A DNA stretch of 64,000 bases. Source: Thiobacillus sp. Lineage in GTDB: Bacteria > Pseudomonadota > Gammaproteobacteria > Burkholderiales > Thiobacillaceae. The DNA lies in NCBI GenBank assembly GCA_021166845.1, contig JAJPEP010000052.1, positions 1 through 64,000 on the forward strand. The letters are read 5' to 3'. A program made the translations under genes and the position numbers. The first letter of the stretch is position 1; each line of letters begins with the position of its first letter. This document shows, in pieces, positions 1-64,000 of this stretch. The notes beneath the pieces are model-generated. The model ran no database searches. It saw only the letters and a program-made list of their open reading frames with translations, and was not told the DNA's origin.

Positions 1-1
1 G

Positions 2-847
2 CGCCAGGCCGCGCAGAATGCCCGTGCCAAGGACAAGGTCGCCGAACTGCAGGAATTCGTGCGCCGCTTCTCGGCCAACAAGTCGAAGGCGCGCCAGGCC
101 ACCAGCCGCATGAAGATGATCGACAAGATCAAGATCGAGGACTTCAAGCCGAGCTCGCGGCAGAACCCCTACATCCGCTTCGAGCCGGAAAAAATGCTGC
201 ACCGCCGCGCGCTCGAAGTCGAGAACCTCAAATTCGGCTACGACGACACGCCGCTGTTCACCAATCTCGGCTTTTCATTGGAAGCCGGTGAAAAAATGGC
301 CGTCATCGGCGGCAACGGCGTCGGCAAATCCACACTGATGAAGCTCTTGATGAGCGAGCTCACGCCGCAATTCGGCGAGGTGCGCTGGAGCGAGAACGCC
401 AGCGTCGGCTACTTTTCGCAGGACCACGTCAGCGATTTCGACAGCGACCTCAACCTCACCGACTGGATGCACCAGTGGACCCAGCCGGGCGACGACGAGC
501 AGGTGCTGCGCGGCATCCTCGGTCGCCTCCTGTTCTCCGGCGACGACGTCAAGAAATCGGTGCGCGTGCTGTCCGGCGGCGAGAAGGGCCGCATGCTCTA
601 CGGCAAGCTGATGCTCGGCCGCCACAACGTGCTGGTGATGGACGAACCGACCAACCACATGGACATGGAGTCGATCGAGTCGCTGAACCTCGCGCTCGAC
701 CTGTTCAAGGGCACGCTGATCTTCGTTTCGCACGACCGCCAGTTCGTCTCCAGCCTCGCCACCCGCGTTCTCGAAATCACTCCGCAGGGCGTCGAGTTCT
801 ACATGGGCACGTACGACGAGTATCTGCACGCGAAGGGGCTGGAATAA
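2..847 (+). CDS. ybiT: ABC-F family ATPase, YbiT-like (5' end outside window)
   Basis: This is the C-terminal 281 residues of an ABC-F protein; the reading frame is open from base 2, so the start lies to the left of the window. ABC-F proteins are soluble, have two nucleotide-binding domains and act on ribosomes rather than in transport. The visible part has the end of the inter-domain linker and the complete second ATPase domain: Walker [10 protein letters not shown] (about 307-333), signature LSGGEKGR (about 569-592), Walker [13 protein letters not shown] (about 631-666) and the switch histidine in SHDRQFV. The run after Walker B ([10 protein letters not shown]) closely resembles E. coli YbiT. 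Family membership is firm; YbiT rather than another ABC-F subgroup is a judgement from motif wording. Confidence 0.88.
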
Positions 848-849
848 AT

Positions 850-1055
850 CCTTTGTCCGCGAAGGACGCGAAGAGGCGCGAAGAAAATCTCGGGATTTTC
901 AAGGCTTCCTCGAATGTGTTCTGCGCCTTCGTGCCACCAAAGCGATAAGCGATTTGTAGTGTGTAGGGTGCACTCTGTGCACCGATTGGTGCACCGAAGG
1001 TGCACCAAGTGCACCCTACTCCAGGCATCACGCACCCGAATGAACAAATCCCGGA
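850..1055. repeat. Intergenic repeat-derived DNA, including GTGCAC palindromic repeat copy 1 (963-1019)
   Basis: The convergent gap between the ABC-F gene and the fructosamine kinase gene carries no gene. At 963-1019 there is an imperfect palindrome beginning TAGGGTGCAC and ending GTGCACCCTA, with two further internal GTGCACC boxes. The same ends occur at 4456-4512 and 57578-57632. Upstream of it, at about 855-880, is a short element of the CGCGAAGGACGCGAAG type. The arrangement suggests a dispersed non-autonomous element able to fold into a long hairpin; mobility is inference. Confidence 0.65.
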
Positions 1056-1949
1056 TCAACGAAGCTGCGCCAGCAGCTGTGACAGCATGCGCTGCGCCTG
1101 CGCCGCGTAGCCGCCGCCGAACAGGTTGGCGTGGTTGAGGATGTGGTACAGGTTGTAGAGCGTTTTGCGCACCGCATAGCCGGGATCTAGCGGCCAGGCC
1201 TCGCGGTAGGCCGCATGGAACGCCGGGGCAAAACCGCCGAACAGTTCGCTCATGGCCAGATCGCATTCGCGATCGCCGACATAGATCGCCGGATCGAAAA
1301 TCACCGGTGTGCGGTCAGCAAGGTAGCCGTGGTTGCCGCCCCACAAATCGCCATGCAGCAGCGAGGGGGCGGGACGGTAAGCGACGAAGAGGCCGTCCAG
1401 CCGCGCCATCAGCGCTTCGCCGTCGCGTTGCAGCGCCTCGCCATAACCGTTTTGCACGGCCAGTTTCAGTTGGTGCCCGAGCCGCTGCTCGCGCCAGAAG
1501 GCGATCCAGTCATGCCGCCATCCGTTGGGCTGCGGTGTGCTGCCGATCCAGTTGTCGTGCGCCCAGCCGAATTGCGCCCCATCCGGCCGGGCCTGCGGCG
1601 CACGGTGCAGCCGCGCCAGCTGCTCGCCCAGCCGCGCCGCATCGCCATGGCCGCGCAGATCCAGGTACTCCAGCACCAGAAACGCCTGCCCAGCCGCGAC
1701 GCCCGAGCACAGCGGCCGCGGCACGCGCACGCTGTCCGTGGCGGCCAGCGCATCCAGCGCGGCCGCCTCGGCCTCGAACATCGGCAGCCGTTCGGCGCGA
1801 TTCGTCTTGACGAACCAAGCGTGCGGCCCCCCGCTGGCATGGAAGGCCCGATTGATATCGCCGCCGCCAATTGGGCGCAGCGCAAGGGCGGGGCAAGGAG
1901 TGCCCGTGGCCACGCCGATCGCGTCGGCAAGGGCGGCGGCGAGCATCAT
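1056..1949 (-). CDS. Fructosamine kinase family protein
   Basis: Predicted 297-residue fructosamine/ketosamine-3-kinase-like enzyme (aminoglycoside phosphotransferase fold). The family phosphorylates sugar adducts on protein amines so that they fall off, a repair role in the cytosol. Visible motifs are the catalytic loop LLHGDLWGGNHGY, the metal-binding FDPAIYVGDRECDLAM, and an N-terminal nucleotide-binding region with WFVKTN supplying the lysine. Length fits the family. An upstream ATG at 1976 is open, but it lies in the terminator hairpin of the preceding DUF971 gene, so the ATG pair at 1949/1946 is preferred. No convincing ribosome site is seen. The true substrate in bacteria is uncertain. 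Confidence 0.85.
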   Translation of the reverse strand: MMLAAALADAIGVATGTPCPALALRPIGGGDINRAFHASGGPHAWFVKTNRAERLPMFEAEAAALDALAATDSVRVPRPLCSGVAAGQAFLVLEYLDLRGHGDAARLGEQLARLHRAPQARPDGAQFGWAHDNWIGSTPQPNGWRHDWIAFWREQRLGHQLKLAVQNGYGEALQRDGEALMARLDGLFVAYRPAPSLLHGDLWGGNHGYLADRTPVIFDPAIYVGDRECDLAMSELFGGFAPAFHAAYREAWPLDPGYAVRKTLYNLYHILNHANLFGGGYAAQAQRMLSQLLAQLR

Positions 1950-1977
1950 GCGCGCGGAACGGGGAAAGCCGCACAAG

Positions 1978-2002
1978 AAAAACGCGCCCCGGAGGGCGCG
2001 TC
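1978..2002 (-). terminator. Rho-independent terminator after the DUF971 gene
   Basis: On the minus strand an 8-bp GC stem (ACGCGCCC pairing with GGGCGCGT, tight loop) is followed directly by a run of five T. It lies about 30 bp past the DUF971 stop codon and ahead of the fructosamine kinase start, so it separates the two transcripts. Confidence 0.8.
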
Positions 2003-2034
2003 AAGCTGACCAGAACTTGCATCCATCTCAGACT

Positions 2035-2433
2035 TTATTTTGCCTTGGGGCGATGCTCGAACATCTTGGCAATGCCGGGATCGCGCGAGGCGCCTGCGGC
2101 TTCCATGCGCTTGAGATACTCGTCCCACAGCGCGGCCTGGTTGACGCCAAGCTCGTGCAGGTATTCCCAGGAATAGATGCCGGTATTGTGGCCGTCGGAA
2201 AAGGTGAAGTTGATGCCGTACTGGCCGACCGGCTCGGCGGCATTGATCAGCACGTCGCTCTTGCCGACCTGCAGCACTTCCTGGCCGGGGCCATGACCGC
2301 GCACTTCGGCGGACGGCGAATAGACGCGCAGGAATTCAAACGGCAGTTCGAAACGCGCGCCATCGGAAAATGCGATTTCCAGCTTGCGCGAAACCTGATG
2401 CAGCTTGATGTCGGTAGGAGTGGGAGTGGCCAT
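2035..2433 (-). CDS. DUF971 (GBBH-like N-terminal domain) protein
   Basis: A 132-residue protein made almost entirely of the DUF971 domain, the small zinc-binding-like domain found at the N-terminus of gamma-butyrobetaine hydroxylases. Typical wording is visible: an early KLEIAFSDG, LPFEFLRVYSPSAEVRGHG, and NFTFSDGHNTGIYSWEYL. Stand-alone versions are widespread in proteobacteria, and their function is not established; some lie near ubiquinone or iron-sulfur genes. Here it is a single gene with its own terminator, between the fructosamine kinase and a tRNA-Arg gene. Confidence 0.85.
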   Translation of the reverse strand: MATPTPTDIKLHQVSRKLEIAFSDGARFELPFEFLRVYSPSAEVRGHGPGQEVLQVGKSDVLINAAEPVGQYGINFTFSDGHNTGIYSWEYLHELGVNQAALWDEYLKRMEAAGASRDPGIAKMFEHRPKAK

Positions 2434-2535
2434 GATTGAAACGCTCGTAATAATTTCAACCCAAAGTTTAAACCCGCAGCGCGGAGATTAAACCCTTGTA
2501 CGACAAGGGGATGCGGCCGACTATGGCCTGAAAAC

Positions 2536-2612
2536 TGGTGCGTCCGGCGCGATTCGAACGCGCGACCCCTGCCTTCGGAGGGCAGTACTCTATCCAGCTG
2601 AGCTACGGGCGC
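2536..2612 (-). tRNA. tRNA-Arg (anticodon CCG), CCA encoded
   Basis: A cloverleaf can be drawn by hand on the minus strand. The 5' end is GCGCCCGTAGCTCAG, the anticodon stem CTGCC/GGCAG encloses loop CTCCGAA (anticodon CCG, reading CGG), the T-loop is TTCGAAT, and the encoded CCA is at 2538-2536. The acceptor stem GCGCCCG against CGGACGC contains one C-A mismatch at pair 4-69, where a perfect stem would have CGGGCGC. Otherwise the sequence is close to the usual bacterial tRNA-Arg(CCG). Confidence 0.93.
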
Positions 2613-2671
2613 AAGGACGATGAAGCATAGCCGGTTTGCCATGCGCCGTCCATCCACCGGGCACGCAGCCC

Positions 2672-2700
2672 TTTCCTGCCGGGGTGGCTTTCCCTATAAT
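2672..2700 (+). promoter_or_regulatory. Candidate sigma-70 promoter for the cytochrome c gene
   Basis: A perfect TATAAT -10 box at 2695-2700 has a weak TTTCCT at -35 with 17-bp spacing. It lies 37 bp before the cytochrome start codon, which has the ribosome site AAAGGA at 2725-2730. The -35 match is poor, so the call rests on the -10 box and position. Confidence 0.45.
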
Positions 2701-2737
2701 CCCGGCTTTTGCTGCCACCGCCCCAAAGGATAATTTC

Positions 2738-3577
2738 ATGGCCGATTCGAACGTAAAGATGACCCCAACCAAGCCCCGGGAAGTCATCGTTTCCGTTGTC
2801 GCTGGACTGTTGGCTCCCCTGCTGGCGATATTTCTGATCGTCCAACTGGTTCTCGGCATCCAGGCAGACCAAAAACCCGACACGTCCAGCGAAGCCGCCC
2901 AAAAAGCGATCCTCGAACGCATCAAGCCGTTTGCGGAGCTGGCGGCACTCGACGCCAGTGCGCCCGTGGTCGAAAAATCCGGCCAGGAAGTCTATGAAGC
3001 GGCTTGCGTGGCGTGCCACGGCAGCGGCGCGCTCGGCGCCCCCCGTTTCGAGAACAAGGGCGACTGGAACGCGCGCATCGGCCAGGGCTACGACACCCTG
3101 GTCAAAAACGCGATCGCGGGCATACGCCAGATGCCGCCACGCGGCGGCAACGCCGACCTGAGCGACGCCGAAGTCGCGCGCGCGGTCGCCTACATGGCCA
3201 ACGCGGCCGGCGCCAGTTTCGAGGCGCCGGAAGCGACAGCGCCGGCCGAAGCGGTGGCGGCAACGCCGGAAGCGGAAGCGGCGCCAGCGGAGCCAGCCGC
3301 CGCGGCCGCCGCGCCCAAGCCCGACCTGGCCATGGGCAAGAAGGTCTATCAGAACACTTGCGCGCTCTGCCACGCCGCCGGCATCGCCGGTGCGCCCAAG
3401 CCAGGTGACATGGCGGCCTGGGAGCCCCGTGTGGCGCAGGGCTACGCGACGCTTTACAACCACGCGATCACCGGCATTCGCGGCATGCCGGCCAAAGGCG
3501 GCAATCCCAGTCTGACAGAGGCCGATATCGCCAACGCGGTCGGCTACATGTTCAGCGAATCCGGCGGCAAGCTGTAA
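2738..3577 (+). CDS. Membrane-anchored di-haem cytochrome c (c5 type)
   Basis: A 279-residue electron carrier with one N-terminal membrane anchor (about residues 15-40, VIVSVVAGLLAPLLAIFLIV) and two tandem class I cytochrome c domains facing the periplasm. Haem attachment sites are CVACH (90-94) and CALCH (208-212); the likely axial methionines are in the repeated GIRQMPPRGG and GIRGMPAKGG. An Ala/Pro/Glu-rich linker (about 165-200) joins the domains, which look like an internal duplication. The start is set at 2738 by AAAGGA eight bases upstream; a longer open frame from 2636 is rejected. Likely role is electron transfer to a terminal oxidase or other acceptor; the partner is not visible. 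Confidence 0.9.
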   Translation: MADSNVKMTPTKPREVIVSVVAGLLAPLLAIFLIVQLVLGIQADQKPDTSSEAAQKAILERIKPFAELAALDASAPVVEKSGQEVYEAACVACHGSGALGAPRFENKGDWNARIGQGYDTLVKNAIAGIRQMPPRGGNADLSDAEVARAVAYMANAAGASFEAPEATAPAEAVAATPEAEAAPAEPAAAAAAPKPDLAMGKKVYQNTCALCHAAGIAGAPKPGDMAAWEPRVAQGYATLYNHAITGIRGMPAKGGNPSLTEADIANAVGYMFSESGGKL

Positions 3578-3647
3578 GCGGAACGCATGCGCCGTCCGGC
3601 ATTCCCGATCGCTCCGGCCGGCCGGTCTCCGGCGCGCTGAACGTCCC

Positions 3648-4409
3648 ATGCCGCGCACCTGTCCGCAATGCGGCGGCGGCAAGATCCGGGGGGCGTCGCT
3701 GCACACCCACGACGGTCTGCGCCGCATGCTGCTGGACACCCCCCTGCGCTGCCGCGATTGCCGGCACCGCTTCTGGGTTTTCAACCCCCTGAAACCACTG
3801 CTCCTGCTGGTTGCCGTCAGCGCGCTGGTCGGCCTCACCACGTGGCTTGCGCTTGACCCGCCTGATCCCGCGGCCAGTTTGCCCGCCAATCCCGTCCTGC
3901 CGCATGCGCGCGCCGAACAGGGCGACGCCGAAGCGCAATTGCAAATGGGGATGCGCTACGCCGAGGGCGATGGGGTGATCCAGAATGACAAGGAAGCCGC
4001 CAGGTGGTTTGCGCTGGCTGCCAAACAGGGGCTGGCCGAGGCGCAATATCGATACGGCCTCGTCCTGCTGCAGGGACGCGGGGTAGTGCAGGACTACAAG
4101 TCAGGCTTCAGCTGGATCGAAAAACCCGCCCAACGCGGCCATGCGAAGGCGCAATACAGCCTGGGCGAACTCTACCGCTACGGCACCGGCGCCGCGGTCG
4201 ACAAGTCGCGCGCCTACCTGTGGTTCAACCTCGCGGCGGCGCAGGGCATGGACGCCGCGGCCAAGGCGCGCGACAGCCTGGTGTGGCAACTGAAACCCGA
4301 GCAGCTCGCAGCGATGCAGGAGGAGGCGCGGCGCATCAGCCATTCCACCGCCTCGCCGGCCCCGGCACCCGCACAGGTGGCACCTGCCGCCGCTCCGGCC
4401 ACACCCTGA
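3648..4409 (+). CDS. Zinc-ribbon, single-pass membrane Sel1-repeat protein
   Basis: A 253-residue protein of unknown function. Residues 1-40 have a zinc-ribbon pattern (C5-x2-C8 and C35-x2-C38). Residues about 47-68 form a membrane helix (LLLLVAVSALVGLTTWLAL). Residues about 88-215 are Sel1-like TPR repeats (AEAQLQMGMRYAEGDGV, AEAQYRYGLVLLQGRGV, AKAQYSLGELYRYGTGA), followed by a Pro/Ala-rich tail. Sel1 repeats bind proteins, so a scaffold or regulatory role is likely. The topology would put the ribbon in the cytosol and the repeats in the periplasm. It starts 70 bp after the cytochrome gene and may be co-transcribed with it. Confidence 0.75.
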   Translation: MPRTCPQCGGGKIRGASLHTHDGLRRMLLDTPLRCRDCRHRFWVFNPLKPLLLLVAVSALVGLTTWLALDPPDPAASLPANPVLPHARAEQGDAEAQLQMGMRYAEGDGVIQNDKEAARWFALAAKQGLAEAQYRYGLVLLQGRGVVQDYKSGFSWIEKPAQRGHAKAQYSLGELYRYGTGAAVDKSRAYLWFNLAAAQGMDAAAKARDSLVWQLKPEQLAAMQEEARRISHSTASPAPAPAQVAPAAAPATP

Positions 4410-4455
4410 TTTTTCTCCGGCTTTATTCCAGCGGCAGGCAGGGGCAGATACTTTG

Positions 4456-4541
4456 CTAGGGTGCACTCCGTGCACCGATTGACGATCGGAGGTGCACGGA
4501 GTGCACCCTGCGGGATTGCTTCGCTGCGCTCGCAACGACGG
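4456..4541. repeat. GTGCAC palindromic repeat, copy 2, with adjoining dispersed element
   Basis: The segment at 4456-4512 begins CTAGGGTGCACTCCGTGCACC and ends with the reverse complement of that sequence, around a short centre GATTGACGATCGGA. It is nearly a perfect inverted repeat of about 20-bp arms. It is followed at 4511-4541 by a second short repeat-like motif (GGGATTGCTTCGCTGCGCTC). It sits between convergent genes, like copy 1. Confidence 0.7.
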
Positions 4542-4583
4542 CGAACCGCATCACCCTCCATCCCGTCGTCGCGTGCCGCCGAG

Positions 4584-7376
4584 TCAGGCGTCCTTCCCCT
4601 GCTGCAGGCATTCACTCATCGGGCGCGGATATCCAATGCCATAGCCCTGGGCGTAATCCACGCCGATTTCCTTGATTGCGGCGAGGATCTGATCGTTTTC
4701 CACATATTCGGCGACGGTCTTGATGCCCATGACGTGGCCGACGGTGTGGATGGCCTGCACCATGGCGCGCGCCACGGGGTCGTGCGCCGCGTCCTTGACG
4801 AATACGCCGTCGATCTTCAGGTAGTCCACCGGCAGGGTCTTGAGATAGGCAAACGAGGACAGACCGCTGCCGAAGTCGTCCAGCGCAAAACGGCAGCCTT
4901 TCCGCCGCAGGGCGTGCATGAAGGCGGCGGCGCGTTCCAGGTTGGCGATGGCCGCGCTTTCGGTGATCTCGAAGCAGACCGTCGCAGGCGGCACCTGGTG
5001 CAGGGCGAACTGTTCATCGATGTAGTCCTGCAAGCCCGGCTCGCCGAGCGAGGCGCCGGAAAGATTAATGTTGCACACCAGGCTGCGTTGACCCTGCTGC
5101 CGGCGCAGATGCCCGCCGATGGCGGCCAGGGCGGCGCCGATTACCCAGCGGTCGATGGCCGGCATCAGGTTGTAGCGTTCGGCGGCGGGCAGGAAGGCCA
5201 TGGGCGGCACCAGCTTGCCGTCCTCGTCCTCCAGCCGCAGCAGGACCTCGCCGTGCCTGGCCAGGTCGCCGTTGAGCGGGGCGATGGCCTGGCAATACAG
5301 GCGGAAGCGGTTTTCGTCCAGGGCCTTGTGCAGGCGCGACACCCACTGCATCTCGCCATGGCGCCGGGCCATTTCCAGGTCGCCGGGCTGATAGACCTGA
5401 ACCCGGTTGCGCCCCTTTTCCTTGGCGGTGAAGCAGGCCGCGTCGGCCTCGCTCAACACCTCGGCCGGGGTGACGCTGTCCTCGCTGATCGGCACCAGGC
5501 CGATGCTGGCGCCGATGTCGAAACTGTGGCCCTGCCAGACGAAGCGGAAATTCCTGATCGTCGCCAGCAGGTCCTCGGTGATCTGCAGCGCACGCTCCAG
5601 CGGGCAGTTCTCCAGCAGCAGGCCGAATTCGTCGCCGCCGAGGCGGGCAAGGGTGTCCGAATCGCGCACCTTTTCCTTCAGCAGGTAGGTGATCTGGCAC
5701 AGCAGGCGGTCGCCGACGGCGTGGCCGCAGGTGTCGTTGACCAGCTTGAACTGATCGAGGTCGAGATAGGCCAGAGCGTGATGCTGGCGGGTATGCTTGG
5801 CCTGCACCAGCAACTCCGACAGGCGGCGCTCGAACTCGCGGCGGTTGATGAGGCCGGTGAGGGCATCGTGGGTGGCGTGATAGGAGAGAAGATGCGGGAT
5901 GCGGTGCATCAGACTGACGTCGTAGAACACCATGACCGCGCCGGCGAGCACGCCGTCGCGGTCGAAAATCGGCGCCGCCGAGTCCTCCACCACGAACTCG
6001 GCGCCATCGCGCCGGATGAGCACGGTGTTGGTGCCCAGGCCGACAATGCGCCGTTCGCGCAGGCACGCCTCGATGGGGTTGGGTTCGGGTTCGCGGCTCA
6101 GGCCATTGACGATATGAAACACTTCGTCGAGCTTGTGGCCGCGCGCCTCCGCGGTACTCCAGCCGGTCAGTTCCTCGGCCACGGGGTTAAGGTTCTCGAC
6201 ACGGGCGTCGGCGTCGGTTGTGATCACGGCGTCGCCGATCGAATTCAGCGTGATCTCGGCCATTTCCTTCTGGCGGAACAGCTCGTTAGCCGTCTGCCGC
6301 ACCCGGGTCAGGCTGATTGCGGCAAACCCCAGGGCGAAAAGCGCCGCAATGAGCTGCAAGCCCATCTTCCACTTCGCTGCGCGCATGGCACGGTTGGCGT
6401 GCTCGCCGGTGATCCGCGATATCACCGTGGAAACGGCATGCAGGGTGTCGATGGCGCGGGCAGCGGCATCCACCCACTGGCCGGCATCCACGGGATAATT
6501 GTTGCCGTGCTCCGCCGCGGCATAGACCTGCTGACGAAGCTGCTCGAACTCGCCCAGGAAGCTGGCCTCCATGGTCTGCACCGCGTCAACGATGCGCGCA
6601 TCGGTGTCGGGCCGGCGGCTGAAGGCGATCATCTCGCGGGTGGTGCGGTTGACCACGCCGCGAAAGGCTTTCAGCTCTTCCAGGGTCGCCTCGGGCAGCG
6701 GCTGGCGCGCGCCGATATGCCACGCGAGGACGCCGCGCTCGCGGCCCGCGTTTTCGCTCGCCACCGCGGCCCAGCGCTTCATGGTCCGATTCAGCAATGC
6801 CACATGGCGCGGCGACTCGACCGTCAGGAAGATCCCCTCCCGCAGTCGTTCGGCCGCCTCGATGAAGGCGCTGCCCACCTCGATCCACTCCGGTCCGCCC
6901 AGGGTGCACGCCGCCGATTCGGTCAGGCACCGATCGACCTGTCCGCGTGCCTCCTGCAAGCCGTGACGGGTCTGTGTCGCCGCATCGATAGCGGCGCTGA
7001 ATGCGTGGTTGGGGTTCGCCGCCTTCAGCGCCCCGGCCGACGCCAATGCGGCCTGCCAGTCGGCGTCGCCCCGCTGGCGCAACTCGCCGATCCGGTTCCG
7101 GATAGCGGACGGCGCCTGCCACCCGATGCCCAGCGCGGCGGAAGTCAGGCCGCGTTCGGTGGCGGCGGTGCCGGCGGCGCGGAGAAGATGGTCGGCCATG
7201 GTGTTGGCAAGCACCATCTGCTGGTTGGCGCGGTAGTCCCTATAGGCCTGCCACGTCATGACGCCCGACAACCCCACCACGAACAGCGTCAGGCCCACAA
7301 TCGAAAGATTGATGAGCCGGCGGGGTCCCATGGCGGCAAACGACCGGAAAGGGAGAGGGCTGCGGGATTTTTCCAT
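4584..7376 (-). CDS. Membrane PAS-GGDEF-EAL protein (cyclic-di-GMP turnover)
   Basis: A 930-residue regulator predicted to make and/or break cyclic di-GMP. Order: TM helix (about 21-42), a periplasmic sensor region of about 290 residues, TM helix (about 335-356), PAS domain (about 375-480), GGDEF domain with intact GGDEF at 580-584 and an inhibitory RxxD (RDSD) five residues before it, then an EAL domain (about 690-925). The EAL signature reads EVL (EVLLRL), while DDFGSG, KIDGVFVKD and KTVAEYVE are intact, so phosphodiesterase activity is possible. The start at 7376 is chosen for AGAGGA upstream; a longer frame from 7412 exists. It stands alone and may respond to a periplasmic signal. Confidence 0.9.
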   Translation of the reverse strand: MEKSRSPLPFRSFAAMGPRRLINLSIVGLTLFVVGLSGVMTWQAYRDYRANQQMVLANTMADHLLRAAGTAATERGLTSAALGIGWQAPSAIRNRIGELRQRGDADWQAALASAGALKAANPNHAFSAAIDAATQTRHGLQEARGQVDRCLTESAACTLGGPEWIEVGSAFIEAAERLREGIFLTVESPRHVALLNRTMKRWAAVASENAGRERGVLAWHIGARQPLPEATLEELKAFRGVVNRTTREMIAFSRRPDTDARIVDAVQTMEASFLGEFEQLRQQVYAAAEHGNNYPVDAGQWVDAAARAIDTLHAVSTVISRITGEHANRAMRAAKWKMGLQLIAALFALGFAAISLTRVRQTANELFRQKEMAEITLNSIGDAVITTDADARVENLNPVAEELTGWSTAEARGHKLDEVFHIVNGLSREPEPNPIEACLRERRIVGLGTNTVLIRRDGAEFVVEDSAAPIFDRDGVLAGAVMVFYDVSLMHRIPHLLSYHATHDALTGLINRREFERRLSELLVQAKHTRQHHALAYLDLDQFKLVNDTCGHAVGDRLLCQITYLLKEKVRDSDTLARLGGDEFGLLLENCPLERALQITEDLLATIRNFRFVWQGHSFDIGASIGLVPISEDSVTPAEVLSEADAACFTAKEKGRNRVQVYQPGDLEMARRHGEMQWVSRLHKALDENRFRLYCQAIAPLNGDLARHGEVLLRLEDEDGKLVPPMAFLPAAERYNLMPAIDRWVIGAALAAIGGHLRRQQGQRSLVCNINLSGASLGEPGLQDYIDEQFALHQVPPATVCFEITESAAIANLERAAAFMHALRRKGCRFALDDFGSGLSSFAYLKTLPVDYLKIDGVFVKDAAHDPVARAMVQAIHTVGHVMGIKTVAEYVENDQILAAIKEIGVDYAQGYGIGYPRPMSECLQQGKDA

Positions 7377-7528
7377 GAATCCTCTTTGGGGTTCTCGCGC
7401 AAGTATAACCACACAACCTGCAGCCCGGACTGAAGCTCCTTGCGCAGGGTTGCGCCACGGGATTTCGTCGGTATGGTCAGGGCCCGAATGCGGGCGGGTG
7501 AATTTTAATGATGGGTTTCATGAGCACT

Positions 7529-8356
7529 TCAGAGAACATCCGCAAAGCCTTTTCTCGTTTTTTGGAACCAGAAAAAGCCCAGCCAGGCAAAAACACTCGC
7601 CCCAACAAGGTAAAACATCAATCCTTTCCAGTCAGGCAAACGACCCCAGATCAATACTTCGCGGGTTTGTTCGATGATGAATGTCAACGGATTCAAATGC
7701 AGCCACGGCTGGAATGATTCGGGCAACGCGCTGACGGGGAAAAAAACCGGGGAAAGGAACAGCAGCGCGGTAGTGAAGACACCGATGAGCTGCCCGATAT
7801 CCCGGACGAACACCCCCAGAGATGACAATATCCAGCCAAAGCCAAGGCTCAGAAGCATGAGCGGCAGCAGAACCAATGGCGCGAAAATGGCGGTCCAGTG
7901 AACAAACCCGTTCAGCATGGCAAATGCCACAAGCAGGACCAGCAAGCTGACCAGCGCATGAAACAAAGCTGCGCCCAGGCTGACCACGGCAAGAATTTCC
8001 AGCGGAAAAACCACCTTCTTCACGTAATTGACGTTGCCCAGGATGATGCCAGGCGCACGGTTGAGCACCTCGGCAAACAATGCGTGAACGGTCATCCCCG
8101 CAAACAAGATCACCGCGAACTGGGTTTGGGATTCGCCAGCGCCTGACCAGCGCGCCTTGAAGACAACGGAAAATACAAAGGAATACACCGCCAGCATGAA
8201 TAGCGGATTCAGAAAAGACCACAACAGCCCCATGACCGAACCCTTGTAGCGCCCAACGACTTCTCGCCGGATCATCTGGGCGATCAGTTCGCGATTGCCC
8301 CAAAGGCTATGCAACATCGCGACCGGGGATGAGGGTTGTGCTGCGTGAGGATTCAA
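7529..8356 (-). CDS. ABC-2 type polysaccharide export permease (second copy, no adjacent ATPase)
   Basis: A 275-residue inner-membrane protein of the Wzm/KpsM/TagG family with about six hydrophobic helices and the family pattern RREVVGRYKGSVMGLLWSFLNPL near the N-terminus. Such permeases pair with a Wzt-like ATPase to export undecaprenyl-linked glycans. The start is a TTG at 8356 with GAGGTG five bases upstream; an ATG at 8317 is an alternative. No ATPase gene lies next to it; the only Wzt-like ATPase in the window is at 37590-38837, beside its own permease. It is the last gene of the minus-strand glycan run here. Confidence 0.85.
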   Translation of the reverse strand: MNPHAAQPSSPVAMLHSLWGNRELIAQMIRREVVGRYKGSVMGLLWSFLNPLFMLAVYSFVFSVVFKARWSGAGESQTQFAVILFAGMTVHALFAEVLNRAPGIILGNVNYVKKVVFPLEILAVVSLGAALFHALVSLLVLLVAFAMLNGFVHWTAIFAPLVLLPLMLLSLGFGWILSSLGVFVRDIGQLIGVFTTALLFLSPVFFPVSALPESFQPWLHLNPLTFIIEQTREVLIWGRLPDWKGLMFYLVGASVFAWLGFFWFQKTRKGFADVL

Positions 8357-8471
8357 TCAATCACCTCGATTTGCTTGAGCACATTGGTGCGTGACACCAG
8401 GGGCTGCTTAAAAGACAAGCGATAAAGAAGACCAAACGCGGCTCTGCAAACGCCCAAATTGCGCTGAAACC

Positions 8472-10502
8472 TCATGAGAGCTTTTTCCGCAACAAGTTGC
8501 GAAGGTAACCCTGACGCCAGAAGGTGTTGCGATATCCAAAAATGAGTTCCGGGTAGCTAAGCGGATTCCATATGCTCCCCTGTGGCTTACCGATAAAACG
8601 AGGTACCGCCACGCGCCCAAATCCCTCGGCGTGCTGGAGGCTGCCAAGGCGCATCGACTCCTCGGATGTTGGACGCACAAGCACGGCATGAAAATTTTTC
8701 ACCGCTTCCTCCGGCGGAACAATCGGAAGGGTTTGTCCCTGCCAAATAGCCAGATAATCATCAATGAAACGCATTGCCCCTGCTTGCATGGCGGAAGCTG
8801 CACCCCACCGCTCCGATTCAAAAGCAAAATCCGCAAAAACCGGTTCAACACCCGTCACGCCAGATCGGAAATTACATACACTGCCGTGCGGTGCTGAAAA
8901 AACCCACTCAAATAGCTCGACCGATGTTCTGATGGCTGCATGGAGCGTCTCCGGATATCCCGCCTCACAAAGATATCCATGCATGACCTGACCACGGTCG
9001 GCATAGCGCTTCGCCGGAGGGAACGTTCCCATGTAATAGCCGGCCAGCACGGTCGTCGCTCCCATCCGTCTGATCAGCCTATCCATGGCGTTTTGCAACG
9101 TGCCGTGCCATCCCAGATCGACGATCGCCATATGGCCGCCATCCAACAGGCCCTCTCCTTCAAAATATTGTTTGAGGGCGCCAAGTTCCGATTTCGCCCG
9201 CTCCAGCACGATATCACCCAGTTCTCGCAGCAGAGCGCGCAGACGTCCATATCCCACGGCGCCATCCACAACTTCATCCGGCGAGGAGAAACCAATTTTG
9301 GCAACGGCATCCAGGTGGCATTCAATGTCGATATCGATACGCGCCAAAAATTGCCGGGGCGACATGCGGCTCGTGCCGCTGACCAAAAAATCCAGTGCTT
9401 CTTCGTCGAGATTTTCGATCGCGGCCAGATTAAATGCCCGCCGGGATGCATAAAGATAATGGGTGCGCACCGCATGCTTCGCCCCGGTTTCAGGGCGAAG
9501 CATGCGGTCCACCACTTCCTTGATCAGGTAGCCATCTCGGGACAGAAAGTACACATCGCGGAATGAGTGCCGGCTCACTTCATGTACAAGCCAGGAGCCG
9601 AAACCCGCCAGCAAAGGGCCTACATGCTGGTATCCCCAATCCTTCCAAAAATCCGGACTTGAATCGACACTTCGCGTCGTGGCATCCGGGCTGGTGAAAT
9701 AGCGGGCGGCGATCAGGCCATTCACGATAGAACGAAACAGGCCGGCCTCAAGCGTACCCTGTTGCAGTGACGGCTGACTGGCACGGCGTCCCATCACCGG
9801 GTGGGTCTTGAAATGGGTTCCGCATTTTTCGTAGTGGATTGCCTGGATTCCGAGCGAACGCGCGCGCTTCACGTCCGAATCCGGATTGTCGCCCACGTGC
9901 AGCCATTTCCACGGCGCGATCTTGTGCGTGTCAAAAACTTTTTTGAACAATGATCCAGAAGCCTTCGTCTCTCGGCTGGTCGAAGACACCAGCAGAAAAT
10001 CGTACCCCCCGTAACCCGCCTGCTCCAACAGACCGGCCACCAGCGCTTCATCCAGATACATGTCAGAGATGAAGCCGATCTTCTTGCCGGCACGCTTGGC
10101 CTGTTCGAAAAGGCTTCCTACGAAAGGATTCCGCAATCCATGCGCCTGTTCAATTCCTTGTTCCAGCGCCATAAGCGCTTGCATGCGCGACTCGTCCAGT
10201 TCCAAGTGGACTGCCAAGCGGGCATGGATTTCCTCGAGACGTATCTCTACCCAACCATTTGTCTCCCAGGCATGACGCCTTGCCTCCTTTTCGGCCTGCT
10301 GCCGCGCTTCGGCGAAATCCGCAATTTCAAGCAAGCCGCATGGCAATATTCCTCTCGCCTTGGCCTCTATCCCGACATGCAGAAAGACGTCCTCCGGGCG
10401 AGCGACCCCTCTGACCAGGGCGGTATCGAAGACATCGAAGGTCACCAATTCAACTTCGCGCAGCTTGGCAGCAAAGCGGCGCTGTAACGAACCCAAGCCC
10501 AT
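8472..10502 (-). CDS. HAD-like domain fused to an uncharacterised C-terminal domain (paralogue 1)
   Basis: A 676-residue protein. Residues about 18-225 are HAD-like: VTFDVFDTALVR at the nucleophile (D23), FISDMYLDE as motif II, and VGDNPDSDVKRA as the last metal-binding motif. Residues about 290-600 form a second domain with FLSRDGYLIKEVVDRML, YLYASRRAF and AIVDLGWHGTLQNAM, which I cannot assign. The position two after D23 is Phe, not the Asp usual in HAD phosphatases. The ATG at 10502 shares one base with the previous stop (TGATG), so it is probably translationally coupled to the GT2 gene. A paralogue lies at 17866-19965. A role in glycan assembly is inferred from context. Confidence 0.7.
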   Translation of the reverse strand: MGLGSLQRRFAAKLREVELVTFDVFDTALVRGVARPEDVFLHVGIEAKARGILPCGLLEIADFAEARQQAEKEARRHAWETNGWVEIRLEEIHARLAVHLELDESRMQALMALEQGIEQAHGLRNPFVGSLFEQAKRAGKKIGFISDMYLDEALVAGLLEQAGYGGYDFLLVSSTSRETKASGSLFKKVFDTHKIAPWKWLHVGDNPDSDVKRARSLGIQAIHYEKCGTHFKTHPVMGRRASQPSLQQGTLEAGLFRSIVNGLIAARYFTSPDATTRSVDSSPDFWKDWGYQHVGPLLAGFGSWLVHEVSRHSFRDVYFLSRDGYLIKEVVDRMLRPETGAKHAVRTHYLYASRRAFNLAAIENLDEEALDFLVSGTSRMSPRQFLARIDIDIECHLDAVAKIGFSSPDEVVDGAVGYGRLRALLRELGDIVLERAKSELGALKQYFEGEGLLDGGHMAIVDLGWHGTLQNAMDRLIRRMGATTVLAGYYMGTFPPAKRYADRGQVMHGYLCEAGYPETLHAAIRTSVELFEWVFSAPHGSVCNFRSGVTGVEPVFADFAFESERWGAASAMQAGAMRFIDDYLAIWQGQTLPIVPPEEAVKNFHAVLVRPTSEESMRLGSLQHAEGFGRVAVPRFIGKPQGSIWNPLSYPELIFGYRNTFWRQGYLRNLLRKKLS

Positions 10503-11428
10503 CAACGCTTTTCTCTGGGGAACATCCGTGCCAACCGGCGTATCAAAAAATTACTTCTAAGCTTCTGCAAGACGCGCTCCATCGGCCAAAGCTGACGATG
10601 CAGAAGCTCAAAACTGCTTCCCAAATTAACCAAGAAACCCAATCCGGGTTTGCCTGTTTCCAGGTCACGGCGCAACAATTCATTACGGTAAAGATTTTCG
10701 TAGGCACGATGTTTCGCATCGGCGACAAACACCGTATTGCCATAATCCCCAGACTGGATCGTCGTTCGATGGTGATAATTCGCCAACAACTTGGGGACGA
10801 GGCCGATTTCGTAACGTGCACAAACCCGCAAGTGAAAATCCCAATCGCCCAGCACTGGCAGCTCCTCACGGAAACAACCGACTTCCTCCCAAACATCTCT
10901 CCGGAATAAAAATGAAATGGGCGGAAATGTATTCCCAGCCGCGAGGCGAAAAAGCGAGATCGAAGACATCCAGGCATTGAAAGGCTCGGCTTCGACCCGT
11001 CGCACGTCCTGCCCGTCCATTTCCTCGATGACACGCAAACTATGCGTGACGACTCCGCCATATGGACAATCAAGCTGCGGCTTGTTGGTCGAATCCATAA
11101 ACTCGACGCAACTCGCAAGAAAACCCGGCTCCCAGGAATCATCATCGTCATGAATCACCACGAATTCACTCGAGCATGCGCGGATGCCAATATTGGAAGC
11201 CGCCTCCATGCCCACCGAAGCAGGATTATTTATAACGACAATACGCCCCTTGTATGCGTCCAGATTCGGGGCCAAAACCCGATGGACTTCTTCGGCATCA
11301 CCGCCGTCATTGACGATAACGTGTGTCCAGTCGTGGAATTTCTGTTCGAGCACGCTATGTATGGCACGTTCAAGAAGAATGGCTCTATTTTTCGTACGCG
11401 TGACAACCGTGACTCGTGCCCGATTCAT
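10502..11428 (-). CDS. Glycosyltransferase family 2
   Basis: A 308-residue GT-A enzyme predicted to transfer a sugar from a nucleotide-sugar donor in the cytosol. Visible are the N-terminal TVVTRTKNRAILLERAIHSVL, the nucleotide-binding VNDGGD and the metal-binding HDDDDSW, followed by LGDWDFHLRVCARY in the acceptor half. The ATG overlaps the stop of the upstream GT2 gene by 4 bp (ATGA) and the stop overlaps the next ATG by 1 bp, so three genes form a tightly coupled unit. Sugar specificity cannot be read from the sequence. Confidence 0.85.
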   Translation of the reverse strand: MNRARVTVVTRTKNRAILLERAIHSVLEQKFHDWTHVIVNDGGDAEEVHRVLAPNLDAYKGRIVVINNPASVGMEAASNIGIRACSSEFVVIHDDDDSWEPGFLASCVEFMDSTNKPQLDCPYGGVVTHSLRVIEEMDGQDVRRVEAEPFNAWMSSISLFRLAAGNTFPPISFLFRRDVWEEVGCFREELPVLGDWDFHLRVCARYEIGLVPKLLANYHHRTTIQSGDYGNTVFVADAKHRAYENLYRNELLRRDLETGKPGLGFLVNLGSSFELLHRQLWPMERVLQKLRSNFLIRRLARMFPREKR

Positions 11429-12720
11429 TGATTTCTATTCCTTGATATTTTCAACGTCGCATTGGACAAAATTCTTGCGACCCTTCTGATTCGTGCGGTC
11501 AGCGTCCGACGATACTTTTCGCGCCACCAAGCAAGCTGCCGCTCAGTTTGTTCCAGCGTACTTTGAGTTTCATGTAGCGTACCTTGAACTTCATGTAGCG
11601 CTTGTCTCGTTTCCCACAACTTCTTTCCCACCCGATCTTGTCTCACCCTCATGCGTGCGAGTTGATTGCCCCGTTTTTGAGTCTCTTCCCACCATTTTGT
11701 CGTTTGACTTCTTTGCCAGCACAAATCCTCAACTGCCCTATCCTTATGCAGCAATGAGCCAACCCGGCTCATGATGCCCTCGTCGGAAAAACAATCATGG
11801 AACATCGGCATCGCGGAATCCGGTCTTCGACAATCGCCAGCTTCCGCCAGCACCAATAGAAGCACCAGCCTATCCGCCCCGTATGCCCGGAAATTCTCCA
11901 AAAGGTAGCCGAGCACCGCCAAAAATGCCGGGGAGTCATGACGCATGGCTTTCAGTTCATGGGTCAAGAGAAATTCCGCCAGCATCGCAGCAGTTTCCGC
12001 AACACTCGCCGCAGCGCTCTCCGCCAGGGTGTTGGCCGCATGAAACCGATAGCCAAGCAAGCTTTCCGGAATGACCTCGATGGGAAAGCGGTGACTCAGC
12101 CGCAGAAAAAAATCATGGTCATGGACATAACGAAAACGCCTGAACGTCCCAACCTGATCAATTACTTCACGGCGGCAAATGAGGTTCGAAGTCGTATGCA
12201 AATAATTGCGCGCCAACAACGACATCACCTGCAATTCATTGCGCTCCAATGTTTCTGCCGCCGTCCCCAAGCTTTTTGCAATGTCCGGGAAATCCGCCGC
12301 GAGCGAATCCGAATCCCTTACGACCCGGCCAGTTTTGTCAATAAAATCATAGCGGGTAAAACAAGCCCCCAAATGTTGGTTGGCCATCAGACATGAGATG
12401 GCTTTTTGCAGGCGCGCCGGATAATACACATCATCCGAATTGATAATGGCGATGAATTTTCCCCGCGCCAGCCCCAAGGCTTCGTTCAACGTGGCATGCG
12501 CGCCCTGGTTGGAATCATGCCGATAGCGGCGCAAACGATCGTCCTCGAATGACTGCAACACGTTCCACGTTGCGTCGGACGAGGCATCGTCGATGGCGAT
12601 GAGCTCAAGATTGCCATACGTCTGCCCCAGCACGCTCTCCACCGCTGCCCGAACATAGGACGCGTGGTTGTAGGCGGGCATCAGCACGCTTACAAGAGGG
12701 GTGGTGTGGGTGTTGGGCAT
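11425..12720 (-). CDS. Glycosyltransferase family 2 with C-terminal coiled coil
   Basis: A 431-residue protein with an N-terminal GT2 domain (LVSVLMPAYNHASYVRAAVE, AIDDASSDATW, the metal site INSDDVYYP) and a C-terminal coiled coil (about 345-420) with a short 7-residue repeat around TLHETQSTLEQTERQL, ending in a basic stretch. The first roughly 110 codons and about 20 bp of upstream DNA are nearly the same as those of the GT2 gene at 19982-21145, showing a segmental duplication or gene conversion; the rest differs. The coiled coil probably mediates self-assembly or membrane association (inference). Confidence 0.85.
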   Translation of the reverse strand: MPNTHTTPLVSVLMPAYNHASYVRAAVESVLGQTYGNLELIAIDDASSDATWNVLQSFEDDRLRRYRHDSNQGAHATLNEALGLARGKFIAIINSDDVYYPARLQKAISCLMANQHLGACFTRYDFIDKTGRVVRDSDSLAADFPDIAKSLGTAAETLERNELQVMSLLARNYLHTTSNLICRREVIDQVGTFRRFRYVHDHDFFLRLSHRFPIEVIPESLLGYRFHAANTLAESAAASVAETAAMLAEFLLTHELKAMRHDSPAFLAVLGYLLENFRAYGADRLVLLLVLAEAGDCRRPDSAMPMFHDCFSDEGIMSRVGSLLHKDRAVEDLCWQRSQTTKWWEETQKRGNQLARMRVRQDRVGKKLWETRQALHEVQGTLHETQSTLEQTERQLAWWREKYRRTLTARIRRVARILSNATLKISRNRNQ

Positions 12721-12745
12721 GGGGGCGCGTATTTTACCGATTCTG
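12430..12745 (-). repeat. Duplicated segment A: start of GT2 gene plus upstream DNA
   Basis: This stretch aligns without obvious gaps to 20850-21168, including the non-coding GCGCGTATTTTACCG just upstream of the start codon. By eye, roughly nine bases in ten agree. Similarity fades after about codon 110. Confidence 0.8.
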
Positions 12746-12801
12746 ACCGGTCCCTGCCCGGAGTCGCGCGACCGTTAATTTGATTTTCTGGGCCAGCTCC
12801 A

Positions 12802-13641
12802 TTATTCCCCCACGAAGCCGGGGCGCGATGCCTCCAGTTCAAAACCTCCGCCCACGGCATTTCTGGTAGAAACCGGAAGTTTTTGGGATAGATTAAAAAT
12901 TTCGCTATCCCATACGACTTCTCTCCCCGTACTTGTATCCCGCCAGAATCTTGCCAGTTCATCCAGCGTGAGCTGGCTGATTTTTTCCCTGTCTGTGTCG
13001 TCCAGGAATTTTGCCCCCGCCTGAATAATGCTGGCGATCCAGGCCAGATTCAACAGTGGCGAGAAATTGGGGGAAACCTCGATCCTTTCCACATCGAATT
13101 GCCTGAACCAGTAGCGCACACCATATTCCGTCGCATTGAAAAAATGGTGTGGCTCCATATGCAGCGGTTGCAGAAAAGCAGTATGGATGATCAGCTTTCC
13201 GCCTGGCTTTAACACGCGGAATATTTCCTGGCTCACGCGTAATGGATCGCTCAGATGCTCAAATACATTGAACGATGCGACCACGTCGAATGCGCCATCA
13301 GCAAAAGGCAGATTGTGCGCATCCACGGCAAGATCGCCATTCTTGTAGAGCAGGTAATCCACATTGATGATATTCGGCCTCGGCTTGACCGAATTTCCGG
13401 CGCCGAGATTCAGGCCGCGCTTGTGTTCGTCGGCCAGCAGTTCCGCAAATCGCCAGGGCACCTCGTGACTCTCGCCGCGTTCGATACCGTTGATCGCCTC
13501 ATTTTCGTACATCACTGGCTTGCCATGAATCACCCGGTATGCGTGCCCGCAGTGCGTACAGACAAGGCTGCTGCCCCGGTCGCTCAAGGCGATTTTCTGG
13601 CAGGCATTGCATTTGAGCAACGCGAGGAGTGAGTTTTCCAT
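12802..13641 (-). CDS. SAM-dependent methyltransferase with N-terminal zinc ribbon
   Basis: A 279-residue class I methyltransferase. Residues 10-33 contain C11-x2-C14 and CTHCGH, a Trm112-like zinc ribbon often found on methyltransferases of glycan clusters. The SAM-binding motif I is LNLGAGNSVKPR, the acidic strand-2 end is NVDYL, and the post-motif region reads FDVVASFNVFEHL and VLKPGGKLIIHTAF. The substrate is unknown; a sugar or glycan end methylation is plausible from the neighbourhood. It begins the five-gene minus-strand block that runs to 8472 and faces the divergent lipoprotein/subtilase pair. Confidence 0.82.
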   Translation of the reverse strand: MENSLLALLKCNACQKIALSDRGSSLVCTHCGHAYRVIHGKPVMYENEAINGIERGESHEVPWRFAELLADEHKRGLNLGAGNSVKPRPNIINVDYLLYKNGDLAVDAHNLPFADGAFDVVASFNVFEHLSDPLRVSQEIFRVLKPGGKLIIHTAFLQPLHMEPHHFFNATEYGVRYWFRQFDVERIEVSPNFSPLLNLAWIASIIQAGAKFLDDTDREKISQLTLDELARFWRDTSTGREVVWDSEIFNLSQKLPVSTRNAVGGGFELEASRPGFVGE

Positions 13642-13926
13642 AATCGGTTTCCGGGACGGTACGTCAAGAGCTCAAGCGCCCAAATTGCCCCCATCAGCCT
13701 TTGCTGCCGCAGTCCATTTGCGACACCAATGCGCTCGGTTAAATATCCTCCGCCGGCTATCCAGCGAGCCAGGATCGCTGCTGCCGGCAGTCATCACATC
13801 GAAATGACTGCCACGTCTACATGGTTGCATATCTTTACCCGTTTGCCCGCATCAAGTCATACTTGCCATAGAGGGGAAATACTCACCACACCTCGGCTTC
13901 CTGACAGCACTCATTTTTTTACGCGA
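13642..13926. other. Divergent intergenic region, no gene seen
   Basis: The 285 bp between the methyltransferase and the lipoprotein genes must hold both promoters. An open frame runs through it on the plus strand in phase with the lipoprotein, but it has no signal-peptide sense and no ribosome site. I could not identify convincing -35/-10 pairs. Confidence 0.5.
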
Positions 13927-14310
13927 ATGAAAATCGAAAGCTTTCGTCGTCCTCCAGTCGCAACATCATGGCTGCCGCGCTTGCTGGCGGCAGGGTCTAT
14001 CTGTGTCCTGTTCGGGGCTGCGGCCTGCTCATCACCCCCTGCTGCTTTACAGACGCCGTTCAGGATCCTGATTGAATTCAAGAAACCAGTCGACGGTGCC
14101 GCAAATAACCTGATATCGCGGCTGGAAACTCTATCTGATGTCTCAATCCGTTATGTGGCACCTGTATCCCCGACACTCCATGCGTATCTACTTGTCTGCC
14201 CGGTGGGTGGTCCGCCCTGCGATGCGGCGATACAAGCGCTGCGCAAGGACCCCGCTGTGCTGAGTATCTCCCCCGATCCATTGCGCAAGCCACTTCATAC
14301 ATCACCATGA
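13927..14310 (+). CDS. Small lipoprotein resembling a subtilase propeptide (I9-like)
   Basis: A 127-residue predicted lipoprotein. The N-terminus has a basic stretch, a hydrophobic helix and a lipobox-like FGAAAC. The mature part (RILIEFKKPVDGAANNLISRLETLSDVSIRYVAPVS in two pieces, then AIQALRKDPAVLSISPDP) has the beta-alpha-beta feel of subtilisin propeptide or I9 inhibitors. Its last codon overlaps the subtilase start (ATGA, 4 bp), so the two are almost certainly co-translated. A stand-alone inhibitor or folding helper for the protease is a reasonable inference; the similarity is by eye and weak. The ATG at 13927 is chosen because it directly precedes the signal sequence. Confidence 0.6.
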   Translation: MKIESFRRPPVATSWLPRLLAAGSICVLFGAAACSSPPAALQTPFRILIEFKKPVDGAANNLISRLETLSDVSIRYVAPVSPTLHAYLLVCPVGGPPCDAAIQALRKDPAVLSISPDPLRKPLHTSP

Positions 14311-16670
14311 TACAAAAGCGCCTGCTGACTGTCCTTGCCTTGTTCCTTGCGTTCGGGGCTCATCCCGCCATAAGCTTGGCTGAGGAAGGGCGCGTCATCG
14401 TGAAATACAGGCAGACACCTGACGCACTCAAGCATGCGCTGTCGCTCGACCAGACATCGAGGCTATCCGCACGCCTCGGTCTGGCCTTGCGGTCCGGCCG
14501 GCACATCAACGCACTGTCCCACGTGATCCGCGCCGCCGACGTTTCCTCCGAAGCACTGGCATCGCGTCTCAGCCAGGAAGCCGACGTGGAGTACGCGATT
14601 CCAGACCGCCTCCGCACGATCCGTTCGCTGCCCAATGATCCCCTGTTTTCGGGTCAATGGTATCTGCAGGCCACCGAGGCGGCGTCGATCCGGGCCACCG
14701 AGGCATGGGATCGGACCACCGGCTCGTCGAATGTGGTGGTAGCGGTGCTCGACACGGGCGTGCGTTTCGATCATCCAGATCTGCTCGCCAAGCTTTTGCC
14801 CGGGTATGACTTCATATCCGACGCGCCGAACGCGGGAGACGGCGATGGCCGCGACGTCGATGCAAGCGATCCCGGAGACTTCATTTCGGCCTCGGACGCC
14901 GAAGACCCAAACCTGCAGGCAGTGTGCGGCAGCGACCTCGTTCCGTATAACAGCAGCTGGCATGGCACCCGGGTTGCGGGCATTGTCGGCGCGGCAGGCA
15001 ACAACTCAGCCGGTATCGCCGGGACGAGTTGGGGCGCAAGGATTCTGCCGGTACGCGTGCTCGGGAAATGCGGCGGATTCGACTCGGACATCATGGCAGG
15101 CATGCGCTGGGCAGCGGGGCTGTCGGTGCCCGGTGTCCCAAACAACCCCAACCCGGCCAGGATCATCAACCTGAGTTTGGGTGGCAGCGGAAGTTGCACG
15201 TCCGCCTATGCGGACACCATCGCGGAGCTGGCAGGTCAGGGTGCGCTCGTCGTGGCGGCGGCCGGCAACGAAACCGGGCCAGTGGGCGCCCCCGGAAACT
15301 GTGCCGGCGTACTGGCGGTCGCCGGTGTGCGCCATGTGGGCACCAAAGTCGGCTACAGCAGCTTCGGGCCCGAGGTTTCGATCAGTGCCCCGGCGGGCAA
15401 CTGTGTGAATGCCTACGGCCCCTGCCTTTACAGCATCGATACGGCAACCAACCTGGGCGCGACCAGCCCGGCAGCGAACGGTTACACCGACGGATACAAC
15501 TACAACGTCGGGACCAGCTTTTCCACGCCCCAGGCAGCTGGCGTGGCCGCGCTGATGCTCTCGCTGAACCAGGCGCTGACCCCGGCGGACATCATCGCGC
15601 GCATCAAGCAGTCTGCCCGCGCCTTCCCAACCGAGAACACCTTGCCAACCTGCCCGAACGCCGCGACATCGGGCGACGCCGCGGGCCAGTGCAACTGCAC
15701 CACGGCCACCTGCGGCGCGGGAATTCTGGATGCGGCGGCGGCGGTCGCTGCCGTCTTACCCGCGACTACCGCGACCCAACCGAGCGCCATGAGCCTGCGC
15801 GATGCGATTTACCTTTACAACCAACCCTTTGATGGCAGAGGCGACAAGATTCTCGCGGGTGTGGATTGTGATGTCTTCCAACTGGTCATGGATGTCACCT
15901 CGGGCTACACCAACCTTGCCATGGGTCAGAGCAATACACTGGCCAACGCCATCGCCACACAGACCGCCTACCTGGACACCATCCAGAACACTGACGCCAT
16001 GTTCGCCTACGCGCTGTATCAGGATCAACCGGTGAAGACCTTCGTGTTCAACGACAAGAATAATCCATCCTCATCGGCCCAGATCGGCAGCGCGACCGTC
16101 TTCGGCTACTGCTACTCGACCAAGCCCACGGCCCACATCTATTTCCAGCAAAAGGACAGCTGCACCAACACGTATTCGGACGAGCACACGACCTCGTGCA
16201 CGGTCGCGGACAATGGCAGTGGCGGAGGATCAGGCAGTGAAGGCAGCCTGACCTTGCGGGATGCCATCTATCTGTATAACCAACCCTTGAACGGGAACGG
16301 CGACAAGATTCTGGCAGGAGAGAATTGCGATGTCTTCCAGCTGATCCTGGATGTGAATTCGGGCTACACCGACCTGGCCATGGCCCAGTCCGGCAGCCTC
16401 GATAACGCAATCGCCACCGGGCTTGCCTATCCGGATCGGATCCAGGGCTCGGCGACGATGTTTTCCTATGCGTTATACGAAAATCAACCGGTCAAGACGT
16501 TCGTGTTCAACGACAAGAACAACCCTGCGTCGTCGGCGCTAACCGGCACGGCCACAACCTTCGGTTATTGCTATTCGACCAACCCGAATGCCCGTGTATA
16601 TATCCGGGAAAAGGATACCTGCACGGATACCTATTCAAACGGACAGACCAGCGCGATTCCGGGATGTTGA
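14307..16670 (+). CDS. Secreted subtilisin-family (S8) protease with two C-terminal LRDAIYLY modules
   Basis: A 787-residue secreted serine protease. A signal peptide (about 1-25) is followed by a propeptide-like region (about 27-105) and an S8 catalytic domain with triad D149 (VLDTGVRFDHPD), H219 (SSWHGTRVAGI) and S404 (GTSFSTPQAAG). From residue 495 come two copies of a module of about 135 residues, each starting LRDAIYLYNQP and containing CDVFQL, a central FxYALY, FVFNDKNNP and FGYCYST. They are joined by a Gly/Ser linker (about 634-645). I do not recognise the module; the neighbouring convergent gene encodes a third copy. The type II secretion system at 50-60 kb is a plausible export route. 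Confidence 0.88.
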   Translation: MIQKRLLTVLALFLAFGAHPAISLAEEGRVIVKYRQTPDALKHALSLDQTSRLSARLGLALRSGRHINALSHVIRAADVSSEALASRLSQEADVEYAIPDRLRTIRSLPNDPLFSGQWYLQATEAASIRATEAWDRTTGSSNVVVAVLDTGVRFDHPDLLAKLLPGYDFISDAPNAGDGDGRDVDASDPGDFISASDAEDPNLQAVCGSDLVPYNSSWHGTRVAGIVGAAGNNSAGIAGTSWGARILPVRVLGKCGGFDSDIMAGMRWAAGLSVPGVPNNPNPARIINLSLGGSGSCTSAYADTIAELAGQGALVVAAAGNETGPVGAPGNCAGVLAVAGVRHVGTKVGYSSFGPEVSISAPAGNCVNAYGPCLYSIDTATNLGATSPAANGYTDGYNYNVGTSFSTPQAAGVAALMLSLNQALTPADIIARIKQSARAFPTENTLPTCPNAATSGDAAGQCNCTTATCGAGILDAAAAVAAVLPATTATQPSAMSLRDAIYLYNQPFDGRGDKILAGVDCDVFQLVMDVTSGYTNLAMGQSNTLANAIATQTAYLDTIQNTDAMFAYALYQDQPVKTFVFNDKNNPSSSAQIGSATVFGYCYSTKPTAHIYFQQKDSCTNTYSDEHTTSCTVADNGSGGGSGSEGSLTLRDAIYLYNQPLNGNGDKILAGENCDVFQLILDVNSGYTDLAMAQSGSLDNAIATGLAYPDRIQGSATMFSYALYENQPVKTFVFNDKNNPASSALTGTATTFGYCYSTNPNARVYIREKDTCTDTYSNGQTSAIPGC
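15789..16667 (+). repeat. Tandem coding repeat of the LRDAIYLY module in the protease
   Basis: Two in-frame units (about 15789-16203 and 16243-16667) encode clearly homologous modules: both have LRDAIYLYNQP, GDKILAG, CDVFQL, KTFVFNDKNNP and FGYCYSTxP. The DNA has diverged at many third positions, so the duplication is not recent. Confidence 0.85.
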
Positions 16671-16717
16671 CGGAATAGCCACGCACCCGGAATGTTCAGA
16701 CCATTGCCACAAACGGT

Positions 16718-17611
16718 TTATTGCAAGGTCATCGTCTGCGTGCAGCCAGAAAATGATGCGGTAATTGTGCCGGCCAGCTTGCCGCCCATTTTCTTCAGGC
16801 CGCTGACTGACACGTCGGGGTTGAATCCCGAACCGCAAACAGCCGTACCGCTCAGGTTGTAGCCAGACGCGCTGTCGCCGGAAAGTTTGTTCAGCGTAAA
16901 GTGGCAGGAATCAGTGCCTGTATAGCCTAGAAGGGTGAGGGTATTGCCGCTCTTCGTGACGTTGTAACTGGCGGCATAATTGCCATTGGCCGCTCCAAGA
17001 GCGGCGCACTGACTGCCGGGCGAACTGATGTAGATGCTTTGCGTATAAGCGCCGACCAGATCCGACATATCGTCGAGTTCAGACGTCGAATCGGAACCCG
17101 CACTCGGCACGCAGTTGGGGATCGTCCCAACATAGCCATCCGAGTATTTCACCGTGCACTTGTCTTCTTCATAAAAATAGACATAGGCGCCGGGCTTGGT
17201 CGAGTAACAGTAGCCAAATATCGTTCCCTCGCCTACCTGGGCGGATGACGTTGGGTTGTTCTTGTCGCCGAACCGGAAAAACTTGTCCGATTTATTTTGA
17301 TACAGCGCGTAGGAAAACATCGCTGCATTATCGTAAATCCGATCCGGGTAAACCAGGGCCGATGCGGCCAACTCGGTATCGTTATTACCCTGGAACATGG
17401 CCAGATCGGTAAAGCCCGATGTGGCATCCAGAACCAGCTGGAACACATCGCAGTTATAACCGCCGAGCACCTTGCTAGCCCGCGCGTCGACGTCCTGGTC
17501 ATACAAGTAGATGGCATCGCGCAGCGTCATGTCTCCGCTGATGAAATCCGCCGAAACATTCGCCGTGGCCAGCATGGCCGACAATCCAATCCCGAAAAGA
17601 CACTTTTTCAT
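16718..17611 (-). CDS. Secreted protein with one LRDAIYLY module and an unknown C-terminal domain
   Basis: A 297-residue predicted exported protein with signal peptide MKKCLFGIGLSAMLATANVS. Residues about 28-165 are a third copy of the module in the convergent protease (LRDAIYLYDQ, CDVFQLVLD, FSYALYQN, FGYCYSTKPG, DKCTVKYSDG). Residues about 180-297 are a different, Gly/Ser/Thr-rich region with four cysteines (SQCAALGAANGNY, DSCHFTLNKLSG, AVCGSGF, FSGCTQTM), likely beta-rich. No enzyme motif is seen. The second ATG (17611) is preferred because GGGG lies six bases ahead of it. Convergent with the protease 47 bp away. A partner, inhibitor or co-secreted surface protein is inferred from the shared module. 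Confidence 0.75.
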   Translation of the reverse strand: MKKCLFGIGLSAMLATANVSADFISGDMTLRDAIYLYDQDVDARASKVLGGYNCDVFQLVLDATSGFTDLAMFQGNNDTELAASALVYPDRIYDNAAMFSYALYQNKSDKFFRFGDKNNPTSSAQVGEGTIFGYCYSTKPGAYVYFYEEDKCTVKYSDGYVGTIPNCVPSAGSDSTSELDDMSDLVGAYTQSIYISSPGSQCAALGAANGNYAASYNVTKSGNTLTLLGYTGTDSCHFTLNKLSGDSASGYNLSGTAVCGSGFNPDVSVSGLKKMGGKLAGTITASFSGCTQTMTLQ

Positions 17612-17638
17612 GCTCATCCCCTTGCCGAGTTGATTGGA

Positions 17639-17869
17639 TTACTGCCTGCCGCGAATTCGATTCAATATGTGCCGCAGGGTCCCTACATGATAGACAAGCC
17701 GTTCGCGCTCGTATATCCAATGCCACAGGCGCCTGCGCTCATAGACAACAAGACCCCTCGCCCCCGGAGAAAAGCCGGGCGTGCGGCTGCGACAGCCCAG
17801 CCGGAACGGCCGGCTCATCGCCCAGAGCCGGCCTACGGACAGCATCAGCCCAATCCTCTTCCTGCTCAT
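17639..17869 (-). CDS. Small arginine-rich hypothetical protein
   Basis: A 76-codon frame whose ATG overlaps the stop of the upstream HAD-fusion gene by 4 bp (ATGA), the same coupling used elsewhere in this cluster, and which ends 27 bp before the next gene. The product has about one arginine in five and contains YERRRLWHWIYERERLVYHV. No family is recognised. The overlap favours a real gene; the composition could equally be chance reading of GC-rich DNA. Confidence 0.35.
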   Translation of the reverse strand: MSRKRIGLMLSVGRLWAMSRPFRLGCRSRTPGFSPGARGLVVYERRRLWHWIYERERLVYHVGTLRHILNRIRGRQ

Positions 17870-19965
17870 GATCTTCTCCGCACGTCCAGCAAGTGCATCA
17901 GGCGAAACAACCAGGCCGGAAACGTCCAGCCGAAGTGCGCGAAGGCGGAGAATTTCCAGGGCTGGTTTCTGAGTTTACGATACAGCTGGCGCGGCCGCAG
18001 CAGGTCGAAGTATTGAATGGAAATCACGCCGATATCCAGCGTGTGGTCGTGACCGAAGTCTTCGGTATGGACCAGCCGGCTGATTTCCCGGACTTCCTCG
18101 CGAGTCGGATAGACCACCGCGCGTTCCAGCAACCCCAGCACATAGGGTTTGATCTCCGTGGCGCGATGGCCGGTTAGCCGCCAGGCGGCATGGAAGTGCT
18201 CCAGATGATCGAGCACCCCGGCCTGAAAGCGCTCGATCAGGGGGTTGCAGGCGATCTCCCCCTGGCGGTCGGGCGCCCGGTCATCCTTGAGTACGGGGAT
18301 CACCTGGCCATCCTGCTCGGCATAGCCAAGGGTTGTGCCCTCGCCCGAGCGTGCGCCCTGCTCGAAGATCTCTTCGAAATCCATGGGCGCGCGCTCGTAG
18401 GAATCGTCACGGCGGGCATCCAGGATGAGTCCTTCGATGCGGTCGCCCATCCCGAAATCGCCATGCATGGCGGCGACGAAGGCGAAATACCAGCCGTGCA
18501 CATCCGGGTAATCCGGCCGCTTGCCAAAGCTGTCGCGCAGGAATTTCTGGATGGTGCCGTTCCAGCCGATGTCCACCAGCGCGACACGCTCGCTGGCGAA
18601 GAATCCCTGCTGTTCGAAATAGCGCCGCAGCCGCTCGCGCGCGATTTCGCCAATGGAACGGATGCGCGTCTGCACGCGTTCGTCGGCGAGAAAAGCGAGA
18701 AGACGGGGGTCGCGCCAGTCGTGCAGGGGCTCGGCAAGATCGGCGAAGCCCTGCTCGCGCGCAAGATCGGCGAAATCCTCCGCCGGCAGCCCGAAGGTTT
18801 TCAGAACCGAGAGCAGACCTTGCTGCTTGGGGTTGTAGAAGGCCACCACGGCCTGTTCCGGGCTGAGGCCTTCAGCCACCGAGGCCGTCGCGACGACTCG
18901 GCGCGATGCGTAGACGTACACCGGCTCAGGCCAGTGCTTGCGGTCCGGCTCCAGTTCGCGCCAGCGGGCATACATCTTTTCGAACAGATAGCCGTCGCGG
19001 GCAAGAAAGAACAGCTTGTCGGGTTTGACAGCCTCGATTTTTTCGATCAGTCCGAGCAGAAAGGTGCTGAAGGCCGGGCCCAGCACGTGCGCGCCATAGT
19101 GATGGAAGAAGTCGGCGCAGGCGGCCTGGCACGCGGCGTCCTGCTCCATGCGGTAGTCGACGATCTCGAAGAAGCGGCGGCCGGGCCAGACACCGCCGAG
19201 CGCCGCCATCTCGGCGGACAGGGTTTGCCGGCGGCGGCGCAGGCGCTCCACCCGCTCGTCGAGATAGATGCCGCGCATGCCGAGCCGCATGGGCGCGCGC
19301 ATGTCGGATGCCAGATTGTCGCCGACATGAACCACCTGAGCGGGCGTCAGCCCTTCCAGCGCTTGTCCTTCCAGCTCCAGCACCCGGACATGCAAACGGC
19401 CGGAATATTTGCCCAGCCCAAACTCGGACGAGACATACAGACGGTCCAGCAACCCGCCCAATCCGCAATCCGCCAGCAAGGCGGCGAGGTGATCGTGGCT
19501 CAGATACATGTCGGAGACGGCAATCGCACGCACACCGCGCGCGCGCAGCCACTCCAGCAAAGCCAGCGCACCTGGCTTGGCGGTGAGCGCCAGGGATTCC
19601 AGTTCGCGCTCGGTACGGTGGACAAACCCGACCAGCGCCGGGTCGGGATGGCCAGCCAGACGCGCCACCCAGCTTTCCACCAGCGGATCGAAATGGCATT
19701 CGTGATCCAGGCCATCGCTCAGGGCGGCGCGGCGCAATTCCCATTCCGCAGTACGACGCGCTTCGAACGCGGCATCTGGCGTAATGCCGCCGATTTTCCC
19801 CGCCAACAGCGCGGCAACCCGGCGCTGGATATCGTCGGGGGGCTCAATGCACCGGGCAAGCAGGGTGTCGAAGACATCGAAGGACACGCAGCGAATAACG
19901 TCCAGGCGGGTTTCCAGCCAAGCTTGCAAGGCTGCGAAATCCTTGACCCGCATCGGTTTTTTCAT
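17866..19965 (-). CDS. HAD-like domain fused to an uncharacterised C-terminal domain (paralogue 2)
   Basis: A 699-residue paralogue of the protein at 8472-10502. HAD motifs are SFDVFDTLLAR (about 28-38), AVSDMYLSHDHL and VGDNLASDMRAP. The C-terminal domain repeats the key wording: FLARDGYLFEKMYARW, YVYASRRVV, and ALVDIGWNGTIQKFL. As in paralogue 1, Phe replaces Asp two residues after the nucleophile. The start at 19965 is 16 bp past the stop of the upstream GT2 gene; a frame from 20007 would overlap that gene. In both places the HAD fusion follows a GT2 gene, so the pair looks like a duplicated module. Confidence 0.7.
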   Translation of the reverse strand: MKKPMRVKDFAALQAWLETRLDVIRCVSFDVFDTLLARCIEPPDDIQRRVAALLAGKIGGITPDAAFEARRTAEWELRRAALSDGLDHECHFDPLVESWVARLAGHPDPALVGFVHRTERELESLALTAKPGALALLEWLRARGVRAIAVSDMYLSHDHLAALLADCGLGGLLDRLYVSSEFGLGKYSGRLHVRVLELEGQALEGLTPAQVVHVGDNLASDMRAPMRLGMRGIYLDERVERLRRRRQTLSAEMAALGGVWPGRRFFEIVDYRMEQDAACQAACADFFHHYGAHVLGPAFSTFLLGLIEKIEAVKPDKLFFLARDGYLFEKMYARWRELEPDRKHWPEPVYVYASRRVVATASVAEGLSPEQAVVAFYNPKQQGLLSVLKTFGLPAEDFADLAREQGFADLAEPLHDWRDPRLLAFLADERVQTRIRSIGEIARERLRRYFEQQGFFASERVALVDIGWNGTIQKFLRDSFGKRPDYPDVHGWYFAFVAAMHGDFGMGDRIEGLILDARRDDSYERAPMDFEEIFEQGARSGEGTTLGYAEQDGQVIPVLKDDRAPDRQGEIACNPLIERFQAGVLDHLEHFHAAWRLTGHRATEIKPYVLGLLERAVVYPTREEVREISRLVHTEDFGHDHTLDIGVISIQYFDLLRPRQLYRKLRNQPWKFSAFAHFGWTFPAWLFRLMHLLDVRRRS

Positions 19966-19981
19966 TTCGGCTGGCGCGTGC

Positions 19982-21145
19982 TCATTGCCAACGCGCAAGC
20001 CAGCCACGCACCCAGCGTACCGGTACGGTCAGCGTTCTACCCAGGCGATAACTCGTGCTGGCCTCCAGCAGGGCTTTCTCTTCCCGGCAAAGCGCCAGAG
20101 CCGCCTGATCCGCGGCAATGCGGGCATCACGCTCCAATACCCAGCGGTCGCGATCCGCGATCCATTCCGCCTGCCTGGCGATGAGCTGCTCACGCTCGGC
20201 GATCCAGGCATCGCGCTCGGCGATCCAGGCATCGCGATCCACGATCCAGGCATCCCGATCTGCGATGAGCGGAAACAGTTCAGCCTCCTTCGCCGCCAGC
20301 GCCTCATGCCGTAGCGTCGCCCAGATTTCTCCCTGGTATTGCTCGATGCGCGCCCACTGCGCAGCCAGATGTTCCAGTCGCACACGTTCCAACGCGTTCC
20401 CGCCCAGCAATTGCGGGACAAGGGCGCGCAACATGGCCGCGCATTCCAGATTGGCTGCCAGCGGCCGTTCACTGATGGTATTGCTCTCATGCAGACGGTA
20501 GTGCAGAAGCGGCGCGTCGAGCCAGGCCAGACGCCTATCCTTGATCAGGCCGCGCAACAGCCATTCATAGTCGAGCACATAGCGGAGATCCCGGAAATCG
20601 CCCACCGCCTCCAGCCAGGAGCGGCGAAATACGCAATTGGAAGTCGTCATGAAGACATTGCCATGCAGCATGGTGGCGTGCCAGTCGCCGGTCTCCATCC
20701 AGACCCGCTTGAGGTCGGAAAAAGCGCGAACCCACCAATGCTCGGGCACCGGCTCGCCGGCGGCGTCGATCAGGACGATGTCGCTGCCCACCAGATCGGC
20801 GCCCGTGTCATGCAGGGTTTGCAGACAGGCTGCGATACGGTCGGGCGCAAAAACATCGTCCGAATTGATGATCGCGACAAACTCCCCACGCGCCATGCCA
20901 AGGGCTTCATTGAGCGTGGCATGCGCGCCCTGATTGGCGTCATGCCGGTAGCGGCGCAATCGCTCGTCCTCGAACGACTGCAACACGTTCCACGTCGCGT
21001 CGGACGAGGCATCGTCGATGGCGATGAGTTCAAGATTGCCATACGTCTGCCCCAGCACGCTCGCCGCCGCCGCCCGCACATAGGGCGCGTGGTTGTAAGC
21101 GGGCATCAGCACGCTGACGAGAGGGGCGGTTTGGGTATTGGGCAT
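19982..21145 (-). CDS. Glycosyltransferase family 2 with WIAERDA heptad-repeat coiled coil
   Basis: A 387-residue GT2 enzyme: LVSVLMPAYNHAPYVRAAAA, AIDDASSDATW and INSDDVFAPDR in the catalytic domain, then a C-terminal coil (about 290-345) of seven-residue units such as RDAWIAE repeated six to eight times. It ends with a basic, amphipathic tail. The N-terminal third is nearly identical to the GT2 protein at 11425-12720. The start at 21145 is fixed by alignment to that copy; an upstream open frame to 21247 is not supported. Trp at a fixed heptad position is unusual and may mark a membrane-surface or stacking interface. Confidence 0.85.
   Translation of the reverse strand: MPNTQTAPLVSVLMPAYNHAPYVRAAAASVLGQTYGNLELIAIDDASSDATWNVLQSFEDERLRRYRHDANQGAHATLNEALGMARGEFVAIINSDDVFAPDRIAACLQTLHDTGADLVGSDIVLIDAAGEPVPEHWWVRAFSDLKRVWMETGDWHATMLHGNVFMTTSNCVFRRSWLEAVGDFRDLRYVLDYEWLLRGLIKDRRLAWLDAPLLHYRLHESNTISERPLAANLECAAMLRALVPQLLGGNALERVRLEHLAAQWARIEQYQGEIWATLRHEALAAKEAELFPLIADRDAWIVDRDAWIAERDAWIAEREQLIARQAEWIADRDRWVLERDARIAADQAALALCREEKALLEASTSYRLGRTLTVPVRWVRGWLARWQ
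20199..20261 (-). repeat. 21-bp tandem repeat encoding DAWIAER-type heptads
   Basis: Three adjoining 21-bp units begin GCGATCCAGGCATCGCG (20199, 20220) and ACGATCCAGGCATCCCG (20241), differing at only a few positions. Looser copies extend on both sides (about 20140-20300). This is expansion by slippage within a coding region. Confidence 0.85.
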
Positions 21146-21168
21146 GGGGTCGCGTATTTTACCGGTTG
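20850..21168 (-). repeat. Duplicated segment B: start of GT2 gene plus upstream DNA
   Basis: This is the partner of 12430-12745. The shared sequence again includes the untranslated CGCGTATTTTACCG just before the start codon. Confidence 0.8.
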
Positions 21169-21343
21169 TGGCATGTCGGGCTAGCCCAAGCTGGGGAAGC
21201 ACAGTGCGGCAATGTACCGTCTCGCCGATATCGGCGTCGCGCACCAAAGCGAAGTGAAGCGTTCACGCGAATGGTTTTAACCCAGATGGTCCCTTAGCCG
21301 GTTTGTGGCTCGTAGGATGCGCCGTGCGCACCGATCCATGCCC
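21169..21343. other. Intergenic region with a partial GTGCAC-type repeat
   Basis: No gene is seen. At 21310-21337 lies TAGGATGCGCCGTGCGCACCGAT, which resembles one arm of the GTGCAC palindromes elsewhere (TAGGGTGCACTCCGTGCACCGAT). A 14-bp perfect palindrome CGCCGATATCGGCG occurs at 21223-21236; it may be chance or an operator. Confidence 0.45.
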
Positions 21344-24300
21344 CTATCGTTTAAAGATCCTTCTACGGAGATCCAGTCCGAACGCCAGCGGGTCCGCGAC
21401 CTGCCAGTTCGGGCTATGCGGCGACAGGCTGGGGTTGAAATAGGGATCGCCTGTCTCGAACAACGCTTGCCACTTCGCGAGGAAGCGTTCGCTGTCTTCG
21501 GGATGCGGGTCTTCATTGCTGCGGCCGCGGGTATACGATTCATGGTGCAACAGTTCGGCGTGCGCACAGAACAGGGTACGGTAGCCCTGCTTGCCGGCCC
21601 GCAGGCACAGATCCACATCCCCGTACCCCACGGCGATGGTTTCATCGAAGCCGCCGATGCTCTCGAACACGCCCCTGCGGATCAACATGCAGGCGGCCGT
21701 CACCGCCGACACCTCGCGGTTGCAGATGAGCGATCCGATATAGCCCAGATCGAGGGGGTTTTCGGACGTGACCCGGAAGCGTCCCAGATTTTCCGCCACG
21801 CCGCAGCAGGCCACCACCACCCCGGCATGCTGGATCGTCTTGTGGTCCGGGTAATACAGCTTCGCGCCGACGATGCCGACATCCGGCTTCTGACCCAGCT
21901 CCAGCATGCGTTCCAGCCAACCCGGCGCGATGGCCTCGATATCGTTGTTGCAGAAAAGGTAGTGGCTATGGCTGCCATCCAGCTGCGCCACCGCCCAGTT
22001 GTTGAGCGCCGCGAAATTGAACGGTCCGCTGTAGCGCAGCAACGTCACCCGCGAGCCGAGGCTTTCGAAGCAGGCGAGCGAGACCGAATCATCGGACTCA
22101 TGGTCGATGAGCACGATCTCATGGACGGCATCGCCGGCCGTGCGCTCGATGCTTTCGATGCAGGTCCGCACCAGCTCGCCATGGTTTTTCGTCGGGATGA
22201 CGATGGCCACCTTCAGGCCCGGCGCCAGCGGATAGCGGACATCGAAATAGTTGAAGCTCGGCCCGTCATGCACCTCGCCTGCTTCGCCGCAGCGTTGCAG
22301 ATGCCGCTGCAAGATCGCGCGCGAAGTCTGCATGACCTGCCCGATCATCCGGTGACCGGCCGAATTGCCGTGAATGCGCCAGCGATAGAGCATTTCCGGG
22401 ATGTGAACGATTGTCTTCGCCTGCTCGCTGGCACGCAGGATCAGATCGTAGTCCTGGGAAATGCGCAGATTCTCGTCGACCCCCCCGATCCGTCTCAGCA
22501 AGCCGGGTTTGAAACCGACCAGGTGGACGATGTAGGGATGCGAACGCAGGTACTCGAGCGAAAAGGCGGGCCGGAAGATGAAATGCTGAACCGTCTCGCC
22601 ATCCTCGCCGACCAGCACCTCGTCCGAATAGAGCATGTCCGGATCGTCCGTCAGCACGGCCTCGGCCACCCGGAAAAGCGCCTGCTCCTCGAGCAGGTCG
22701 TCGTGGTCCAGCAGCACGACGAAATCTCCGCTGGTCATCGCCAAGGCGCGATTGGTGGCGCGCGATACCCCGCCGTTTTCAATCGCGAAATCCAGCCGGA
22801 TGCGCGCATCGCGGGCCGCATATTCCTGCAGCAGCGTCCGTACATGGGGCGCGCTGGAGCCGTCGTCGGCGATGCACAGTTGCCAGTGCGGGTAGAGCTG
22901 GGCACAGACCGAATCGAGCATCTCCCGCAGCATGGACGCGGGCGTGTCGTGAGTCGGCACCAGCACCGAGATCAGCGGCGGGGCGGCCATCGCCGCGATG
23001 CGCTCGCGCATCGTCTGCCGCACTTCCGCCGTGAACGAGGCGCGGTAGTGCCGCAGAATGCGTGCATGCCAGTCTTCCTCCGCCGCCGGCACCGTGTCAG
23101 CGAGTTGTGAAGACGCAGCGACGACGGAGTCGTCCGTGCGCACCAGCGCCAGCTTCAGCCAGCGCAAGGGGCGCGTGATCCGCCAGCTTGTCGAGGCGCG
23201 CATGGCCTGCAAATCGGCTTCGCACCGCGCTTGCGCGCCCAGCGCTTCGTCGCGCTGCCGGGTAGTCTCGGTAAGGCGAACCATGAGCAGTTCGCGTTCC
23301 TGGTTGCCCCGGGCGATCAGCGCATCCTTCACCCAAAAAGTGAGATGCAAGTTTTTGATTTCCTTCCAGCGCCGGGCAGATTCCATGGCCAAATCGATCA
23401 CGCCCTGCTCCGTAATGCCACTCACACTGACCGCCACGCCCCCCCTGTCAGGTGCAGCCCGGGGCGATAACGGCAGAAGCCGGTGATAATCGTTCACCAT
23501 CTCGGCCGCGCTCCGGGGATGCATTTCCTTCAAACGCCGGGCGATTTCCTGCAAGCCAGTCCTGTCGGCATCGATTGCCTGCAATTGCTCGACGAGGGAA
23601 TCCGCGGTCGGCTCAAACAGATATCCGGTCTCGGCATGTCGAATCCTTTCGGCGAAAGCCGCTACCCGCGTCGCTACCGGCGGGATGCCCAGCATCATCA
23701 ATTCGCCCAGGGTATAGCCGTAGGTTTCAGCACAGATGCTCATGAGCAGGCCCGCGTGCGGAGAGATGCGTGCCACGATCGCGGGAAGCTCATGCAACGT
23801 GTAATCGCCCAGGACATGAACCCCGATGTGTCCGCGGAAAAGCTCCCCCAAAGCCCCGCTGCCGACTAGATATACATCCGCAAAAGCAGTGATGGCGTCG
23901 ATGGATTCGCTCAACAATTTGACCCCCTTGCTGGGCGCCAGCATGCCCAGGATGAGGACGCGCAGGCGCTCATGGTCTCTTTGCATCGCGTATTCCAGCG
24001 GACCGAACAGGGTGCCGTGGCCGTGGGGGATGACCACCGCGCCAGCGTGTCGAAAGCGGGATTCCAGACGGATCAGGTTGTCCAGCACCGATTGGCTGGG
24101 AGCCACGAGGCTCAATCGCCCGCTGGTGACCAAATCGACGTAGCGACTGCGTACCGCCAGGCGCTCTTCTGCCGGGAAATCCTGGAAAGGATTGAAATCG
24201 TGGTTGTTCCTAGTACAGTCCGCGAGACGCTCGGCGTCGCAGTGACTGCAAATGCCACGAAAATGGATGTTGATTGCAGGGCAATAAGGATAGTAATCGT

Positions 24301-25651
24301 GGCAGACAACCAACGTCGGCAGCTCCGTGGCGAGGATGTCCAGCGAATGGCCGATGAGGGAGGACACGATCACGCCGCCGACCGCGTGCGTTTCCAGCAC
24401 CTCCCGCACCGCGTCTCGATACTCGGCGTGCGTCACCGCGGTTGCCTTGATCGGCTCGGAAAAGAGCCATAGCCGCTGCGGCGTCTTGTCCAGCACATGG
24501 CCATACAGCGCCAGGCCTTCCCCGAAGGCATGGCTCCTGCTGAATGGCTTGAGCACGAGATTGATGCGCTCCGAATCGGCCAGGCAATAATCCTTGAGCC
24601 ACTGTCCGATGCCACCGCCCAGATCATGCACCAAGTGAAGTTGGACCGCCTTTGCCTGGCTGCCGGGCACGTTGGCGGCGCGCAGGCTGGAATCCCGGCC
24701 TGCGCCGAGCAAGCGGCTACGCCTTTCGCTTTCCAGTTCCAAACTGACGGCCCTGCGACATTCCGCAGCCGGATCCTCCATGACGAAGCGCCTGATCACA
24801 TCGTCGTAGTCCGGGTGAAGGCCCAACAGCGTTTTCGCGGCGCTGGCCTGGAGCAATTCACGTTCGGCACCGAAACTCGCGCCGCCGGCGTGATATACGA
24901 ACGTGTCGGCGCACAATACGTTCTTCCTCCCCGTCGAAACCACTCGACGGCTGAAATCGTTTTCCTCGCCATAGCCGCGACCGAAACGATCTTCATCGAA
25001 TGGCCCCGCCTGTTCCAGACAGGTGCGGCGGATAAACATGCAAAACCCCACCGCTGTGGGTATCTCGATCCATTTACCGGCATTGACCCGGCGAAAAATG
25101 GCGTCCAACTGCTCCAGCGTCACCCCAGCCGGCAGCCGGTTATCGGAACAAAACTCCGGATAACTGCAAATCGTCGCGTTGTTGGAAAAGGGCGTCACCG
25201 TGCCGATATCCGGTGCGTTCCGGGCGCAGCGCCGCAACCGGTCGAGCCAGTCGTTGGCGACTTCGGTATCGCTGTTGAGCAGCACGACGTCGCGATCTGT
25301 ATGCAGCGCCATGCCGCGGTTCACTGTCCGCACAAAGCCGAGGTTATGCGGATTGCGCAGCACCGTCACGCATTCGCGCCCCTCGAGGCTGGCCAGGTAG
25401 TGGGACAGCGCCGGCTCCGGACTGGCGTCGTCGATGACGATGAGCTCGAACGCGGTTTTCTGTCGCGCGGCCAGGATCGACTCCAGGCATCGGCGTGTCT
25501 TTTCGATGTCCCGATAAACCGGAACGATCACATCGACAGTCAGGGAGCCGCTCTCGCCGCCCAATTCTTCGTTCACGATCAGCCCAAAAAGGCGAATTTT
25601 GCCATAGATGCGCGCCGTGGCTTCCCGCGGCACTTTGCGACCAGTCAACAC
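21344..25651 (-). CDS. Giant multidomain glycosyltransferase (GT2-GT4-GT2-GT2)
   Basis: A 1435-residue cytosolic protein with four glycosyltransferase-like domains. Domain 1 (about 38-290) is GT2: VDVIVPVYRDIEKTRRCL, IDDASPEP, LLNSDTEV. Domain 2 (about 330-715) is GT4-like: HLVHDLGGGIGQWLKDY, then RVLILGMLAPSKGVKLL and MSICAETYGYTLGELMMLG. After a coil come domain 3 (about 890-1110, ISVLVPTHDTPASMLREML, ADDGSSAPH, LLDHDDLLEE) and domain 4 (about 1150-1400, VAIVIPTKNHGELVRTC, LIDHESDD, FCNNDIEAI). The start is a GTG with GAGG upstream. Such proteins can build a repeating oligosaccharide processively. It is divergent from the GT-C gene, 75 bp away. Confidence 0.88.
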   Translation of the reverse strand: MLTGRKVPREATARIYGKIRLFGLIVNEELGGESGSLTVDVIVPVYRDIEKTRRCLESILAARQKTAFELIVIDDASPEPALSHYLASLEGRECVTVLRNPHNLGFVRTVNRGMALHTDRDVVLLNSDTEVANDWLDRLRRCARNAPDIGTVTPFSNNATICSYPEFCSDNRLPAGVTLEQLDAIFRRVNAGKWIEIPTAVGFCMFIRRTCLEQAGPFDEDRFGRGYGEENDFSRRVVSTGRKNVLCADTFVYHAGGASFGAERELLQASAAKTLLGLHPDYDDVIRRFVMEDPAAECRRAVSLELESERRSRLLGAGRDSSLRAANVPGSQAKAVQLHLVHDLGGGIGQWLKDYCLADSERINLVLKPFSRSHAFGEGLALYGHVLDKTPQRLWLFSEPIKATAVTHAEYRDAVREVLETHAVGGVIVSSLIGHSLDILATELPTLVVCHDYYPYCPAINIHFRGICSHCDAERLADCTRNNHDFNPFQDFPAEERLAVRSRYVDLVTSGRLSLVAPSQSVLDNLIRLESRFRHAGAVVIPHGHGTLFGPLEYAMQRDHERLRVLILGMLAPSKGVKLLSESIDAITAFADVYLVGSGALGELFRGHIGVHVLGDYTLHELPAIVARISPHAGLLMSICAETYGYTLGELMMLGIPPVATRVAAFAERIRHAETGYLFEPTADSLVEQLQAIDADRTGLQEIARRLKEMHPRSAAEMVNDYHRLLPLSPRAAPDRGGVAVSVSGITEQGVIDLAMESARRWKEIKNLHLTFWVKDALIARGNQERELLMVRLTETTRQRDEALGAQARCEADLQAMRASTSWRITRPLRWLKLALVRTDDSVVAASSQLADTVPAAEEDWHARILRHYRASFTAEVRQTMRERIAAMAAPPLISVLVPTHDTPASMLREMLDSVCAQLYPHWQLCIADDGSSAPHVRTLLQEYAARDARIRLDFAIENGGVSRATNRALAMTSGDFVVLLDHDDLLEEQALFRVAEAVLTDDPDMLYSDEVLVGEDGETVQHFIFRPAFSLEYLRSHPYIVHLVGFKPGLLRRIGGVDENLRISQDYDLILRASEQAKTIVHIPEMLYRWRIHGNSAGHRMIGQVMQTSRAILQRHLQRCGEAGEVHDGPSFNYFDVRYPLAPGLKVAIVIPTKNHGELVRTCIESIERTAGDAVHEIVLIDHESDDSVSLACFESLGSRVTLLRYSGPFNFAALNNWAVAQLDGSHSHYLFCNNDIEAIAPGWLERMLELGQKPDVGIVGAKLYYPDHKTIQHAGVVVACCGVAENLGRFRVTSENPLDLGYIGSLICNREVSAVTAACMLIRRGVFESIGGFDETIAVGYGDVDLCLRAGKQGYRTLFCAHAELLHHESYTRGRSNEDPHPEDSERFLAKWQALFETGDPYFNPSLSPHSPNWQVADPLAFGLDLRRRIFKR

Positions 25652-25726
25652 GCCATCCTCGAGCGGGCCTTATGTCTCTGCTGGCGGCATCGGAATCGTG
25701 GGCCAGGGCTCGCCCGTTCTGGTAGC

Positions 25727-27421
25727 ATGTTTGCTTTTTTACACCCCCCAGGCTGGCGAATATTGACTGCCCCTCGCTTTGCCCGATTCGAAACGCTGTC
25801 AGGTAGCCGTAGCGCTTATTGGCTCGCCTTCACAGCCATCCTCACCATTGGGATCTATCTCCGCTTCCAGCAAATAACCATCCAGTGGCTAATGGATGAC
25901 GAGTGGCACGCCGTTCACAAACTGATCGCGAGCGATGGTTTCTCTCCCATCCTTCTGAGCTTCGGTCAGGCCGACTACAGTATTCCCCTGACGCTCCTTT
26001 ATAAGTTTCTTGCTCAAACCATCGGACTGAGTGAGTTGCGTATGCGGCTTCCCATGTTGCTGGGAGGAACCGCGCTCGTCGCTCTTGCCATATTGTGGAT
26101 ACGCGCACGCATGGGCGAAGCAACCTCGCTCGTCTTCGGCGCGCTGCTCGCGATCTCCCCCTTGCTCGTGAATTACAGCCGGAATGCCAGGCCCTATATG
26201 CTCACGCTGTTACTGGTGTCCATCGCACTATGGGCACTGGCACGGTGGGAGCAAAGCAGCAGGCATCGGTATGCAGCGACATACCTGGTCTGCGCATGGT
26301 TCGCGAGCTGGCTGCACCCCATGATGGCCCCTTTTACCTTGGCGCTGCTCTTCCCCCTGTATGTCCGGCGATTCCTCCACAAGGAAACCGACATCGTCGG
26401 GTGGGGGAAAATCGCCCTGATCACCGCGCTGGCCACGATAGGTATTGCCGCATTGACCATGCCGCCCCTGCTCAATGATCCGGCGGCACTGACCCAAAAG
26501 ACCGGCAGTGACCTGCCGAATTTAGATACCCTTCTCGGTGTCTGGCATATCTGGCTGGGCACGGGGTCATCCGTCGTCGTGTGGATTGGCCTGATATTGG
26601 CCAGTCTCGGGGTCCGCAGGGTATGGTCGTCATTCCCCCGCGAACTGGCGATGTGGTCGAGCGGCCTTTTCGCCCTGATACTCTCCATTCTCGTCCTGCA
26701 GCCCGCCTGGGTTCACAACCCGCTGACCTTTGGCCGTTATCTTCTGCCCACGCTGCCACTGCTGCTACTCATGATATCCGCAGGGATCATGACGCTCTGC
26801 CGCAAATTTTCTTCTGCCCTGGTCCGCCCAGTCGTCGCAACCGGACTGTCCAGTCTTTTCCTGATGGGCACTCCCAACGCCGATCTGCTGCGGCGGCCCA
26901 ACAACCTCACCCTGCACTCCTACTATCAATTCGATTACCGCAAAAACCACAATCCTGTCAGACAAAGTTTCACGCCTTACGCCACTGCGTCGCCCTTTTG
27001 GCACAAACTCGCAACCCTGCCACCGGGGTCACTGACGATCGCCATTGCCGGTTCGCCCAGCTTCGAATCCAATTTCTTGCTAGATCCGCTGTATCAGCCC
27101 GTGCACCGTCAAATTCTGACCAAGCTACAGATGGGTGGGGCCTGTGGGCCGGCACAGCCTGGTGAAGCCTTTCCTTGGCAAGGGGTGTTTCTGCGTAACG
27201 CTGTCAGCCTGGCTGTCCAAGAGGATATTCTTCGACGCAAGATCGACCTGATCGTGCTCGAATACTGGCACACTGATCTCAAAAACCGGAGCTTGCCCCC
27301 GGAATACGTGGCGATGCTCGACCAGTGCAAAGCCTTGCTGAATTCCCGCTACGGCTCCCCCTTCTACGAAGATGCCGATTTGATCGCCTTCCGCATGCGG
27401 GGGTCCTCCCTGCTGCGATAA
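25727..27421 (+). CDS. GT-C family membrane glycosyltransferase (paralogue 1)
   Basis: A 564-residue integral membrane protein with about ten hydrophobic helices, resembling GT39/ArnT-like enzymes that use polyprenyl-phosphate sugars on the periplasmic side. The first extracytoplasmic loop has the expected acidic motif MDDEWHAVHKL. A conserved block LVNYSRNARPYMLTLLL follows, and the soluble C-terminal part contains SYYQFDYR. The ATG at 25727 is chosen because it precedes the first membrane segment; the open frame further upstream is antisense to the giant glycosyltransferase. With the DPM1-like GT2 and GtrA genes that follow, it forms a three-gene plus-strand cassette. A paralogue is at 34357-36036. 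Confidence 0.82.
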   Translation: MFAFLHPPGWRILTAPRFARFETLSGSRSAYWLAFTAILTIGIYLRFQQITIQWLMDDEWHAVHKLIASDGFSPILLSFGQADYSIPLTLLYKFLAQTIGLSELRMRLPMLLGGTALVALAILWIRARMGEATSLVFGALLAISPLLVNYSRNARPYMLTLLLVSIALWALARWEQSSRHRYAATYLVCAWFASWLHPMMAPFTLALLFPLYVRRFLHKETDIVGWGKIALITALATIGIAALTMPPLLNDPAALTQKTGSDLPNLDTLLGVWHIWLGTGSSVVVWIGLILASLGVRRVWSSFPRELAMWSSGLFALILSILVLQPAWVHNPLTFGRYLLPTLPLLLLMISAGIMTLCRKFSSALVRPVVATGLSSLFLMGTPNADLLRRPNNLTLHSYYQFDYRKNHNPVRQSFTPYATASPFWHKLATLPPGSLTIAIAGSPSFESNFLLDPLYQPVHRQILTKLQMGGACGPAQPGEAFPWQGVFLRNAVSLAVQEDILRRKIDLIVLEYWHTDLKNRSLPPEYVAMLDQCKALLNSRYGSPFYEDADLIAFRMRGSSLLR

Positions 27422-27457
27422 TTAGCAATCTATCGCCTTCGCATTTCGAAATACCCC

Positions 27458-28207
27458 ATGCTCAACAACCAGTCCATCACCGTCGTCATGCCAGCCTACC
27501 GCGCGGCTAAAACGCTCGAATACACCTGGCTCGCCACCCCTCATGATGTGGTCGACGAGGTCCTGCTGGTCGACGACGCCAGCGATGACGAGACTGTTGC
27601 CATTGCGGAGCGGCTGGGCATCAAGATCAGGCGGCATCCTTTCAACCTTGGCTATGGCGCAAACCAGAAAACCTGTTATTCGGATGCACTGGAACAAGGT
27701 GCCGACATCATCATCATGCTGCACCCGGATTATCAATATGAACCACGGCTGGCTACCGCGATGGCGGCCATGATCAGTTCCGGCGTGTATGACATGGTGA
27801 TCGGCTCGCGCATCCTCGGCGGCGGCGCCCTGAAGGGGGGGATGCCGCTCTGGAAATACGTCGCCAACCGGGTGCTGACCGCCTTCGAGAACCTCATGCT
27901 CGGCGCCAAACTGTCCGAGTACCATACCGGCTACCGGGCCTATTCTCGCCAGCTACTCCTCAGCATTCCCTGGCAGCAGAACTCCGATGACTTCATTTTC
28001 GACAATGAATTCCTCGCCCAGGCCATCATCGGCGGGCATCGCATTGGCGAGATATCGGTACCGACCAAATATTTCCCCGAAGCGAGCTCCATCAACTTCT
28101 CACGTTCGGTACGCTACGGCCTGGGTGTCCTGTGGATCTCGTTATTGGGGTTTTTGAGGCGATTGGGCGTTTTCCACCATCGACTATTCCGTTCCGCTGA
28201 AAAGTGA
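27458..28207 (+). CDS. DPM1/GtrB-like family 2 glycosyltransferase
   Basis: A 249-residue enzyme of the polyprenyl-phosphate sugar synthase type, which loads a sugar from a nucleotide donor onto undecaprenyl phosphate at the inner face of the membrane. Motifs are TVVMPAYRAAKTLEYT, LVDDASDDET, FNLGYGANQKT, MLHPDYQYEP and the GSRILGGG block, and the later SEYHTGYRAYS. No C-terminal membrane helices are present, unlike full GtrB. Its stop overlaps the GtrA start by 4 bp (GTGA). The trio GT-C, GT2, GtrA is a classic three-component system: charge the lipid, flip it, transfer the sugar outside. Confidence 0.88.
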   Translation: MLNNQSITVVMPAYRAAKTLEYTWLATPHDVVDEVLLVDDASDDETVAIAERLGIKIRRHPFNLGYGANQKTCYSDALEQGADIIIMLHPDYQYEPRLATAMAAMISSGVYDMVIGSRILGGGALKGGMPLWKYVANRVLTAFENLMLGAKLSEYHTGYRAYSRQLLLSIPWQQNSDDFIFDNEFLAQAIIGGHRIGEISVPTKYFPEASSINFSRSVRYGLGVLWISLLGFLRRLGVFHHRLFRSAEK

Positions 28208-28635
28208 CCCCATTCCGCCGCGCTCTCAAATACATCCCACGAGCCGCCATTACCCATCCTTCGGTACAGAGCTGGTTCATTGGTTTTTCGTTGCACGTGG
28301 TAACGGGTGTACTGGCAGTGTTGACCCATTATTCGATCATGTGGGCATTGACACAGATCGGTATGGCTGCGGTTCCTGCAAGCACGGCCGGCTTCGCCGG
28401 GGGCGCCGCCGCGCGCTACCTGCTCTCGTATTACAAAGTGTTTTCGCCAACCGAAAGTGTTCCCACGACCTTGTTCCGCTTCGCCGTCGCGCTTGCCGCA
28501 CAGATGGCGGCAAACACGCTCATGCTGGCTTTTTTTCTGCATAACGGATTGTCTGTCTGGAGTGCGCAAATCACCACGACCGCCATCCTGACCTTCGCCA
28601 ACTATCTGGTCTACCGGCTATGGGTCTTCAATTGA
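28204..28635 (+). CDS. GtrA family membrane protein (putative flippase)
   Basis: A 143-residue protein with four predicted membrane helices and the GtrA pattern, ending with the typical FANYLVYRLWVF. GtrA proteins are thought to flip undecaprenyl-phosphate sugars. The start is GTG at 28204 overlapping the previous stop (GTGA). The 3' end overlaps the end of the convergent GT41 gene by 18 bp. Confidence 0.88.
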   Translation: MTPFRRALKYIPRAAITHPSVQSWFIGFSLHVVTGVLAVLTHYSIMWALTQIGMAAVPASTAGFAGGAAARYLLSYYKVFSPTESVPTTLFRFAVALAAQMAANTLMLAFFLHNGLSVWSAQITTTAILTFANYLVYRLWVFN

Positions 28636-30981
28636 GGCGCGCCTCAGTTGGAACGCCCGACTGGTCCCCTTGTTCGCCAAAGCCTGACGGTAAGCATCTT
28701 CCAAGTGAGCGACGTGCGCCGCCATGTTGACCAAAGGCAAATCCCGCAGGCCACGGCGGATGGCCTCCTGCACCGTGGATCGGAAAGCGCTGTCTTCGGC
28801 GAGGCGAACAGCGATGGCGACGTACTCGTCTTCGCTGTGGGCAATGGTCATCTCGACACCGAGATTCATCAGAATGCTGTAGGAGGTTCGCTCGCCGTGT
28901 CTGGCGCCAACCAGTGTCACCACCGACACCCCCATGTCCAACGCTTCGATCGTGCCATTGACGCCACCATAAGGCAACGTATCCAACACCATATCGACCA
29001 GTGTGTATCGCGCCCTGGCGATTGCAGCGTCCGGGTTGTTGGGGATGAATACCACTCTTGTTTGATCGATGCCCGAAGAAACAGCCAGTAAGCGATAAGA
29101 AGCTATCTCTTGCTCGTTACCTGGCGAAAATGCCAGGATCGAGCGCGGCAAGCGATCCATCACCCGCCGCCAAAGCGAAAGACAGCGCGGACTCAATTTG
29201 GCGATATTGACAAAAGCGCCGATCACAACGGCGTCCTTATCTATTCCAAGGGCTTCGCGACTATATCCGGCAGCATTCGCTGGTGTCAGGTGCCGATAGG
29301 GATAAAGGCACCCCTCCATCGGAAGCAACTTCTCTATCAGATAGTGCTGGTTATCCGGGGGATCACAATACCGATCGGTCAGTTTGTAGTCGACGGTCGC
29401 CAACCCCAAAGCCCCAGAGCTTGCGATCGAAGTGATTTGGACTCGCGCCGGTTTGTAAGCAAGTATTTCAGGAACGGCGCCTTCAGTATGGGTGACGAGA
29501 TCGACCAGTATATCCAGGTTGTCCTGCGCCATCAGTTCAGCTGCGCTTCTGGGATACATGCTCTTGATGACCTGGAATTTCTTGCACTTGTCACGGATGA
29601 CGCGCGTTACGTCGTCCTCGACCGAATTTAGCGAATAACAATAAATATCGAAATTTTCTGCATCATGCCGGGATATCACCTCCAACATCATGTATCCCAT
29701 TACATGACGACGAAAATCCGGTGAAAGATATCCAATCCGCAAAGGAGCATCTGGCGCTCGCAGGGGCAGTTTCAAACCAGGATGGACACCGGCTTTCTCC
29801 AGCATCAAGTAATCGAACTGGCGATACAGCCCAAAAACACTCATCTGGGTAACGTCAAAGTAGGGCAGCAAGGCAAGAACAGCCCTCAGAATGTCAATTT
29901 CCTTCGAGGTGTATTCATGGGCAAGCAGTTTGTCCAAATAGCTGTTCTCACCGTCGACATCACCTCGATAGCGCGACACCATGACCCCATCCAAGGCCAA
30001 TAGAATCGAGTCGCTTGTCCCTGACGCAAACTGCTGGAAATTCTTGAACCATGCTTCCCATTTGTTTTGTTTTTTCAGAACGAGACTCAAGTTGTAAAAA
30101 ATTTCATCAACACCTACTTCGCTCGTGCTGCTTCGCTGTACCTGCGCGACATGTGCGAGCAGTCTTGTGTATAACCGTTCGGCTTCCCCGTAACGTCCAA
30201 GGTCTTGACAGGCTTTGGCGAGATTGAACAAAGCATTCACCTGGCCCGGCTGGACGCGCAGGGCGCGGGCATACCATTCCATGGCCTGCTCCAGATCCAT
30301 GCGGTCATGGTGAATTACTCCAATGGAAAACAAGGCTGGCGAATATTCCGGATCCTTGCTGATGGCGGCGCGAATCAGTTTCTCTGCTTCTTCTATCCGT
30401 CCTTGTTTTTGAAGAATGATTCCAAGGCCATGCAATGCTTCGGCCGAATTCGGTTGCAAGTCCAAGGCACGTTGGTAAGCTTCTGCAGCATCTTCCAGTC
30501 GCCCCTGGAGCAACAAAAGATTGCCCAGATTGATCAGCGGTTGATAGAAACCACTACCAAACTTCGATGCTTGGCGGTAGGCATCTTCTGCTTCCGCAAG
30601 CCGTCCCTGTTCATGCCGCACGATACCCAGATTATAAAAAGCGGCTGCATCCCCCGGCCTGAGTTGGGTCGTGCGCTCGTACCAGTTCGCCGCTTCATCA
30701 AGATGCCCTTGGCTCTGCGAGACCACTGCCAGCCCGAAACATGCCTCGGCATGGTCGGGTTGATCGGCCAGCACGCTGCGCAAAAAATCGGCTGCGTCAG
30801 CGGGGGAACCTTTGTTGAGTGCGACGCGCGCCCTGCCGATCAAGGCGTCCGCTTGCTGGGCATCCTGTTCCAAGATGTGCGCAAAGATTGCGTCGGCATC
30901 CTCCCAATGATTCTCGTGCAGCAACTGCCGTGCGCGCTCCAGCATCGCTTGCAAGTCTGCGTTTCTCTTATCTGCTGCCAT
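28618..30981 (-). CDS. TPR protein with GT41 (O-GlcNAc transferase/SPINDLY-like) domain, divergent
   Basis: A 787-residue protein. Residues about 10-290 are TPR repeats (for example LDEAANWYERTTQLRPGDAA, LEDAAEAYQRALDLQPNSAE). Residues about 410-770 are a GT41-type GT-B domain: LRIGYLSPDFRRHVMGYMM, DILVDLVTHTEG, FVNIAKLSPRC (the donor-binding Lys retained) and GGVNGTIEALDMGVSVVTL. Compared with the canonical neighbour at 31007-33010, GHTSG reads THTEG. The ATG at 30981 has GGGAGG upstream; an ATG at 31005 is less likely. GT41 enzymes in this setting can modify proteins or glycans; the acceptor is unknown. Last gene of the eleven-gene minus-strand run. Confidence 0.82.
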   Translation of the reverse strand: MAADKRNADLQAMLERARQLLHENHWEDADAIFAHILEQDAQQADALIGRARVALNKGSPADAADFLRSVLADQPDHAEACFGLAVVSQSQGHLDEAANWYERTTQLRPGDAAAFYNLGIVRHEQGRLAEAEDAYRQASKFGSGFYQPLINLGNLLLLQGRLEDAAEAYQRALDLQPNSAEALHGLGIILQKQGRIEEAEKLIRAAISKDPEYSPALFSIGVIHHDRMDLEQAMEWYARALRVQPGQVNALFNLAKACQDLGRYGEAERLYTRLLAHVAQVQRSSTSEVGVDEIFYNLSLVLKKQNKWEAWFKNFQQFASGTSDSILLALDGVMVSRYRGDVDGENSYLDKLLAHEYTSKEIDILRAVLALLPYFDVTQMSVFGLYRQFDYLMLEKAGVHPGLKLPLRAPDAPLRIGYLSPDFRRHVMGYMMLEVISRHDAENFDIYCYSLNSVEDDVTRVIRDKCKKFQVIKSMYPRSAAELMAQDNLDILVDLVTHTEGAVPEILAYKPARVQITSIASSGALGLATVDYKLTDRYCDPPDNQHYLIEKLLPMEGCLYPYRHLTPANAAGYSREALGIDKDAVVIGAFVNIAKLSPRCLSLWRRVMDRLPRSILAFSPGNEQEIASYRLLAVSSGIDQTRVVFIPNNPDAAIARARYTLVDMVLDTLPYGGVNGTIEALDMGVSVVTLVGARHGERTSYSILMNLGVEMTIAHSEDEYVAIAVRLAEDSAFRSTVQEAIRRGLRDLPLVNMAAHVAHLEDAYRQALANKGTSRAFQLRRASIEDP

Positions 30982-31006
30982 ATGCCGCCTCCCACTCCGC
31001 TCCATT

Positions 31007-33010
31007 TCAGGACTCGGAATTCTGCGTTGATCCCGGGGCGCTTACGGCATCGCTCCAGATTTTTCGATAGACATCCTCGATGGTATCGGCAAGTTCCTTT
31101 CCGTTCGTCAGGGGTGCGCCCTGCATGCGTGTCCGCAGTTCACCCCTCAATTCTTGCAGTGACGGAATGTCGGACGCCTTGCGCACAGCCACATCGACGT
31201 ACTCGTCTACCGTTTTCGCCACCCAATCGTCCAGGCCCAGCGCATGAAGAATGCTGGCGCCGCTGCGCGAAAAAGGCTTGTTGCCCGGAAGCGTGATCAC
31301 GGGAACGCCCATCCAGAGGCTGTGGCAAGTAGTCGTTCCCCCCGTGTAGGGGAATGGATCGAGCGTGATATCAACCTCTGAATGCAGTCGCAGATATTCC
31401 GCCAAGGGCATTCTGCGTCGCAGATCCACCCGCTCCGGGGCGATGTCGTTGCGCGCAAATTGACTCCGAAAGTACTCATGCACGCTGCCATCCCCCTTGG
31501 TCACCATGATGAGCCTTGCGTCGGGCAGTGCGCGCAATATTCGCGCCCAGGCATCCACGACTTCGGGGGTCACCTTGGCGGAATTGTTGAAGGACCCGAA
31601 GGTGACGTAGCCACGCTGGATCGCCGGCGTACACGCAGGCTCCGGCGCCTGTTCCGGCGGTGAATAGCACCACATGGAATGCGGCAGGCGGATCAGCCGT
31701 TCGGTATGGAAACGTTCCGTAAGACCGGCCGGATCCATGGCGGCGTCCGTGATCTTGTAGTCCATGGCGGCCATGCCCGTCGTACCGAGATAACCCAGGT
31801 AGCTCACCTGAACCGGTGCAGGCTTGCGGGCGAAGGCCAGCAGGCGGTTGCCCGAGGTATGGCCGGAAAGATCGACCAGGATGTCGATCTGATCCTCCCG
31901 GATCAATCCCGCCACGTCCTCATCCGTTTTGCCGACAATATCCCGCCAGGTGCTGCACCGCTGTTCGAACCAGCGAGTCGTGTCGTCCGCAGCGGAAACA
32001 TCCGAATAGCAGCAAATCTCGAAATTGTTTTTGTCGTAATTGGCGAAGATCGGGCGCAAAAACGTGGCCACTGGGTGCTGCCTGAAATCCGGCGAAACAT
32101 AGCCGATCCGCAAGCGACGGGAAGGGTCTTTGTCCAGCAACAAAGGTGGCGCCGCGCGGGTGAGGCGGTTCGCATAACGTTGCGCCCACGCCAGGTGTTC
32201 CTGGAATACCTCCGCGGCCGAATAGCCCGGGTGATAGTTCAGGGTGAACAACAGATTGCTGTGGGCCGAGGCTTTTGGTACCAGAGACAATGCCTTGCGG
32301 ATGCATGAGAGCGCCTCATCCAGCTTCCCCTCGAACTTGAGCGCGCTACCCAGGTTACTCAGCGCCTCGGGAAGATTCGGGTTGAGCGCAACTGCCCTGC
32401 GCAAACAGGCGATCGCCTCCTGATAACGCTCCCTGCGCTTGTATACCCGGGACAGATTGACCAGCGTATCCGCGGAATCGGGGGCGTATTCCAGGGCCCG
32501 CAACAAGATCGGTTCCGCCTCTTCGGATCGATCGAGACTATTCAGGGCCAGGGCCAGGTTGTTGTGCGCGCCCACCGAACGCGGCTGCAAGTCCAGAGCG
32601 CGTGCAGCGTACCGAATGGCCGCCTCCGGGTCCGGTTTATTGAGCATGAGATGCGACAGATTGATCAGGGCATCGACATGCGCCGGTTTCTGTTTCAGGA
32701 CCTCCCGGTATTCCTTTTCGGCCTCGACATTTTTGTCGGCAAGCTCCAGGGCCTTCGCCAGGTTGTAGCGATAGTCCGGGAAGTAGGGGTTGCTTCCGAT
32801 GGCCGCTTTCATCAACTGGATCGCGGCGTCCAGCTCCCCCCTTTGCGCCCGGTAGATGCCCAGCACGTGCAGGCTATCGGCATGCCCTGGCTCGTGCCTG
32901 AGCGCATCGAGATAGCAGGCCACGGCCCTGGAAGTCTGCCCCTGGCGGTCGAAGGCCAGTCCCTTGAGGAAAATCTCGTCAGCGACGGTTTTTTTCTTGC
33001 CCTGTTTCAT
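31007..33010 (-). CDS. TPR protein with GT41 (O-GlcNAc transferase/SPINDLY-like) domain, canonical
   Basis: A 667-residue protein with N-terminal TPR repeats (about 10-260) and a full GT41 catalytic region: LRIGYVSPDFRQHPVATFL with the conserved His, DILVDLSGHTSGNRL, PAPVQVSYLGYLGTTG, FGSFNNSAKVTPEVVDAW with the donor-binding Lys, and GGTTTCHSLWMGVPVITLPG. All hallmark motifs are intact, so it is the most likely active member of the three in the window. The start at 33010 is chosen by the beginning of the TPR region, 10 bp after the previous stop; the longer frame to 33337 is antisense noise inside the upstream gene. Confidence 0.87.
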   Translation of the reverse strand: MKQGKKKTVADEIFLKGLAFDRQGQTSRAVACYLDALRHEPGHADSLHVLGIYRAQRGELDAAIQLMKAAIGSNPYFPDYRYNLAKALELADKNVEAEKEYREVLKQKPAHVDALINLSHLMLNKPDPEAAIRYAARALDLQPRSVGAHNNLALALNSLDRSEEAEPILLRALEYAPDSADTLVNLSRVYKRRERYQEAIACLRRAVALNPNLPEALSNLGSALKFEGKLDEALSCIRKALSLVPKASAHSNLLFTLNYHPGYSAAEVFQEHLAWAQRYANRLTRAAPPLLLDKDPSRRLRIGYVSPDFRQHPVATFLRPIFANYDKNNFEICCYSDVSAADDTTRWFEQRCSTWRDIVGKTDEDVAGLIREDQIDILVDLSGHTSGNRLLAFARKPAPVQVSYLGYLGTTGMAAMDYKITDAAMDPAGLTERFHTERLIRLPHSMWCYSPPEQAPEPACTPAIQRGYVTFGSFNNSAKVTPEVVDAWARILRALPDARLIMVTKGDGSVHEYFRSQFARNDIAPERVDLRRRMPLAEYLRLHSEVDITLDPFPYTGGTTTCHSLWMGVPVITLPGNKPFSRSGASILHALGLDDWVAKTVDEYVDVAVRKASDIPSLQELRGELRTRMQGAPLTNGKELADTIEDVYRKIWSDAVSAPGSTQNSES

Positions 33011-33020
33011 GCTCGGGTTG

Positions 33021-34346
33021 TCATTTGGACCAAGGTTTTCTGAAGCGCAGCGCGGCATTGTCCTGCCAGGCCCATGTCTGATTGACCTTCCACAAATCAT
33101 CGACCCGGGCACGCATCGCATCCAGGGCCTGTCCCTGTCGCCGGCAACGCTCGGCGAGCGCGGCCAACTGTTGGCGCGATGACGACAGCGGGCCGACGCC
33201 CAGTTTCCCCAAAACCCGCCACCACCACTGTTGATGATTGTTGCACTGGGCGTCGAACGGCAAAGGCGGAAACGAAAAAGCCTCTGTTTCGGATCCGGCA
33301 TGGGTCGGAAACGGGCCCACCTCGTGCGGCTGGTCATCGCAGGATTTCCACTCGCATGCCAGACCGGAGGAAATCCCCAGCAATTCGATCAATTCTGGAT
33401 GGTAGAAGCGGACATGCTCCGGGTCGCGCCAGAATCCCAGCAGCTGGGAGCGAATCGACTCGGGATCCGGGAATACCAGCAACAGCACGCCACCGGGATT
33501 CAGGGCCTCTGCGATGCGCGCCACCAGTTCACGGACGGCCTCGAAAGGCAAGTGCTCGATGAAATGCGAACAATAGATCCCGTCGAAACCACGTTGATCG
33601 GACCTCAGGAAATCCAGGGCATCCGCGGCCTCGACCGCCAGTCCCATGCCGCTGGCATATCCGGCAATGACCGGACTACGCTCGACCCCCATCGCGGCAA
33701 TGTCTGCATCCCCCAACATTTCAAGGAAAATCCCCGCACCACAGCCCAGGTCGAGGACGCTCGCGCAGCCATGGAAATGAGGCAGATACTGCCGTTGCAT
33801 CTCCACGAGCAGGGGATGGTCGCGCAGGCAGAATTCATAGAGGGCGTAATCCCGCTCCAGCAAGCTGGAGAAATCAGGCCCCCGTTGTATCAATCGGTCA
33901 ATTCCCTCTTCCCGGGAATCGACCCGAACGGGCATATCGCCCATCGGCAGGCCGAGATTTTGCGGCGCATCCATGACCAGCACATCCACGCCCGCCAGCA
34001 TGGATGACAGGGCTATGGCCGTGCGGCCGTCCAGGGTGGAGCTTTCCGGCAACCGCTGCGCTTCCAGGCAGACCGGTAAACCGAGCAGCTTGGCCACCCT
34101 GGGCAAGTCGAGGGTGCAACCGTAGAGGCCGCGGAGATAGACCGCATCGGGCCGTTCCCGCAAGATCATCTGGGCCAGCGTCCTGTTGAGGACATGCCGG
34201 TCGAAGCGCGCAACCATTTCCCGGGTTGCCGCGGGCACGACGATGGCACCGTTGTCCGCGGGTTCGTCGTCAAAGCGAAAACGCAGGCTGACATCTGCAA
34301 CGCCAGGCTGCAGTGAATGCGCCTCTCCGATCTCCAGTATTTTCAT
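33021..34346 (-). CDS. Two-part protein: N-terminal GT-B-like half-domain and class I methyltransferase
   Basis: A 441-residue protein. Residues about 190-350 form a SAM-dependent methyltransferase (SVLDLGCGAGIFLEML, GVERSPV, FDGIYCSHFIEHL, LNPGGVLLLVFPDPES). The preceding 150 residues (MKILEIGEAHSLQPGVAD, ERPDAVYLRGLYG, KLLGLPVCLEAQR) look like the N-terminal Rossmann half of a GT4-type glycosyltransferase without its donor-binding half. The last 60 residues are a short coil. The start at 34346 has GGGGG seven bases upstream. Function is probably glycan methylation; the leading half-domain may be a relic or acceptor-binding module. Confidence 0.75.
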   Translation of the reverse strand: MKILEIGEAHSLQPGVADVSLRFRFDDEPADNGAIVVPAATREMVARFDRHVLNRTLAQMILRERPDAVYLRGLYGCTLDLPRVAKLLGLPVCLEAQRLPESSTLDGRTAIALSSMLAGVDVLVMDAPQNLGLPMGDMPVRVDSREEGIDRLIQRGPDFSSLLERDYALYEFCLRDHPLLVEMQRQYLPHFHGCASVLDLGCGAGIFLEMLGDADIAAMGVERSPVIAGYASGMGLAVEAADALDFLRSDQRGFDGIYCSHFIEHLPFEAVRELVARIAEALNPGGVLLLVFPDPESIRSQLLGFWRDPEHVRFYHPELIELLGISSGLACEWKSCDDQPHEVGPFPTHAGSETEAFSFPPLPFDAQCNNHQQWWWRVLGKLGVGPLSSSRQQLAALAERCRRQGQALDAMRARVDDLWKVNQTWAWQDNAALRFRKPWSK

Positions 34347-34356
34347 CTGCCCCCTT

Positions 34357-36036
34357 TTATCTTGCGCCAAGCCCAATGGATCTCCCGAACCATTGGGATG
34401 CCGAACCGGACGGCGCATACGCGACGACTGCAGCATCCTCATACACGGGTGCGCCATAGCGCTTCTCGAGTGCGATTTGACAGTGCGCCAAATCCCTGCC
34501 GACGATGTCCCGTATCCCCGCGATGGTCTGCTCGAACGGTTTCTGAAAAACGATCAATCCGACACCCTTGGCGCGCACTGCCTCGGGATCGGACAGAAAC
34601 ACCATGTTCTTCAGGGCAATGCGTGAGCCACGGGGATATTCCCCAAGCCGGGAATCCACACAAAGACCGGATAACAGCCCCGGAACCACATGCTGGCCAC
34701 TCGTTCTTTCCCAGCGTGGGCCGTCCCAGTGATAGCTTTCGAACTGCCAGGGTGCGACCGCGATTCTGAGCGCCCCCCTGGGGCTGGCGGAAAGGCTTGC
34801 CCAGATGGGTGACATCGGGATGGCCTCCATCCACTGTGCAAAGACGTTCATTCCAAAACGGTAATCGAATTGAAAGTATGAATGCAGGGTCTCGTTGTTT
34901 GGATAGCGCAAAGCCTGCACCAAGGGGGATTGTGCCGCCTGCGCAAGAACGGGAATGACCAGCATCGCCCCGGCGAGTCCATCGCCAACCCTTGGCAGAC
35001 GTCGACGCATACCGTCGACGAGGGCCACGCTACCGACAGCCACCAGAAGCAGCAGCAGGGGCAAGAACGGCAGGAGGTAGCGCGCCAGTACGATGGGCAA
35101 CTGAACCCAGTCAGGCCTCGCCAGAATAATCGCCCCCAGCGTCAAAACCAGGCCGACCACCGCCGCGCGTACGGGTTGCCCTACGTACCATAGCCGTTTC
35201 CATCCGAGTGTGGCCAGGAGGAGAAAAAGCATGGCGACCGCTGGTGAAGACGCACCCGTCCATAAGTGCCACGCGCCGATCAAGGTGTCCAGTTCCATGC
35301 CGTGCGTGCCCATCTTCCTGGCCACGGCGGCAGGGTCGGACAGGAGCGTCGGCAAAAGCAGCGCCAGAATGCCACCCGCGACCGGCACGCCGAGCACCAG
35401 CAAGCGCCGGATGCGCAGCCAGCGTTCAAGCGGTTCAGCGCGCAAGGCTTCGATCCCCTCGAGCATAAAAGGCGCAACGAGAAAGAACAGGATGATGGGG
35501 TGCAACCACGACGCCAGTACCATGCAACTTCCGCTGATCACCCCGTAGATCGCGCCTTTCGGCCTGCGCACGTATTCATGAAAGGCCCAGTAGGCAAGGT
35601 AGGACAACAGCAAGGTCATCGCGTAGGGTCGTGCGGTGCGGCTGTAATTGACCAGCATTGGAGACAGCGCCAGCAGCCAGGCGAAAACAACCGCTTCGCG
35701 CCGGCCCAGCACCCGCATGACATGAGCCGGAAAAAGCACCAGGGTCAACAAACCGCATGCCATCATCGGCCAGCGCATGCCGACTTCGCTCAGGCCGAAC
35801 CAGGACGATTCCAGCCAATAGAGCAAGGTCAGCGGCACGCTGTGGTCGGCATACCCAAAGGATAGAAAAATCTCCTTCGCCCCCCCGACGGCGAGCAGTT
35901 TGTGCACGGCATGCCACTCGTCATCGATCAGGAGCTGGGTGGAAAACTGATCCAGCCTCAAGACCGCACCGCACACGATGGCCAGAGCAAGCAACCCCAG
36001 GGTCAGGCCGCTTCCGTGGGCGGGCATATTCATACC
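34357..36036 (-). CDS. GT-C family membrane glycosyltransferase (paralogue 2)
   Basis: A 559-residue membrane protein homologous along its length to the plus-strand gene at 25727-27421: IDDEWHAVHKLL in the first loop, LVNYSRTARPYAMTLLL, LDTLIGAWHLWTGASS, SYFQFDYR and a C-terminal YGAPVYEDA also found as YGSPFYEDA in the other. About ten to twelve helices. Predicted to move a sugar from a lipid carrier to an acceptor in the periplasm. Start 36036 is preferred (GGAAG upstream); ATG at 36084 would overlap the preceding stop and is possible. Confidence 0.82.
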   Translation of the reverse strand, partial: GMNMPAHGSGLTLGLLALAIVCGAVLRLDQFSTQLLIDDEWHAVHKLLAVGGAKEIFLSFGYADHSVPLTLLYWLESSWFGLSEVGMRWPMMACGLLTLVLFPAHVMRVLGRREAVVFAWLLALSPMLVNYSRTARPYAMTLLLSYLAYWAFHEYVRRPKGAIYGVISGSCMVLASWLHPIILFFLVAPFMLEGIEALRAEPLERWLRIRRLLVLGVPVAGGILALLLPTLLSDPAAVARKMGTHGMELDTLIGAWHLWTGASSPAVAMLFLLLATLGWKRLWYVGQPVRAAVVGLVLTLGAIILARPDWVQLPIVLARYLLPFLPLLLLLVAVGSVALVDGMRRRLPRVGDGLAGAMLVIPVLAQAAQSPLVQALRYPNNETLHSYFQFDYRFGMNVFAQWMEAIPMSPIWASLSASPRGALRIAVAPWQFESYHWDGPRWERTSGQHVVPGLLSGLCVDSRLGEYPRGSRIALKNMVFLSDPEAVRAKGVGLIVFQKPFEQTIAGIRDIVGRDLAHCQIALEKRYGAPVYEDAAVVAYAPSGSASQWFGRSIGLGAR

Positions 36037-36074
36037 CGCTTCCCGGCCGTCAGGCCCTATGACTGCAGTGCGGT

Positions 36075-36671
36075 TCACAGCCATCTGCGCAGCAAGCGCT
36101 GCCACCATTCCGGCGCGTGCCCTTCACGATAGCGAATAACCCGGGCCGGATTGCCCACGGCGACGGCGAAAGGCGGAATGTCGCGCGTCACGACGCTGCC
36201 GGCCCCGACCGCCGCGCCACGGCCGATCGTCACCCCCTGGAGCACCGTGCAGCCGGCACCCAGCCATGCGCCGGATTCGACACGGACGGCAGCATGGGTG
36301 ATCGGATTACGTGCGATGACCGCCTCACCGCCATGGATGGCATGGCCTGCCGACAGAATCCGGACATGCGCGCCGATCAGGACGTCGTCATCAATGACCA
36401 ACCCTCCTTCGCCGGAGATGTAGCCGCCCACATTGATGATCACCCGCTGGCCCAGGCGAATCCCGGTCTGCGCTGACAGCCGCAGGTCGCCGACAAGCAG
36501 GCGGACGTGGTCGAACAACATCACCTCGTCGCCGAGAAGGATTCCCCTGCCCTCGACCGGACTGCCGATGCGCATCACCGTCACGCTCGGGCTGATCCGG
36601 CAGTTCAGCCCCAGACGATCGATGCCCGGATGGCCCGCTGCCAACGGTGGAAAACCGATCCGATCAGGCAT
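36075..36671 (-). CDS. Left-handed beta-helix acyltransferase (WbbJ/hexapeptide family)
   Basis: A 198-residue O-acetyltransferase-like protein with hexapeptide repeats throughout (ISPSVTVMRIGSP, VIDDDVLIGAHVRIL, GAWLGAGCTVLQGVTIGRGAAVGAGSV split over coils) and the family ending IPPFAVAVGNPARVIRYR. The likely catalytic His is in ILSAGHAIHG. It would acetylate a sugar hydroxyl or amine using acetyl-CoA. The ATG at 36671 overlaps the previous gene's end by 8 bp. Confidence 0.85.
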   Translation of the reverse strand: MPDRIGFPPLAAGHPGIDRLGLNCRISPSVTVMRIGSPVEGRGILLGDEVMLFDHVRLLVGDLRLSAQTGIRLGQRVIINVGGYISGEGGLVIDDDVLIGAHVRILSAGHAIHGGEAVIARNPITHAAVRVESGAWLGAGCTVLQGVTIGRGAAVGAGSVVTRDIPPFAVAVGNPARVIRYREGHAPEWWQRLLRRWL

Positions 36672-37593
36672 GGGCGGTCGATGCCTCCGCCATCCCGGCC
36701 GTTCGGAAGAAGGCCGCAACGCCGGGCCAGTGGTGCCACGAGGGCGGATCCCGGCGGATCATCTCCTCGAGCCTGGCCACCAGGAGCGCGAGCAAAGCCT
36801 CTTCGTCCTCGATGCGCCCCAGGCCATCGATGTTCAAGACACGTTTCCCCGATTCGCGGTCAAGGGATACGTCATAGACGACCACCGGCATTTTTTCGCT
36901 GACCGCCAGATGGATCAGGCCCCGCGGGAAGGCCGCCCGTCGCCCGAGAAACTCGCACTCCAGGTGCTTCTGTCCTTCCTCGGGGGGAACGTCCAGCAAG
37001 GCCACGACGTTTCCACCCTCGCGGAAGCGGCGCCGGATCCGCGACAAACTCATCGCCGTCGCGTAGATGACCCCGCCGCCGCCTGCCGCAGCCGTCTCCC
37101 GGGTGCGCCAGTCTGCGTAACGGGCCAGCACGGGGTGCCCGGCGAACAGGGAGGCCGGGATGTCCCTGACCAGGACGGCGGCCGGCCGACCGCTCTGACG
37201 CATGTGTCGCAGTCCCCATAGCCCGGATCCCCAATGAAAGGTGATGGCCAGAAAAGGCCCCCCGCTCTCTGGCCAGGCGCCGCTCTGAACCTCCACAAAG
37301 CGGCGCATCCACCGCCGGCCACGGAAGCGCGACAGATAGAGATCGGCGTGGTCCACCAGACGCATGAGCCGGAACGCCCGTGCCCAATCGCGGGGCTCCC
37401 GCACGAGCCCCTGACCGGCTGCCGCCGCCACGGCGGCCTGCGTTTCCCCCCGATACACCCAGTCATGGCCAGCCAGCCAGCGGAAGAATGGGAAGCACAG
37501 GCGCCACGGCAGGAGCAGCGCCATCCCTGGCAGCAACATCAGTTCCAGCACTTCCCGCAAGGTGCGGCGGTCGACCCAGCCTGACGCGCTCAC
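36664..37593 (-). CDS. LpxL/HtrB-like acyltransferase family protein
   Basis: A 309-residue protein that resembles lipid A biosynthesis acyltransferases: an N-terminal hydrophobic helix (LMLLPGMALLLPWRLCFPFF), ITFHWGSGLWGLRHM at the place of the catalytic HX4(D/E) motif, then FREGGNVVALLDVPPEEGQKH and FLGRRAAFPRGLIHLAV. The acidic residue expected five after the His is a Leu, so the classical catalytic pair is not visible. The GTG at 37593 overlaps the ATPase stop by 4 bp (GTGA) and is preferred to an ATG at 37635. Could act on a lipid carrier or glycan lipid; activity is uncertain. Confidence 0.7.
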   Translation of the reverse strand: MSASGWVDRRTLREVLELMLLPGMALLLPWRLCFPFFRWLAGHDWVYRGETQAAVAAAAGQGLVREPRDWARAFRLMRLVDHADLYLSRFRGRRWMRRFVEVQSGAWPESGGPFLAITFHWGSGLWGLRHMRQSGRPAAVLVRDIPASLFAGHPVLARYADWRTRETAAAGGGGVIYATAMSLSRIRRRFREGGNVVALLDVPPEEGQKHLECEFLGRRAAFPRGLIHLAVSEKMPVVVYDVSLDRESGKRVLNIDGLGRIEDEEALLALLVARLEEMIRRDPPSWHHWPGVAAFFRTAGMAEASTAHA

Positions 37594-38837
37594 GTCCCGA
37601 GCTTCCCGGGCGCCCAATGATGCGCCAGCCGGCACAGCCCCAGTTCACGGGTTTGGCCCAGCACATCGAAAATGCACTCTACCGTATCGAAATGCCGCAT
37701 TCCTTCCGGATCCATGGCATGTGCGCGTATGGCGTAGCGGCCCGGCAGCAGATTCAGGCGCTCCAGCGTCAAGGAGAAACCGAACAGATCCTGACCCAGG
37801 GGATTGGGGCGGAAACCGGAAATGTCGCTGGTCAATCCGAATATCGGCATCCCATCCAGGCGCAGGATGCCGATCGCGACCACGGGTACGCGGCCGTCGG
37901 GCGAATGGACGTGCCCCTGGACGATGATCTCGCCACCCATTCCGACCGTGGCGAGTGGTAGTCCTGCCGCGTCTTCCAGCCAGAAACGGGCCATCTCGTA
38001 CTGCCCGGCCTGTCCACGCTGCAAGTTCGATGCGGCTTTGGCCTCGCGCTGTTTCTCTTCGTGGTAAACCAGATAGGCGCGCGTCACATCGCCGGAATCG
38101 CCATACATGCGGTTTCTGCCCTGATGGATCCACATCGCCTTCTTGCACAACTTCTGGATGTGGAACATGCCATGGGAACAGAGCAGCAACGTCCCCCCGT
38201 TCGACAAATAATCCTCCATCCAGGCGATGCAACGCTTCTGGAAAGACTCGTCGCCCACGGCGAGCACCTCGTCCGTGATCAGGACGTCGGGCTGCATTGC
38301 GGTCGCCACGGCGAAGCCGAGACGCACGACCATGCCGGAGGAATAGTGCTTGATGGGTTGGTCGATGTGTTCGCCGATGTCGGCGAAGGCGATGATGGAC
38401 TCGATGCGCTCGCGCACCTCCTGTCGCTCCATGCCCATCAAGGCCGCAGCCAACTGGATGTTTTGCCGCCCCGTGTACTCCGGGTGGAAGCCCGCGCCCA
38501 GTTCCAGCAAGGCGCCGATCCGCCCGTTGACACGAACGCTGCCCGTAGAGGGTTTGCCCACACCGGCAATGATCTTGAGCAAGGTCGACTTGCCCGCGCC
38601 ATTTTCCCCGATCAGCCCCAAAGATTCGCCACGATGGACGGTCAGATCGATGTCCTGCAACGCCCGATAGACCGGATAGTCTTCCCGCCCCCGCAGCATG
38701 GACCATAGCGTACCAAGCCGGCCGCCCCCCTGCCCCACCTGGGGATAGTGCTTGCCGACCCCCGTCAGGGCGATCAGCGGCTGGGGGAGCTCAGGCGCTT
38801 CCGGCTGAACAATGGGGTCTCGTTCAAGGCCCGTCAC
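37590..38837 (-). CDS. wzt: Wzt-like ABC transporter ATPase with glycan-recognition tail
   Basis: A 415-residue cytosolic ATPase energising export of a lipid-linked polysaccharide. Motifs: Walker A GENGAGKST, signature HYSSGMVVRLGFA, Walker B DVLITDEVLAVGD and the H-loop CSHG. The C-terminal 150 residues (about 265-410, ARFWLEDAAGLPL to VECIFDVLG) match the Wzt C-terminal beta-sandwich that recognises a modified non-reducing end of O-antigen chains. The GTG start overlaps the permease stop by 4 bp (GTGA); an open frame up to 38945 is rejected. The tail suggests that the chain end is capped, which fits the methyltransferase and sulfotransferase genes nearby. Confidence 0.9.
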   Translation of the reverse strand: MTGLERDPIVQPEAPELPQPLIALTGVGKHYPQVGQGGGRLGTLWSMLRGREDYPVYRALQDIDLTVHRGESLGLIGENGAGKSTLLKIIAGVGKPSTGSVRVNGRIGALLELGAGFHPEYTGRQNIQLAAALMGMERQEVRERIESIIAFADIGEHIDQPIKHYSSGMVVRLGFAVATAMQPDVLITDEVLAVGDESFQKRCIAWMEDYLSNGGTLLLCSHGMFHIQKLCKKAMWIHQGRNRMYGDSGDVTRAYLVYHEEKQREAKAASNLQRGQAGQYEMARFWLEDAAGLPLATVGMGGEIIVQGHVHSPDGRVPVVAIGILRLDGMPIFGLTSDISGFRPNPLGQDLFGFSLTLERLNLLPGRYAIRAHAMDPEGMRHFDTVECIFDVLGQTRELGLCRLAHHWAPGKLGT

Positions 38838-39646
38838 AGGAAATCCTCGATCGGCGCGGACACGCGCCGGAAAAACCACCAGCCGGCCAGAAATACGCCC
38901 AAGCCCCCCAACAGGGCCACGGCATCGACCGGCTCGGGCCGCCACTGGCCCGCCATCAACAGGCTGCGGGCCCGCTCGACCACAAAGGTGAGAGGGTTAA
39001 GCAATAAAAACGGCCGCAAGCTCTCCGGCACCATCGCGAGGGGATAAAGAATGGGCGAGATATAGAACCAGATCATGAAGAGCGGTCCAATGACCTGCTC
39101 CACGTCCCGGAACAGGGTCACGATGACGGACAGGATCAAGGAAAGGCCCAAGCCCAGCAAGACCAGCGCGGCAAGCAAGGGCAGCAGCATGGGCAACGCC
39201 GCCCAGTGCAAGGGGGTGACGAAAAAATGCAGTACGACCAGCACCAGCGCAAAGCCCGCCAGGTGCACCAGGAAACTTGACCCCGAGGCGGCCCACACCA
39301 CCATTTCACGCGGAAAGGCCGCCTTCTTGATGAGCGCCGCATTCCCCGTCAACGCCGTGGCGCCGCGCTGCACCGCCTCCTGGAAAGCCAGCCAGGGCCA
39401 AAGCCCGATGGCCACGAAGGTGACGAATCCCTCGGTTTCCAGCCCGGGCAATCGGACCTGGAAAACGGTCGAGAAAATAAATGCATACAGCCCGAGCAAA
39501 ATAATGGGGTGCAGGAACAGCCATAACACCCCACTCGTGCTGCCCACATAGCGATTGCGAATCTCTCGGGTCAGCAGGTTCAGGAACAGCCAGGGGGAAC
39601 GCATAAAAAATCGCAAGCATCGAAGCAATTCGCGAGTATACGGCAT
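38834..39646 (-). CDS. wzm: Wzm-like ABC-2 polysaccharide export permease
   Basis: A 270-residue inner-membrane permease with six predicted helices and the family N-terminus LTREIRNRYVGSTSGVLWLFLHP. It ends overlapping the ATPase start by 4 bp, so the two subunits are translationally coupled. Related to, but clearly distinct from, the second permease at 7529-8356. Confidence 0.9.
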   Translation of the reverse strand: MPYTRELLRCLRFFMRSPWLFLNLLTREIRNRYVGSTSGVLWLFLHPIILLGLYAFIFSTVFQVRLPGLETEGFVTFVAIGLWPWLAFQEAVQRGATALTGNAALIKKAAFPREMVVWAASGSSFLVHLAGFALVLVVLHFFVTPLHWAALPMLLPLLAALVLLGLGLSLILSVIVTLFRDVEQVIGPLFMIWFYISPILYPLAMVPESLRPFLLLNPLTFVVERARSLLMAGQWRPEPVDAVALLGGLGVFLAGWWFFRRVSAPIEDFL

Positions 39647-39696
39647 CAGCGATGCGCCGCTCCGCCCCGTCCCCCGTTTGCCGACCTTCCAGTCAA

Positions 39697-41343
39697 TCAG
39701 CTCGTTGCTTCATCCGCATAGCCGAAATACGCGACCCAGGGCGCCAGAATCGGCGCCACCGGACGCAGATGCGGTTCATAACGGCGCCAGCGTTCCTTGG
39801 CGCGGCGGTAGATCGGTTCGGCGACCTGATGATAGCTGGGGGTATTGATGAGCTTGCCCTTGCGCGACGCCTGCTGGAATTCGCGCACGCCGTCCTCCCA
39901 GGGCAGGCCCAGGAAGTCGAGCAGCCGTTTCACTTCACCGTCGAAATCTTCCACCATACCCTCGTATTTCACGGCGTGATAGGTAATGGGCAACATGTCC
40001 GTGCAGCGCCGCCAGAGCCCCATCACCCGCTCGTAGAAACGGGCAGCGTCTTCGAGGGTGCAGAAGTTAGCCATGGCGCTGTTCCGGCTGAAGTTCTGCA
40101 TGAACCCGCTCAGCACGGCATCGGCCGGATGGCGCAGGGCAAGGATATAACGCGCATCCGGAAAGATGCGCGCCAGCAGGGGCAGGCGCACCAGGTTGAG
40201 CGGGAACTTGTCGACGAACGTCTGCCCCGGCGCCACCCTGATCAGGCTGTCCACCGTCTGGAAATAGCTCTGACGGAGGGCAAGAATATCCTGCGGGGAG
40301 AGCCCGGCCAGACCCGCGGGGTAGCCGCCGTGCCGCTCGTCGACGATGCGCGCGAGCATCTCCGCCACGGGCCTTTCCTCCAGCGTTGCGATGGCGGAGT
40401 GGCTGGCAAGCACCTGCTCCAGCAGGGTGGTGCCCGAGCGCGGGAAGCCGATCAGGAACACCGGCGCCGGCCGCTCGAAGCCGTCGTTCACGCCCTCGCC
40501 CCAGCTTGCCAGCCACGCCGGGGTCAGCGCGGACTCCATCTCGGCGACCTCGTCCAGCGCGAGATCCTTGCTGATGCCGCTGGCGCGGTACATCTCGGTC
40601 TTGTCGCGGCCCGCCGCCTCGAACATGCGGAAGGCCTCGTCGATCTCGCCGGCCCGGTCATGGAGCCGGCCCAATTCGGTGTCGCGCCCGATCGCGGTTT
40701 TGAGGTCCAGCGGCGTGGCAGAGAAACGCTGCAGCCGGGCGATGCCTTCCCGGATCGCCCCCTCGCGGCGATCGAGCCGTGCCGCGACAAGGTTGAGCCC
40801 CGCGTGGTCGGGCGCGATTTCGAGCCCCGCGTCGGTCAGGCGCCGCGCGCCCTGCAGCCGGTTCATGCGCTCGAGCCCGTCGGCCATTCTGTGGATCGCC
40901 TCGGCATCGTTCCCCGCACCGGCACCTGTTTGTCGGTACTGTTCCGCCGCCTCAGCCTCGCGCCCCGCATCCATCAAGGCATTGGCGAGGTGGAGGCGAA
41001 TCTCGGGCAGGTCGGGCGCCAGGCGGAGCGCCTCCTGGTAGCAGGCGATGGCGCGTTCCGGCTCCCCTGCCGCCCGCCAGGCCTCCCCCAGGTTGGCATG
41101 GTAGTCCGGCACGTCCGCGCGCACGGCAATGGCCTGCCCGATCAGCGCCCGGGCCTCATCCATATCCCCTGCCTGATAGGCGATGAGCCCCAGAAGATGC
41201 AGCGCATGGGGATGGCGCGGCTCCACCGCGAGCACCTGGCGATAGATCGCCTCGGCCTGCGGAATGCGATGGGCACGCTGGTGTTCGAGGGCGATCTTCA
41301 GGGCTTCCGAAATGGGAACTTGTTTGCGTTGAAGGGAAGTCAT
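39697..41343 (-). CDS. TPR-sulfotransferase
   Basis: A 548-residue protein with TPR repeats (about 10-260) followed by a PAPS-dependent sulfotransferase domain (about 270-540). The 5'-phosphosulfate loop is FLIGFPRSGTTLLEQVL, and the 3'-phosphate site is LALRHPADAVLSGF. The fold is the one annotated as tetratricopeptide sulfotransferase in many bacterial polysaccharide clusters. It would add sulfate to a sugar (or protein tyrosine) in the cytosol. Together with the Wzt tail it points to a sulfated exported glycan. Confidence 0.87.
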   Translation of the reverse strand: MTSLQRKQVPISEALKIALEHQRAHRIPQAEAIYRQVLAVEPRHPHALHLLGLIAYQAGDMDEARALIGQAIAVRADVPDYHANLGEAWRAAGEPERAIACYQEALRLAPDLPEIRLHLANALMDAGREAEAAEQYRQTGAGAGNDAEAIHRMADGLERMNRLQGARRLTDAGLEIAPDHAGLNLVAARLDRREGAIREGIARLQRFSATPLDLKTAIGRDTELGRLHDRAGEIDEAFRMFEAAGRDKTEMYRASGISKDLALDEVAEMESALTPAWLASWGEGVNDGFERPAPVFLIGFPRSGTTLLEQVLASHSAIATLEERPVAEMLARIVDERHGGYPAGLAGLSPQDILALRQSYFQTVDSLIRVAPGQTFVDKFPLNLVRLPLLARIFPDARYILALRHPADAVLSGFMQNFSRNSAMANFCTLEDAARFYERVMGLWRRCTDMLPITYHAVKYEGMVEDFDGEVKRLLDFLGLPWEDGVREFQQASRKGKLINTPSYHQVAEPIYRRAKERWRRYEPHLRPVAPILAPWVAYFGYADEATS

Positions 41344-41388
41344 GGCGTTTCGGTTGGGGGAGAGGGAGAGGGTGAAAGGAAGGGCGAT

Positions 41389-43626
41389 TCAGACGTCTTT
41401 CCGCCCGACCCCTTGGGTCACGTCGACGAAGAAGGCTGCAAGCGATTTTAGCGGATCGTCGCGTCCGAAAACAGCGTTCACCGCTTGCGCCAGCCGTTCG
41501 CGCACCGCGGTTCGCCATTCGCGGTCCCGCCCCAGACGCGAGGCAATGCGTACGTAGTCGTCGATGTCCGCTGCCACTAACTCATCCAGTTCAGAGAGGC
41601 GCAACATCGCCATGCTCTGGCGGCCACGCATGAAGTCCCCCGGCAGCGTCACCAGCGGCAAACCGCAGGCCAGTGCATCGAGGGAGGTATTGCCACCGGA
41701 CCAGTGGAGGCTGTCCAGCATCAGGTCGCACAATCGGTTGACCCGCAGGTAGTCCGCGTGGGGGAGGACCGGCAGCACGATGCGCCGCTCCCCGGCTTTC
41801 AGCCCATGCGCGGCCAGCACCGCATCGAGCCGCGCGAGGAAGCGGGTCGTCACCTCGGGGTGGCGGTCTTCGAACAGCACCAACACGCCTTCCGGGTCTC
41901 CGGCCAGGACACGCGCCAGCACCACATCGTTGTCCGGATGGATCTTGAACAATGACTGCGGGAAAAGATACAGCGTCTTGTCCGGCGGCAGGCCGAAATC
42001 GGCGCGCCTGCCGCCGTCGGGACAGCGCGGCCGTTCGTAACGGGTGCCGATTCCGGGCAGCGTGACCAGGCGCTCGCTGTAGTGCGCCTGCGCACCCGGC
42101 GGCTCCATGGCCTCGCAGGACAGGAAATAATCCACATTGGGCAAACCCGTGGTCACCGGGTGGCCCCAGGCCGCGCATTGCACCGGCGCCAGGCGCAGCG
42201 CCGCGAGCAGGAAGGTGCGGCTGTCCATGCCGACTTCAGGGAAGACCAGGACGTCCGGTTCGTCGGCGCGGATACGCCCGGCCATTTCCGCCAGGGTGCC
42301 CGTTAACGCGACAGCGCGGTCGCAGGCCGACTCGATCTCAGCCGTGACCGCATCCCGTTTGCTGCCGATGCGATAGACGCCGACGTCGAACCGTGCCCGG
42401 TCGATACCGGTCATCCAGCGCATGAAATAATTGCCCACCGTGCACTGGCGGAGAAAACTCGATACGAAACCGACCCGGATCCGTCTGCCCGCCGGGGATG
42501 GTCGTGGAAGCGGCTGCGTGAACTGCGGCAAGGCATGGCTTGACAGGTCCGTGACCAACGCGCCATAGGCCGCCTGCAGCGGGCGATCCTCGCCGCCCTG
42601 GTAGGCAAGAAAGAAATTGGTCCACTCGAGCTGCTGCGCCAGCGCCGTGGGCGGCAAGGCCAGAAAGCGGCCTTTCTCCTCCCGGAGCTGATCCAGCCCC
42701 CGGGCGAACCGCTTGCGCGCAGCCTCCAGTTCTGTCGGGTTCGTCACCACCACCGGCAAATGCAGGTGAAACCCCAGCGCCGCGCGAAGGCTGTCGGGCC
42801 GCTGGCGGCGTTCTTCCTCGAACAGCGCCAGCGCTTCGGCAGACTGGCCGATCCTGGCCAGTTCACGCGCCAGGGTGCAGCGCGCTTCTGCGTGCGTGGG
42901 GTCGCGCTTCAGGCATTCGCGCAGTTCGGACAGCGCAGCTTGCAGGTTTCCAAGCGCGAGATGGCATTGGGCCAGATGGAAGCGCGTCCGGGCCTGGCCC
43001 GGACGAAGCCGGTCCACGGTCTCGAAGGCCTTGAGCGCGTCGTGCGTAAGCCCCAGGGCGAGGCACGTCACGCCCAGATTGAAATGGGCATCCGCGAGGC
43101 CCGGCGAAAACCCGGTCGCTCGCCGGAAACAAGCCAGCGCTTCCTGGAGCTCACCCTGGGCGCGCAGGGCGATCCCCAGATGATTCCAGGCGGAAGCATA
43201 GTCCGGACGAACGGCGATCGCGCGCCGGAAAGCAGCGCTTGCGGCGGCCGGATCGCCAAGATCGAGCAAAAGGAGACCGAGGTTGTTGTGCGCCTGAAAA
43301 AACCCGGGCGCGCGTTCGAGCGCCCGTCGCAGCAGCGCAAGCGCCTCGTCCAGCCGGCCCTGGTCCTGCCGCACGCCGGCCAGCGAATACAGGACAGCCG
43401 GCTCGTCCGGGGAATGCGCCAGGGCGGCACTCAGGCGTTGCGCGGCCAGCTCGCGTTCACCCCGGGCGTGGGCAATCAAGCCCAGGCGGTAGAGCGCATC
43501 GGCATCGTTTGGACTCGCACCCAGCAGCTTCTGCAGGGCGGCCTCTGCGCCGATCAGGTCGCCCTTGCGCTGGGCCTCGATGGCCGCACGCCGCCAGGCG
43601 TCGATGTCGCCGGCAGCCGAGGTCAC
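41389..43626 (-). CDS. TPR protein with degenerate GT41-like domain
   Basis: A 745-residue protein with TPR repeats over the first 270 or so residues (LDEALALLRRALERAPGFFQ, LQEALACFRRATGFSPGLAD) and a GT41-type C-terminal half: IRVGFVSSFLRQCTVGNYF, PDVLVFPEVGMD, LAPVQCAAWGHPVTTG, LFPQSLFKIHPDN and GGNTSLDALACGLPLVTLPG. The His expected in SPDFRxHP is a Cys here and GHT is EVG, while the donor-binding Lys (LFKIHP) is kept. It is thus either a diverged glycosyltransferase or a binding protein. It starts 3 bp past the end of the prolyl isomerase gene. Confidence 0.8.
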   Translation of the reverse strand: MTSAAGDIDAWRRAAIEAQRKGDLIGAEAALQKLLGASPNDADALYRLGLIAHARGERELAAQRLSAALAHSPDEPAVLYSLAGVRQDQGRLDEALALLRRALERAPGFFQAHNNLGLLLLDLGDPAAASAAFRRAIAVRPDYASAWNHLGIALRAQGELQEALACFRRATGFSPGLADAHFNLGVTCLALGLTHDALKAFETVDRLRPGQARTRFHLAQCHLALGNLQAALSELRECLKRDPTHAEARCTLARELARIGQSAEALALFEEERRQRPDSLRAALGFHLHLPVVVTNPTELEAARKRFARGLDQLREEKGRFLALPPTALAQQLEWTNFFLAYQGGEDRPLQAAYGALVTDLSSHALPQFTQPLPRPSPAGRRIRVGFVSSFLRQCTVGNYFMRWMTGIDRARFDVGVYRIGSKRDAVTAEIESACDRAVALTGTLAEMAGRIRADEPDVLVFPEVGMDSRTFLLAALRLAPVQCAAWGHPVTTGLPNVDYFLSCEAMEPPGAQAHYSERLVTLPGIGTRYERPRCPDGGRRADFGLPPDKTLYLFPQSLFKIHPDNDVVLARVLAGDPEGVLVLFEDRHPEVTTRFLARLDAVLAAHGLKAGERRIVLPVLPHADYLRVNRLCDLMLDSLHWSGGNTSLDALACGLPLVTLPGDFMRGRQSMAMLRLSELDELVAADIDDYVRIASRLGRDREWRTAVRERLAQAVNAVFGRDDPLKSLAAFFVDVTQGVGRKDV

Positions 43627-43629
43627 GCC

Positions 43630-44577
43630 TCAGGGCGCGGGCGGCGCCGCCTTGGGTGACGGAATGACCAGGGCGTCGATCGCCTCGGTATTGAGCTTGA
43701 TACTCTTGTCGTTGCGGATGGCGGAGAGGTGCTCCGCTACGCGATCATTCATGTAACTGTCCTGCAGTTGCCGCACCAGGGCGTTCCGGACTTCCTCGAA
43801 AGGCTTCAGTCGCGCAGGCTTGCGCTCGACCAGGCGGATGATGTGGTAACCGAAGCGGGTCTTCACCAGCGGGCTGATTTCGCCCGCCTTCGTCAGCGCG
43901 AAAGCGGCTTCTTCGAACTGCGGCAGCATCCTTCCCTTGCCGAAGAACCCGAGGTCGCCCTGGCTCCCCTTGCTGCCGGGGTCGTCGGAGTATTCCTGCG
44001 CCAGCGCCCCGAAATCGGCGCCGGCCAGGGCCTTGGCGCGCACCTCCTCGGCACGCTTGCGCGCCTCGTCGTCGCCGCGTGCCTTGGTATCGATCAGCAC
44101 ATGCATGGCCCGCACCTGCTCGGGCACCTGGAATCTGGCCTGCTCGGCGAGATACTTTTCCTTGGCAGCCTGATTCATGTCCGGGACCTTGAGTTCCGCC
44201 CGGAAGCGATTCAGGCGCTCGATGCCCAGCACCCTTTCGGTGGCCAGTTCGACGGCCTTGCGCACCTGCGGGTCCTGATCGAAACCCAGCGCGCGCGCCT
44301 CGCTCGCAAGGGTGCGGTAAACGAGGAGGTTTTCCAGGTTGCTCGTGATCCGCTTCAGATCGCGGCGAAATTCCTCTCGTTTGTCCTCGGGCAGACGGTG
44401 CAGGTCGACCTCGAAGTCATGGCGAGTCAGATTCATGTCCCGCCAGGTCATCAGGGTGTCGGTGTCGGCCTGCCTGGCTGCTGTATCCTCGGCTGCCGCG
44501 GCGAAGCTCCCCGCCAGCAGCAGGGAAACAGCGCCGATGACCCTCAAACCGTTGTGTCGAATGAATGAATTTTTCAT
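43630..44577 (-). CDS. Exported parvulin-type peptidyl-prolyl isomerase
   Basis: A 315-residue periplasmic foldase. A signal peptide (about 1-28, ending SFAAAAE) is followed by a SurA-N-like helical region and a single rotamase domain (about 155-255): MHVLIDTKARGDDEARKRAEE, LAQEYSDDPGSKGSQGDLGFF, LPQFEEAAFAL, TRFGYHIIRLVE. Similar isomerases are found in exopolysaccharide clusters (EpsD type). First gene of the minus-strand glycan run, directly downstream of the terminator of the next secreted-protein gene. Confidence 0.88.
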   Translation of the reverse strand: MKNSFIRHNGLRVIGAVSLLLAGSFAAAAEDTAARQADTDTLMTWRDMNLTRHDFEVDLHRLPEDKREEFRRDLKRITSNLENLLVYRTLASEARALGFDQDPQVRKAVELATERVLGIERLNRFRAELKVPDMNQAAKEKYLAEQARFQVPEQVRAMHVLIDTKARGDDEARKRAEEVRAKALAGADFGALAQEYSDDPGSKGSQGDLGFFGKGRMLPQFEEAAFALTKAGEISPLVKTRFGYHIIRLVERKPARLKPFEEVRNALVRQLQDSYMNDRVAEHLSAIRNDKSIKLNTEAIDALVIPSPKAAPPAP

Positions 44578-44603
44578 AATCGTGCTGGATGAATTCTTTG
44601 AAT

Positions 44604-44633
44604 CAAAAAAAGCGGGGCCAGATAGCCCCGCTT
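44604..44633 (-). terminator. Rho-independent terminator after the PKD-like secreted protein gene
   Basis: On the minus strand the perfect 8-bp stem AGCGGGGC/GCCCCGCT with a 6-nt loop is followed by seven T residues. It lies 21 bp after the stop at 44654 and 27 bp before the prolyl isomerase start. Confidence 0.92.
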
Positions 44634-44653
44634 GCTTGGTCAGACTGCAGCGT

Positions 44654-45526
44654 TTACTGGGCGGCTGTTTGCAGGTTCTGCATCACCCAACCGGCCGCCG
44701 CCCCATCGCTGCCGCGCACGTTGAGATAAACCGGCTGATTGGCCGGGATCGTGCAACCCAGGCTGCCATTGGTGGAGTAGCCCATGTTGATCGAAGCTTT
44801 CCTCGACAGCACACACTTATCACCCAGGCTGTTGGTAAAGTCGCCCGGGCAAAGGCTCAAGGCCCAGTCCTTGTAACCGTTGCCGTAATTGCCAGCCGTT
44901 GACGACAGGTAGCCTTCCAGGGATTTGCCGTTGGTGAACTGAAGCGCCTTGCTCTGCCCTACGGCAACCGCGCTGTCAAACGTGGCACCGGGGTTGTCGA
45001 AGACGATATCAAAGTCCTTCAACGCGTAGGTGTCCTTGCCACCAATATTGACGATCACCGTGCCTGCGGGTGGGGTGGGGCACGACGAGGTGGTGGGTGG
45101 CGTCGTCGTCGTGGTCTGAGCGCTGACGATGATCGTTTTGGAAGCGCTAGGCTGCCCTGCGTCCACCGAATTGGTTCCCGCAACCGTGTAAGTATAGTCG
45201 CCCGCAGCAGCGAAGGTCATTACTGTGCTCGCACCACTGGGTGTAGAGCCAGCGCTAGCGGTCCAGGCATAAGAAGTCGCCGCCGGATTGCAGGAGGCCG
45301 CAATGGTGACCGCACTACCGACGGCAGCGGTGGCAGGAGCGGACACGGAACAGACGGGTGCGGTCGTCGGCGTAGTCGGGGTCGCAGTGACGCACGAGAT
45401 CACGCCGTTCGCATCGATGCTGAAACTCGAGCAATTCGCGTCGGAAAAGGAGAAAGATGCCGCATGGCCAACACCGGCCATGAGCAGGAAAGGGGCTGAA
45501 GCAGCCAAAGCAATAAAGGATTTCAT
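44654..45526 (-). CDS. Secreted protein with PKD/Ig-like domain, function unknown
   Basis: A 290-residue exported protein: signal peptide MKSFIALAASAPFLLMAGVG to AASF, a Thr/Pro linker, an Ig/PKD-like domain (about 55-135, CSVSAPATAAVGSAVTIAASC, SYAWTASAGSTPSGAS, YTYTVAGTNSVD), a second TTTTTPPTT linker, and a C-terminal domain of about 140 residues with six or so cysteines (VIVNIGGKDTYALKDFDIVF, GYSTNGSLGCTIP). The last domain is not recognised. The gene has its own promoter and terminator. A surface or extracellular adhesin-like or matrix protein, exported by Sec and perhaps type II secretion, is a guess. Confidence 0.72.
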   Translation of the reverse strand: MKSFIALAASAPFLLMAGVGHAASFSFSDANCSSFSIDANGVISCVTATPTTPTTAPVCSVSAPATAAVGSAVTIAASCNPAATSYAWTASAGSTPSGASTVMTFAAAGDYTYTVAGTNSVDAGQPSASKTIIVSAQTTTTTPPTTSSCPTPPAGTVIVNIGGKDTYALKDFDIVFDNPGATFDSAVAVGQSKALQFTNGKSLEGYLSSTAGNYGNGYKDWALSLCPGDFTNSLGDKCVLSRKASINMGYSTNGSLGCTIPANQPVYLNVRGSDGAAAGWVMQNLQTAAQ

Positions 45527-45666
45527 TGATCAGTCCTCGATCAGGGTTGAAAGACGTCACCACCCAGATAATCCGGCAACCCCGCTACCGCAGGACGAGC
45601 GTCCTGCGGCCGGAGGCTTTGCGTCCCCGCCTTTCGACGGGTTTGCCTTTACAGATGACGTTGCGA

Positions 45667-45694
45667 ATCTTAGGGTATCTACGGCGATGGTCAA
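45667..45694 (-). promoter_or_regulatory. Sigma-70 promoter for the PKD-like secreted protein gene
   Basis: On the minus strand, TTGACC (45694-45689) and TAAGAT (45672-45667) are separated by 16 bp. The predicted start of transcription leaves a leader of about 130 nt before the ATG at 45526, which has GAGG nine bases upstream. Confidence 0.6.
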
Positions 45695-45820
45695 GAAAAC
45701 TTGAACCCGGATTATACGGGAAATGATGCGGGGCGGTATGCGACTTTTTGTCGCCTGCGGGAGGGGCCGCGGGCACGTCGTCCGACCTCGATCTGCGGGC
45801 ATCCCGACGATTCGTCCAGG

Positions 45821-45850
45821 CAAAAAAAACAGGCAGCCAAGGCTGCCTGT
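45821..45850 (-). terminator. Rho-independent terminator after the 477-residue secreted protein gene
   Basis: On the minus strand ACAGGCAGCC/GGCTGCCTGT form a perfect 10-bp stem with a 2-nt centre, followed by eight T residues. It lies 46 bp past the stop at 45897 and is strong, as expected for a highly expressed gene. Confidence 0.93.
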
Positions 45851-45896
45851 CGAAGTTCCACACACCGGCCATGCGGCCGGCTTTGCTTCCTATGAC

Positions 45897-47330
45897 TTAG
45901 GGAAGAGTGATGGCACGATTGTATTTGTGGATAAAGGAGCCGCCATAGTTGGACAGCACGCCGCCCATGTTGCCGTTCACGTACTCCTGCGCGCCGAAGC
46001 CGATGACCGGCAAGCCGCTGTAGGTGACGCCTTCGTCGGAGACGATCTGACGGGTAACGTCGCCGCTCCCGTCAAGGTTGCCCGCGATAGCGGGGAAGCC
46101 GATGCGCAGCCAGCCGCTGTTGAAGCCGGCGTTGGGCACGTTGAGTGCAAGCGCCGAACCCAGCACGTTGGAGTTGTTGACGGTGACCACGTTGACCTCC
46201 CAGCACAGGGAGTTCTTGCCCACGGGCGGCGCGGGCGAGAAGTCGACATCGGTCGTGGTGGTTGTCTCTTCGCGGTCCCAGATATTGAGAGTGACTTCTT
46301 CACAGGCGCCGTTCAACTTGAAGTCCTGGGTAAACGGACGGGAATAGTTCAAGTCCGCCGAATCGGCATCGGTATCGATGTCCGAGGCCACGTAGAAGCG
46401 CTTGGTCGGGAAGTTGACCACCAAGTCGGTGCCGGCAGCCAGGGTGGGTTCAACGGTGAACTCGTTGAGCACCGCGGTGCGCATGATCAGGGCGGAGACC
46501 GGATCGGCCAGTTCGCCGTTGACCCAGTTGGAAGTAATGGCACTGCCTTCGAAGAAGACGGTGCTCTGGGCCGGGAGCGCCTGCTCCAGGCTCGGCAGCA
46601 GGCTGCCAGGCGCGGTGTGGTTAGCAGCAATGGTGAAGGCATCCAGGACCACGGGGTCGAAGGAGAAATCGGTGCCATTGGCTACGTTGATCAGCGTGCC
46701 GGTACCCATCAGGCCACCCCCCGGTGCGGACACGGAACCCGGGGTGAAGGTGCCGTCAGCCCAGTCCGTGACCACGGCGGCGCAGTTCGCGGGCACGCCG
46801 CTGACGTGGGTCACGGCCGTGTCGAAGTACACGGTCGCGCTACCCGGATCGATATCGATATGGTTGGCCTCGCCCATTTCGATGATCTCGACATAGCCCT
46901 CGCGAGTGCGGTTCAGACTGCCGTCTTCGCCATCTGCGTTGCTGCCGGTGTATGCGAAGTTACGGAACTCGACGCCACTGGCGGGAATCGCGGGCACGGT
47001 ACAGGACTTGTCGGTGGTCACGAGCTTGGCGCCATCGGCGGTCGTGGTGATCACACCGGTCCACACGTCATGCTTCGACAGATACAGGTTGAAGTCGATC
47101 ACTTCACGGCTGTTCTTGGACTCCAGGACGCGGACCTTGACAGCCTTGGCGGAGTCGGTGGTGTTGGTCACGGTGACAACGGTGTCGTTGCCGTTCCGCA
47201 CGCTGTAGTAGGGGTACAGCAGAACTTGGCCCAGGCCATCATCACCCGTGGTCACGGCACTTGCGGTACCCGACAGGCCGATGAGGGTGGACAGCACTGC
47301 CATGTTGACAAGATTGCGCTTCATATTCAT
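45897..47330 (-). CDS. Abundant-type secreted protein of unknown family (possible surface-layer protein)
   Basis: A 477-residue exported protein with signal peptide (about 1-26, ending GTASA). The mature part is acidic, rich in Thr, Val, Asn and Gly, low in Lys, with four or five cysteines, and begins GLGQVLLYPYYSVRNGNDTV, then VTNTTDSAKAVKVRVLE. It looks all-beta; no enzyme motif is seen. Strong expression signals surround it: a good promoter at 47404-47432, AAGGAG seven bases before the ATG, and a 10-bp-stem terminator. Composition and signals suggest a cell-surface or S-layer-like protein and hence a possible target of the neighbouring glycosylation genes; both points are inference. Confidence 0.72.
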   Translation of the reverse strand: MNMKRNLVNMAVLSTLIGLSGTASAVTTGDDGLGQVLLYPYYSVRNGNDTVVTVTNTTDSAKAVKVRVLESKNSREVIDFNLYLSKHDVWTGVITTTADGAKLVTTDKSCTVPAIPASGVEFRNFAYTGSNADGEDGSLNRTREGYVEIIEMGEANHIDIDPGSATVYFDTAVTHVSGVPANCAAVVTDWADGTFTPGSVSAPGGGLMGTGTLINVANGTDFSFDPVVLDAFTIAANHTAPGSLLPSLEQALPAQSTVFFEGSAITSNWVNGELADPVSALIMRTAVLNEFTVEPTLAAGTDLVVNFPTKRFYVASDIDTDADSADLNYSRPFTQDFKLNGACEEVTLNIWDREETTTTTDVDFSPAPPVGKNSLCWEVNVVTVNNSNVLGSALALNVPNAGFNSGWLRIGFPAIAGNLDGSGDVTRQIVSDEGVTYSGLPVIGFGAQEYVNGNMGGVLSNYGGSFIHKYNRAITLP

Positions 47331-47351
47331 CTAATAACTCCTTAATTAAAA

Positions 47352-47365
47352 AAGCAACGTTGCTT
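47352..47365 (-). promoter_or_regulatory. Palindrome plus T-run in the leader of the 477-residue secreted protein gene
   Basis: A perfect 14-bp palindrome AAGCAACGTTGCTT lies in the 5' leader, 22 bp before the start codon. On the coding strand it is followed by a run of T, so it resembles a short intrinsic terminator (attenuator); it could instead be a repressor operator. Confidence 0.45.
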
Positions 47366-47403
47366 CAAAAAACATTCCCCATTCATTCCGGAACGCACGA
47401 GGA

Positions 47404-47432
47404 ATAATACAGTCTCAGGACTTTCGTTCCAA
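47404..47432 (-). promoter_or_regulatory. Sigma-70 promoter for the 477-residue secreted protein gene
   Basis: On the minus strand TTGGAA (47432-47427) is followed after exactly 17 bp by TATTAT (47409-47404). The leader would be about 65-70 nt and includes the AAGCAACGTTGCTT palindrome. Confidence 0.7.
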
Positions 47433-47514
47433 GGATTGTCAGCGTAATTCATAAATCATGATGAGTTACCCATTCATCCCCTTTCTCCAGTCAAGACGAC
47501 TAACCAAGAAACCT

Positions 47515-47916
47515 TCATCGCGGCAGGAGATACCACCACTGCCCGCCTTCCCTTACCCAGGTCTCATCCAGAGACCTCTCGGACTCGTATTTGACACCCG
47601 GGCGCATATATTCATAGGCCAATTGAACCTGGACCTTGCACACGTCCACCGCGCACTCCACGTCCGCGACATTGGCGCCACGCCAGATCCCCGGCTTCAG
47701 GCTGCCTTTGTAGTAGGCAGCGGTGACGCGTTCGCGGGAGCCCGGACTGAGATACGCATAGGCTTCGTCCAGCCGGCCGGCAAGCAAATGCTGCCAGCGC
47801 TGCTCCGCCCGCTCGCGCACCTGGGTGGGAGCGTCCACGGGCGCCGATTGCATGCCGGCACAACCGGACAGCATCCACAGCACCGCGAATACAACCAAAC
47901 CCTCCCTAACCGTCAT
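47515..47916 (-). CDS. Small outer-membrane-type lipoprotein, unknown function
   Basis: A 133-residue lipoprotein. The signal sequence MTVREGLVVFAVLWMLSGC has a clear lipobox (LSGC) at about residue 19. The mature domain (RAEQRWQHLLAGRLDEAYAY, VECAVDVCKVQVQLAYEY, WVREGGQWWYLL) looks like a small alpha+beta, NTF2-like domain. ATG 47916 is chosen for signal-peptide sense over an upstream ATG at 47955. Confidence 0.75.
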   Translation of the reverse strand: MTVREGLVVFAVLWMLSGCAGMQSAPVDAPTQVRERAEQRWQHLLAGRLDEAYAYLSPGSRERVTAAYYKGSLKPGIWRGANVADVECAVDVCKVQVQLAYEYMRPGVKYESERSLDETWVREGGQWWYLLPR

Positions 47917-47964
47917 CGAATGACCTTTGTCTCGTTTACACACAAGCTCCAGCACGGGGCTTGA

Positions 47965-47994
47965 TCACTACGCCACACCCAGCCTACATGTCAA
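47965..47994 (-). promoter_or_regulatory. Possible promoter for the small lipoprotein gene
   Basis: A perfect TTGACA (47994-47989 on the minus strand) lies 18 bp from a poor -10 box TAGTGA (47970-47965), about 50 bp ahead of the start codon. Confidence 0.35.
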
Positions 47995-48323
47995 TCAGCA
48001 TACTATAAGTAGGCTAGATTCCAACGGAATCGTACGCCATCGCGCGCCACAGGGACGGGATTGTGAGACGATGTTGCACAAATGCAACAATTCTTTGAAT
48101 CCCGATGCGGATGTAAAACCCTTCGCTGCCTTTACGGTTGAATTATTGCGAAGTTTAGAGATTGAAACGAATTTTTAGAGACGGATTCACTCCCCGGAAT
48201 GAGCGCGCATCGAAAAATTCGTGCCGGCCTGGCAGGATCGGTCGGCCACCGAGGGATCGAAGTGTACTGGCCAGCGCGGTCGCCCGCGCCGTGGCGAGAT
48301 GCGCACGCAGAGCCGAAGCAAGT
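47995..48323. other. Intergenic region, no gene supported
   Basis: The 330 bp between the lipoprotein and transglycosylase genes is lower in GC than its surroundings up to about 48180. It has a short inverted repeat GTTGCacaaatGCAAC at 48073-48088, similar in its half-site to the palindrome at 47352-47365. Open frames here have no ribosome site or recognisable content. Confidence 0.5.
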
Positions 48324-48944
48324 TCAGAGCATCGCGCTGTACTTGTCATAAAGACGCATGACCTTCGGCACATAAGCCTGCGTTTCACGATAGGGCGGAA
48401 TTTTTCTGCCATGCCGGATCACGGCATTTTCTCCGGCATTGTAGGCCGCGACAGCAAGTTCGACATTGTTGTCGAACATGTCCAGCAAGTCACGCAGGTA
48501 GCGGGTGCCGCCGCGAATATTTTGGATGGGATCGAAGGCATCTTTGACTGCATAGCGCCTGGCTGTTCCCGGCATGAGTTGCATCAGGCCCTGGGCACCG
48601 GCCCGCGATACGGCCGCCGGGTTGTAGCCCGATTCAGCGGTGATGACGGCGTGAACCAGGGCAGCATCGATGCCGACCTCGCCCGCGGCTTGTTCGATGT
48701 GCGAGGCGAAGGCGGCGACGTTGCCCTTGACTACCGGCGCGCGCGCGCGATTGTTTTTCCCGGACTCCTCCAACAGGCTGGATATGCGCTGGTACGGGCC
48801 GCCTCCGGGGGCGCTGGTGTCCGGGGCGTTGGTGTAATGCGCGACGCCATCAGCGTCGGCATAGGCATACACGTCGGCCCGCGCCGGGGCAGCCAGAACA
48901 ACCAGGAGAATGAAGAAAATTCGCGGCACGGATTCGCAAGGCAT
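48324..48944 (-). CDS. Exported lytic transglycosylase (SLT domain)
   Basis: A 206-residue periplasmic enzyme that cuts peptidoglycan with formation of anhydro-muramic ends. Signal peptide (about 1-23), a short DUF4124-like segment (DVYAYADADGVAHYTNAPD), then the SLT domain (about 85-195) with the catalytic Glu in ITAESGYNPAAVSRAGAQGL, MQLMPGTA and AAYNAGENAV. Both ATG 48962 and 48944 give good signal peptides; the shorter is listed. Single gene. Confidence 0.88.
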   Translation of the reverse strand: MPCESVPRIFFILLVVLAAPARADVYAYADADGVAHYTNAPDTSAPGGGPYQRISSLLEESGKNNRARAPVVKGNVAAFASHIEQAAGEVGIDAALVHAVITAESGYNPAAVSRAGAQGLMQLMPGTARRYAVKDAFDPIQNIRGGTRYLRDLLDMFDNNVELAVAAYNAGENAVIRHGRKIPPYRETQAYVPKVMRLYDKYSAML

Positions 48945-49046
48945 GGGGTGGACGGACCGCATTTTAACCCAGATCGCTTATTGGAATGCCCGGGCTCGCC
49001 GAGCAGGCGGCCTGCCCTTGGGGCAAGGGGTTTGGCGGCGCCGGCA

Positions 49047-49269
49047 TCGCGGGTAAACCCGCTCCCACAGGGGCGATGGCGATGTTTTTTTTGTGGAAGC
49101 GGATTTATCCGCGATTCTCAGCACCAGCTTCGCGGCTAAAGCCGCTCCCACAAGGGCGACGGCGATATTTTTGTGGGAGCGGGTTTACCCGCGATTCTCA
49201 GCGACAGATTCGCGGCTGAAACCGCTCCCACAGGGGGAACGGTTTTTTATGGGGGGAGGGTTTATCCCT
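49047..49269. repeat. REP array, left of the RAYT gene (five units plus a remnant)
   Basis: Short hairpin units of consensus GTGGGAGCGGGTTTACCCGCGA alternate in direction: 49047-49069 (reverse), 49093-49114 (forward), 49130-49152 (reverse), 49173-49194 (forward), 49209-49232 (reverse), with a worn unit at about 49250-49269. A subset has the core GGCTAAAGCC or GGCTGAAACC instead of GGTAAACCC, with compensating changes in the stem. This is the classic layout of paired REP elements (BIMEs). Confidence 0.88.
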
Positions 49270-49731
49270 TCACAACCAAACCGCGTCCCAATGAGGGTAT
49301 TGCCGAACGGAGTCAACCAACCCTGCACGCACGGGGTTGGCAACGACATAGCGGGCGACATGCTGCAAATCCGCCCCGTCGCGCATGCCCTGGTCATGGA
49401 ATCCGCCCTGCCAGACCGCCCTGCCGGGTGTGCCGCGACTGCGGTTGATGGCGCCGCCACTCAGGGATTTGAACCGCCTCAGCAAATCAGGGAGCGCGGC
49501 GCCGGTCAACTGCAGCAGCCAATGCAGATGATCTGGCATCAGCACGAAGGCGAGCGTGCCGCACAGTCCCGCTTCGTCGCAAGCGCGCAATTCCCGTATC
49601 GCCAATCGGGCCAGCTGCAAGTCGGCGAACAGGGGGAGGCGGCCTTGCGTCACCGTGGTGACGAGATAACCCCGCCCGATTTCCGAGACACGGCCAATAC
49701 GCAGGTTGCGGCTATGAGGCGGGTGCGTCAT
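49270..49731 (-). CDS. REP-associated tyrosine transposase (RAYT, Y1/HUH family)
   Basis: A 153-residue Y1-type nuclease related to IS200/IS605 transposases and thought to spread REP elements. Motifs: the HUH site in VLMPDHLHWLLQL, RRFKSLSGGAINRSR, VWQGGFHDQGMRD and the C-terminal ARYVVANPVRAGLV with the probable nucleophile Tyr. It is flanked on both sides by REP units, as expected. ATG 49731 is listed; one at 49743 is also open. All catalytic features are visible, so it may be active. Confidence 0.92.
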   Translation of the reverse strand: MTHPPHSRNLRIGRVSEIGRGYLVTTVTQGRLPLFADLQLARLAIRELRACDEAGLCGTLAFVLMPDHLHWLLQLTGAALPDLLRRFKSLSGGAINRSRGTPGRAVWQGGFHDQGMRDGADLQHVARYVVANPVRAGLVDSVRQYPHWDAVWL

Positions 49732-49792
49732 GGCGATAATCATGACGGAAATACAGGCGTTGACAGAAGCGGGTTGCCGGCGTTTGCTGCAA

Positions 49793-49893
49793 TCGCGGGT
49801 AAACCCGCTCCCACAAAAAACCGCCGTCCCCCTGTGTAAGCGGCTTCAGCCGCGGAGCGGGCGCCGGGGATCGCGGGTAAACCCGCTCCTACA
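49793..49893. repeat. REP array, right of the RAYT gene (three units)
   Basis: Units at 49793-49815 (reverse, TCGCGGGTAAACCCGCTCCC), 49834-49856 (forward, GTGTAAGCGGCTTCAGCCGC) and 49870-49893 (reverse, ends in CTCCTACA). They have the same consensus and alternation as the left array and lie between the RAYT gene and the end of gspD. Confidence 0.87.
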
Positions 49894-49934
49894 AGAGGCG
49901 TCATCGCCGCGATTTTTACACCGCGGGTCTACGC

Positions 49935-52103
49935 TTATTCGGCGCTCCCGACAGCAGGTTTTGGCGGCAGCGCTACCGATTTGAGCATGCGCTCGAGGCC
50001 GTTGATGCGGCTGCGGTATTCCTCGGTGATGGCGGCTGCGTTTTGCGTGTCGATGAGCACGCGCGGGGTAATGAGGAGAATCAGTTCGGTGCGGTTGTCG
50101 CCCCAACTCTGGGTGCCGAACAGCCCGCCGATGAGGGGGATCTGCGCGAGCAGCGGCAAGCCTTCGGTGGCCTTGTTTTTTTCTTCCCTGATCAGGCCGG
50201 CGAGGATGATGGTTTCGCCCGATTTGACGGTGACGGTGCTTTCCGCGGTACGTTCCTGAATGGTTGGGGAGTCGATGCCGGAGGTGGTGGTGGGGGTGGC
50301 GTTGCTGACCTCCTGATTGATTTCCATGGTGACCTGTCCGCCCGCATTGACGCGCGGGGTAACCGAGAGCATGACGCCGGTTTCGATGTACTGGATGGTG
50401 CTGATGATGCCGGTGTCCGTGGTGGTGCTGGCGACAGACTGGGTCTGGCTGATGGTGGGCACGCGGTCGCCAACCTGGATCTTGGCCGTCTGGTTGTCCG
50501 CCACGGTGATATGCGGCGAGGAAATGATCTTGAGCTTGGAATCGGTCGCGAGGGCATTCAGGACGGCACCGACGTCGGCCGCCTTGCTCACCCAGGAATA
50601 GGAAAAACCGGGCACGAGCGCAGTGATCCCCCCCAGGCCGGTGTCGAGCTTGCCATTGATGCGTGCACCATTGTTGAAATACCACTCCAGCCCGTATTTG
50701 AGTTCGTCCTTGAGGGTGATTTCGGCGATGGTGACCTCGACCAGAACCTGCCGCACCGCCACGTCGAGCTTGCGGATGGCGGATTCGATGCTCTCGTAGT
50801 CGGCGGGGCTGGCCAGAATCAACAGGGCGTTGTTGTCCTTGTCGGCGATGACACGCACATCCTGCGGCAAACCCACACTGCCCCCAGACCCGGCGGTCGC
50901 GCTTGTTAGGGATGCAGCCGGTCGGACTTCCTTGCCGTTGGCCTGGGACGGCTCCGCTGATTTGACTTCGGCAGGCACGGCACCGGGCGCAAGTTCGGGG
51001 GAAGACATCGCCTTGGCTTGCGTACCCTTCCCGGAAAAAGCATCGTTGAGCAGGGTGGCCAGATTCTCAGCCTTGCCGTTCTGCACCGGATACACGTAAA
51101 GCCGCCGACCGCCTCCACCCGCGCCCGGGCGATCGAGGCGCTCGATCCAGGTGCGGGCCTGCTCCAGATACTTCGCCTGCGGGGTGACCACCAGCAGGGC
51201 GTTGAGCCGTTCGATGGGGACGACCCGGATGGCGCCGGCGAGCGGGCCGAGATTCTTGTCGCCAAACAGCTTTTCCAGTTCGCCGGTGACTGTTTTCACG
51301 TCCACGCTTTGCAGGGTGAACAGGCCCACCGACATGCCGGAAATCCAGTCCACGTCGAACATGTCGATGGTCTCGAGCATGTGCTTCAGTTGCAGCTGGG
51401 TGCCGGACAGGATGAGCAGGTTGCGCAGCGGATCGATGCGCACGCTGGAAGTCTCGCCGGCGAGGGGCTCAAGGATTTTGGCCATGTCGGCCACCCCGAT
51501 GTGCTTGAGCGGGACAATCTGGATGCTGTAGCCGCCGGGCAGCGGCTTGCCGGTTTCAACCAGTTGCGGCGTGGCATTGCCCTTGCCCGCGGCAGCCGAG
51601 GGCACGATGCGAAACACGCCGTCGCCCTCGCGGATCATGACCGCTCCGTTCATGCGCAGGACCTCCTCGAGGGTATGCATGGCAGCCGCCCTGGGGATCG
51701 GCTTGGCTGTGCGCAAGGTGATCGATCCCGCAACGCGCGGATCGACGATGTAATTTTCCTTGAGAATGTCGCCAAGGATGGTTCGCACCACCTCGCGCAA
51801 GTCGGCGCCCTCGAAGTTGAGCGTGATGTTTCCACCCGCTTCCATGGACATGGGCAGTTGTGCCGGTGCCTTGACCGTTACGCCAGTACCCGGATACAGC
51901 TTGAAGCGTTCATCTTCTTTGCCTTTACCGCTTGATCCTGAGTCGATCTTGGTCCCGTAGAGATGCGGCAAGACTTTCAATGTAACGCCATCCTCCGCCG
52001 CCCCCTGATTTCCAACCGAGGCACAGCCGGTCAAGGCCAGGGCAAGGGCGTTTGCAAGCACGAACCCCGCTTTGGAGGGATTTGGTTTATGCATAGCTTT
52101 CAT
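49935..52103 (-). CDS. gspD: Type II secretion system secretin GspD
   Basis: A 722-residue outer-membrane channel protein with a lipoprotein signal (ALALTGC at about 28). The N-terminal N0-N3 ring domains follow (GADLREVVRTILGDILKENY, LRTAKPIPRAAAMHTLEEVL, DMAKILEPLAGETSSVRIDP). The secretin domain includes VLVEVTIAEITLKDELKYGL, LKIISSPHITVADNQTAKIQ, GVMLSVTPRVNAGG, TVTVKSGETIILAGLI and the GLP-to-TELILLITPRVL ending. A long Ala/Ser/Gly linker is in N3. ATG 52103 is preferred (AGGTG upstream) to TTG 52109. Last gene of the gsp operon, 143 bp after the gspC-like gene. Confidence 0.95.
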   Translation of the reverse strand: MKAMHKPNPSKAGFVLANALALALTGCASVGNQGAAEDGVTLKVLPHLYGTKIDSGSSGKGKEDERFKLYPGTGVTVKAPAQLPMSMEAGGNITLNFEGADLREVVRTILGDILKENYIVDPRVAGSITLRTAKPIPRAAAMHTLEEVLRMNGAVMIREGDGVFRIVPSAAAGKGNATPQLVETGKPLPGGYSIQIVPLKHIGVADMAKILEPLAGETSSVRIDPLRNLLILSGTQLQLKHMLETIDMFDVDWISGMSVGLFTLQSVDVKTVTGELEKLFGDKNLGPLAGAIRVVPIERLNALLVVTPQAKYLEQARTWIERLDRPGAGGGGRRLYVYPVQNGKAENLATLLNDAFSGKGTQAKAMSSPELAPGAVPAEVKSAEPSQANGKEVRPAASLTSATAGSGGSVGLPQDVRVIADKDNNALLILASPADYESIESAIRKLDVAVRQVLVEVTIAEITLKDELKYGLEWYFNNGARINGKLDTGLGGITALVPGFSYSWVSKAADVGAVLNALATDSKLKIISSPHITVADNQTAKIQVGDRVPTISQTQSVASTTTDTGIISTIQYIETGVMLSVTPRVNAGGQVTMEINQEVSNATPTTTSGIDSPTIQERTAESTVTVKSGETIILAGLIREEKNKATEGLPLLAQIPLIGGLFGTQSWGDNRTELILLITPRVLIDTQNAAAITEEYRSRINGLERMLKSVALPPKPAVGSAE

Positions 52104-52252
52104 CGACAAACACCTAGGAAAATTGATCTCATGGCAAGACTGGGGAGCACGCGTTTTTCAGCCATGTCCACACAATCGAGGATTCGGTGTTTCGGCCCGA
52201 CAGAGTTCATGGAAAGCCCTGTTGGCACACCTGTTTCGGATAAAAATTCTCA

Positions 52253-52879
52253 TTAATTGGCCTTCGCCCCGTTCGGCGCAGGCGTTCTGGCTCCACGGCG
52301 GATGGCACGAGCCGGGGGCACGATGTTCGTCGATGCCGCCGGGACGCCACCCGGCTGCCCTGGCGGCTGCACCTTGGGACTTGGCTGAATTTTCAGATGG
52401 AGATCTTCGCGGTCATCATATTGTACAAACACGATCCTGTCGGGCTCGACTTGCTCCAGACGGAGTCCGTTGATTGTATGGGTCATCATGACCTGTCGCA
52501 CCTTGCCGCTAGCCACCTCTTTGACAATGGCGACTCTTGCCTCGTCTGTGATCGTTGTGCCCAGCAATTGAAACTGCCCCTTTTTCATGGCCGGGGGGGG
52601 CGGAGGGGGCGGCGGCGGCGCTGGCGGCGCCTCGCTGCGGCTGGGCACGAAGAGCGGCCGCTCCAGCGTCGCGGCATAGGTTTTTTCCCGCGCCGGCAGG
52701 CGAAAATCCGGATAAAGCGCTACCTCGACCGGCGCGGACGGATGCACAACAGGCGCGGGCATGGGCTGGTGCAGCTTCTCGCCCCAGCCCAACTCCCTGC
52801 CAATCGCCAGCGCCAGCAAGGTATTGACGAGCACCCAGGCCAGCAGCGCCAGACTCTTGATGTTGGTAAGGGCCATCAT
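52253..52879 (-). CDS. gspC: GspC-like type II secretion protein
   Basis: A 208-residue bitopic inner-membrane protein: one TM helix (about 9-26, LALLAWVLVNTLLALAIG), a polyproline linker of nine Pro (about 86-94), and an HR-like domain (about 98-150, FQLLGTTITDEARVAIVKE, INGLRLEQVEPDRIVFV). In type II systems GspC links the inner-membrane platform to the secretin GspD. A Pro/Gln-rich tail replaces the PDZ domain found in long GspC proteins. The start overlaps the gspM stop by 4 bp. Confidence 0.8.
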   Translation of the reverse strand: MMALTNIKSLALLAWVLVNTLLALAIGRELGWGEKLHQPMPAPVVHPSAPVEVALYPDFRLPAREKTYAATLERPLFVPSRSEAPPAPPPPPPPPPAMKKGQFQLLGTTITDEARVAIVKEVASGKVRQVMMTHTINGLRLEQVEPDRIVFVQYDDREDLHLKIQPSPKVQPPGQPGGVPAASTNIVPPARAIRRGARTPAPNGAKAN

Positions 52880-53469
52880 GGCTTCTTCAGCGCCGGTTTG
52901 GCGAGCCGGGCGAAGGCGTACAGTTCGAACTGCACCAGGACGTCGGGCTCGACGCCCGGAACAGGCAGGAACACTCTCGCCACGCTAGAACGGACGACCA
53001 GATTGTCCACATACAGATAAGGCAAGGCGGTTTCCAGCTCGTACAGGGCTTTCTGCAGAGCGGGCAATTTCCCGCGCAGCTGGAAATCGACCGCGACCTT
53101 GCGGCGCGGGCCGTCATCCTTGTGCGTGGCGATCTGGGTACTCTCCACCTTGAGTTCATTGGCTTCGATGATGGCCTGCGCCATTTGCTGCACCTCGGCC
53201 GCGGCAAGAGCCGGAGAACTGGCCTTGAGGTAGTAGCGGCCGGCATCCCGTTTTGTGGTGAGCGCGATGTTCGCCTCGACGTTTCTGCGCTGGGCCGCGA
53301 CGCGCAGATAACGGCTGGTCCGATCCAGCCGATCTTCGATCGCCGTGTCGTAATGGAGATGGGCGCGCTGCCAGGGCACGTAGACCAGCACGGCGAGCAG
53401 CGCAAGCAGGGCGAGCAGAAGCGCAACGGCAAGCGCGCGGCTTTGCATGGGGGTGAGCGTCAGTTTCAT
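52876..53469 (-). CDS. gspM: Type II secretion protein GspM (subtype b)
   Basis: A 197-residue bitopic protein with one TM helix (about 13-32), a short coiled coil, and a PilO/GspM-type ferredoxin-like domain (about 80-190, VQQMAQAIIEANELKVESTQ, VDFQLRGKLPALQKALYELE, LPYLYVDNLVVRS). It would partner GspL in the inner-membrane platform. Start and stop overlap the neighbouring genes by 4 bp each. Confidence 0.85.
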   Translation of the reverse strand: MKLTLTPMQSRALAVALLLALLALLAVLVYVPWQRAHLHYDTAIEDRLDRTSRYLRVAAQRRNVEANIALTTKRDAGRYYLKASSPALAAAEVQQMAQAIIEANELKVESTQIATHKDDGPRRKVAVDFQLRGKLPALQKALYELETALPYLYVDNLVVRSSVARVFLPVPGVEPDVLVQFELYAFARLAKPALKKP

Positions 53470-54689
53470 GGCTTTGCGGGCTGCTTGCCGGCCTTGGCCG
53501 GTGGTTTGTTTTCATGCAACCCCCGCAGGGTTGCGAGCGCCCCGGCCGGATCGATGGCCTTGATCCCGGCTGCGAGCTGGAAACGCTCCTCGCCAGCTTG
53601 CGCCTGGTCAATCTGAGCTCTGCCTCTGCCTACTTGCACCTTGACCAGCGGCGATTTGAAATGGGCGTTTTCCAGCAAGGTGGATTGCTCGAACAGGCCA
53701 ATCAGGCTGGCCGAGGAACCGGTATTGCCTTGCATGGTGATCTCCGCGCCGTGGATCTCCAGTTGCTGCAGCCAGGTATTGTCGGGAAGGATGCGGGTCA
53801 CTTCTTCGAGCAAGGCGACCTTGGCCGGCGTGGCCAGCTTGTGCTCGGTGGGGAAGTTGTATTCGGCCAGCAGCCGCTCCTGTTCCCGCTTGAGCGCATC
53901 CACGGCATCGGCTTGTTGCTGGGCCTGGGCCAGAACCGGTTGCAGCGCGATCACGACCTCGCGCTTTTTCCAGAGCGGCGCCACAAGGAGCACGGCAAAC
54001 AAGACCAGCGTAACCCCTGCCATGGCCCCATAAAGCCAATACCCGGCGTGGCCCGGTTTGGGACGCAGCCTTGCCGGAAGCAGGTTCAGGCAGCTACCGG
54101 TACTTTCAAGTTCGTCGCTTACCACGACAGCCTGGGCCGTTACGCCCCAGGCCGTGAGACAGGCCAGGATTTCGTCGATGACGGCTTTGGGCGCAACGCC
54201 CAACAGGACATGCAGGCGATTGTCGCTGCGATCCTCGCGCAACACCCGCTGGTCGTAATAGGCCTGATCGGCGGTATAGGGGGTCTGCCGCCCCAGCTCG
54301 AAGCCAAGCACCTGGGTCAGATTTTCTGCCGCGGCAAGGGGCAGGATGACTTGCTTGCGCAGCACCTGCGCAGCGGGCAGGCAGATGCCAACCGAATGGG
54401 CGCCGGCCTTGTTGAGCAGGGCATCGAAGGCGATCTTGTGGGCGGCCGCATCCCCCGCGGCGAGGTTGACGCGCCCGATCTCGCTCCGCTTCTGCCCGGC
54501 CAGGCGCCAGAGGACGAGCGCGCCTTGTTCCATCCCGGCCCACAGCATGCTGGGCGAGGGGCGGTTTTGGGGGCGCAAAGCGGGTGGCACCAGGGCCGCC
54601 AGTTCACGGCCCCACCAGCGCAAAAAGCGCACCAGTACCGCACTGCGGCTCTTTCGCTGCCTGCGTCGGGAGGATGTCATGCTCGCCAT
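53466..54689 (-). CDS. gspL: Type II secretion protein GspL (PilM/PilN-like fusion)
   Basis: A 407-residue inner-membrane protein. The cytosolic part (about 40-205) is actin-fold-like and binds GspE. A TM helix (about 226-247, YGAMAGVTLVLFAVLLVAPLW) is followed by a coiled coil and a PilN-like periplasmic domain (ILPDNTWLQQLEIHGAEITM, SASLIGLFEQSTLLENAHFK). The start is taken at ATG 54689; ATG 54680 is equally possible. The open frame up to 54935 is antisense noise. It begins 19 bp after gspK. Confidence 0.87.
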   Translation of the reverse strand: MASMTSSRRRQRKSRSAVLVRFLRWWGRELAALVPPALRPQNRPSPSMLWAGMEQGALVLWRLAGQKRSEIGRVNLAAGDAAAHKIAFDALLNKAGAHSVGICLPAAQVLRKQVILPLAAAENLTQVLGFELGRQTPYTADQAYYDQRVLREDRSDNRLHVLLGVAPKAVIDEILACLTAWGVTAQAVVVSDELESTGSCLNLLPARLRPKPGHAGYWLYGAMAGVTLVLFAVLLVAPLWKKREVVIALQPVLAQAQQQADAVDALKREQERLLAEYNFPTEHKLATPAKVALLEEVTRILPDNTWLQQLEIHGAEITMQGNTGSSASLIGLFEQSTLLENAHFKSPLVKVQVGRGRAQIDQAQAGEERFQLAAGIKAIDPAGALATLRGLHENKPPAKAGKQPAKP

Positions 54690-54708
54690 TGATCCAAGTC
54701 TGAGCGGA

Positions 54709-55626
54709 TTAAGGCCGCCCCTCCTGCCAGAGCAGGAAGATAAACGGTTGTTTTGGGTCTGGTGCCAACTTTGCGACCGCCTCCCGGACGAACTGCGTGC
54801 CGTCCGACGCTTTCGCAATCGACCGAAGATTATACACTTGGCTTGCAGCGCCGGATTCGAATCCGGCGGCCTGCGGGAAAGGCAGTGGCGCCTGCTCCGC
54901 GGCCAGCATCTCCTCGCGCTGGGCGAGATAGGCATCCACGTCCGCTTCGGTCACGTTGGGCAGGGCCAGCAGCACCTGGCGCGGCGCCAGCGTACTGTTG
55001 ATGCCGGGCGATCGGGAAAACACGGTGAGCGCGCCCGCCAGTTTTCGATACAAGTCGGGGGTGACGCCGATGACCCGCTGGAGTTCGTCGACGGTCTGGA
55101 ACGCGGCGTTGGTCGGAATATAGGGCAATCCCATGGCCTCGTAACGGTCCCGCTCCGCCCCCTGGGGGCGCGTAAGCTCGTCGACATCCCGCCAGTCCAG
55201 GATGGCATCGAGTAGTTGATTGGCCTGTTCTTCATCCAGCCCGGCGGACAGCAACAGCCCCTTGAGCAAGGCGTCGCTGGCGGTATTGAGGTCGATTTTG
55301 GCGGATTCGTCGCGCATGACGAGACGAATCTCGGCGGCATCCAGGCTGAACAGGTGCGTCCGGCTGTCGGCCTTCCATCTCTCCGCATCGGTCGCCGGCC
55401 TGGCCAGTTCGTAAAGGCCGCGATGGACGCCGGCATCGGCCAGGGCGCGCGCCCTGGCGAGGGAAACCAGATTGCCGGCGACCAGGGCGGTGCTGCGCGC
55501 GCCATAGACGAAGCTGCCCGCAATGACGGCCAGCAGGGCGACGACCCAGAGCACGAGGATCAGCGCGATGCCGCGCTCGAACCGGTTTGGGCGGGCCGAT
55601 CGGGAGGATGCGTCGCGCATGCTCAT
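54709..55626 (-). CDS. gspK: Type II secretion minor pseudopilin GspK
   Basis: A 305-residue minor pseudopilin thought to cap the pseudopilus tip. The short leader is followed by a hydrophobic helix without the usual Glu5 (RGIALILVLWVVALLAVIAG), as is typical of GspK. Family wording follows in SAKIDLNTASDALLKGLL, AILDWRDVDELTRPQGAE and YEAMGLPYIPTNAAFQTVDE. The ATG at 55626 overlaps the gspJ stop by 4 bp. Confidence 0.93.
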   Translation of the reverse strand: MSMRDASSRSARPNRFERGIALILVLWVVALLAVIAGSFVYGARSTALVAGNLVSLARARALADAGVHRGLYELARPATDAERWKADSRTHLFSLDAAEIRLVMRDESAKIDLNTASDALLKGLLLSAGLDEEQANQLLDAILDWRDVDELTRPQGAERDRYEAMGLPYIPTNAAFQTVDELQRVIGVTPDLYRKLAGALTVFSRSPGINSTLAPRQVLLALPNVTEADVDAYLAQREEMLAAEQAPLPFPQAAGFESGAASQVYNLRSIAKASDGTQFVREAVAKLAPDPKQPFIFLLWQEGRP

Positions 55627-56243
55627 TGCGTCCTGGCCCGAAGCGCGGCGACGATATCCGGCCAGGTTTCGCCGTTTTCCATGGTCAATCGCAGGCGGAT
55701 CAGCTCGGGGGGCGTTTTTTGATCCAGCCATTGATCGTGCCAGGCGGGATCTTCCGTTTCCGACTGGGCTCCGAAGTAGGCCAATGCCATTTCCTTGACG
55801 GCTTTTATCAGCACCTTGGGTTCGGCTTGTTCAATAGGCTCGAAACCCGGCGCGCCCGGGTCGGGCAATCGCCAGCGCATCGCCAGGTCGCGCCCGGTCT
55901 CGCCGTCGACCAGGTCGAGGGCGATGAGGTGGTTGCCGGATGCGCCGTCGTGCATCGCCACTGTCCCGACGAAGCGCAGGGACTCGGCTTCGCCGGCGAA
56001 GGCAAGCCGGTCCTCTTCGCCCACCCGCCAGCGCAAGGGGTAAGTTTGCTCGATGGCGCGCCGGATGAAATCGACGACGACCGCCTGCCGCGAGGAGGTC
56101 GCCATGCGCTGTTCGCCCGCCTCCCAGCTCCGCGTCCCGAGATTCAGCCCCGCGAACAGCAGGCTCAGGATGAAGCCCACCAAGGTCATGCCGATGAGCA
56201 ATTCCAGGAGGGTGAAGCCTTGCGAGCGGCGCATGGGGTTCAT
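55623..56243 (-). CDS. gspJ: Type II secretion minor pseudopilin GspJ
   Basis: A 206-residue pseudopilin with a prepilin peptidase site (SQG-FTLLELLIGMTLVGFI, Glu5 present) and the GspJ pattern LGTRSWEAGEQRM and VVDFIRRAIEQTYPLRWR. Forms the tip complex with GspI and GspK. ATG 56243 overlaps the gspI stop by 4 bp; the upstream open frame to 56405 is rejected. Confidence 0.92.
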   Translation of the reverse strand: MNPMRRSQGFTLLELLIGMTLVGFILSLLFAGLNLGTRSWEAGEQRMATSSRQAVVVDFIRRAIEQTYPLRWRVGEEDRLAFAGEAESLRFVGTVAMHDGASGNHLIALDLVDGETGRDLAMRWRLPDPGAPGFEPIEQAEPKVLIKAVKEMALAYFGAQSETEDPAWHDQWLDQKTPPELIRLRLTMENGETWPDIVAALRARTQ

Positions 56244-56638
56244 GGCCGGGGCGCCGCGCGCAGGGTGACGAAACGAAGGACGCGCGGTTTCGTGGCGGCG
56301 TGGTCCCAGTTCACGGCGACTTCCACCTGGTACAGGTCGACCGGCGCGCTTGCGTCCTCCAGGGGTTGGTCGCCCGTTTCGTAACGCTGCACCGAGGTGC
56401 GCCACGTATAGCCCGGTTCCGCCCCGCCCGTGCTCTCGCCCTCGGCCAGGGGCGTTTCAACGCCGACGGCCGCCAGCTGCGATTCGGCGATGGCCACGGC
56501 CCGGCTGTAGTGCTCCGCCGTGCCGATATTGCCGAGTCCTCCGGAGAAGATGCGCATGAGCACCCCCAGCGCCAGGGCGAGGACGATGAAGGCGACCAGC
56601 ACCTCCAGCAGGGAAAAGCCCCGGCAGGACCGCTTCAC
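56240..56638 (-). CDS. gspI: Type II secretion minor pseudopilin GspI
   Basis: A 132-residue pseudopilin with cleavage site RG-FSLLEVLVAFIVLALALG and the typical RAVAIAESQLAAVGVE. The start is GTG 56638, overlapping the gspH stop by 4 bp (GTGA). Nucleates the pseudopilus tip with GspJ and GspK. Confidence 0.92.
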   Translation of the reverse strand: MKRSCRGFSLLEVLVAFIVLALALGVLMRIFSGGLGNIGTAEHYSRAVAIAESQLAAVGVETPLAEGESTGGAEPGYTWRTSVQRYETGDQPLEDASAPVDLYQVEVAVNWDHAATKPRVLRFVTLRAAPRP

Positions 56639-57084
56639 GGCGTATCCAGAATCTCGACCTGGCCGGTGAGCCAGTCAATATCGATGAGGTATTTGCGTTC
56701 GCCCATGGCCAGGCTCACCCGGCCTCCGGTCGAACTGCCGTCGGGATAGAAACGGATGGCGGCGGTGCTGGCGTCGGTAACCTCGCCCTGGGCGGTGTAG
56801 ACCCCGATTTCCGCCTGTCGCGGCAGCTTGCGGGACTTGCTGTCTCCGCTCAGCAGGAAACTGCGCGTCTCGACATCCAGGGTCAGGGTCGCCTCGCCCC
56901 GGCTGATGATCGCCTGGGAACGCGCTTTGCGCAGGCCGGCCGCCACCTGGCGGGCCCCCGCCTTGAGCTCGGCGGTCGAACCGCCGACGCCGAACATCGG
57001 CGGTATCAGGGCGTAGGTCATTGCCAGCAGCGCCAGCACGACCAGCAGTTCCAGCAGGGTGAAGCCTGCTTGACGGGCTATCAC
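56635..57084 (-). CDS. gspH: Type II secretion minor pseudopilin GspH
   Basis: A 149-residue pseudopilin: QAG-FTLLELLVVLALLAMTYA at the N-terminus, then GARQVAAGLRKARSQAIISR and RFYPDGSSTGGRVSLAMG, the GspH/FimT hallmark. GTG 57084 overlaps the gspG stop by 4 bp (GTGA); TTG 57087 is the alternative. Confidence 0.92.
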   Translation of the reverse strand: MIARQAGFTLLELLVVLALLAMTYALIPPMFGVGGSTAELKAGARQVAAGLRKARSQAIISRGEATLTLDVETRSFLLSGDSKSRKLPRQAEIGVYTAQGEVTDASTAAIRFYPDGSSTGGRVSLAMGERKYLIDIDWLTGQVEILDTP

Positions 57085-57512
57085 CAACTCACGATGTCCC
57101 GGTCCTCGCCCTCGCCGCCCTCGCGCCCGTCGGCGCCGAGGCTGGAGAGGTCGAAAGCGCCATGCTGGCCCGGGGATGCATAGATATAGTCAGCGCCCCA
57201 CGGATCCTTGGGGACGGTCTTTTTCTTCAGGTACGGGCCGTTCCAGTTGGTCGCCCCCCCCGGCGCCTCGACCAGTGCCTGCAGGCCTTCCTGGGTGTTG
57301 GGATGGCGCCCGACCTCAAGCTTGTACATGTCGAGCGCCGCCCCGAACTCCTCGACCTGGAGCTGGGCCGTGTCGGACTTGGCGCTGGAGACGTATTTCA
57401 TCACGCGCGGCCCCGCCAGCGCCGCGAGCATGCCGAGGATAACCAGAACCACCAGCAGTTCGAGCAGGGTGAAGCCGCGCTGCGCCCTCGCCAGTTTTGA
57501 TTTGAACACCAT
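57081..57512 (-). CDS. gspG: Type II secretion major pseudopilin GspG
   Basis: A 143-residue major pseudopilin that polymerises into the pseudopilus. Leader ending QRG, mature FTLLELLVVLVILGMLAALA, then LDMYKLEVGRHPNTQEGL, NWNGPYLKKKTVPKDPWG and the calcium-site region YASPGQHGAFDLSSLGADG. ATG 57512 is chosen (GGAGA ten bases upstream); the frame from 57536 would give an odd leader. Confidence 0.95.
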   Translation of the reverse strand: MVFKSKLARAQRGFTLLELLVVLVILGMLAALAGPRVMKYVSSAKSDTAQLQVEEFGAALDMYKLEVGRHPNTQEGLQALVEAPGGATNWNGPYLKKKTVPKDPWGADYIYASPGQHGAFDLSSLGADGREGGEGEDRDIVSW

Positions 57513-57761
57513 ATATCGAGAGTCTCCTGTTTGCAAAAAATTATCCCGGATTGTTCATTAGCGCGAGATGCTTCGCGCAGGGTGCACTCGGTGCGCCTTC
57601 GGGCGTAAATCGGTGCACGGAGTGCACCCTACGTACCATAAAGTGAGCAATCTGGGCTTATCCTGACGCCGGGCCAACAACATCATGCGACCCCTTCGAT
57701 TTCGTAGGGGCCGCACGGCGCACCCTACAGGGTTTCTTCGGCGCGAGAACCTGTCCACCGG
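57513..57761. repeat. GTGCAC palindromic repeat, copy 3 (57578-57632), and remnant, between gspF and gspG
   Basis: The gap in the gsp operon holds no gene. At 57578-57632 are CAGGGTGCACTCGGTGC and its mirrored end GGAGTGCACCCTAC, around an AT-richer centre. A worn half-copy TAGGGGCCGCACGGCGCACCCTAC lies at 57705-57727. Because every other gsp junction from G to M is tight, the repeat looks like an insertion that may alter GspF/GspG expression ratio. Confidence 0.7.
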
Positions 57762-58976
57762 TCATACCGCCAGTTCGTTGACGCTCAGGATGGCCACCAG
57801 AATGGACATGATGATGGCGCCGATGAGCAGCCCCAAGCCCAGGATCAACGCGGGTTCGAGCAAGCCGAGGGTGCGTTTGACCGCGGTCTTCACTTCCCGG
57901 TCGAAAACGTCGGCGACCTGGATGAGCATTTCGGACAGCCGCCCGGTTTCCTCGCCGACCATGACCATGTGCACGCCCAGCCTTGGAAAAACCTCGGCTT
58001 CCATGAGCGGCACGCCAAGGCCCTTGCCTTCGCGCAGCTTGATCGCCACTTCGTCGATACGCTCGGCCATGACGCTGTTGGTCAGGGTTTCCTTGACGAT
58101 GGACAGCGCGGACAACAAAGACACCCCATTGTCGAGCAAGGTTCCCAGGGTGCGGGAAAAACGGGCCATTTCGATCTTGGCCACCAGGTCGCCGATCAAA
58201 GGCAGGGCGAGAAAGCGCTCGTCCCAGCGATAGCGGCTGTCCGGGTCGGCCATCTGGCGCTTGAACATGGCATACAAGACCATGCTGCCGCCAATCAGCG
58301 CCCACCACCAGGCCTGGAAGAACTCGCCAGCGCCAACGACGATCTGCGTCGCCAGGGGGAGGGCCTTGCCGGATTCCTCGAACATCTGGGTGAACTGCGG
58401 CACGACGAAAATCAGCAGAACGACGACCGAAACCACCGCGACCATGACCAGGATGGCCGGGTAGATCAGCGCGGATTTGACGGTTTCCCTGAGATCCTTG
58501 GCGCGCTCCATGAACTCGGTCAGGCGGAGCATGACGACTTCCAGCGCGCCGCCCGCCTCGCCCGCGCGGATCATGTTGAGATAAAAACGGGAGAAGACGC
58601 CCTGCTGGGCGTCCAGCGCGGCAAACAGGGATGAGCCGCCGCGCACGTTCTGACGAACCTCGCCGAGGATTTCGGCGACCTCATCGTTGGCCGAAAGATT
58701 GACCACGATTTCCAGGGCACGGTCGAGCGGCAGGCCGGCGCGCAGCAGCGTGGATATCTCGCGCGTCATCATGGCGATTTCGTCCTGGCTCACCCGCGCG
58801 CGTCCGAATCCGCCCAGCCACCCCCCGCCGCTGCCCGCGGTCGCCTCTTCAATCTGGATCGGCATGAAGCCCTGCGCCTGAAGGTGCTCGGCCACCGAAT
58901 CCGGCCCGCGCGCCTCCATTTCACCTTCGAGGATGCTCCCCTGCGCGTCTGCCGCCTTGTACTGAAACAGTGGCAT
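57762..58976 (-). CDS. gspF: Type II secretion inner-membrane platform protein GspF
   Basis: A 404-residue polytopic protein with the duplicated GspF domain (about 70-195 and 272-395): MMTREISTLLRAGLPLDRAL, FYLNMIRAGEAGGALEVVML, then FSRTLGTLLDNGVSLLSALS and MVMVGEETGRLSEMLIQVAD. Three TM helices (about 168-190, 218-240, 373-397). It couples GspE to pseudopilus growth. It starts 2 bp after the gspE stop. Confidence 0.95.
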   Translation of the reverse strand: MPLFQYKAADAQGSILEGEMEARGPDSVAEHLQAQGFMPIQIEEATAGSGGGWLGGFGRARVSQDEIAMMTREISTLLRAGLPLDRALEIVVNLSANDEVAEILGEVRQNVRGGSSLFAALDAQQGVFSRFYLNMIRAGEAGGALEVVMLRLTEFMERAKDLRETVKSALIYPAILVMVAVVSVVVLLIFVVPQFTQMFEESGKALPLATQIVVGAGEFFQAWWWALIGGSMVLYAMFKRQMADPDSRYRWDERFLALPLIGDLVAKIEMARFSRTLGTLLDNGVSLLSALSIVKETLTNSVMAERIDEVAIKLREGKGLGVPLMEAEVFPRLGVHMVMVGEETGRLSEMLIQVADVFDREVKTAVKRTLGLLEPALILGLGLLIGAIIMSILVAILSVNELAV

Positions 58977-58978
58977 TC

Positions 58979-60691
58979 TCAGTCTTCCCGGGTCACGCGC
59001 AGCACTTCTTCGAGGGTGATCACTCCGGCAATGACTTTGCGCAAGCCATCCTCATACAGGGTCTGCATGCCCTCTTCGATGGCCTGTCGGCGGATCTCCC
59101 CGGATACGGCATGACGCATGATCAGACTGCGTATCGTATCGGTCATCGGCAGCATTTCCATGATGCCAAGTCGACCGCTATATCCGGTGCCGCCACAGGA
59201 CTCGCAGCCTACGGGCCGGTATAAAACGATGGGCGAATCGCCAGCGAACCGTTTGAGGTCGAACTCCCGCACGACTTCGGGCAGGGGTTCATACGGTTCG
59301 CGGCAGGCCTTGCAAAGCGAACGCACCAGGCGCTGGGCCAGGATGCCGTTCACGGTGGAAGTCAGCAGGTAGTCCTCCACCCCCATATCGAGCAAGCGGT
59401 TGACCGTGCTGGAGGCATCGTTGGTGTGCAGCGTGGAGATCACCATGTGTCCGGTGAGCGCCGACTGCACCGCGATCTGGGCCGTCTCCAGGTCGCGGAT
59501 CTCGCCGATCATGATGACGTCGGGGTCCTGGCGCACGATGGAGCGCAGCGCGTTGGCAAAGGTCAGGCCGATCTGCGGCTTGACCTGAATCTGGTTGATG
59601 CCCTCCATCTGGTATTCCACCGGGTCTTCCACGGTGAGGATCTTGACGTCCGGCTTGTTCAGCAGCTGGAGTGCCGTGTAGAGCGTGGTGGTCTTGCCGC
59701 TGCCGGTGGGGCCGGTGACCAGCACGATGCCATGCGGCTGGGTGAGCGCGTCGAGAAACAGCTTGAGCGTCGCCGGATCGAACCCCAGGGTATCGAAATT
59801 GAGCGGCACGCCGCCCTTGTCCAGCACCCGCATGACCACGCTTTCGCCGTGCATGGTCGGCACGGTGGACACGCGCAGGTCGATTTCCTTGTTCTTTGCC
59901 TTCAACTTGATGCGACCGTCCTGCGGCAAGCGGCGCTCGGCGATGTCCAGATTGGCCATGATCTTGATGCGCGAAATCACCGCCGCCGACAGTCGACGCG
60001 GCGGCGATTCCACCTCCTGCATCACGCCGTCCACCCGGAAGCGCACGATCAGGCGGCTCTCGAACGGCTCGACATGGATGTCCGAGGCGCGCGCGTCGAG
60101 GGCGCGTTCCATGATCAGGCTGACCACGCGGATAACCGGCGCTTCGCTGGCCAGATCTTTCAGATGCTGGACGTCGCTGCTCTCTTCCAGTTCGACCGGC
60201 CCTTCGGCCTCGCCGACGATCTGTCCGATGCTGCTACGGCCCGCGATATAAAGCCGCTCGAAAGCAGCGTCGATCTCACCCGGCAAGCCGAGCAGAACGG
60301 TGATCTCCCGCCCGGTTGCCAAATGGAATGCATGGATGACATAGCGGTCGAGCGGGTCGGCCATCGCCAGCACCAGGCGATCGGCGCCCTCGTGCACGGG
60401 CAGGGCGCGGGCTTCCTGGAGAAACTTGGTCGATACCCGCTCCTCGAAGACCGGCAAGGCGGGGTAGTCCTCGGCCGTGGCCAGGGGGATGCCAAGCTGC
60501 TCCGACAACGCCTGGTACAAAACCTTCTCGGCGACCCAGCCCTGCCTGACCAGGATTGCGCCAAGCCGCTCCGAGCCACCCGCATCTTTCTGCAGCTTGA
60601 GCGCGGCCAGCAAGTTTGTCCGCTCCAGCGCCCCCCGCCCAACCAGGATTTCACCGATGAGTTTTTTTGACAAAACAGGTCGTCTCAACAA
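58979..60691 (-). CDS. gspE: Type II secretion ATPase GspE
   Basis: A 570-residue hexameric ATPase. The N-terminal N1E/MshEN-like domain (about 1-150) is followed by the motor: Walker A GPTGSGKTTTLYTAL, Asp box IRFYP-equivalent IVRQDPDVIMIGEIRDLETA, His box TLHTNDASSTVNRLLDMGV, and the tetracysteine zinc motif CKAC...CESC typical of GspE. The first in-frame start codons are TTG at 60691, 60688 and 60670; there is no ATG and no clear ribosome site, so the exact start is uncertain. First gene of the operon. Confidence 0.94.
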   Translation of the reverse strand: MLRRPVLSKKLIGEILVGRGALERTNLLAALKLQKDAGGSERLGAILVRQGWVAEKVLYQALSEQLGIPLATAEDYPALPVFEERVSTKFLQEARALPVHEGADRLVLAMADPLDRYVIHAFHLATGREITVLLGLPGEIDAAFERLYIAGRSSIGQIVGEAEGPVELEESSDVQHLKDLASEAPVIRVVSLIMERALDARASDIHVEPFESRLIVRFRVDGVMQEVESPPRRLSAAVISRIKIMANLDIAERRLPQDGRIKLKAKNKEIDLRVSTVPTMHGESVVMRVLDKGGVPLNFDTLGFDPATLKLFLDALTQPHGIVLVTGPTGSGKTTTLYTALQLLNKPDVKILTVEDPVEYQMEGINQIQVKPQIGLTFANALRSIVRQDPDVIMIGEIRDLETAQIAVQSALTGHMVISTLHTNDASSTVNRLLDMGVEDYLLTSTVNGILAQRLVRSLCKACREPYEPLPEVVREFDLKRFAGDSPIVLYRPVGCESCGGTGYSGRLGIMEMLPMTDTIRSLIMRHAVSGEIRRQAIEEGMQTLYEDGLRKVIAGVITLEEVLRVTRED

Positions 60692-60845
60692 CTAAAGAAC
60701 ATTATTGTATTTCATCGGCTCAAAAATACGGCGGGCGCCGAGCGGGACGTTTTTGACGCTTGCCCCTTATGATTCAGTCCCCGAATGAAATCAACCGCAA
60801 CAGCCAGATTTCTGGAATCCCCCCCACCCCCGGTAAAATTCCGGG

Positions 60846-61403
60846 ATGATTGTCTATCTCCACGGCTTCAATTCCTCCCCCGCGTCCGGCAAGGCCCGCC
60901 AACTCGGCGAGCATATGGCCCGCATCGACCGGCTCGCGGATTACTATTGCCCGGCGCTGCCCAACAGCCCGCGCGAGGCCGTCGCACTCGTCGAGGCCGA
61001 ACTGGAACGCCGCCGCCCCGAATCGGTCACCCTGGTCGGCAGTTCGCTGGGCGGTTTTTACGCCACCCATCTGGTGGAAAAGCACGGCTGGAAGGCGGTG
61101 CTGGTGAACCCGGCGGTGCACGCCCATAAACTGCTGCGCGCCGCGCTCGGCCCGCAGACCAACTGGCACACCGGCGAGTCGTGGGTGCTCACCGAGGCGC
61201 ATCTGAATGAACTCGCGGCGCTGGATGTCGAAGCCATCGCCCGCCCCGAACGCTATCTGCTGCTGGTGCAGACCGGCGACGAGGTGCTCGATTACCGCGA
61301 TGCGGTGGCCTACTACGCGGGGGCCACGCAGATCATCGAAGAAGGCGGCGACCACGGCTTTGCCGGGTTCGAACGCCACTACCAAACCATTCTGGATTTC
61401 TGA
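60846..61403 (+). CDS. yqiA: YqiA-like alpha/beta-hydrolase (esterase)
   Basis: A 185-residue cytosolic esterase of the YqiA family. Visible are the oxyanion-hole start MIVYLHGFNSSPASGKA, nucleophile Ser in LVGSSLGGFYATHLVE, acid in LVQTGDEVLDYRDA and His in EGGDHGFAGFERH. Length matches the family. The stop shares one base with the next start (TGATG). Confidence 0.9.
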   Translation: MIVYLHGFNSSPASGKARQLGEHMARIDRLADYYCPALPNSPREAVALVEAELERRRPESVTLVGSSLGGFYATHLVEKHGWKAVLVNPAVHAHKLLRAALGPQTNWHTGESWVLTEAHLNELAALDVEAIARPERYLLLVQTGDEVLDYRDAVAYYAGATQIIEEGGDHGFAGFERHYQTILDF

Positions 61404-63268
61404 TGCACCTTATTTTTGAAGAAGACGGCCATTTCAAGGCCGGTTCCATCCTGTCCGAAACCGATGCCACGGCGCAGGTGGAAACCGCCTCGGGCAAGCG
61501 CAGCAAGATCAAGGCGGCCAATATCCTGCTGCGTTTCGCCGCACCGGCGCCGACCGAGGCGATAGCCGAAGCGGAAACGCTGGCGGCGGAGCTCGACGCC
61601 GATTTTCTGTGGGAGGCGGCGGGCGCCGACGAGTTCGGCTTCGAGCAGCTGGCGCAGGAATATTACGGCCACGCGCCGACGCCGCCGGAATCGTTGGCGC
61701 TGCTGCTGAAGCTGCACGGCTCGCCGATCCATTTCCACAAAAGAGGCAAGGGCCGCTACCGCCCCGCCCCGGCCGAAACGCTGGCTGCGGCCAAGGCCGG
61801 CCTGGAGAAAAAACGGCTGGCGGCGGAGCGGCAGGCGCATCTGGCGGTGGAACTGGCTGCCTTCCGGCTGCCCGAGGAATACGCCTCGCTGATCCCGCGC
61901 ATCCTTATCGCGCCGGACAGGAACACGCTGGAGTACAAGGCGCTGGAAGACGCGGCGGCGGCCACCGGGCTGTCGCCGTTGCGGCTGATCGAACGCTGCG
62001 GCGCGATTCCGTCGACGCTCGACTTCCACCTGGCGAGCTTCCTGCTGGAATACTTTCCGCGCGGCACCGGCTTCGCGCCGGTCACCGAGCCCGCCGACCC
62101 GCCCGAACTGCCGAAAAGCGGCGTGCGCGCATTCTCGATGGACGACGAGGCGACCACCGAGATCGACGATGCGCTGTCGGTCGAATGGCTCGACGACGGC
62201 AGCATCCGCGTCGGCATCCATATCGCCGCGCCTGCGCTCGGCATCGCGCCGGGCTCCGAACTCGACAAGGTGGCGCGCGAGCGGCTGTCGACCGTGTACT
62301 ACCCGGGCAACAAGATCACCATGCTGCCGGAGGCGCTGATCCACCACTACACGCTGGGCGAAACCCACGACTGTCCGGCGCTGTCGCTGTACGTCGACGT
62401 GGCGCCCGACCTGCGCGTGCTCGGCACCGAGTCCCGGCTCGAAATGGTGCACATCGCCGACAACCTGCGCCACGAGACGCTGGAAGTGCTGTTCAACGAC
62501 GAGACCCTGCGCAATCCGGCGGCGCCCGATTACCCCTACCGCCGCGAACTGGAATGGCTGCGCGATTTCGCCGCCGTGCTCGAAGCCGGGCGCGGCAAGG
62601 CCGACACGGTCGACCGCGTCGACTACAATTTCAAGCTCGACGGCGAGCGCATCAGCATCGTGCCGCGCAAGCGCGGCAGCCCGATCGACAAGGTGGTGTC
62701 CGAGCTGATGATCTTCGCCAACGCGCATTGGGGCGGCTGGCTGGCGGAGAACCGCGTGCCCGGCATTTATCGCGCGCAGTCCAACGGCAAGACGCGCATG
62801 ACCACCGCGCCCGACCCGCACGTCGGCCTCGGCGTCGATCAATATGCGTGGTCGTCGTCGCCCCTGCGGCGCTACGTCGACCTGGTCAACCAGCGCCAGC
62901 TGATTTCATTGGTGCAGGGCAGCGACCCGGCGTACCCGCCGCGCAGCGAGCAGCTGTTTTCGGTGGTGCGCGAATTCGAGCTGGCGTACGACGCCTACAA
63001 CGAGTTCCAGCGGCGGCTGGAGCGCTACTGGATGCTGCGCTGGATGCAACAGGAAAACATTCAGGAGGTCACCGCCAGCGTCATCCGCGAAGACCTGGTG
63101 CGCTTCGACAGCCTGCCGCTGGTGACGCGCGCGCCGTCGGTATTGGGTGTCGCGCCGGGCGCCAAGGTGCGGCTGGCGATTTCCAGCATCGACCTGCTCG
63201 ACATCGACTTTCACGCCGAGCTCATGGAAACGCTGACGCCGCCTGACAGCAGCGTCGCCCTTCCGTAA
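61403..63268 (+). CDS. RNB-domain ribonuclease (RNase II/R family)
   Basis: A 621-residue predicted 3'-5' exoribonuclease. The RNB domain covers about 235-545, with the metal-binding acidic cluster FSMDDEATTEIDDALSVEWL, then VGIHIAAPALGIAPGSELDK, RLSTVYYPGNKITMLPE and the late SPLRRYVDLVNQRQL. The N-terminal 230 residues do not show obvious cold-shock motifs and the S1 domain is at best degenerate, so this is the compact RNase II-like branch rather than RNase R. Coupled to yqiA by a one-base overlap and followed by a TonB-family gene. Confidence 0.88.
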   Translation: MHLIFEEDGHFKAGSILSETDATAQVETASGKRSKIKAANILLRFAAPAPTEAIAEAETLAAELDADFLWEAAGADEFGFEQLAQEYYGHAPTPPESLALLLKLHGSPIHFHKRGKGRYRPAPAETLAAAKAGLEKKRLAAERQAHLAVELAAFRLPEEYASLIPRILIAPDRNTLEYKALEDAAAATGLSPLRLIERCGAIPSTLDFHLASFLLEYFPRGTGFAPVTEPADPPELPKSGVRAFSMDDEATTEIDDALSVEWLDDGSIRVGIHIAAPALGIAPGSELDKVARERLSTVYYPGNKITMLPEALIHHYTLGETHDCPALSLYVDVAPDLRVLGTESRLEMVHIADNLRHETLEVLFNDETLRNPAAPDYPYRRELEWLRDFAAVLEAGRGKADTVDRVDYNFKLDGERISIVPRKRGSPIDKVVSELMIFANAHWGGWLAENRVPGIYRAQSNGKTRMTTAPDPHVGLGVDQYAWSSSPLRRYVDLVNQRQLISLVQGSDPAYPPRSEQLFSVVREFELAYDAYNEFQRRLERYWMLRWMQQENIQEVTASVIREDLVRFDSLPLVTRAPSVLGVAPGAKVRLAISSIDLLDIDFHAELMETLTPPDSSVALP

Positions 63269-63297
63269 AATCGGGCCTGCCCCAACTTCCGGTTCCC

Positions 63298-64000
63298 ATG
63301 GTGTCCGCCCAGCCTCTTCCCCTCGCCGAGCCGTCCAAGCAAGGCACCCGCATGGCGCTGGCCCTGCTGGCGTCGGCCGCGGTGCACGGCATGATGCTGT
63401 CGACCCAGTTCGTGCAGATCAACCCGCGCCTGTTCGAGGACCCCAACATGCCGATGGAAGTGGTGCTGGTCAACGCCAAAACCGCGGAGGCGCCGCTCAA
63501 TCCAGACGCACTGGCGCAGGTGAGCCTGGCCGGCGGCGGCAATACCGATGAAGACCGGCGACTGAAGAGCCCGCTGCCCGCCAGCAGCCAAACCCGGAGC
63601 GGAAGCGAGGAAGCCGCCTTGCAGGCGCGCGTGGCCGAACTGGAGCAGCAGGCCAAAACCCTGTTGAGCCAGCTCCAGCCCAATGGCCAGCTGCAGGAGC
63701 GCCCGCAGGCCGCGCCGCCCGCGCCGGTTCAGCCCGCCATCGACGCCAGCCAGCTCAACCTGCAGGCGCGTGAAATGGCGCAGTTGCAGGCGCGCATCTC
63801 GCAGCAGTGGGATGCATACCAGAAGCGCCCCAAACGCGCCTTTGTCGGGGCCAACGTCAAGGAATACGCGTTTGCGCGCTACGTCGAGGACTGGGTCACC
63901 AAGGTCGAACGCGTCGGCAACGTCAACTACCCCGAAGCCGCGCGCCGCCAGGGCCTGTACGGCAGCCTCAGGCTGACCGTGTCGATCCACTCCGATGGCC
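63298..64000 (+). CDS. TonB-family energy transducer (3' end outside window)
   Basis: The frame opens at ATG 63298 and is still open at the window edge (234 codons seen). Residues about 19-35 form a membrane anchor (MALALLASAAVHGMMLS). A long periplasmic linker follows with a coiled coil (ALQARVAELEQQAKTLLSQL) and a Pro-rich stretch. From about residue 200 the TonB C-terminal domain begins (VEDWVTKVERVGNVNYPEAA, RRQGLYGSLRLTVSI). It would pass energy from the inner membrane to outer-membrane transporters. The TonB C-terminal domain is cut off. Confidence 0.88.
   Translation, partial: MVSAQPLPLAEPSKQGTRMALALLASAAVHGMMLSTQFVQINPRLFEDPNMPMEVVLVNAKTAEAPLNPDALAQVSLAGGGNTDEDRRLKSPLPASSQTRSGSEEAALQARVAELEQQAKTLLSQLQPNGQLQERPQAAPPAPVQPAIDASQLNLQAREMAQLQARISQQWDAYQKRPKRAFVGANVKEYAFARYVEDWVTKVERVGNVNYPEAARRQGLYGSLRLTVSIHSDG

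Follow-up and report, generated by a model that had tools for sequence, protein, structure and literature searches.

What does a cell gain from a module that is shared by a secreted protease and by a separate exported protein encoded convergently beside it? We addressed this question at a locus within a window of 64,000 nucleotides from Thiobacillus sp. (positions 1 to 64,000 of contig JAJPEP010000052.1), the window being the whole stretch of DNA that was analysed. The original prediction, made from the letters of this window, had counted three copies of the module, two at the end of a subtilase and one in an exported protein on the opposite strand; it could not assign the module to any known domain, and read the sharing as a sign of co-localisation (e.g., by binding the same surface glycan or each other) or of substrate or inhibitor mimicry.

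The module at the protease locus

The protease is a secreted S8 subtilase of 787 aa (14307–16670, + strand) with a signal peptide, a propeptide, a catalytic domain and two C-terminal modules. Its catalytic part matches PF00082 (E 2.3e-50; 172 bits against a cut-off of 21.8), and visual inspection of the translation showed DTG, HGT and GTS motifs, in agreement with its membership of the S8 family; the closest solved chains are 7w2a, 5yl7 and 3ti7. Copy 1 of the module (15780–16199, + strand) lies ahead of copy 2 (16239–16667, + strand), which forms the C-terminus of the subtilase, and copy 3 (17111–17539, − strand) lies in the convergent exported protein of 299 aa (16718–17617, − strand), directly after the signal peptide and ahead of an extra domain of ∼125 residues. 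The presence of these three copies was confirmed by tblastn and by alignment. When the convergent protein was searched against its own genome (limit E 10), only itself and the two subtilase copies were recovered (E 9.9e-50 and 1.7e-47), and hence the likeness is beyond chance. The module is a domain of ∼135 residues whose three window copies are 54–66% identical (66% and 54% for the other two against copy 1); in their alignment, 65 of the 147 columns are invariant. Two cysteines are invariant in the module, which is probably tied by one disulfide.

Within the libraries searched (Pfam, NCBIfam and PDB sequences), the module belongs to no known domain. Neither the convergent protein nor the module part of the subtilase had a match in Pfam or NCBIfam, and when 21 module copies were run one by one against Pfam, 20 were without a match at E 1 and one gave a chance-level match to GATase_6 (E 0.11). 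Searches of PDB sequences with module profiles returned nothing, or importin matches at E 0.7–0.9. The AlphaFold2 model of copy 3 (mean pLDDT 93.3, pTM 0.88) is all-beta and jelly-roll-like. With this model, Foldseek gave a plant cysteine oxidase as the best PDB match (E 7e-4) and weak neighbours including CBM28, CBM16, CBM4, a lectin and the subtilase Tk-SP (3afg, 9ues); TM scores by query were at most 0.51 among the best 50 matches listed per library, and 0.23–0.31 for the carbohydrate-binding modules and the lectin. As these matches are weak, the fold alone is insufficient to call the module a lectin. By the libraries searched, the module is an undescribed domain with a predicted jelly-roll-like fold.

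The counterparts of the convergent protein in two other Thiobacillus genomes, G103 (173 aa) and G081 (198 aa), are without the extra domain. The model of this domain in the window protein has a pLDDT of about 50, and its Foldseek match to Cap15 (7n34; TM by target 0.68) was set aside for that reason.

Distribution and position of the module

We collected 29 near-complete module copies from nine genomes, comprising Thiobacillus, two Azoarcus MAGs and two others. The majority of the copies (21 of 29) reside in enzyme- or passenger-type proteins, of which there are 15, and the other eight in small exported proteins. Each of these 15 proteins has an intact last module, which ends 1–17 residues from the C-terminus; L036, whose module is truncated where its contig stops, and L037, with degenerate fragments, were omitted from this count. 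A C-terminal position is not seen in the convergent protein of the window or in the protein of G720, both counted among the eight small module proteins, where 136 and 51 residues follow the module. The parts ahead of the module are unrelated to one another and include S8 proteases, trypsin-like proteases (e.g., that of L027, which matches lysyl endopeptidase at E 5.9e-28), glycosidase-like proteins (L030, L034 and L036; L030 matches the uncharacterised 5jvk at E 9e-5) and repeat-rich proteins (L033 and L035), the last two classes being by-eye readings of the sequence with no such family in Pfam or NCBIfam. The catalytic domains of the tagged proteases are like those of the AprV2/BprV-type subtilases of Dichelobacter and of lysyl endopeptidases, from which they differ by the C-terminal module.

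The 12 matching places in the Azoarcus MAG G504 resolve into nine near-complete copies, one copy truncated at the edge of its contig and two fragments belonging to a single degenerate locus, and several of its module genes stand singly, by eye, among unrelated genes. A crude ad hoc rule placed a signal peptide near the start of six of the eight small module proteins and of six of the eight enzyme-type proteins tried, one match at residue 150 of an L028 protease being scored as a miss; the remaining four have an exported look by eye only.

A protease beside a module protein was found elsewhere in a survey of neighbourhoods, namely in G103, in G081 and in the complete genome G539 (whose S8 protease bears two modules and whose module protein is convergent), and in the Azoarcus MAGs G504 and G505 with a trypsin-like protease in place of the S8 protease. 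Since the module matches no family of the libraries searched and the pair is adjacent in other genomes, the original prediction stands on both points. The five Thiobacillus genomes probably represent one acquisition of the whole island and are not independent. In a class-wide sample of 369 genomes, the module was seen only in the window's own genome, in searches that begin with a loose first look and partly on incomplete MAGs, by which diverged or unassembled modules may be missed. G597, a further genome of the genus of G539, gave no module, and a match in G398 within the order sample (E 0.006, 44 profile positions) was treated as chance. A phage or plasmid origin of the module is unsupported, as searches of viral contigs, plasmids and phages gave no relative of it. 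The open-access literature yielded almost nothing on the context of the module.

A ribofuranosyltransferase-like neighbour

Beside the module genes, a gene at 17866–20007 (− strand) encodes a HAD phosphatase part (PF00702) followed by a C-terminal transferase-like part. Its product is colinear with 7shg, labelled 'Ribofuranosyl transferase' (total E 1.5e-19; residues 35–256 and 331–652, with i-E 7.9e-13 for part 1 and 0.0017 for part 2), and its DVFDT and VDIGWNGTIQ align with DIFDT and VDVGWKGTIQ of 7shg; the match to Bcs3 is weaker (E 5e-4). Judged by sequence, the product is probably a ribofuranosyltransferase. It has the HAD phosphatase and transferase parts in common with the ribofuranosyltransferases 7shg, Klebsiella O4/O7 (PMC11231755) and Hib Bcs3 (PMC10299916), whereas it appears to differ from enzymes of the 7shg type in standing beside module genes and in being fused to a GT2 in three relatives. 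The GT2 glycosyltransferase of the window (19982–21247, − strand; PF00535) is a gene of its own, and its counterpart is fused ahead of the ribofuranosyltransferase-like part in G504, G505 and G539.

We then compared the occurrence of the transferase with that of the module, taking as close transferase relatives those with E below 1e-200 and at least 53% identity. Among the 366 genomes of two family scans, close relatives were present in nine and the module in eight, and all eight were within the nine. The window's family (117 genomes) had transferase relatives in five and the module in the same five, and the family of G504 (249 genomes) had transferase relatives in four and the module in three, all within the four. 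In the order sample of 399 genomes, transferase relatives occurred in two, and the module, at E 0.001 or better, was confined to the same pair. After removal of the seed genomes, the hypergeometric test gave 1.4e-7 (116 genomes) and 9.8e-5 (248 genomes), values that ignore relatedness. G645 holds the transferase with no module detected. In G720, transferase and module are on separate contigs, and the distance of each from the ends of its contig puts them at least about 18 kb apart. Matches to the transferase that were weak (E 1e-31 to 1e-34) were considered paralogues (G523, G533, G636 and G648 in the family of G504, G386 in the order sample, and second copies in G000, G096 and G097); when these are counted in, the module is present in 8 of the 13 genomes that have any transferase match in the two family scans.

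A whole O-antigen-type cluster was also considered as the conserved unit, and the stretches around the module genes of G539, G504 and G505 count against it, as they hold the GT2-transferase fusion and no match to the Wzt, Wzm or large GT of the window at E 1e-15. Relatives of the large GT are ∼74 kb off in G539; in G504 and G505 they sit on contigs other than those of the module genes and may still be near them.

Possible roles of the module and of an upstream protein

From the domain itself, its presence in exported proteins that are otherwise unrelated, its position at their C-terminus, its predicted fold, its neighbourhood and its co-occurrence with the transferase, all of which come from this analysis, we infer that the module could be a C-terminal retention domain by which exported enzymes and small coat proteins are held on the cell's own ribofuranose-containing surface glycan, a reading that we find plausible though somewhat short of probable. 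Once exported, the module would bind this polysaccharide, for which the adjacent gene would supply the ribofuranosyltransferase. The subtilase and, in related bacteria, the trypsin-like proteases, glycosidase-like proteins and repeat-rich passengers would thereby be kept at the cell surface, and the small exported module proteins would coat or cross-link the same glycan. Of the co-localisation proposed originally, the surface-glycan part has become the favoured reading, since the module accompanies a gene for a ribofuranosyltransferase-like protein, whereas a dedicated two-component system of protease and partner is unsupported: the module sits on other, scattered exported proteins in one genome, and two of the five Thiobacillus genomes carry the subtilase without the convergent module gene. 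The glycan link would be equally compatible with a secretion signal or with the module being glycosylated. It is possible, although we would not call it likely, that a previously unknown display system of some Betaproteobacteria is at work, in which the folded C-terminal domain would direct unrelated exported enzymes, through binding or covalent attachment, to a surface glycan that bears ribofuranose, with small module proteins as a coat and the ribofuranosyltransferase in the same heritable unit. Type IX secretion and PEP-CTERM are known examples of C-terminal address tags that are linked to surface glycans. If our reading is true, the module would be a new folded tag in Betaproteobacteria whose one specific sugar enzyme makes a concrete, testable tag/glycan pairing; it would also give a name to an exported-protein family left unlabelled in the libraries searched and would be a candidate ribofuranose-recognising domain.

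Modelled on type IX secretion with A-LPS or on PEP-CTERM with exosortase, the module might instead be a sorting or attachment signal, by which a dedicated machinery would recognise the protein, export or process it and link it to the glycan; we regard this as rather unlikely. Its identical C-terminal place on unrelated cargo, the several scattered single module genes in one genome and the tie to a surface-glycan gene would suit such a signal, and comparable systems are described in PMC1569441 and PMC4560394. According to the latter, the CTD of type IX secretion with A-LPS anchoring in Porphyromonas is likewise a C-terminal domain common to unrelated secreted proteins with a surface-glycan link, whereas the module is a different domain (no NCBIfam match), belongs to another phylum and is also found in small proteins of its own. 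PEP-CTERM/exosortase systems (PMC1569441) share with the module several genes per genome, diverse fronts, a common C-terminal domain and an association with polysaccharide genes, whereas the PEP-CTERM domain is short with a transmembrane helix and the module is a folded domain without a hydrophobic tail. The C-termini of module proteins showed no PEP motif, transmembrane helix, hydrophobic or basic tail (last 14 residues; longer tails by eye), and NCBIfam gave no sorting-signal match for the window subtilase, the convergent protein, L027, L030, L033, L034, L035 or L053. Most small module proteins have little beyond the module and thus no cargo, and it would be odd for a sorting signal to occur in tandem, as in the S8 proteins, or at the N-terminus, as in the window's convergent protein.

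We consider it improbable that the module has no specific surface partner and acts as a structural or cleavable domain at the C-terminus, comparable to the pre-peptidase C-terminal (PPC) domain. At the level of fold, the module is like the PPC domain and carbohydrate-binding modules in being a beta-sandwich, here jelly-roll-like and C-terminal, on secreted proteases or glycosidases, and the Foldseek match to Tk-SP is presumably to the C-terminal jelly roll of that subtilase; however, sequence matches to these domains are absent and the structural similarity is weak. No PPC match (PF04151) was found among the 21 module copies scanned against Pfam, the module is not confined to proteases and also forms small proteins of its own, and a neutral domain is not expected to accompany a glycosyltransferase gene. 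That the modules bind each other, with the small module proteins as docking partner or scaffold for tagged enzymes, is very doubtful: a small module protein adjoins a tagged protease in three of the five Thiobacillus genomes, G539, G504 and G505, and the small-protein copies cluster on the tree beyond shuffled labels (4 changes, where shuffling gave a mean of 7.2 and a value this low in 2 of 500 trials), but the Thiobacillus genomes G096 and G097 hold only the two module copies of the subtilase, with no further module match genome-wide, and one group of small-protein copies appears in 0% of 200 bootstrap trees, although the well-supported branches are compatible with one origin. A single old lineage of small module proteins is unproven, as the best tree needs 4 changes and has long branches.

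Mimicry of a substrate or inhibitor by the module is unsupported, and the inhibitor-like gene is instead a small exported lipoprotein-like ORF upstream of the subtilase (13927–14310, + strand; 127 aa). It starts with the ATG at 13927, and its stop overlaps the ATG of the subtilase (ATGA), an arrangement found in all five Thiobacillus loci (window and L023–L026). The ORF had no match in Pfam or NCBIfam (0 Pfam families at E 1), the subtilase propeptide had none in Pfam either, and the lipoprotein-like profile was negative against the module. A fusion of the lipoprotein-like domain to the front of the G539 subtilase was unsupported (hhalign probability 0.2). The lipoprotein-like protein, going by its sequence, may restrain the subtilase or help fold it, and would do so as a separate propeptide-like partner before the protease reaches the surface. 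Its mature part resembles an S8 propeptide: when the five lipoprotein-like mature parts were compared by hhalign with the propeptides of the five Thiobacillus subtilases and that of G539, the probability was 92.9 (E 3.8e-7, 76 columns), which from shallow alignments is moderate evidence.

The subtilase locus in the window

The window encodes a subtilase (14307-16670, + strand; PF00082, 172 bits) whose closest solved chains are 7w2a, 5yl7, and AprV2/BprV enzymes, and two ∼140-residue copies of the module fill its final ∼300 residues. A third copy was placed by sequence comparison at the start of an exported protein encoded convergently (16718-17617, - strand), with the ends of the two genes 47 bases apart. 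On alignment, 65 of 147 columns were common to all three copies. Pfam and NCBIfam scans returned no match for the convergent protein or for the module part of the subtilase, while the catalytic parts of the module proteases are of known families. The contig (C95) comes from a 3.2 Mb genome of 86% completeness and 6% contamination. The convergent protein also carries an extra C-terminal domain (16718-17100, - strand), not found in its counterparts in the Thiobacillus genomes G103 and G081, for which a low-confidence beta model resembled Cap15 in Foldseek.

Upstream lies a small lipoprotein-like ORF (13927-14310, + strand) which overlaps the subtilase start by ATGA, and the identical overlap was found at all five Thiobacillus loci. 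By eye, its signal has a lipobox-like Cys; no family was recognised in a Pfam scan, and the mature 80 residues resemble subtilase propeptides (hhalign probability 92.9, E 3.8e-7). From this propeptide similarity, we infer that the upstream protein would restrain the subtilase, or aid its folding, during export.

Distribution and anatomy of the module

Using a profile built from the three window copies, we found the module in five of 117 family genomes, all of one genus, the relatives being deposited as Thiobacillus MAGs. The subtilase with two module copies is present in all five; the convergent module protein is present in three, with G103 having a shorter form and G081 a strongly diverged one, and profile search of the remaining two genomes (G096 and G097) yielded no third match. 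A scan of 84,980 species-representative genomes, which requires exact short peptides and misses diverged copies, produced 30 pattern matches; 7 of them held up on confirmation, and these lie at 6 loci (four Thiobacillus and two Azoarcus MAGs). In a class-wide sample of 369 genomes, no match was found outside the window's own genome.

At the Azoarcus loci, the module terminates trypsin-like proteases (PF13365; the one at locus L027 matches lysyl endopeptidase, E 5.9e-28), and small exported module proteins adjoin. At another locus (L028:4329-9143), two similar trypsin-like module proteases flank a small module-protein gene, convergent to a GT2-transferase fusion. The Azoarcus MAG G504, to which L027 belongs, had profile matches at 12 places: 9 near-complete, 1 cut by a contig end, and 2 fragments of one degenerate locus. 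Besides a second small module protein (L029) and, at L031, a trypsin-like protease that has InlB-like repeats, these include a front that is glycosidase-like by eye and matches the uncharacterised 5jvk (L030, E 9.1e-5), two fronts resembling it by eye (L034, L036), and two that read as repeat-rich (L033, L035). Several of these genes are solitary, with neighbours judged unrelated by eye. The split, degenerate remains at L037:409-939 suggest decay of module copies. The non-protease proteins L030, L033, L034, and L035 have a terminal Trp nine residues past the module, which the module proteases of G504 and of the other Azoarcus MAG, G505, lack. Among 249 sampled genomes of the G504 family, the module occurs in three (G504, G539, G720), and the complete genome G539 shows the window's arrangement, a two-copy S8 protease followed by a convergent small module protein.

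Across 29 near-complete copies from nine genomes, the invariant residues are L4, R5, Y11, C28, D29, G40, Y62, D64, M72, F73, Y75, L77, Y78, Y108, C109, and S111 (numbered by window copy 2 as cut for that alignment); the invariance of C28 and C109 suggests that they may form a disulfide. The intact last module lies 1-17 residues from the C-terminus in all 15 enzyme- or passenger-type proteins (L032, L033, and L034 being N-terminally cut by contig ends), and six of eight small module proteins stop 2-14 residues past it, with 136 residues following in the window's protein and 51 in that of G720. The AlphaFold2 model (mean pLDDT 93.3, pTM 0.88) has nine strands and one short helix. Its Foldseek neighbours are weak and mixed beta-sandwich (cysteine oxidases, SEC14-like proteins, CBM28/16/4, a lectin, Tk-SP, and viral capsid proteins), and we read the modelled module as a jelly-roll-like domain with no close solved relative found by Foldseek. 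Sequence searches of Pfam, NCBIfam, and PDB gave no family match, in keeping with the original prediction, and no description was found in the open literature searched for module context.

Co-occurrence with a putative ribofuranosyltransferase

The gene adjoining the module genes (17866-20007, - strand) encodes a HAD part, the only Pfam match (HAD hydrolase), and a transferase-like part. Its product aligns in two colinear stretches with PDB 7shg, 'Ribofuranosyl transferase': the HAD part at residues 35-256 (i-E 7.9e-13), then residues 331-652 (i-E 0.0017). The Hib capsule's Bcs3 is a weak match (E 5e-4). The gene product very probably belongs, on these matches, to a known enzyme kind as a putative ribofuranosyltransferase. 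According to passages of PMC11231755, the ribofuranosyltransferases of Klebsiella O4 and O7 unite a phosphatase with a PRPP-dependent ribofuranose 5-phosphate transferase. The domains of Bcs3 are described in passages of PMC10299916, which also mention a structure from Thermobacillus composti of a HAD-like phosphatase and putative ribofuranosyltransferase. In G504, G505, and G539, the transferase counterpart forms a single protein with the GT2 domain that the window encodes as a separate gene (19982-21247).

In the window's family, five of the 117 genomes have a close relative of the transferase (E below 1e-200, identity at least 53%), and these are exactly the five that carry the module; in the G504 family, four of 249 genomes do (G504, G539, G645, G720), among which are all three module carriers. 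In the order sample, which shares some genomes with the family samples, two of 399 genomes have close relatives, the same pair in which the module reaches E 0.001 or better. Hypergeometric probabilities, seed genomes excluded and relatedness ignored, were 1.4e-7 (window's family) and 9.8e-5 (G504 family); the locus in the five Thiobacillus probably reflects one acquisition. In G539, G504, and G505, the GT2-transferase fusion adjoins the module genes, and none of the window's proteins Wzt, Wzm, and the large GT (21344-25651) has a match in the stretches retrieved around them. Large-GT relatives lie ∼74 kb off in G539 and, in the two Azoarcus MAGs, on other contigs. The module and transferase of G720 are on separate contigs (C529, C552), at least ∼18 kb apart judging from contig-end distances. 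Against the link, however, the G645 transferase sits in a Wzt/Wzm cluster with no module detected in that genome, and counting weak transferase matches too, eight of 13 such genomes have the module.

Because the module is C-terminal on unrelated exported proteins and co-inherited with a surface-glycan enzyme, it is best explained as an address for exported proteins. The reading we favour, tentatively, is that tagged proteins would be held non-covalently on a ribofuranose-containing surface glycan, since small proteins of its own and tandem copies suit a binding domain better than a signal. Second, and rather improbable, comes a signal for sorting or attachment by analogy with type IX secretion or PEP-CTERM, the closest analogues in the portions of the literature consulted; such a signal fits less well with those tandem copies and stand-alone proteins. 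A neutral PPC-like domain is unlikely, and self-association of the module unlikelier still. Taken as a system, this would be a new form of glycan-linked C-terminal tag.

The surrounding glycan cluster

The module locus is embedded in a glycan cluster of GT2, TPR/GT41, multi-GT, and methyltransferase genes. A Wzt-like ATPase with a Wzt_C domain and an ABC-2 membrane protein (Wzm/Wzt-like; 37590-39646, - strand) point to ABC-transporter-dependent glycan export. A second HAD-type, transferase-like protein (8472-10505, - strand), 29% identical to the 17866-20007 product, is perhaps a second pentosyltransferase of the cluster. The cluster encodes, at 28618-33337 and 41389-43626 (- strand), three TPR proteins whose GT41 domains are O-GlcNAc-transferase-like, and a relative (31-33% identity) lies directly beside the module subtilase in G096 and G097.
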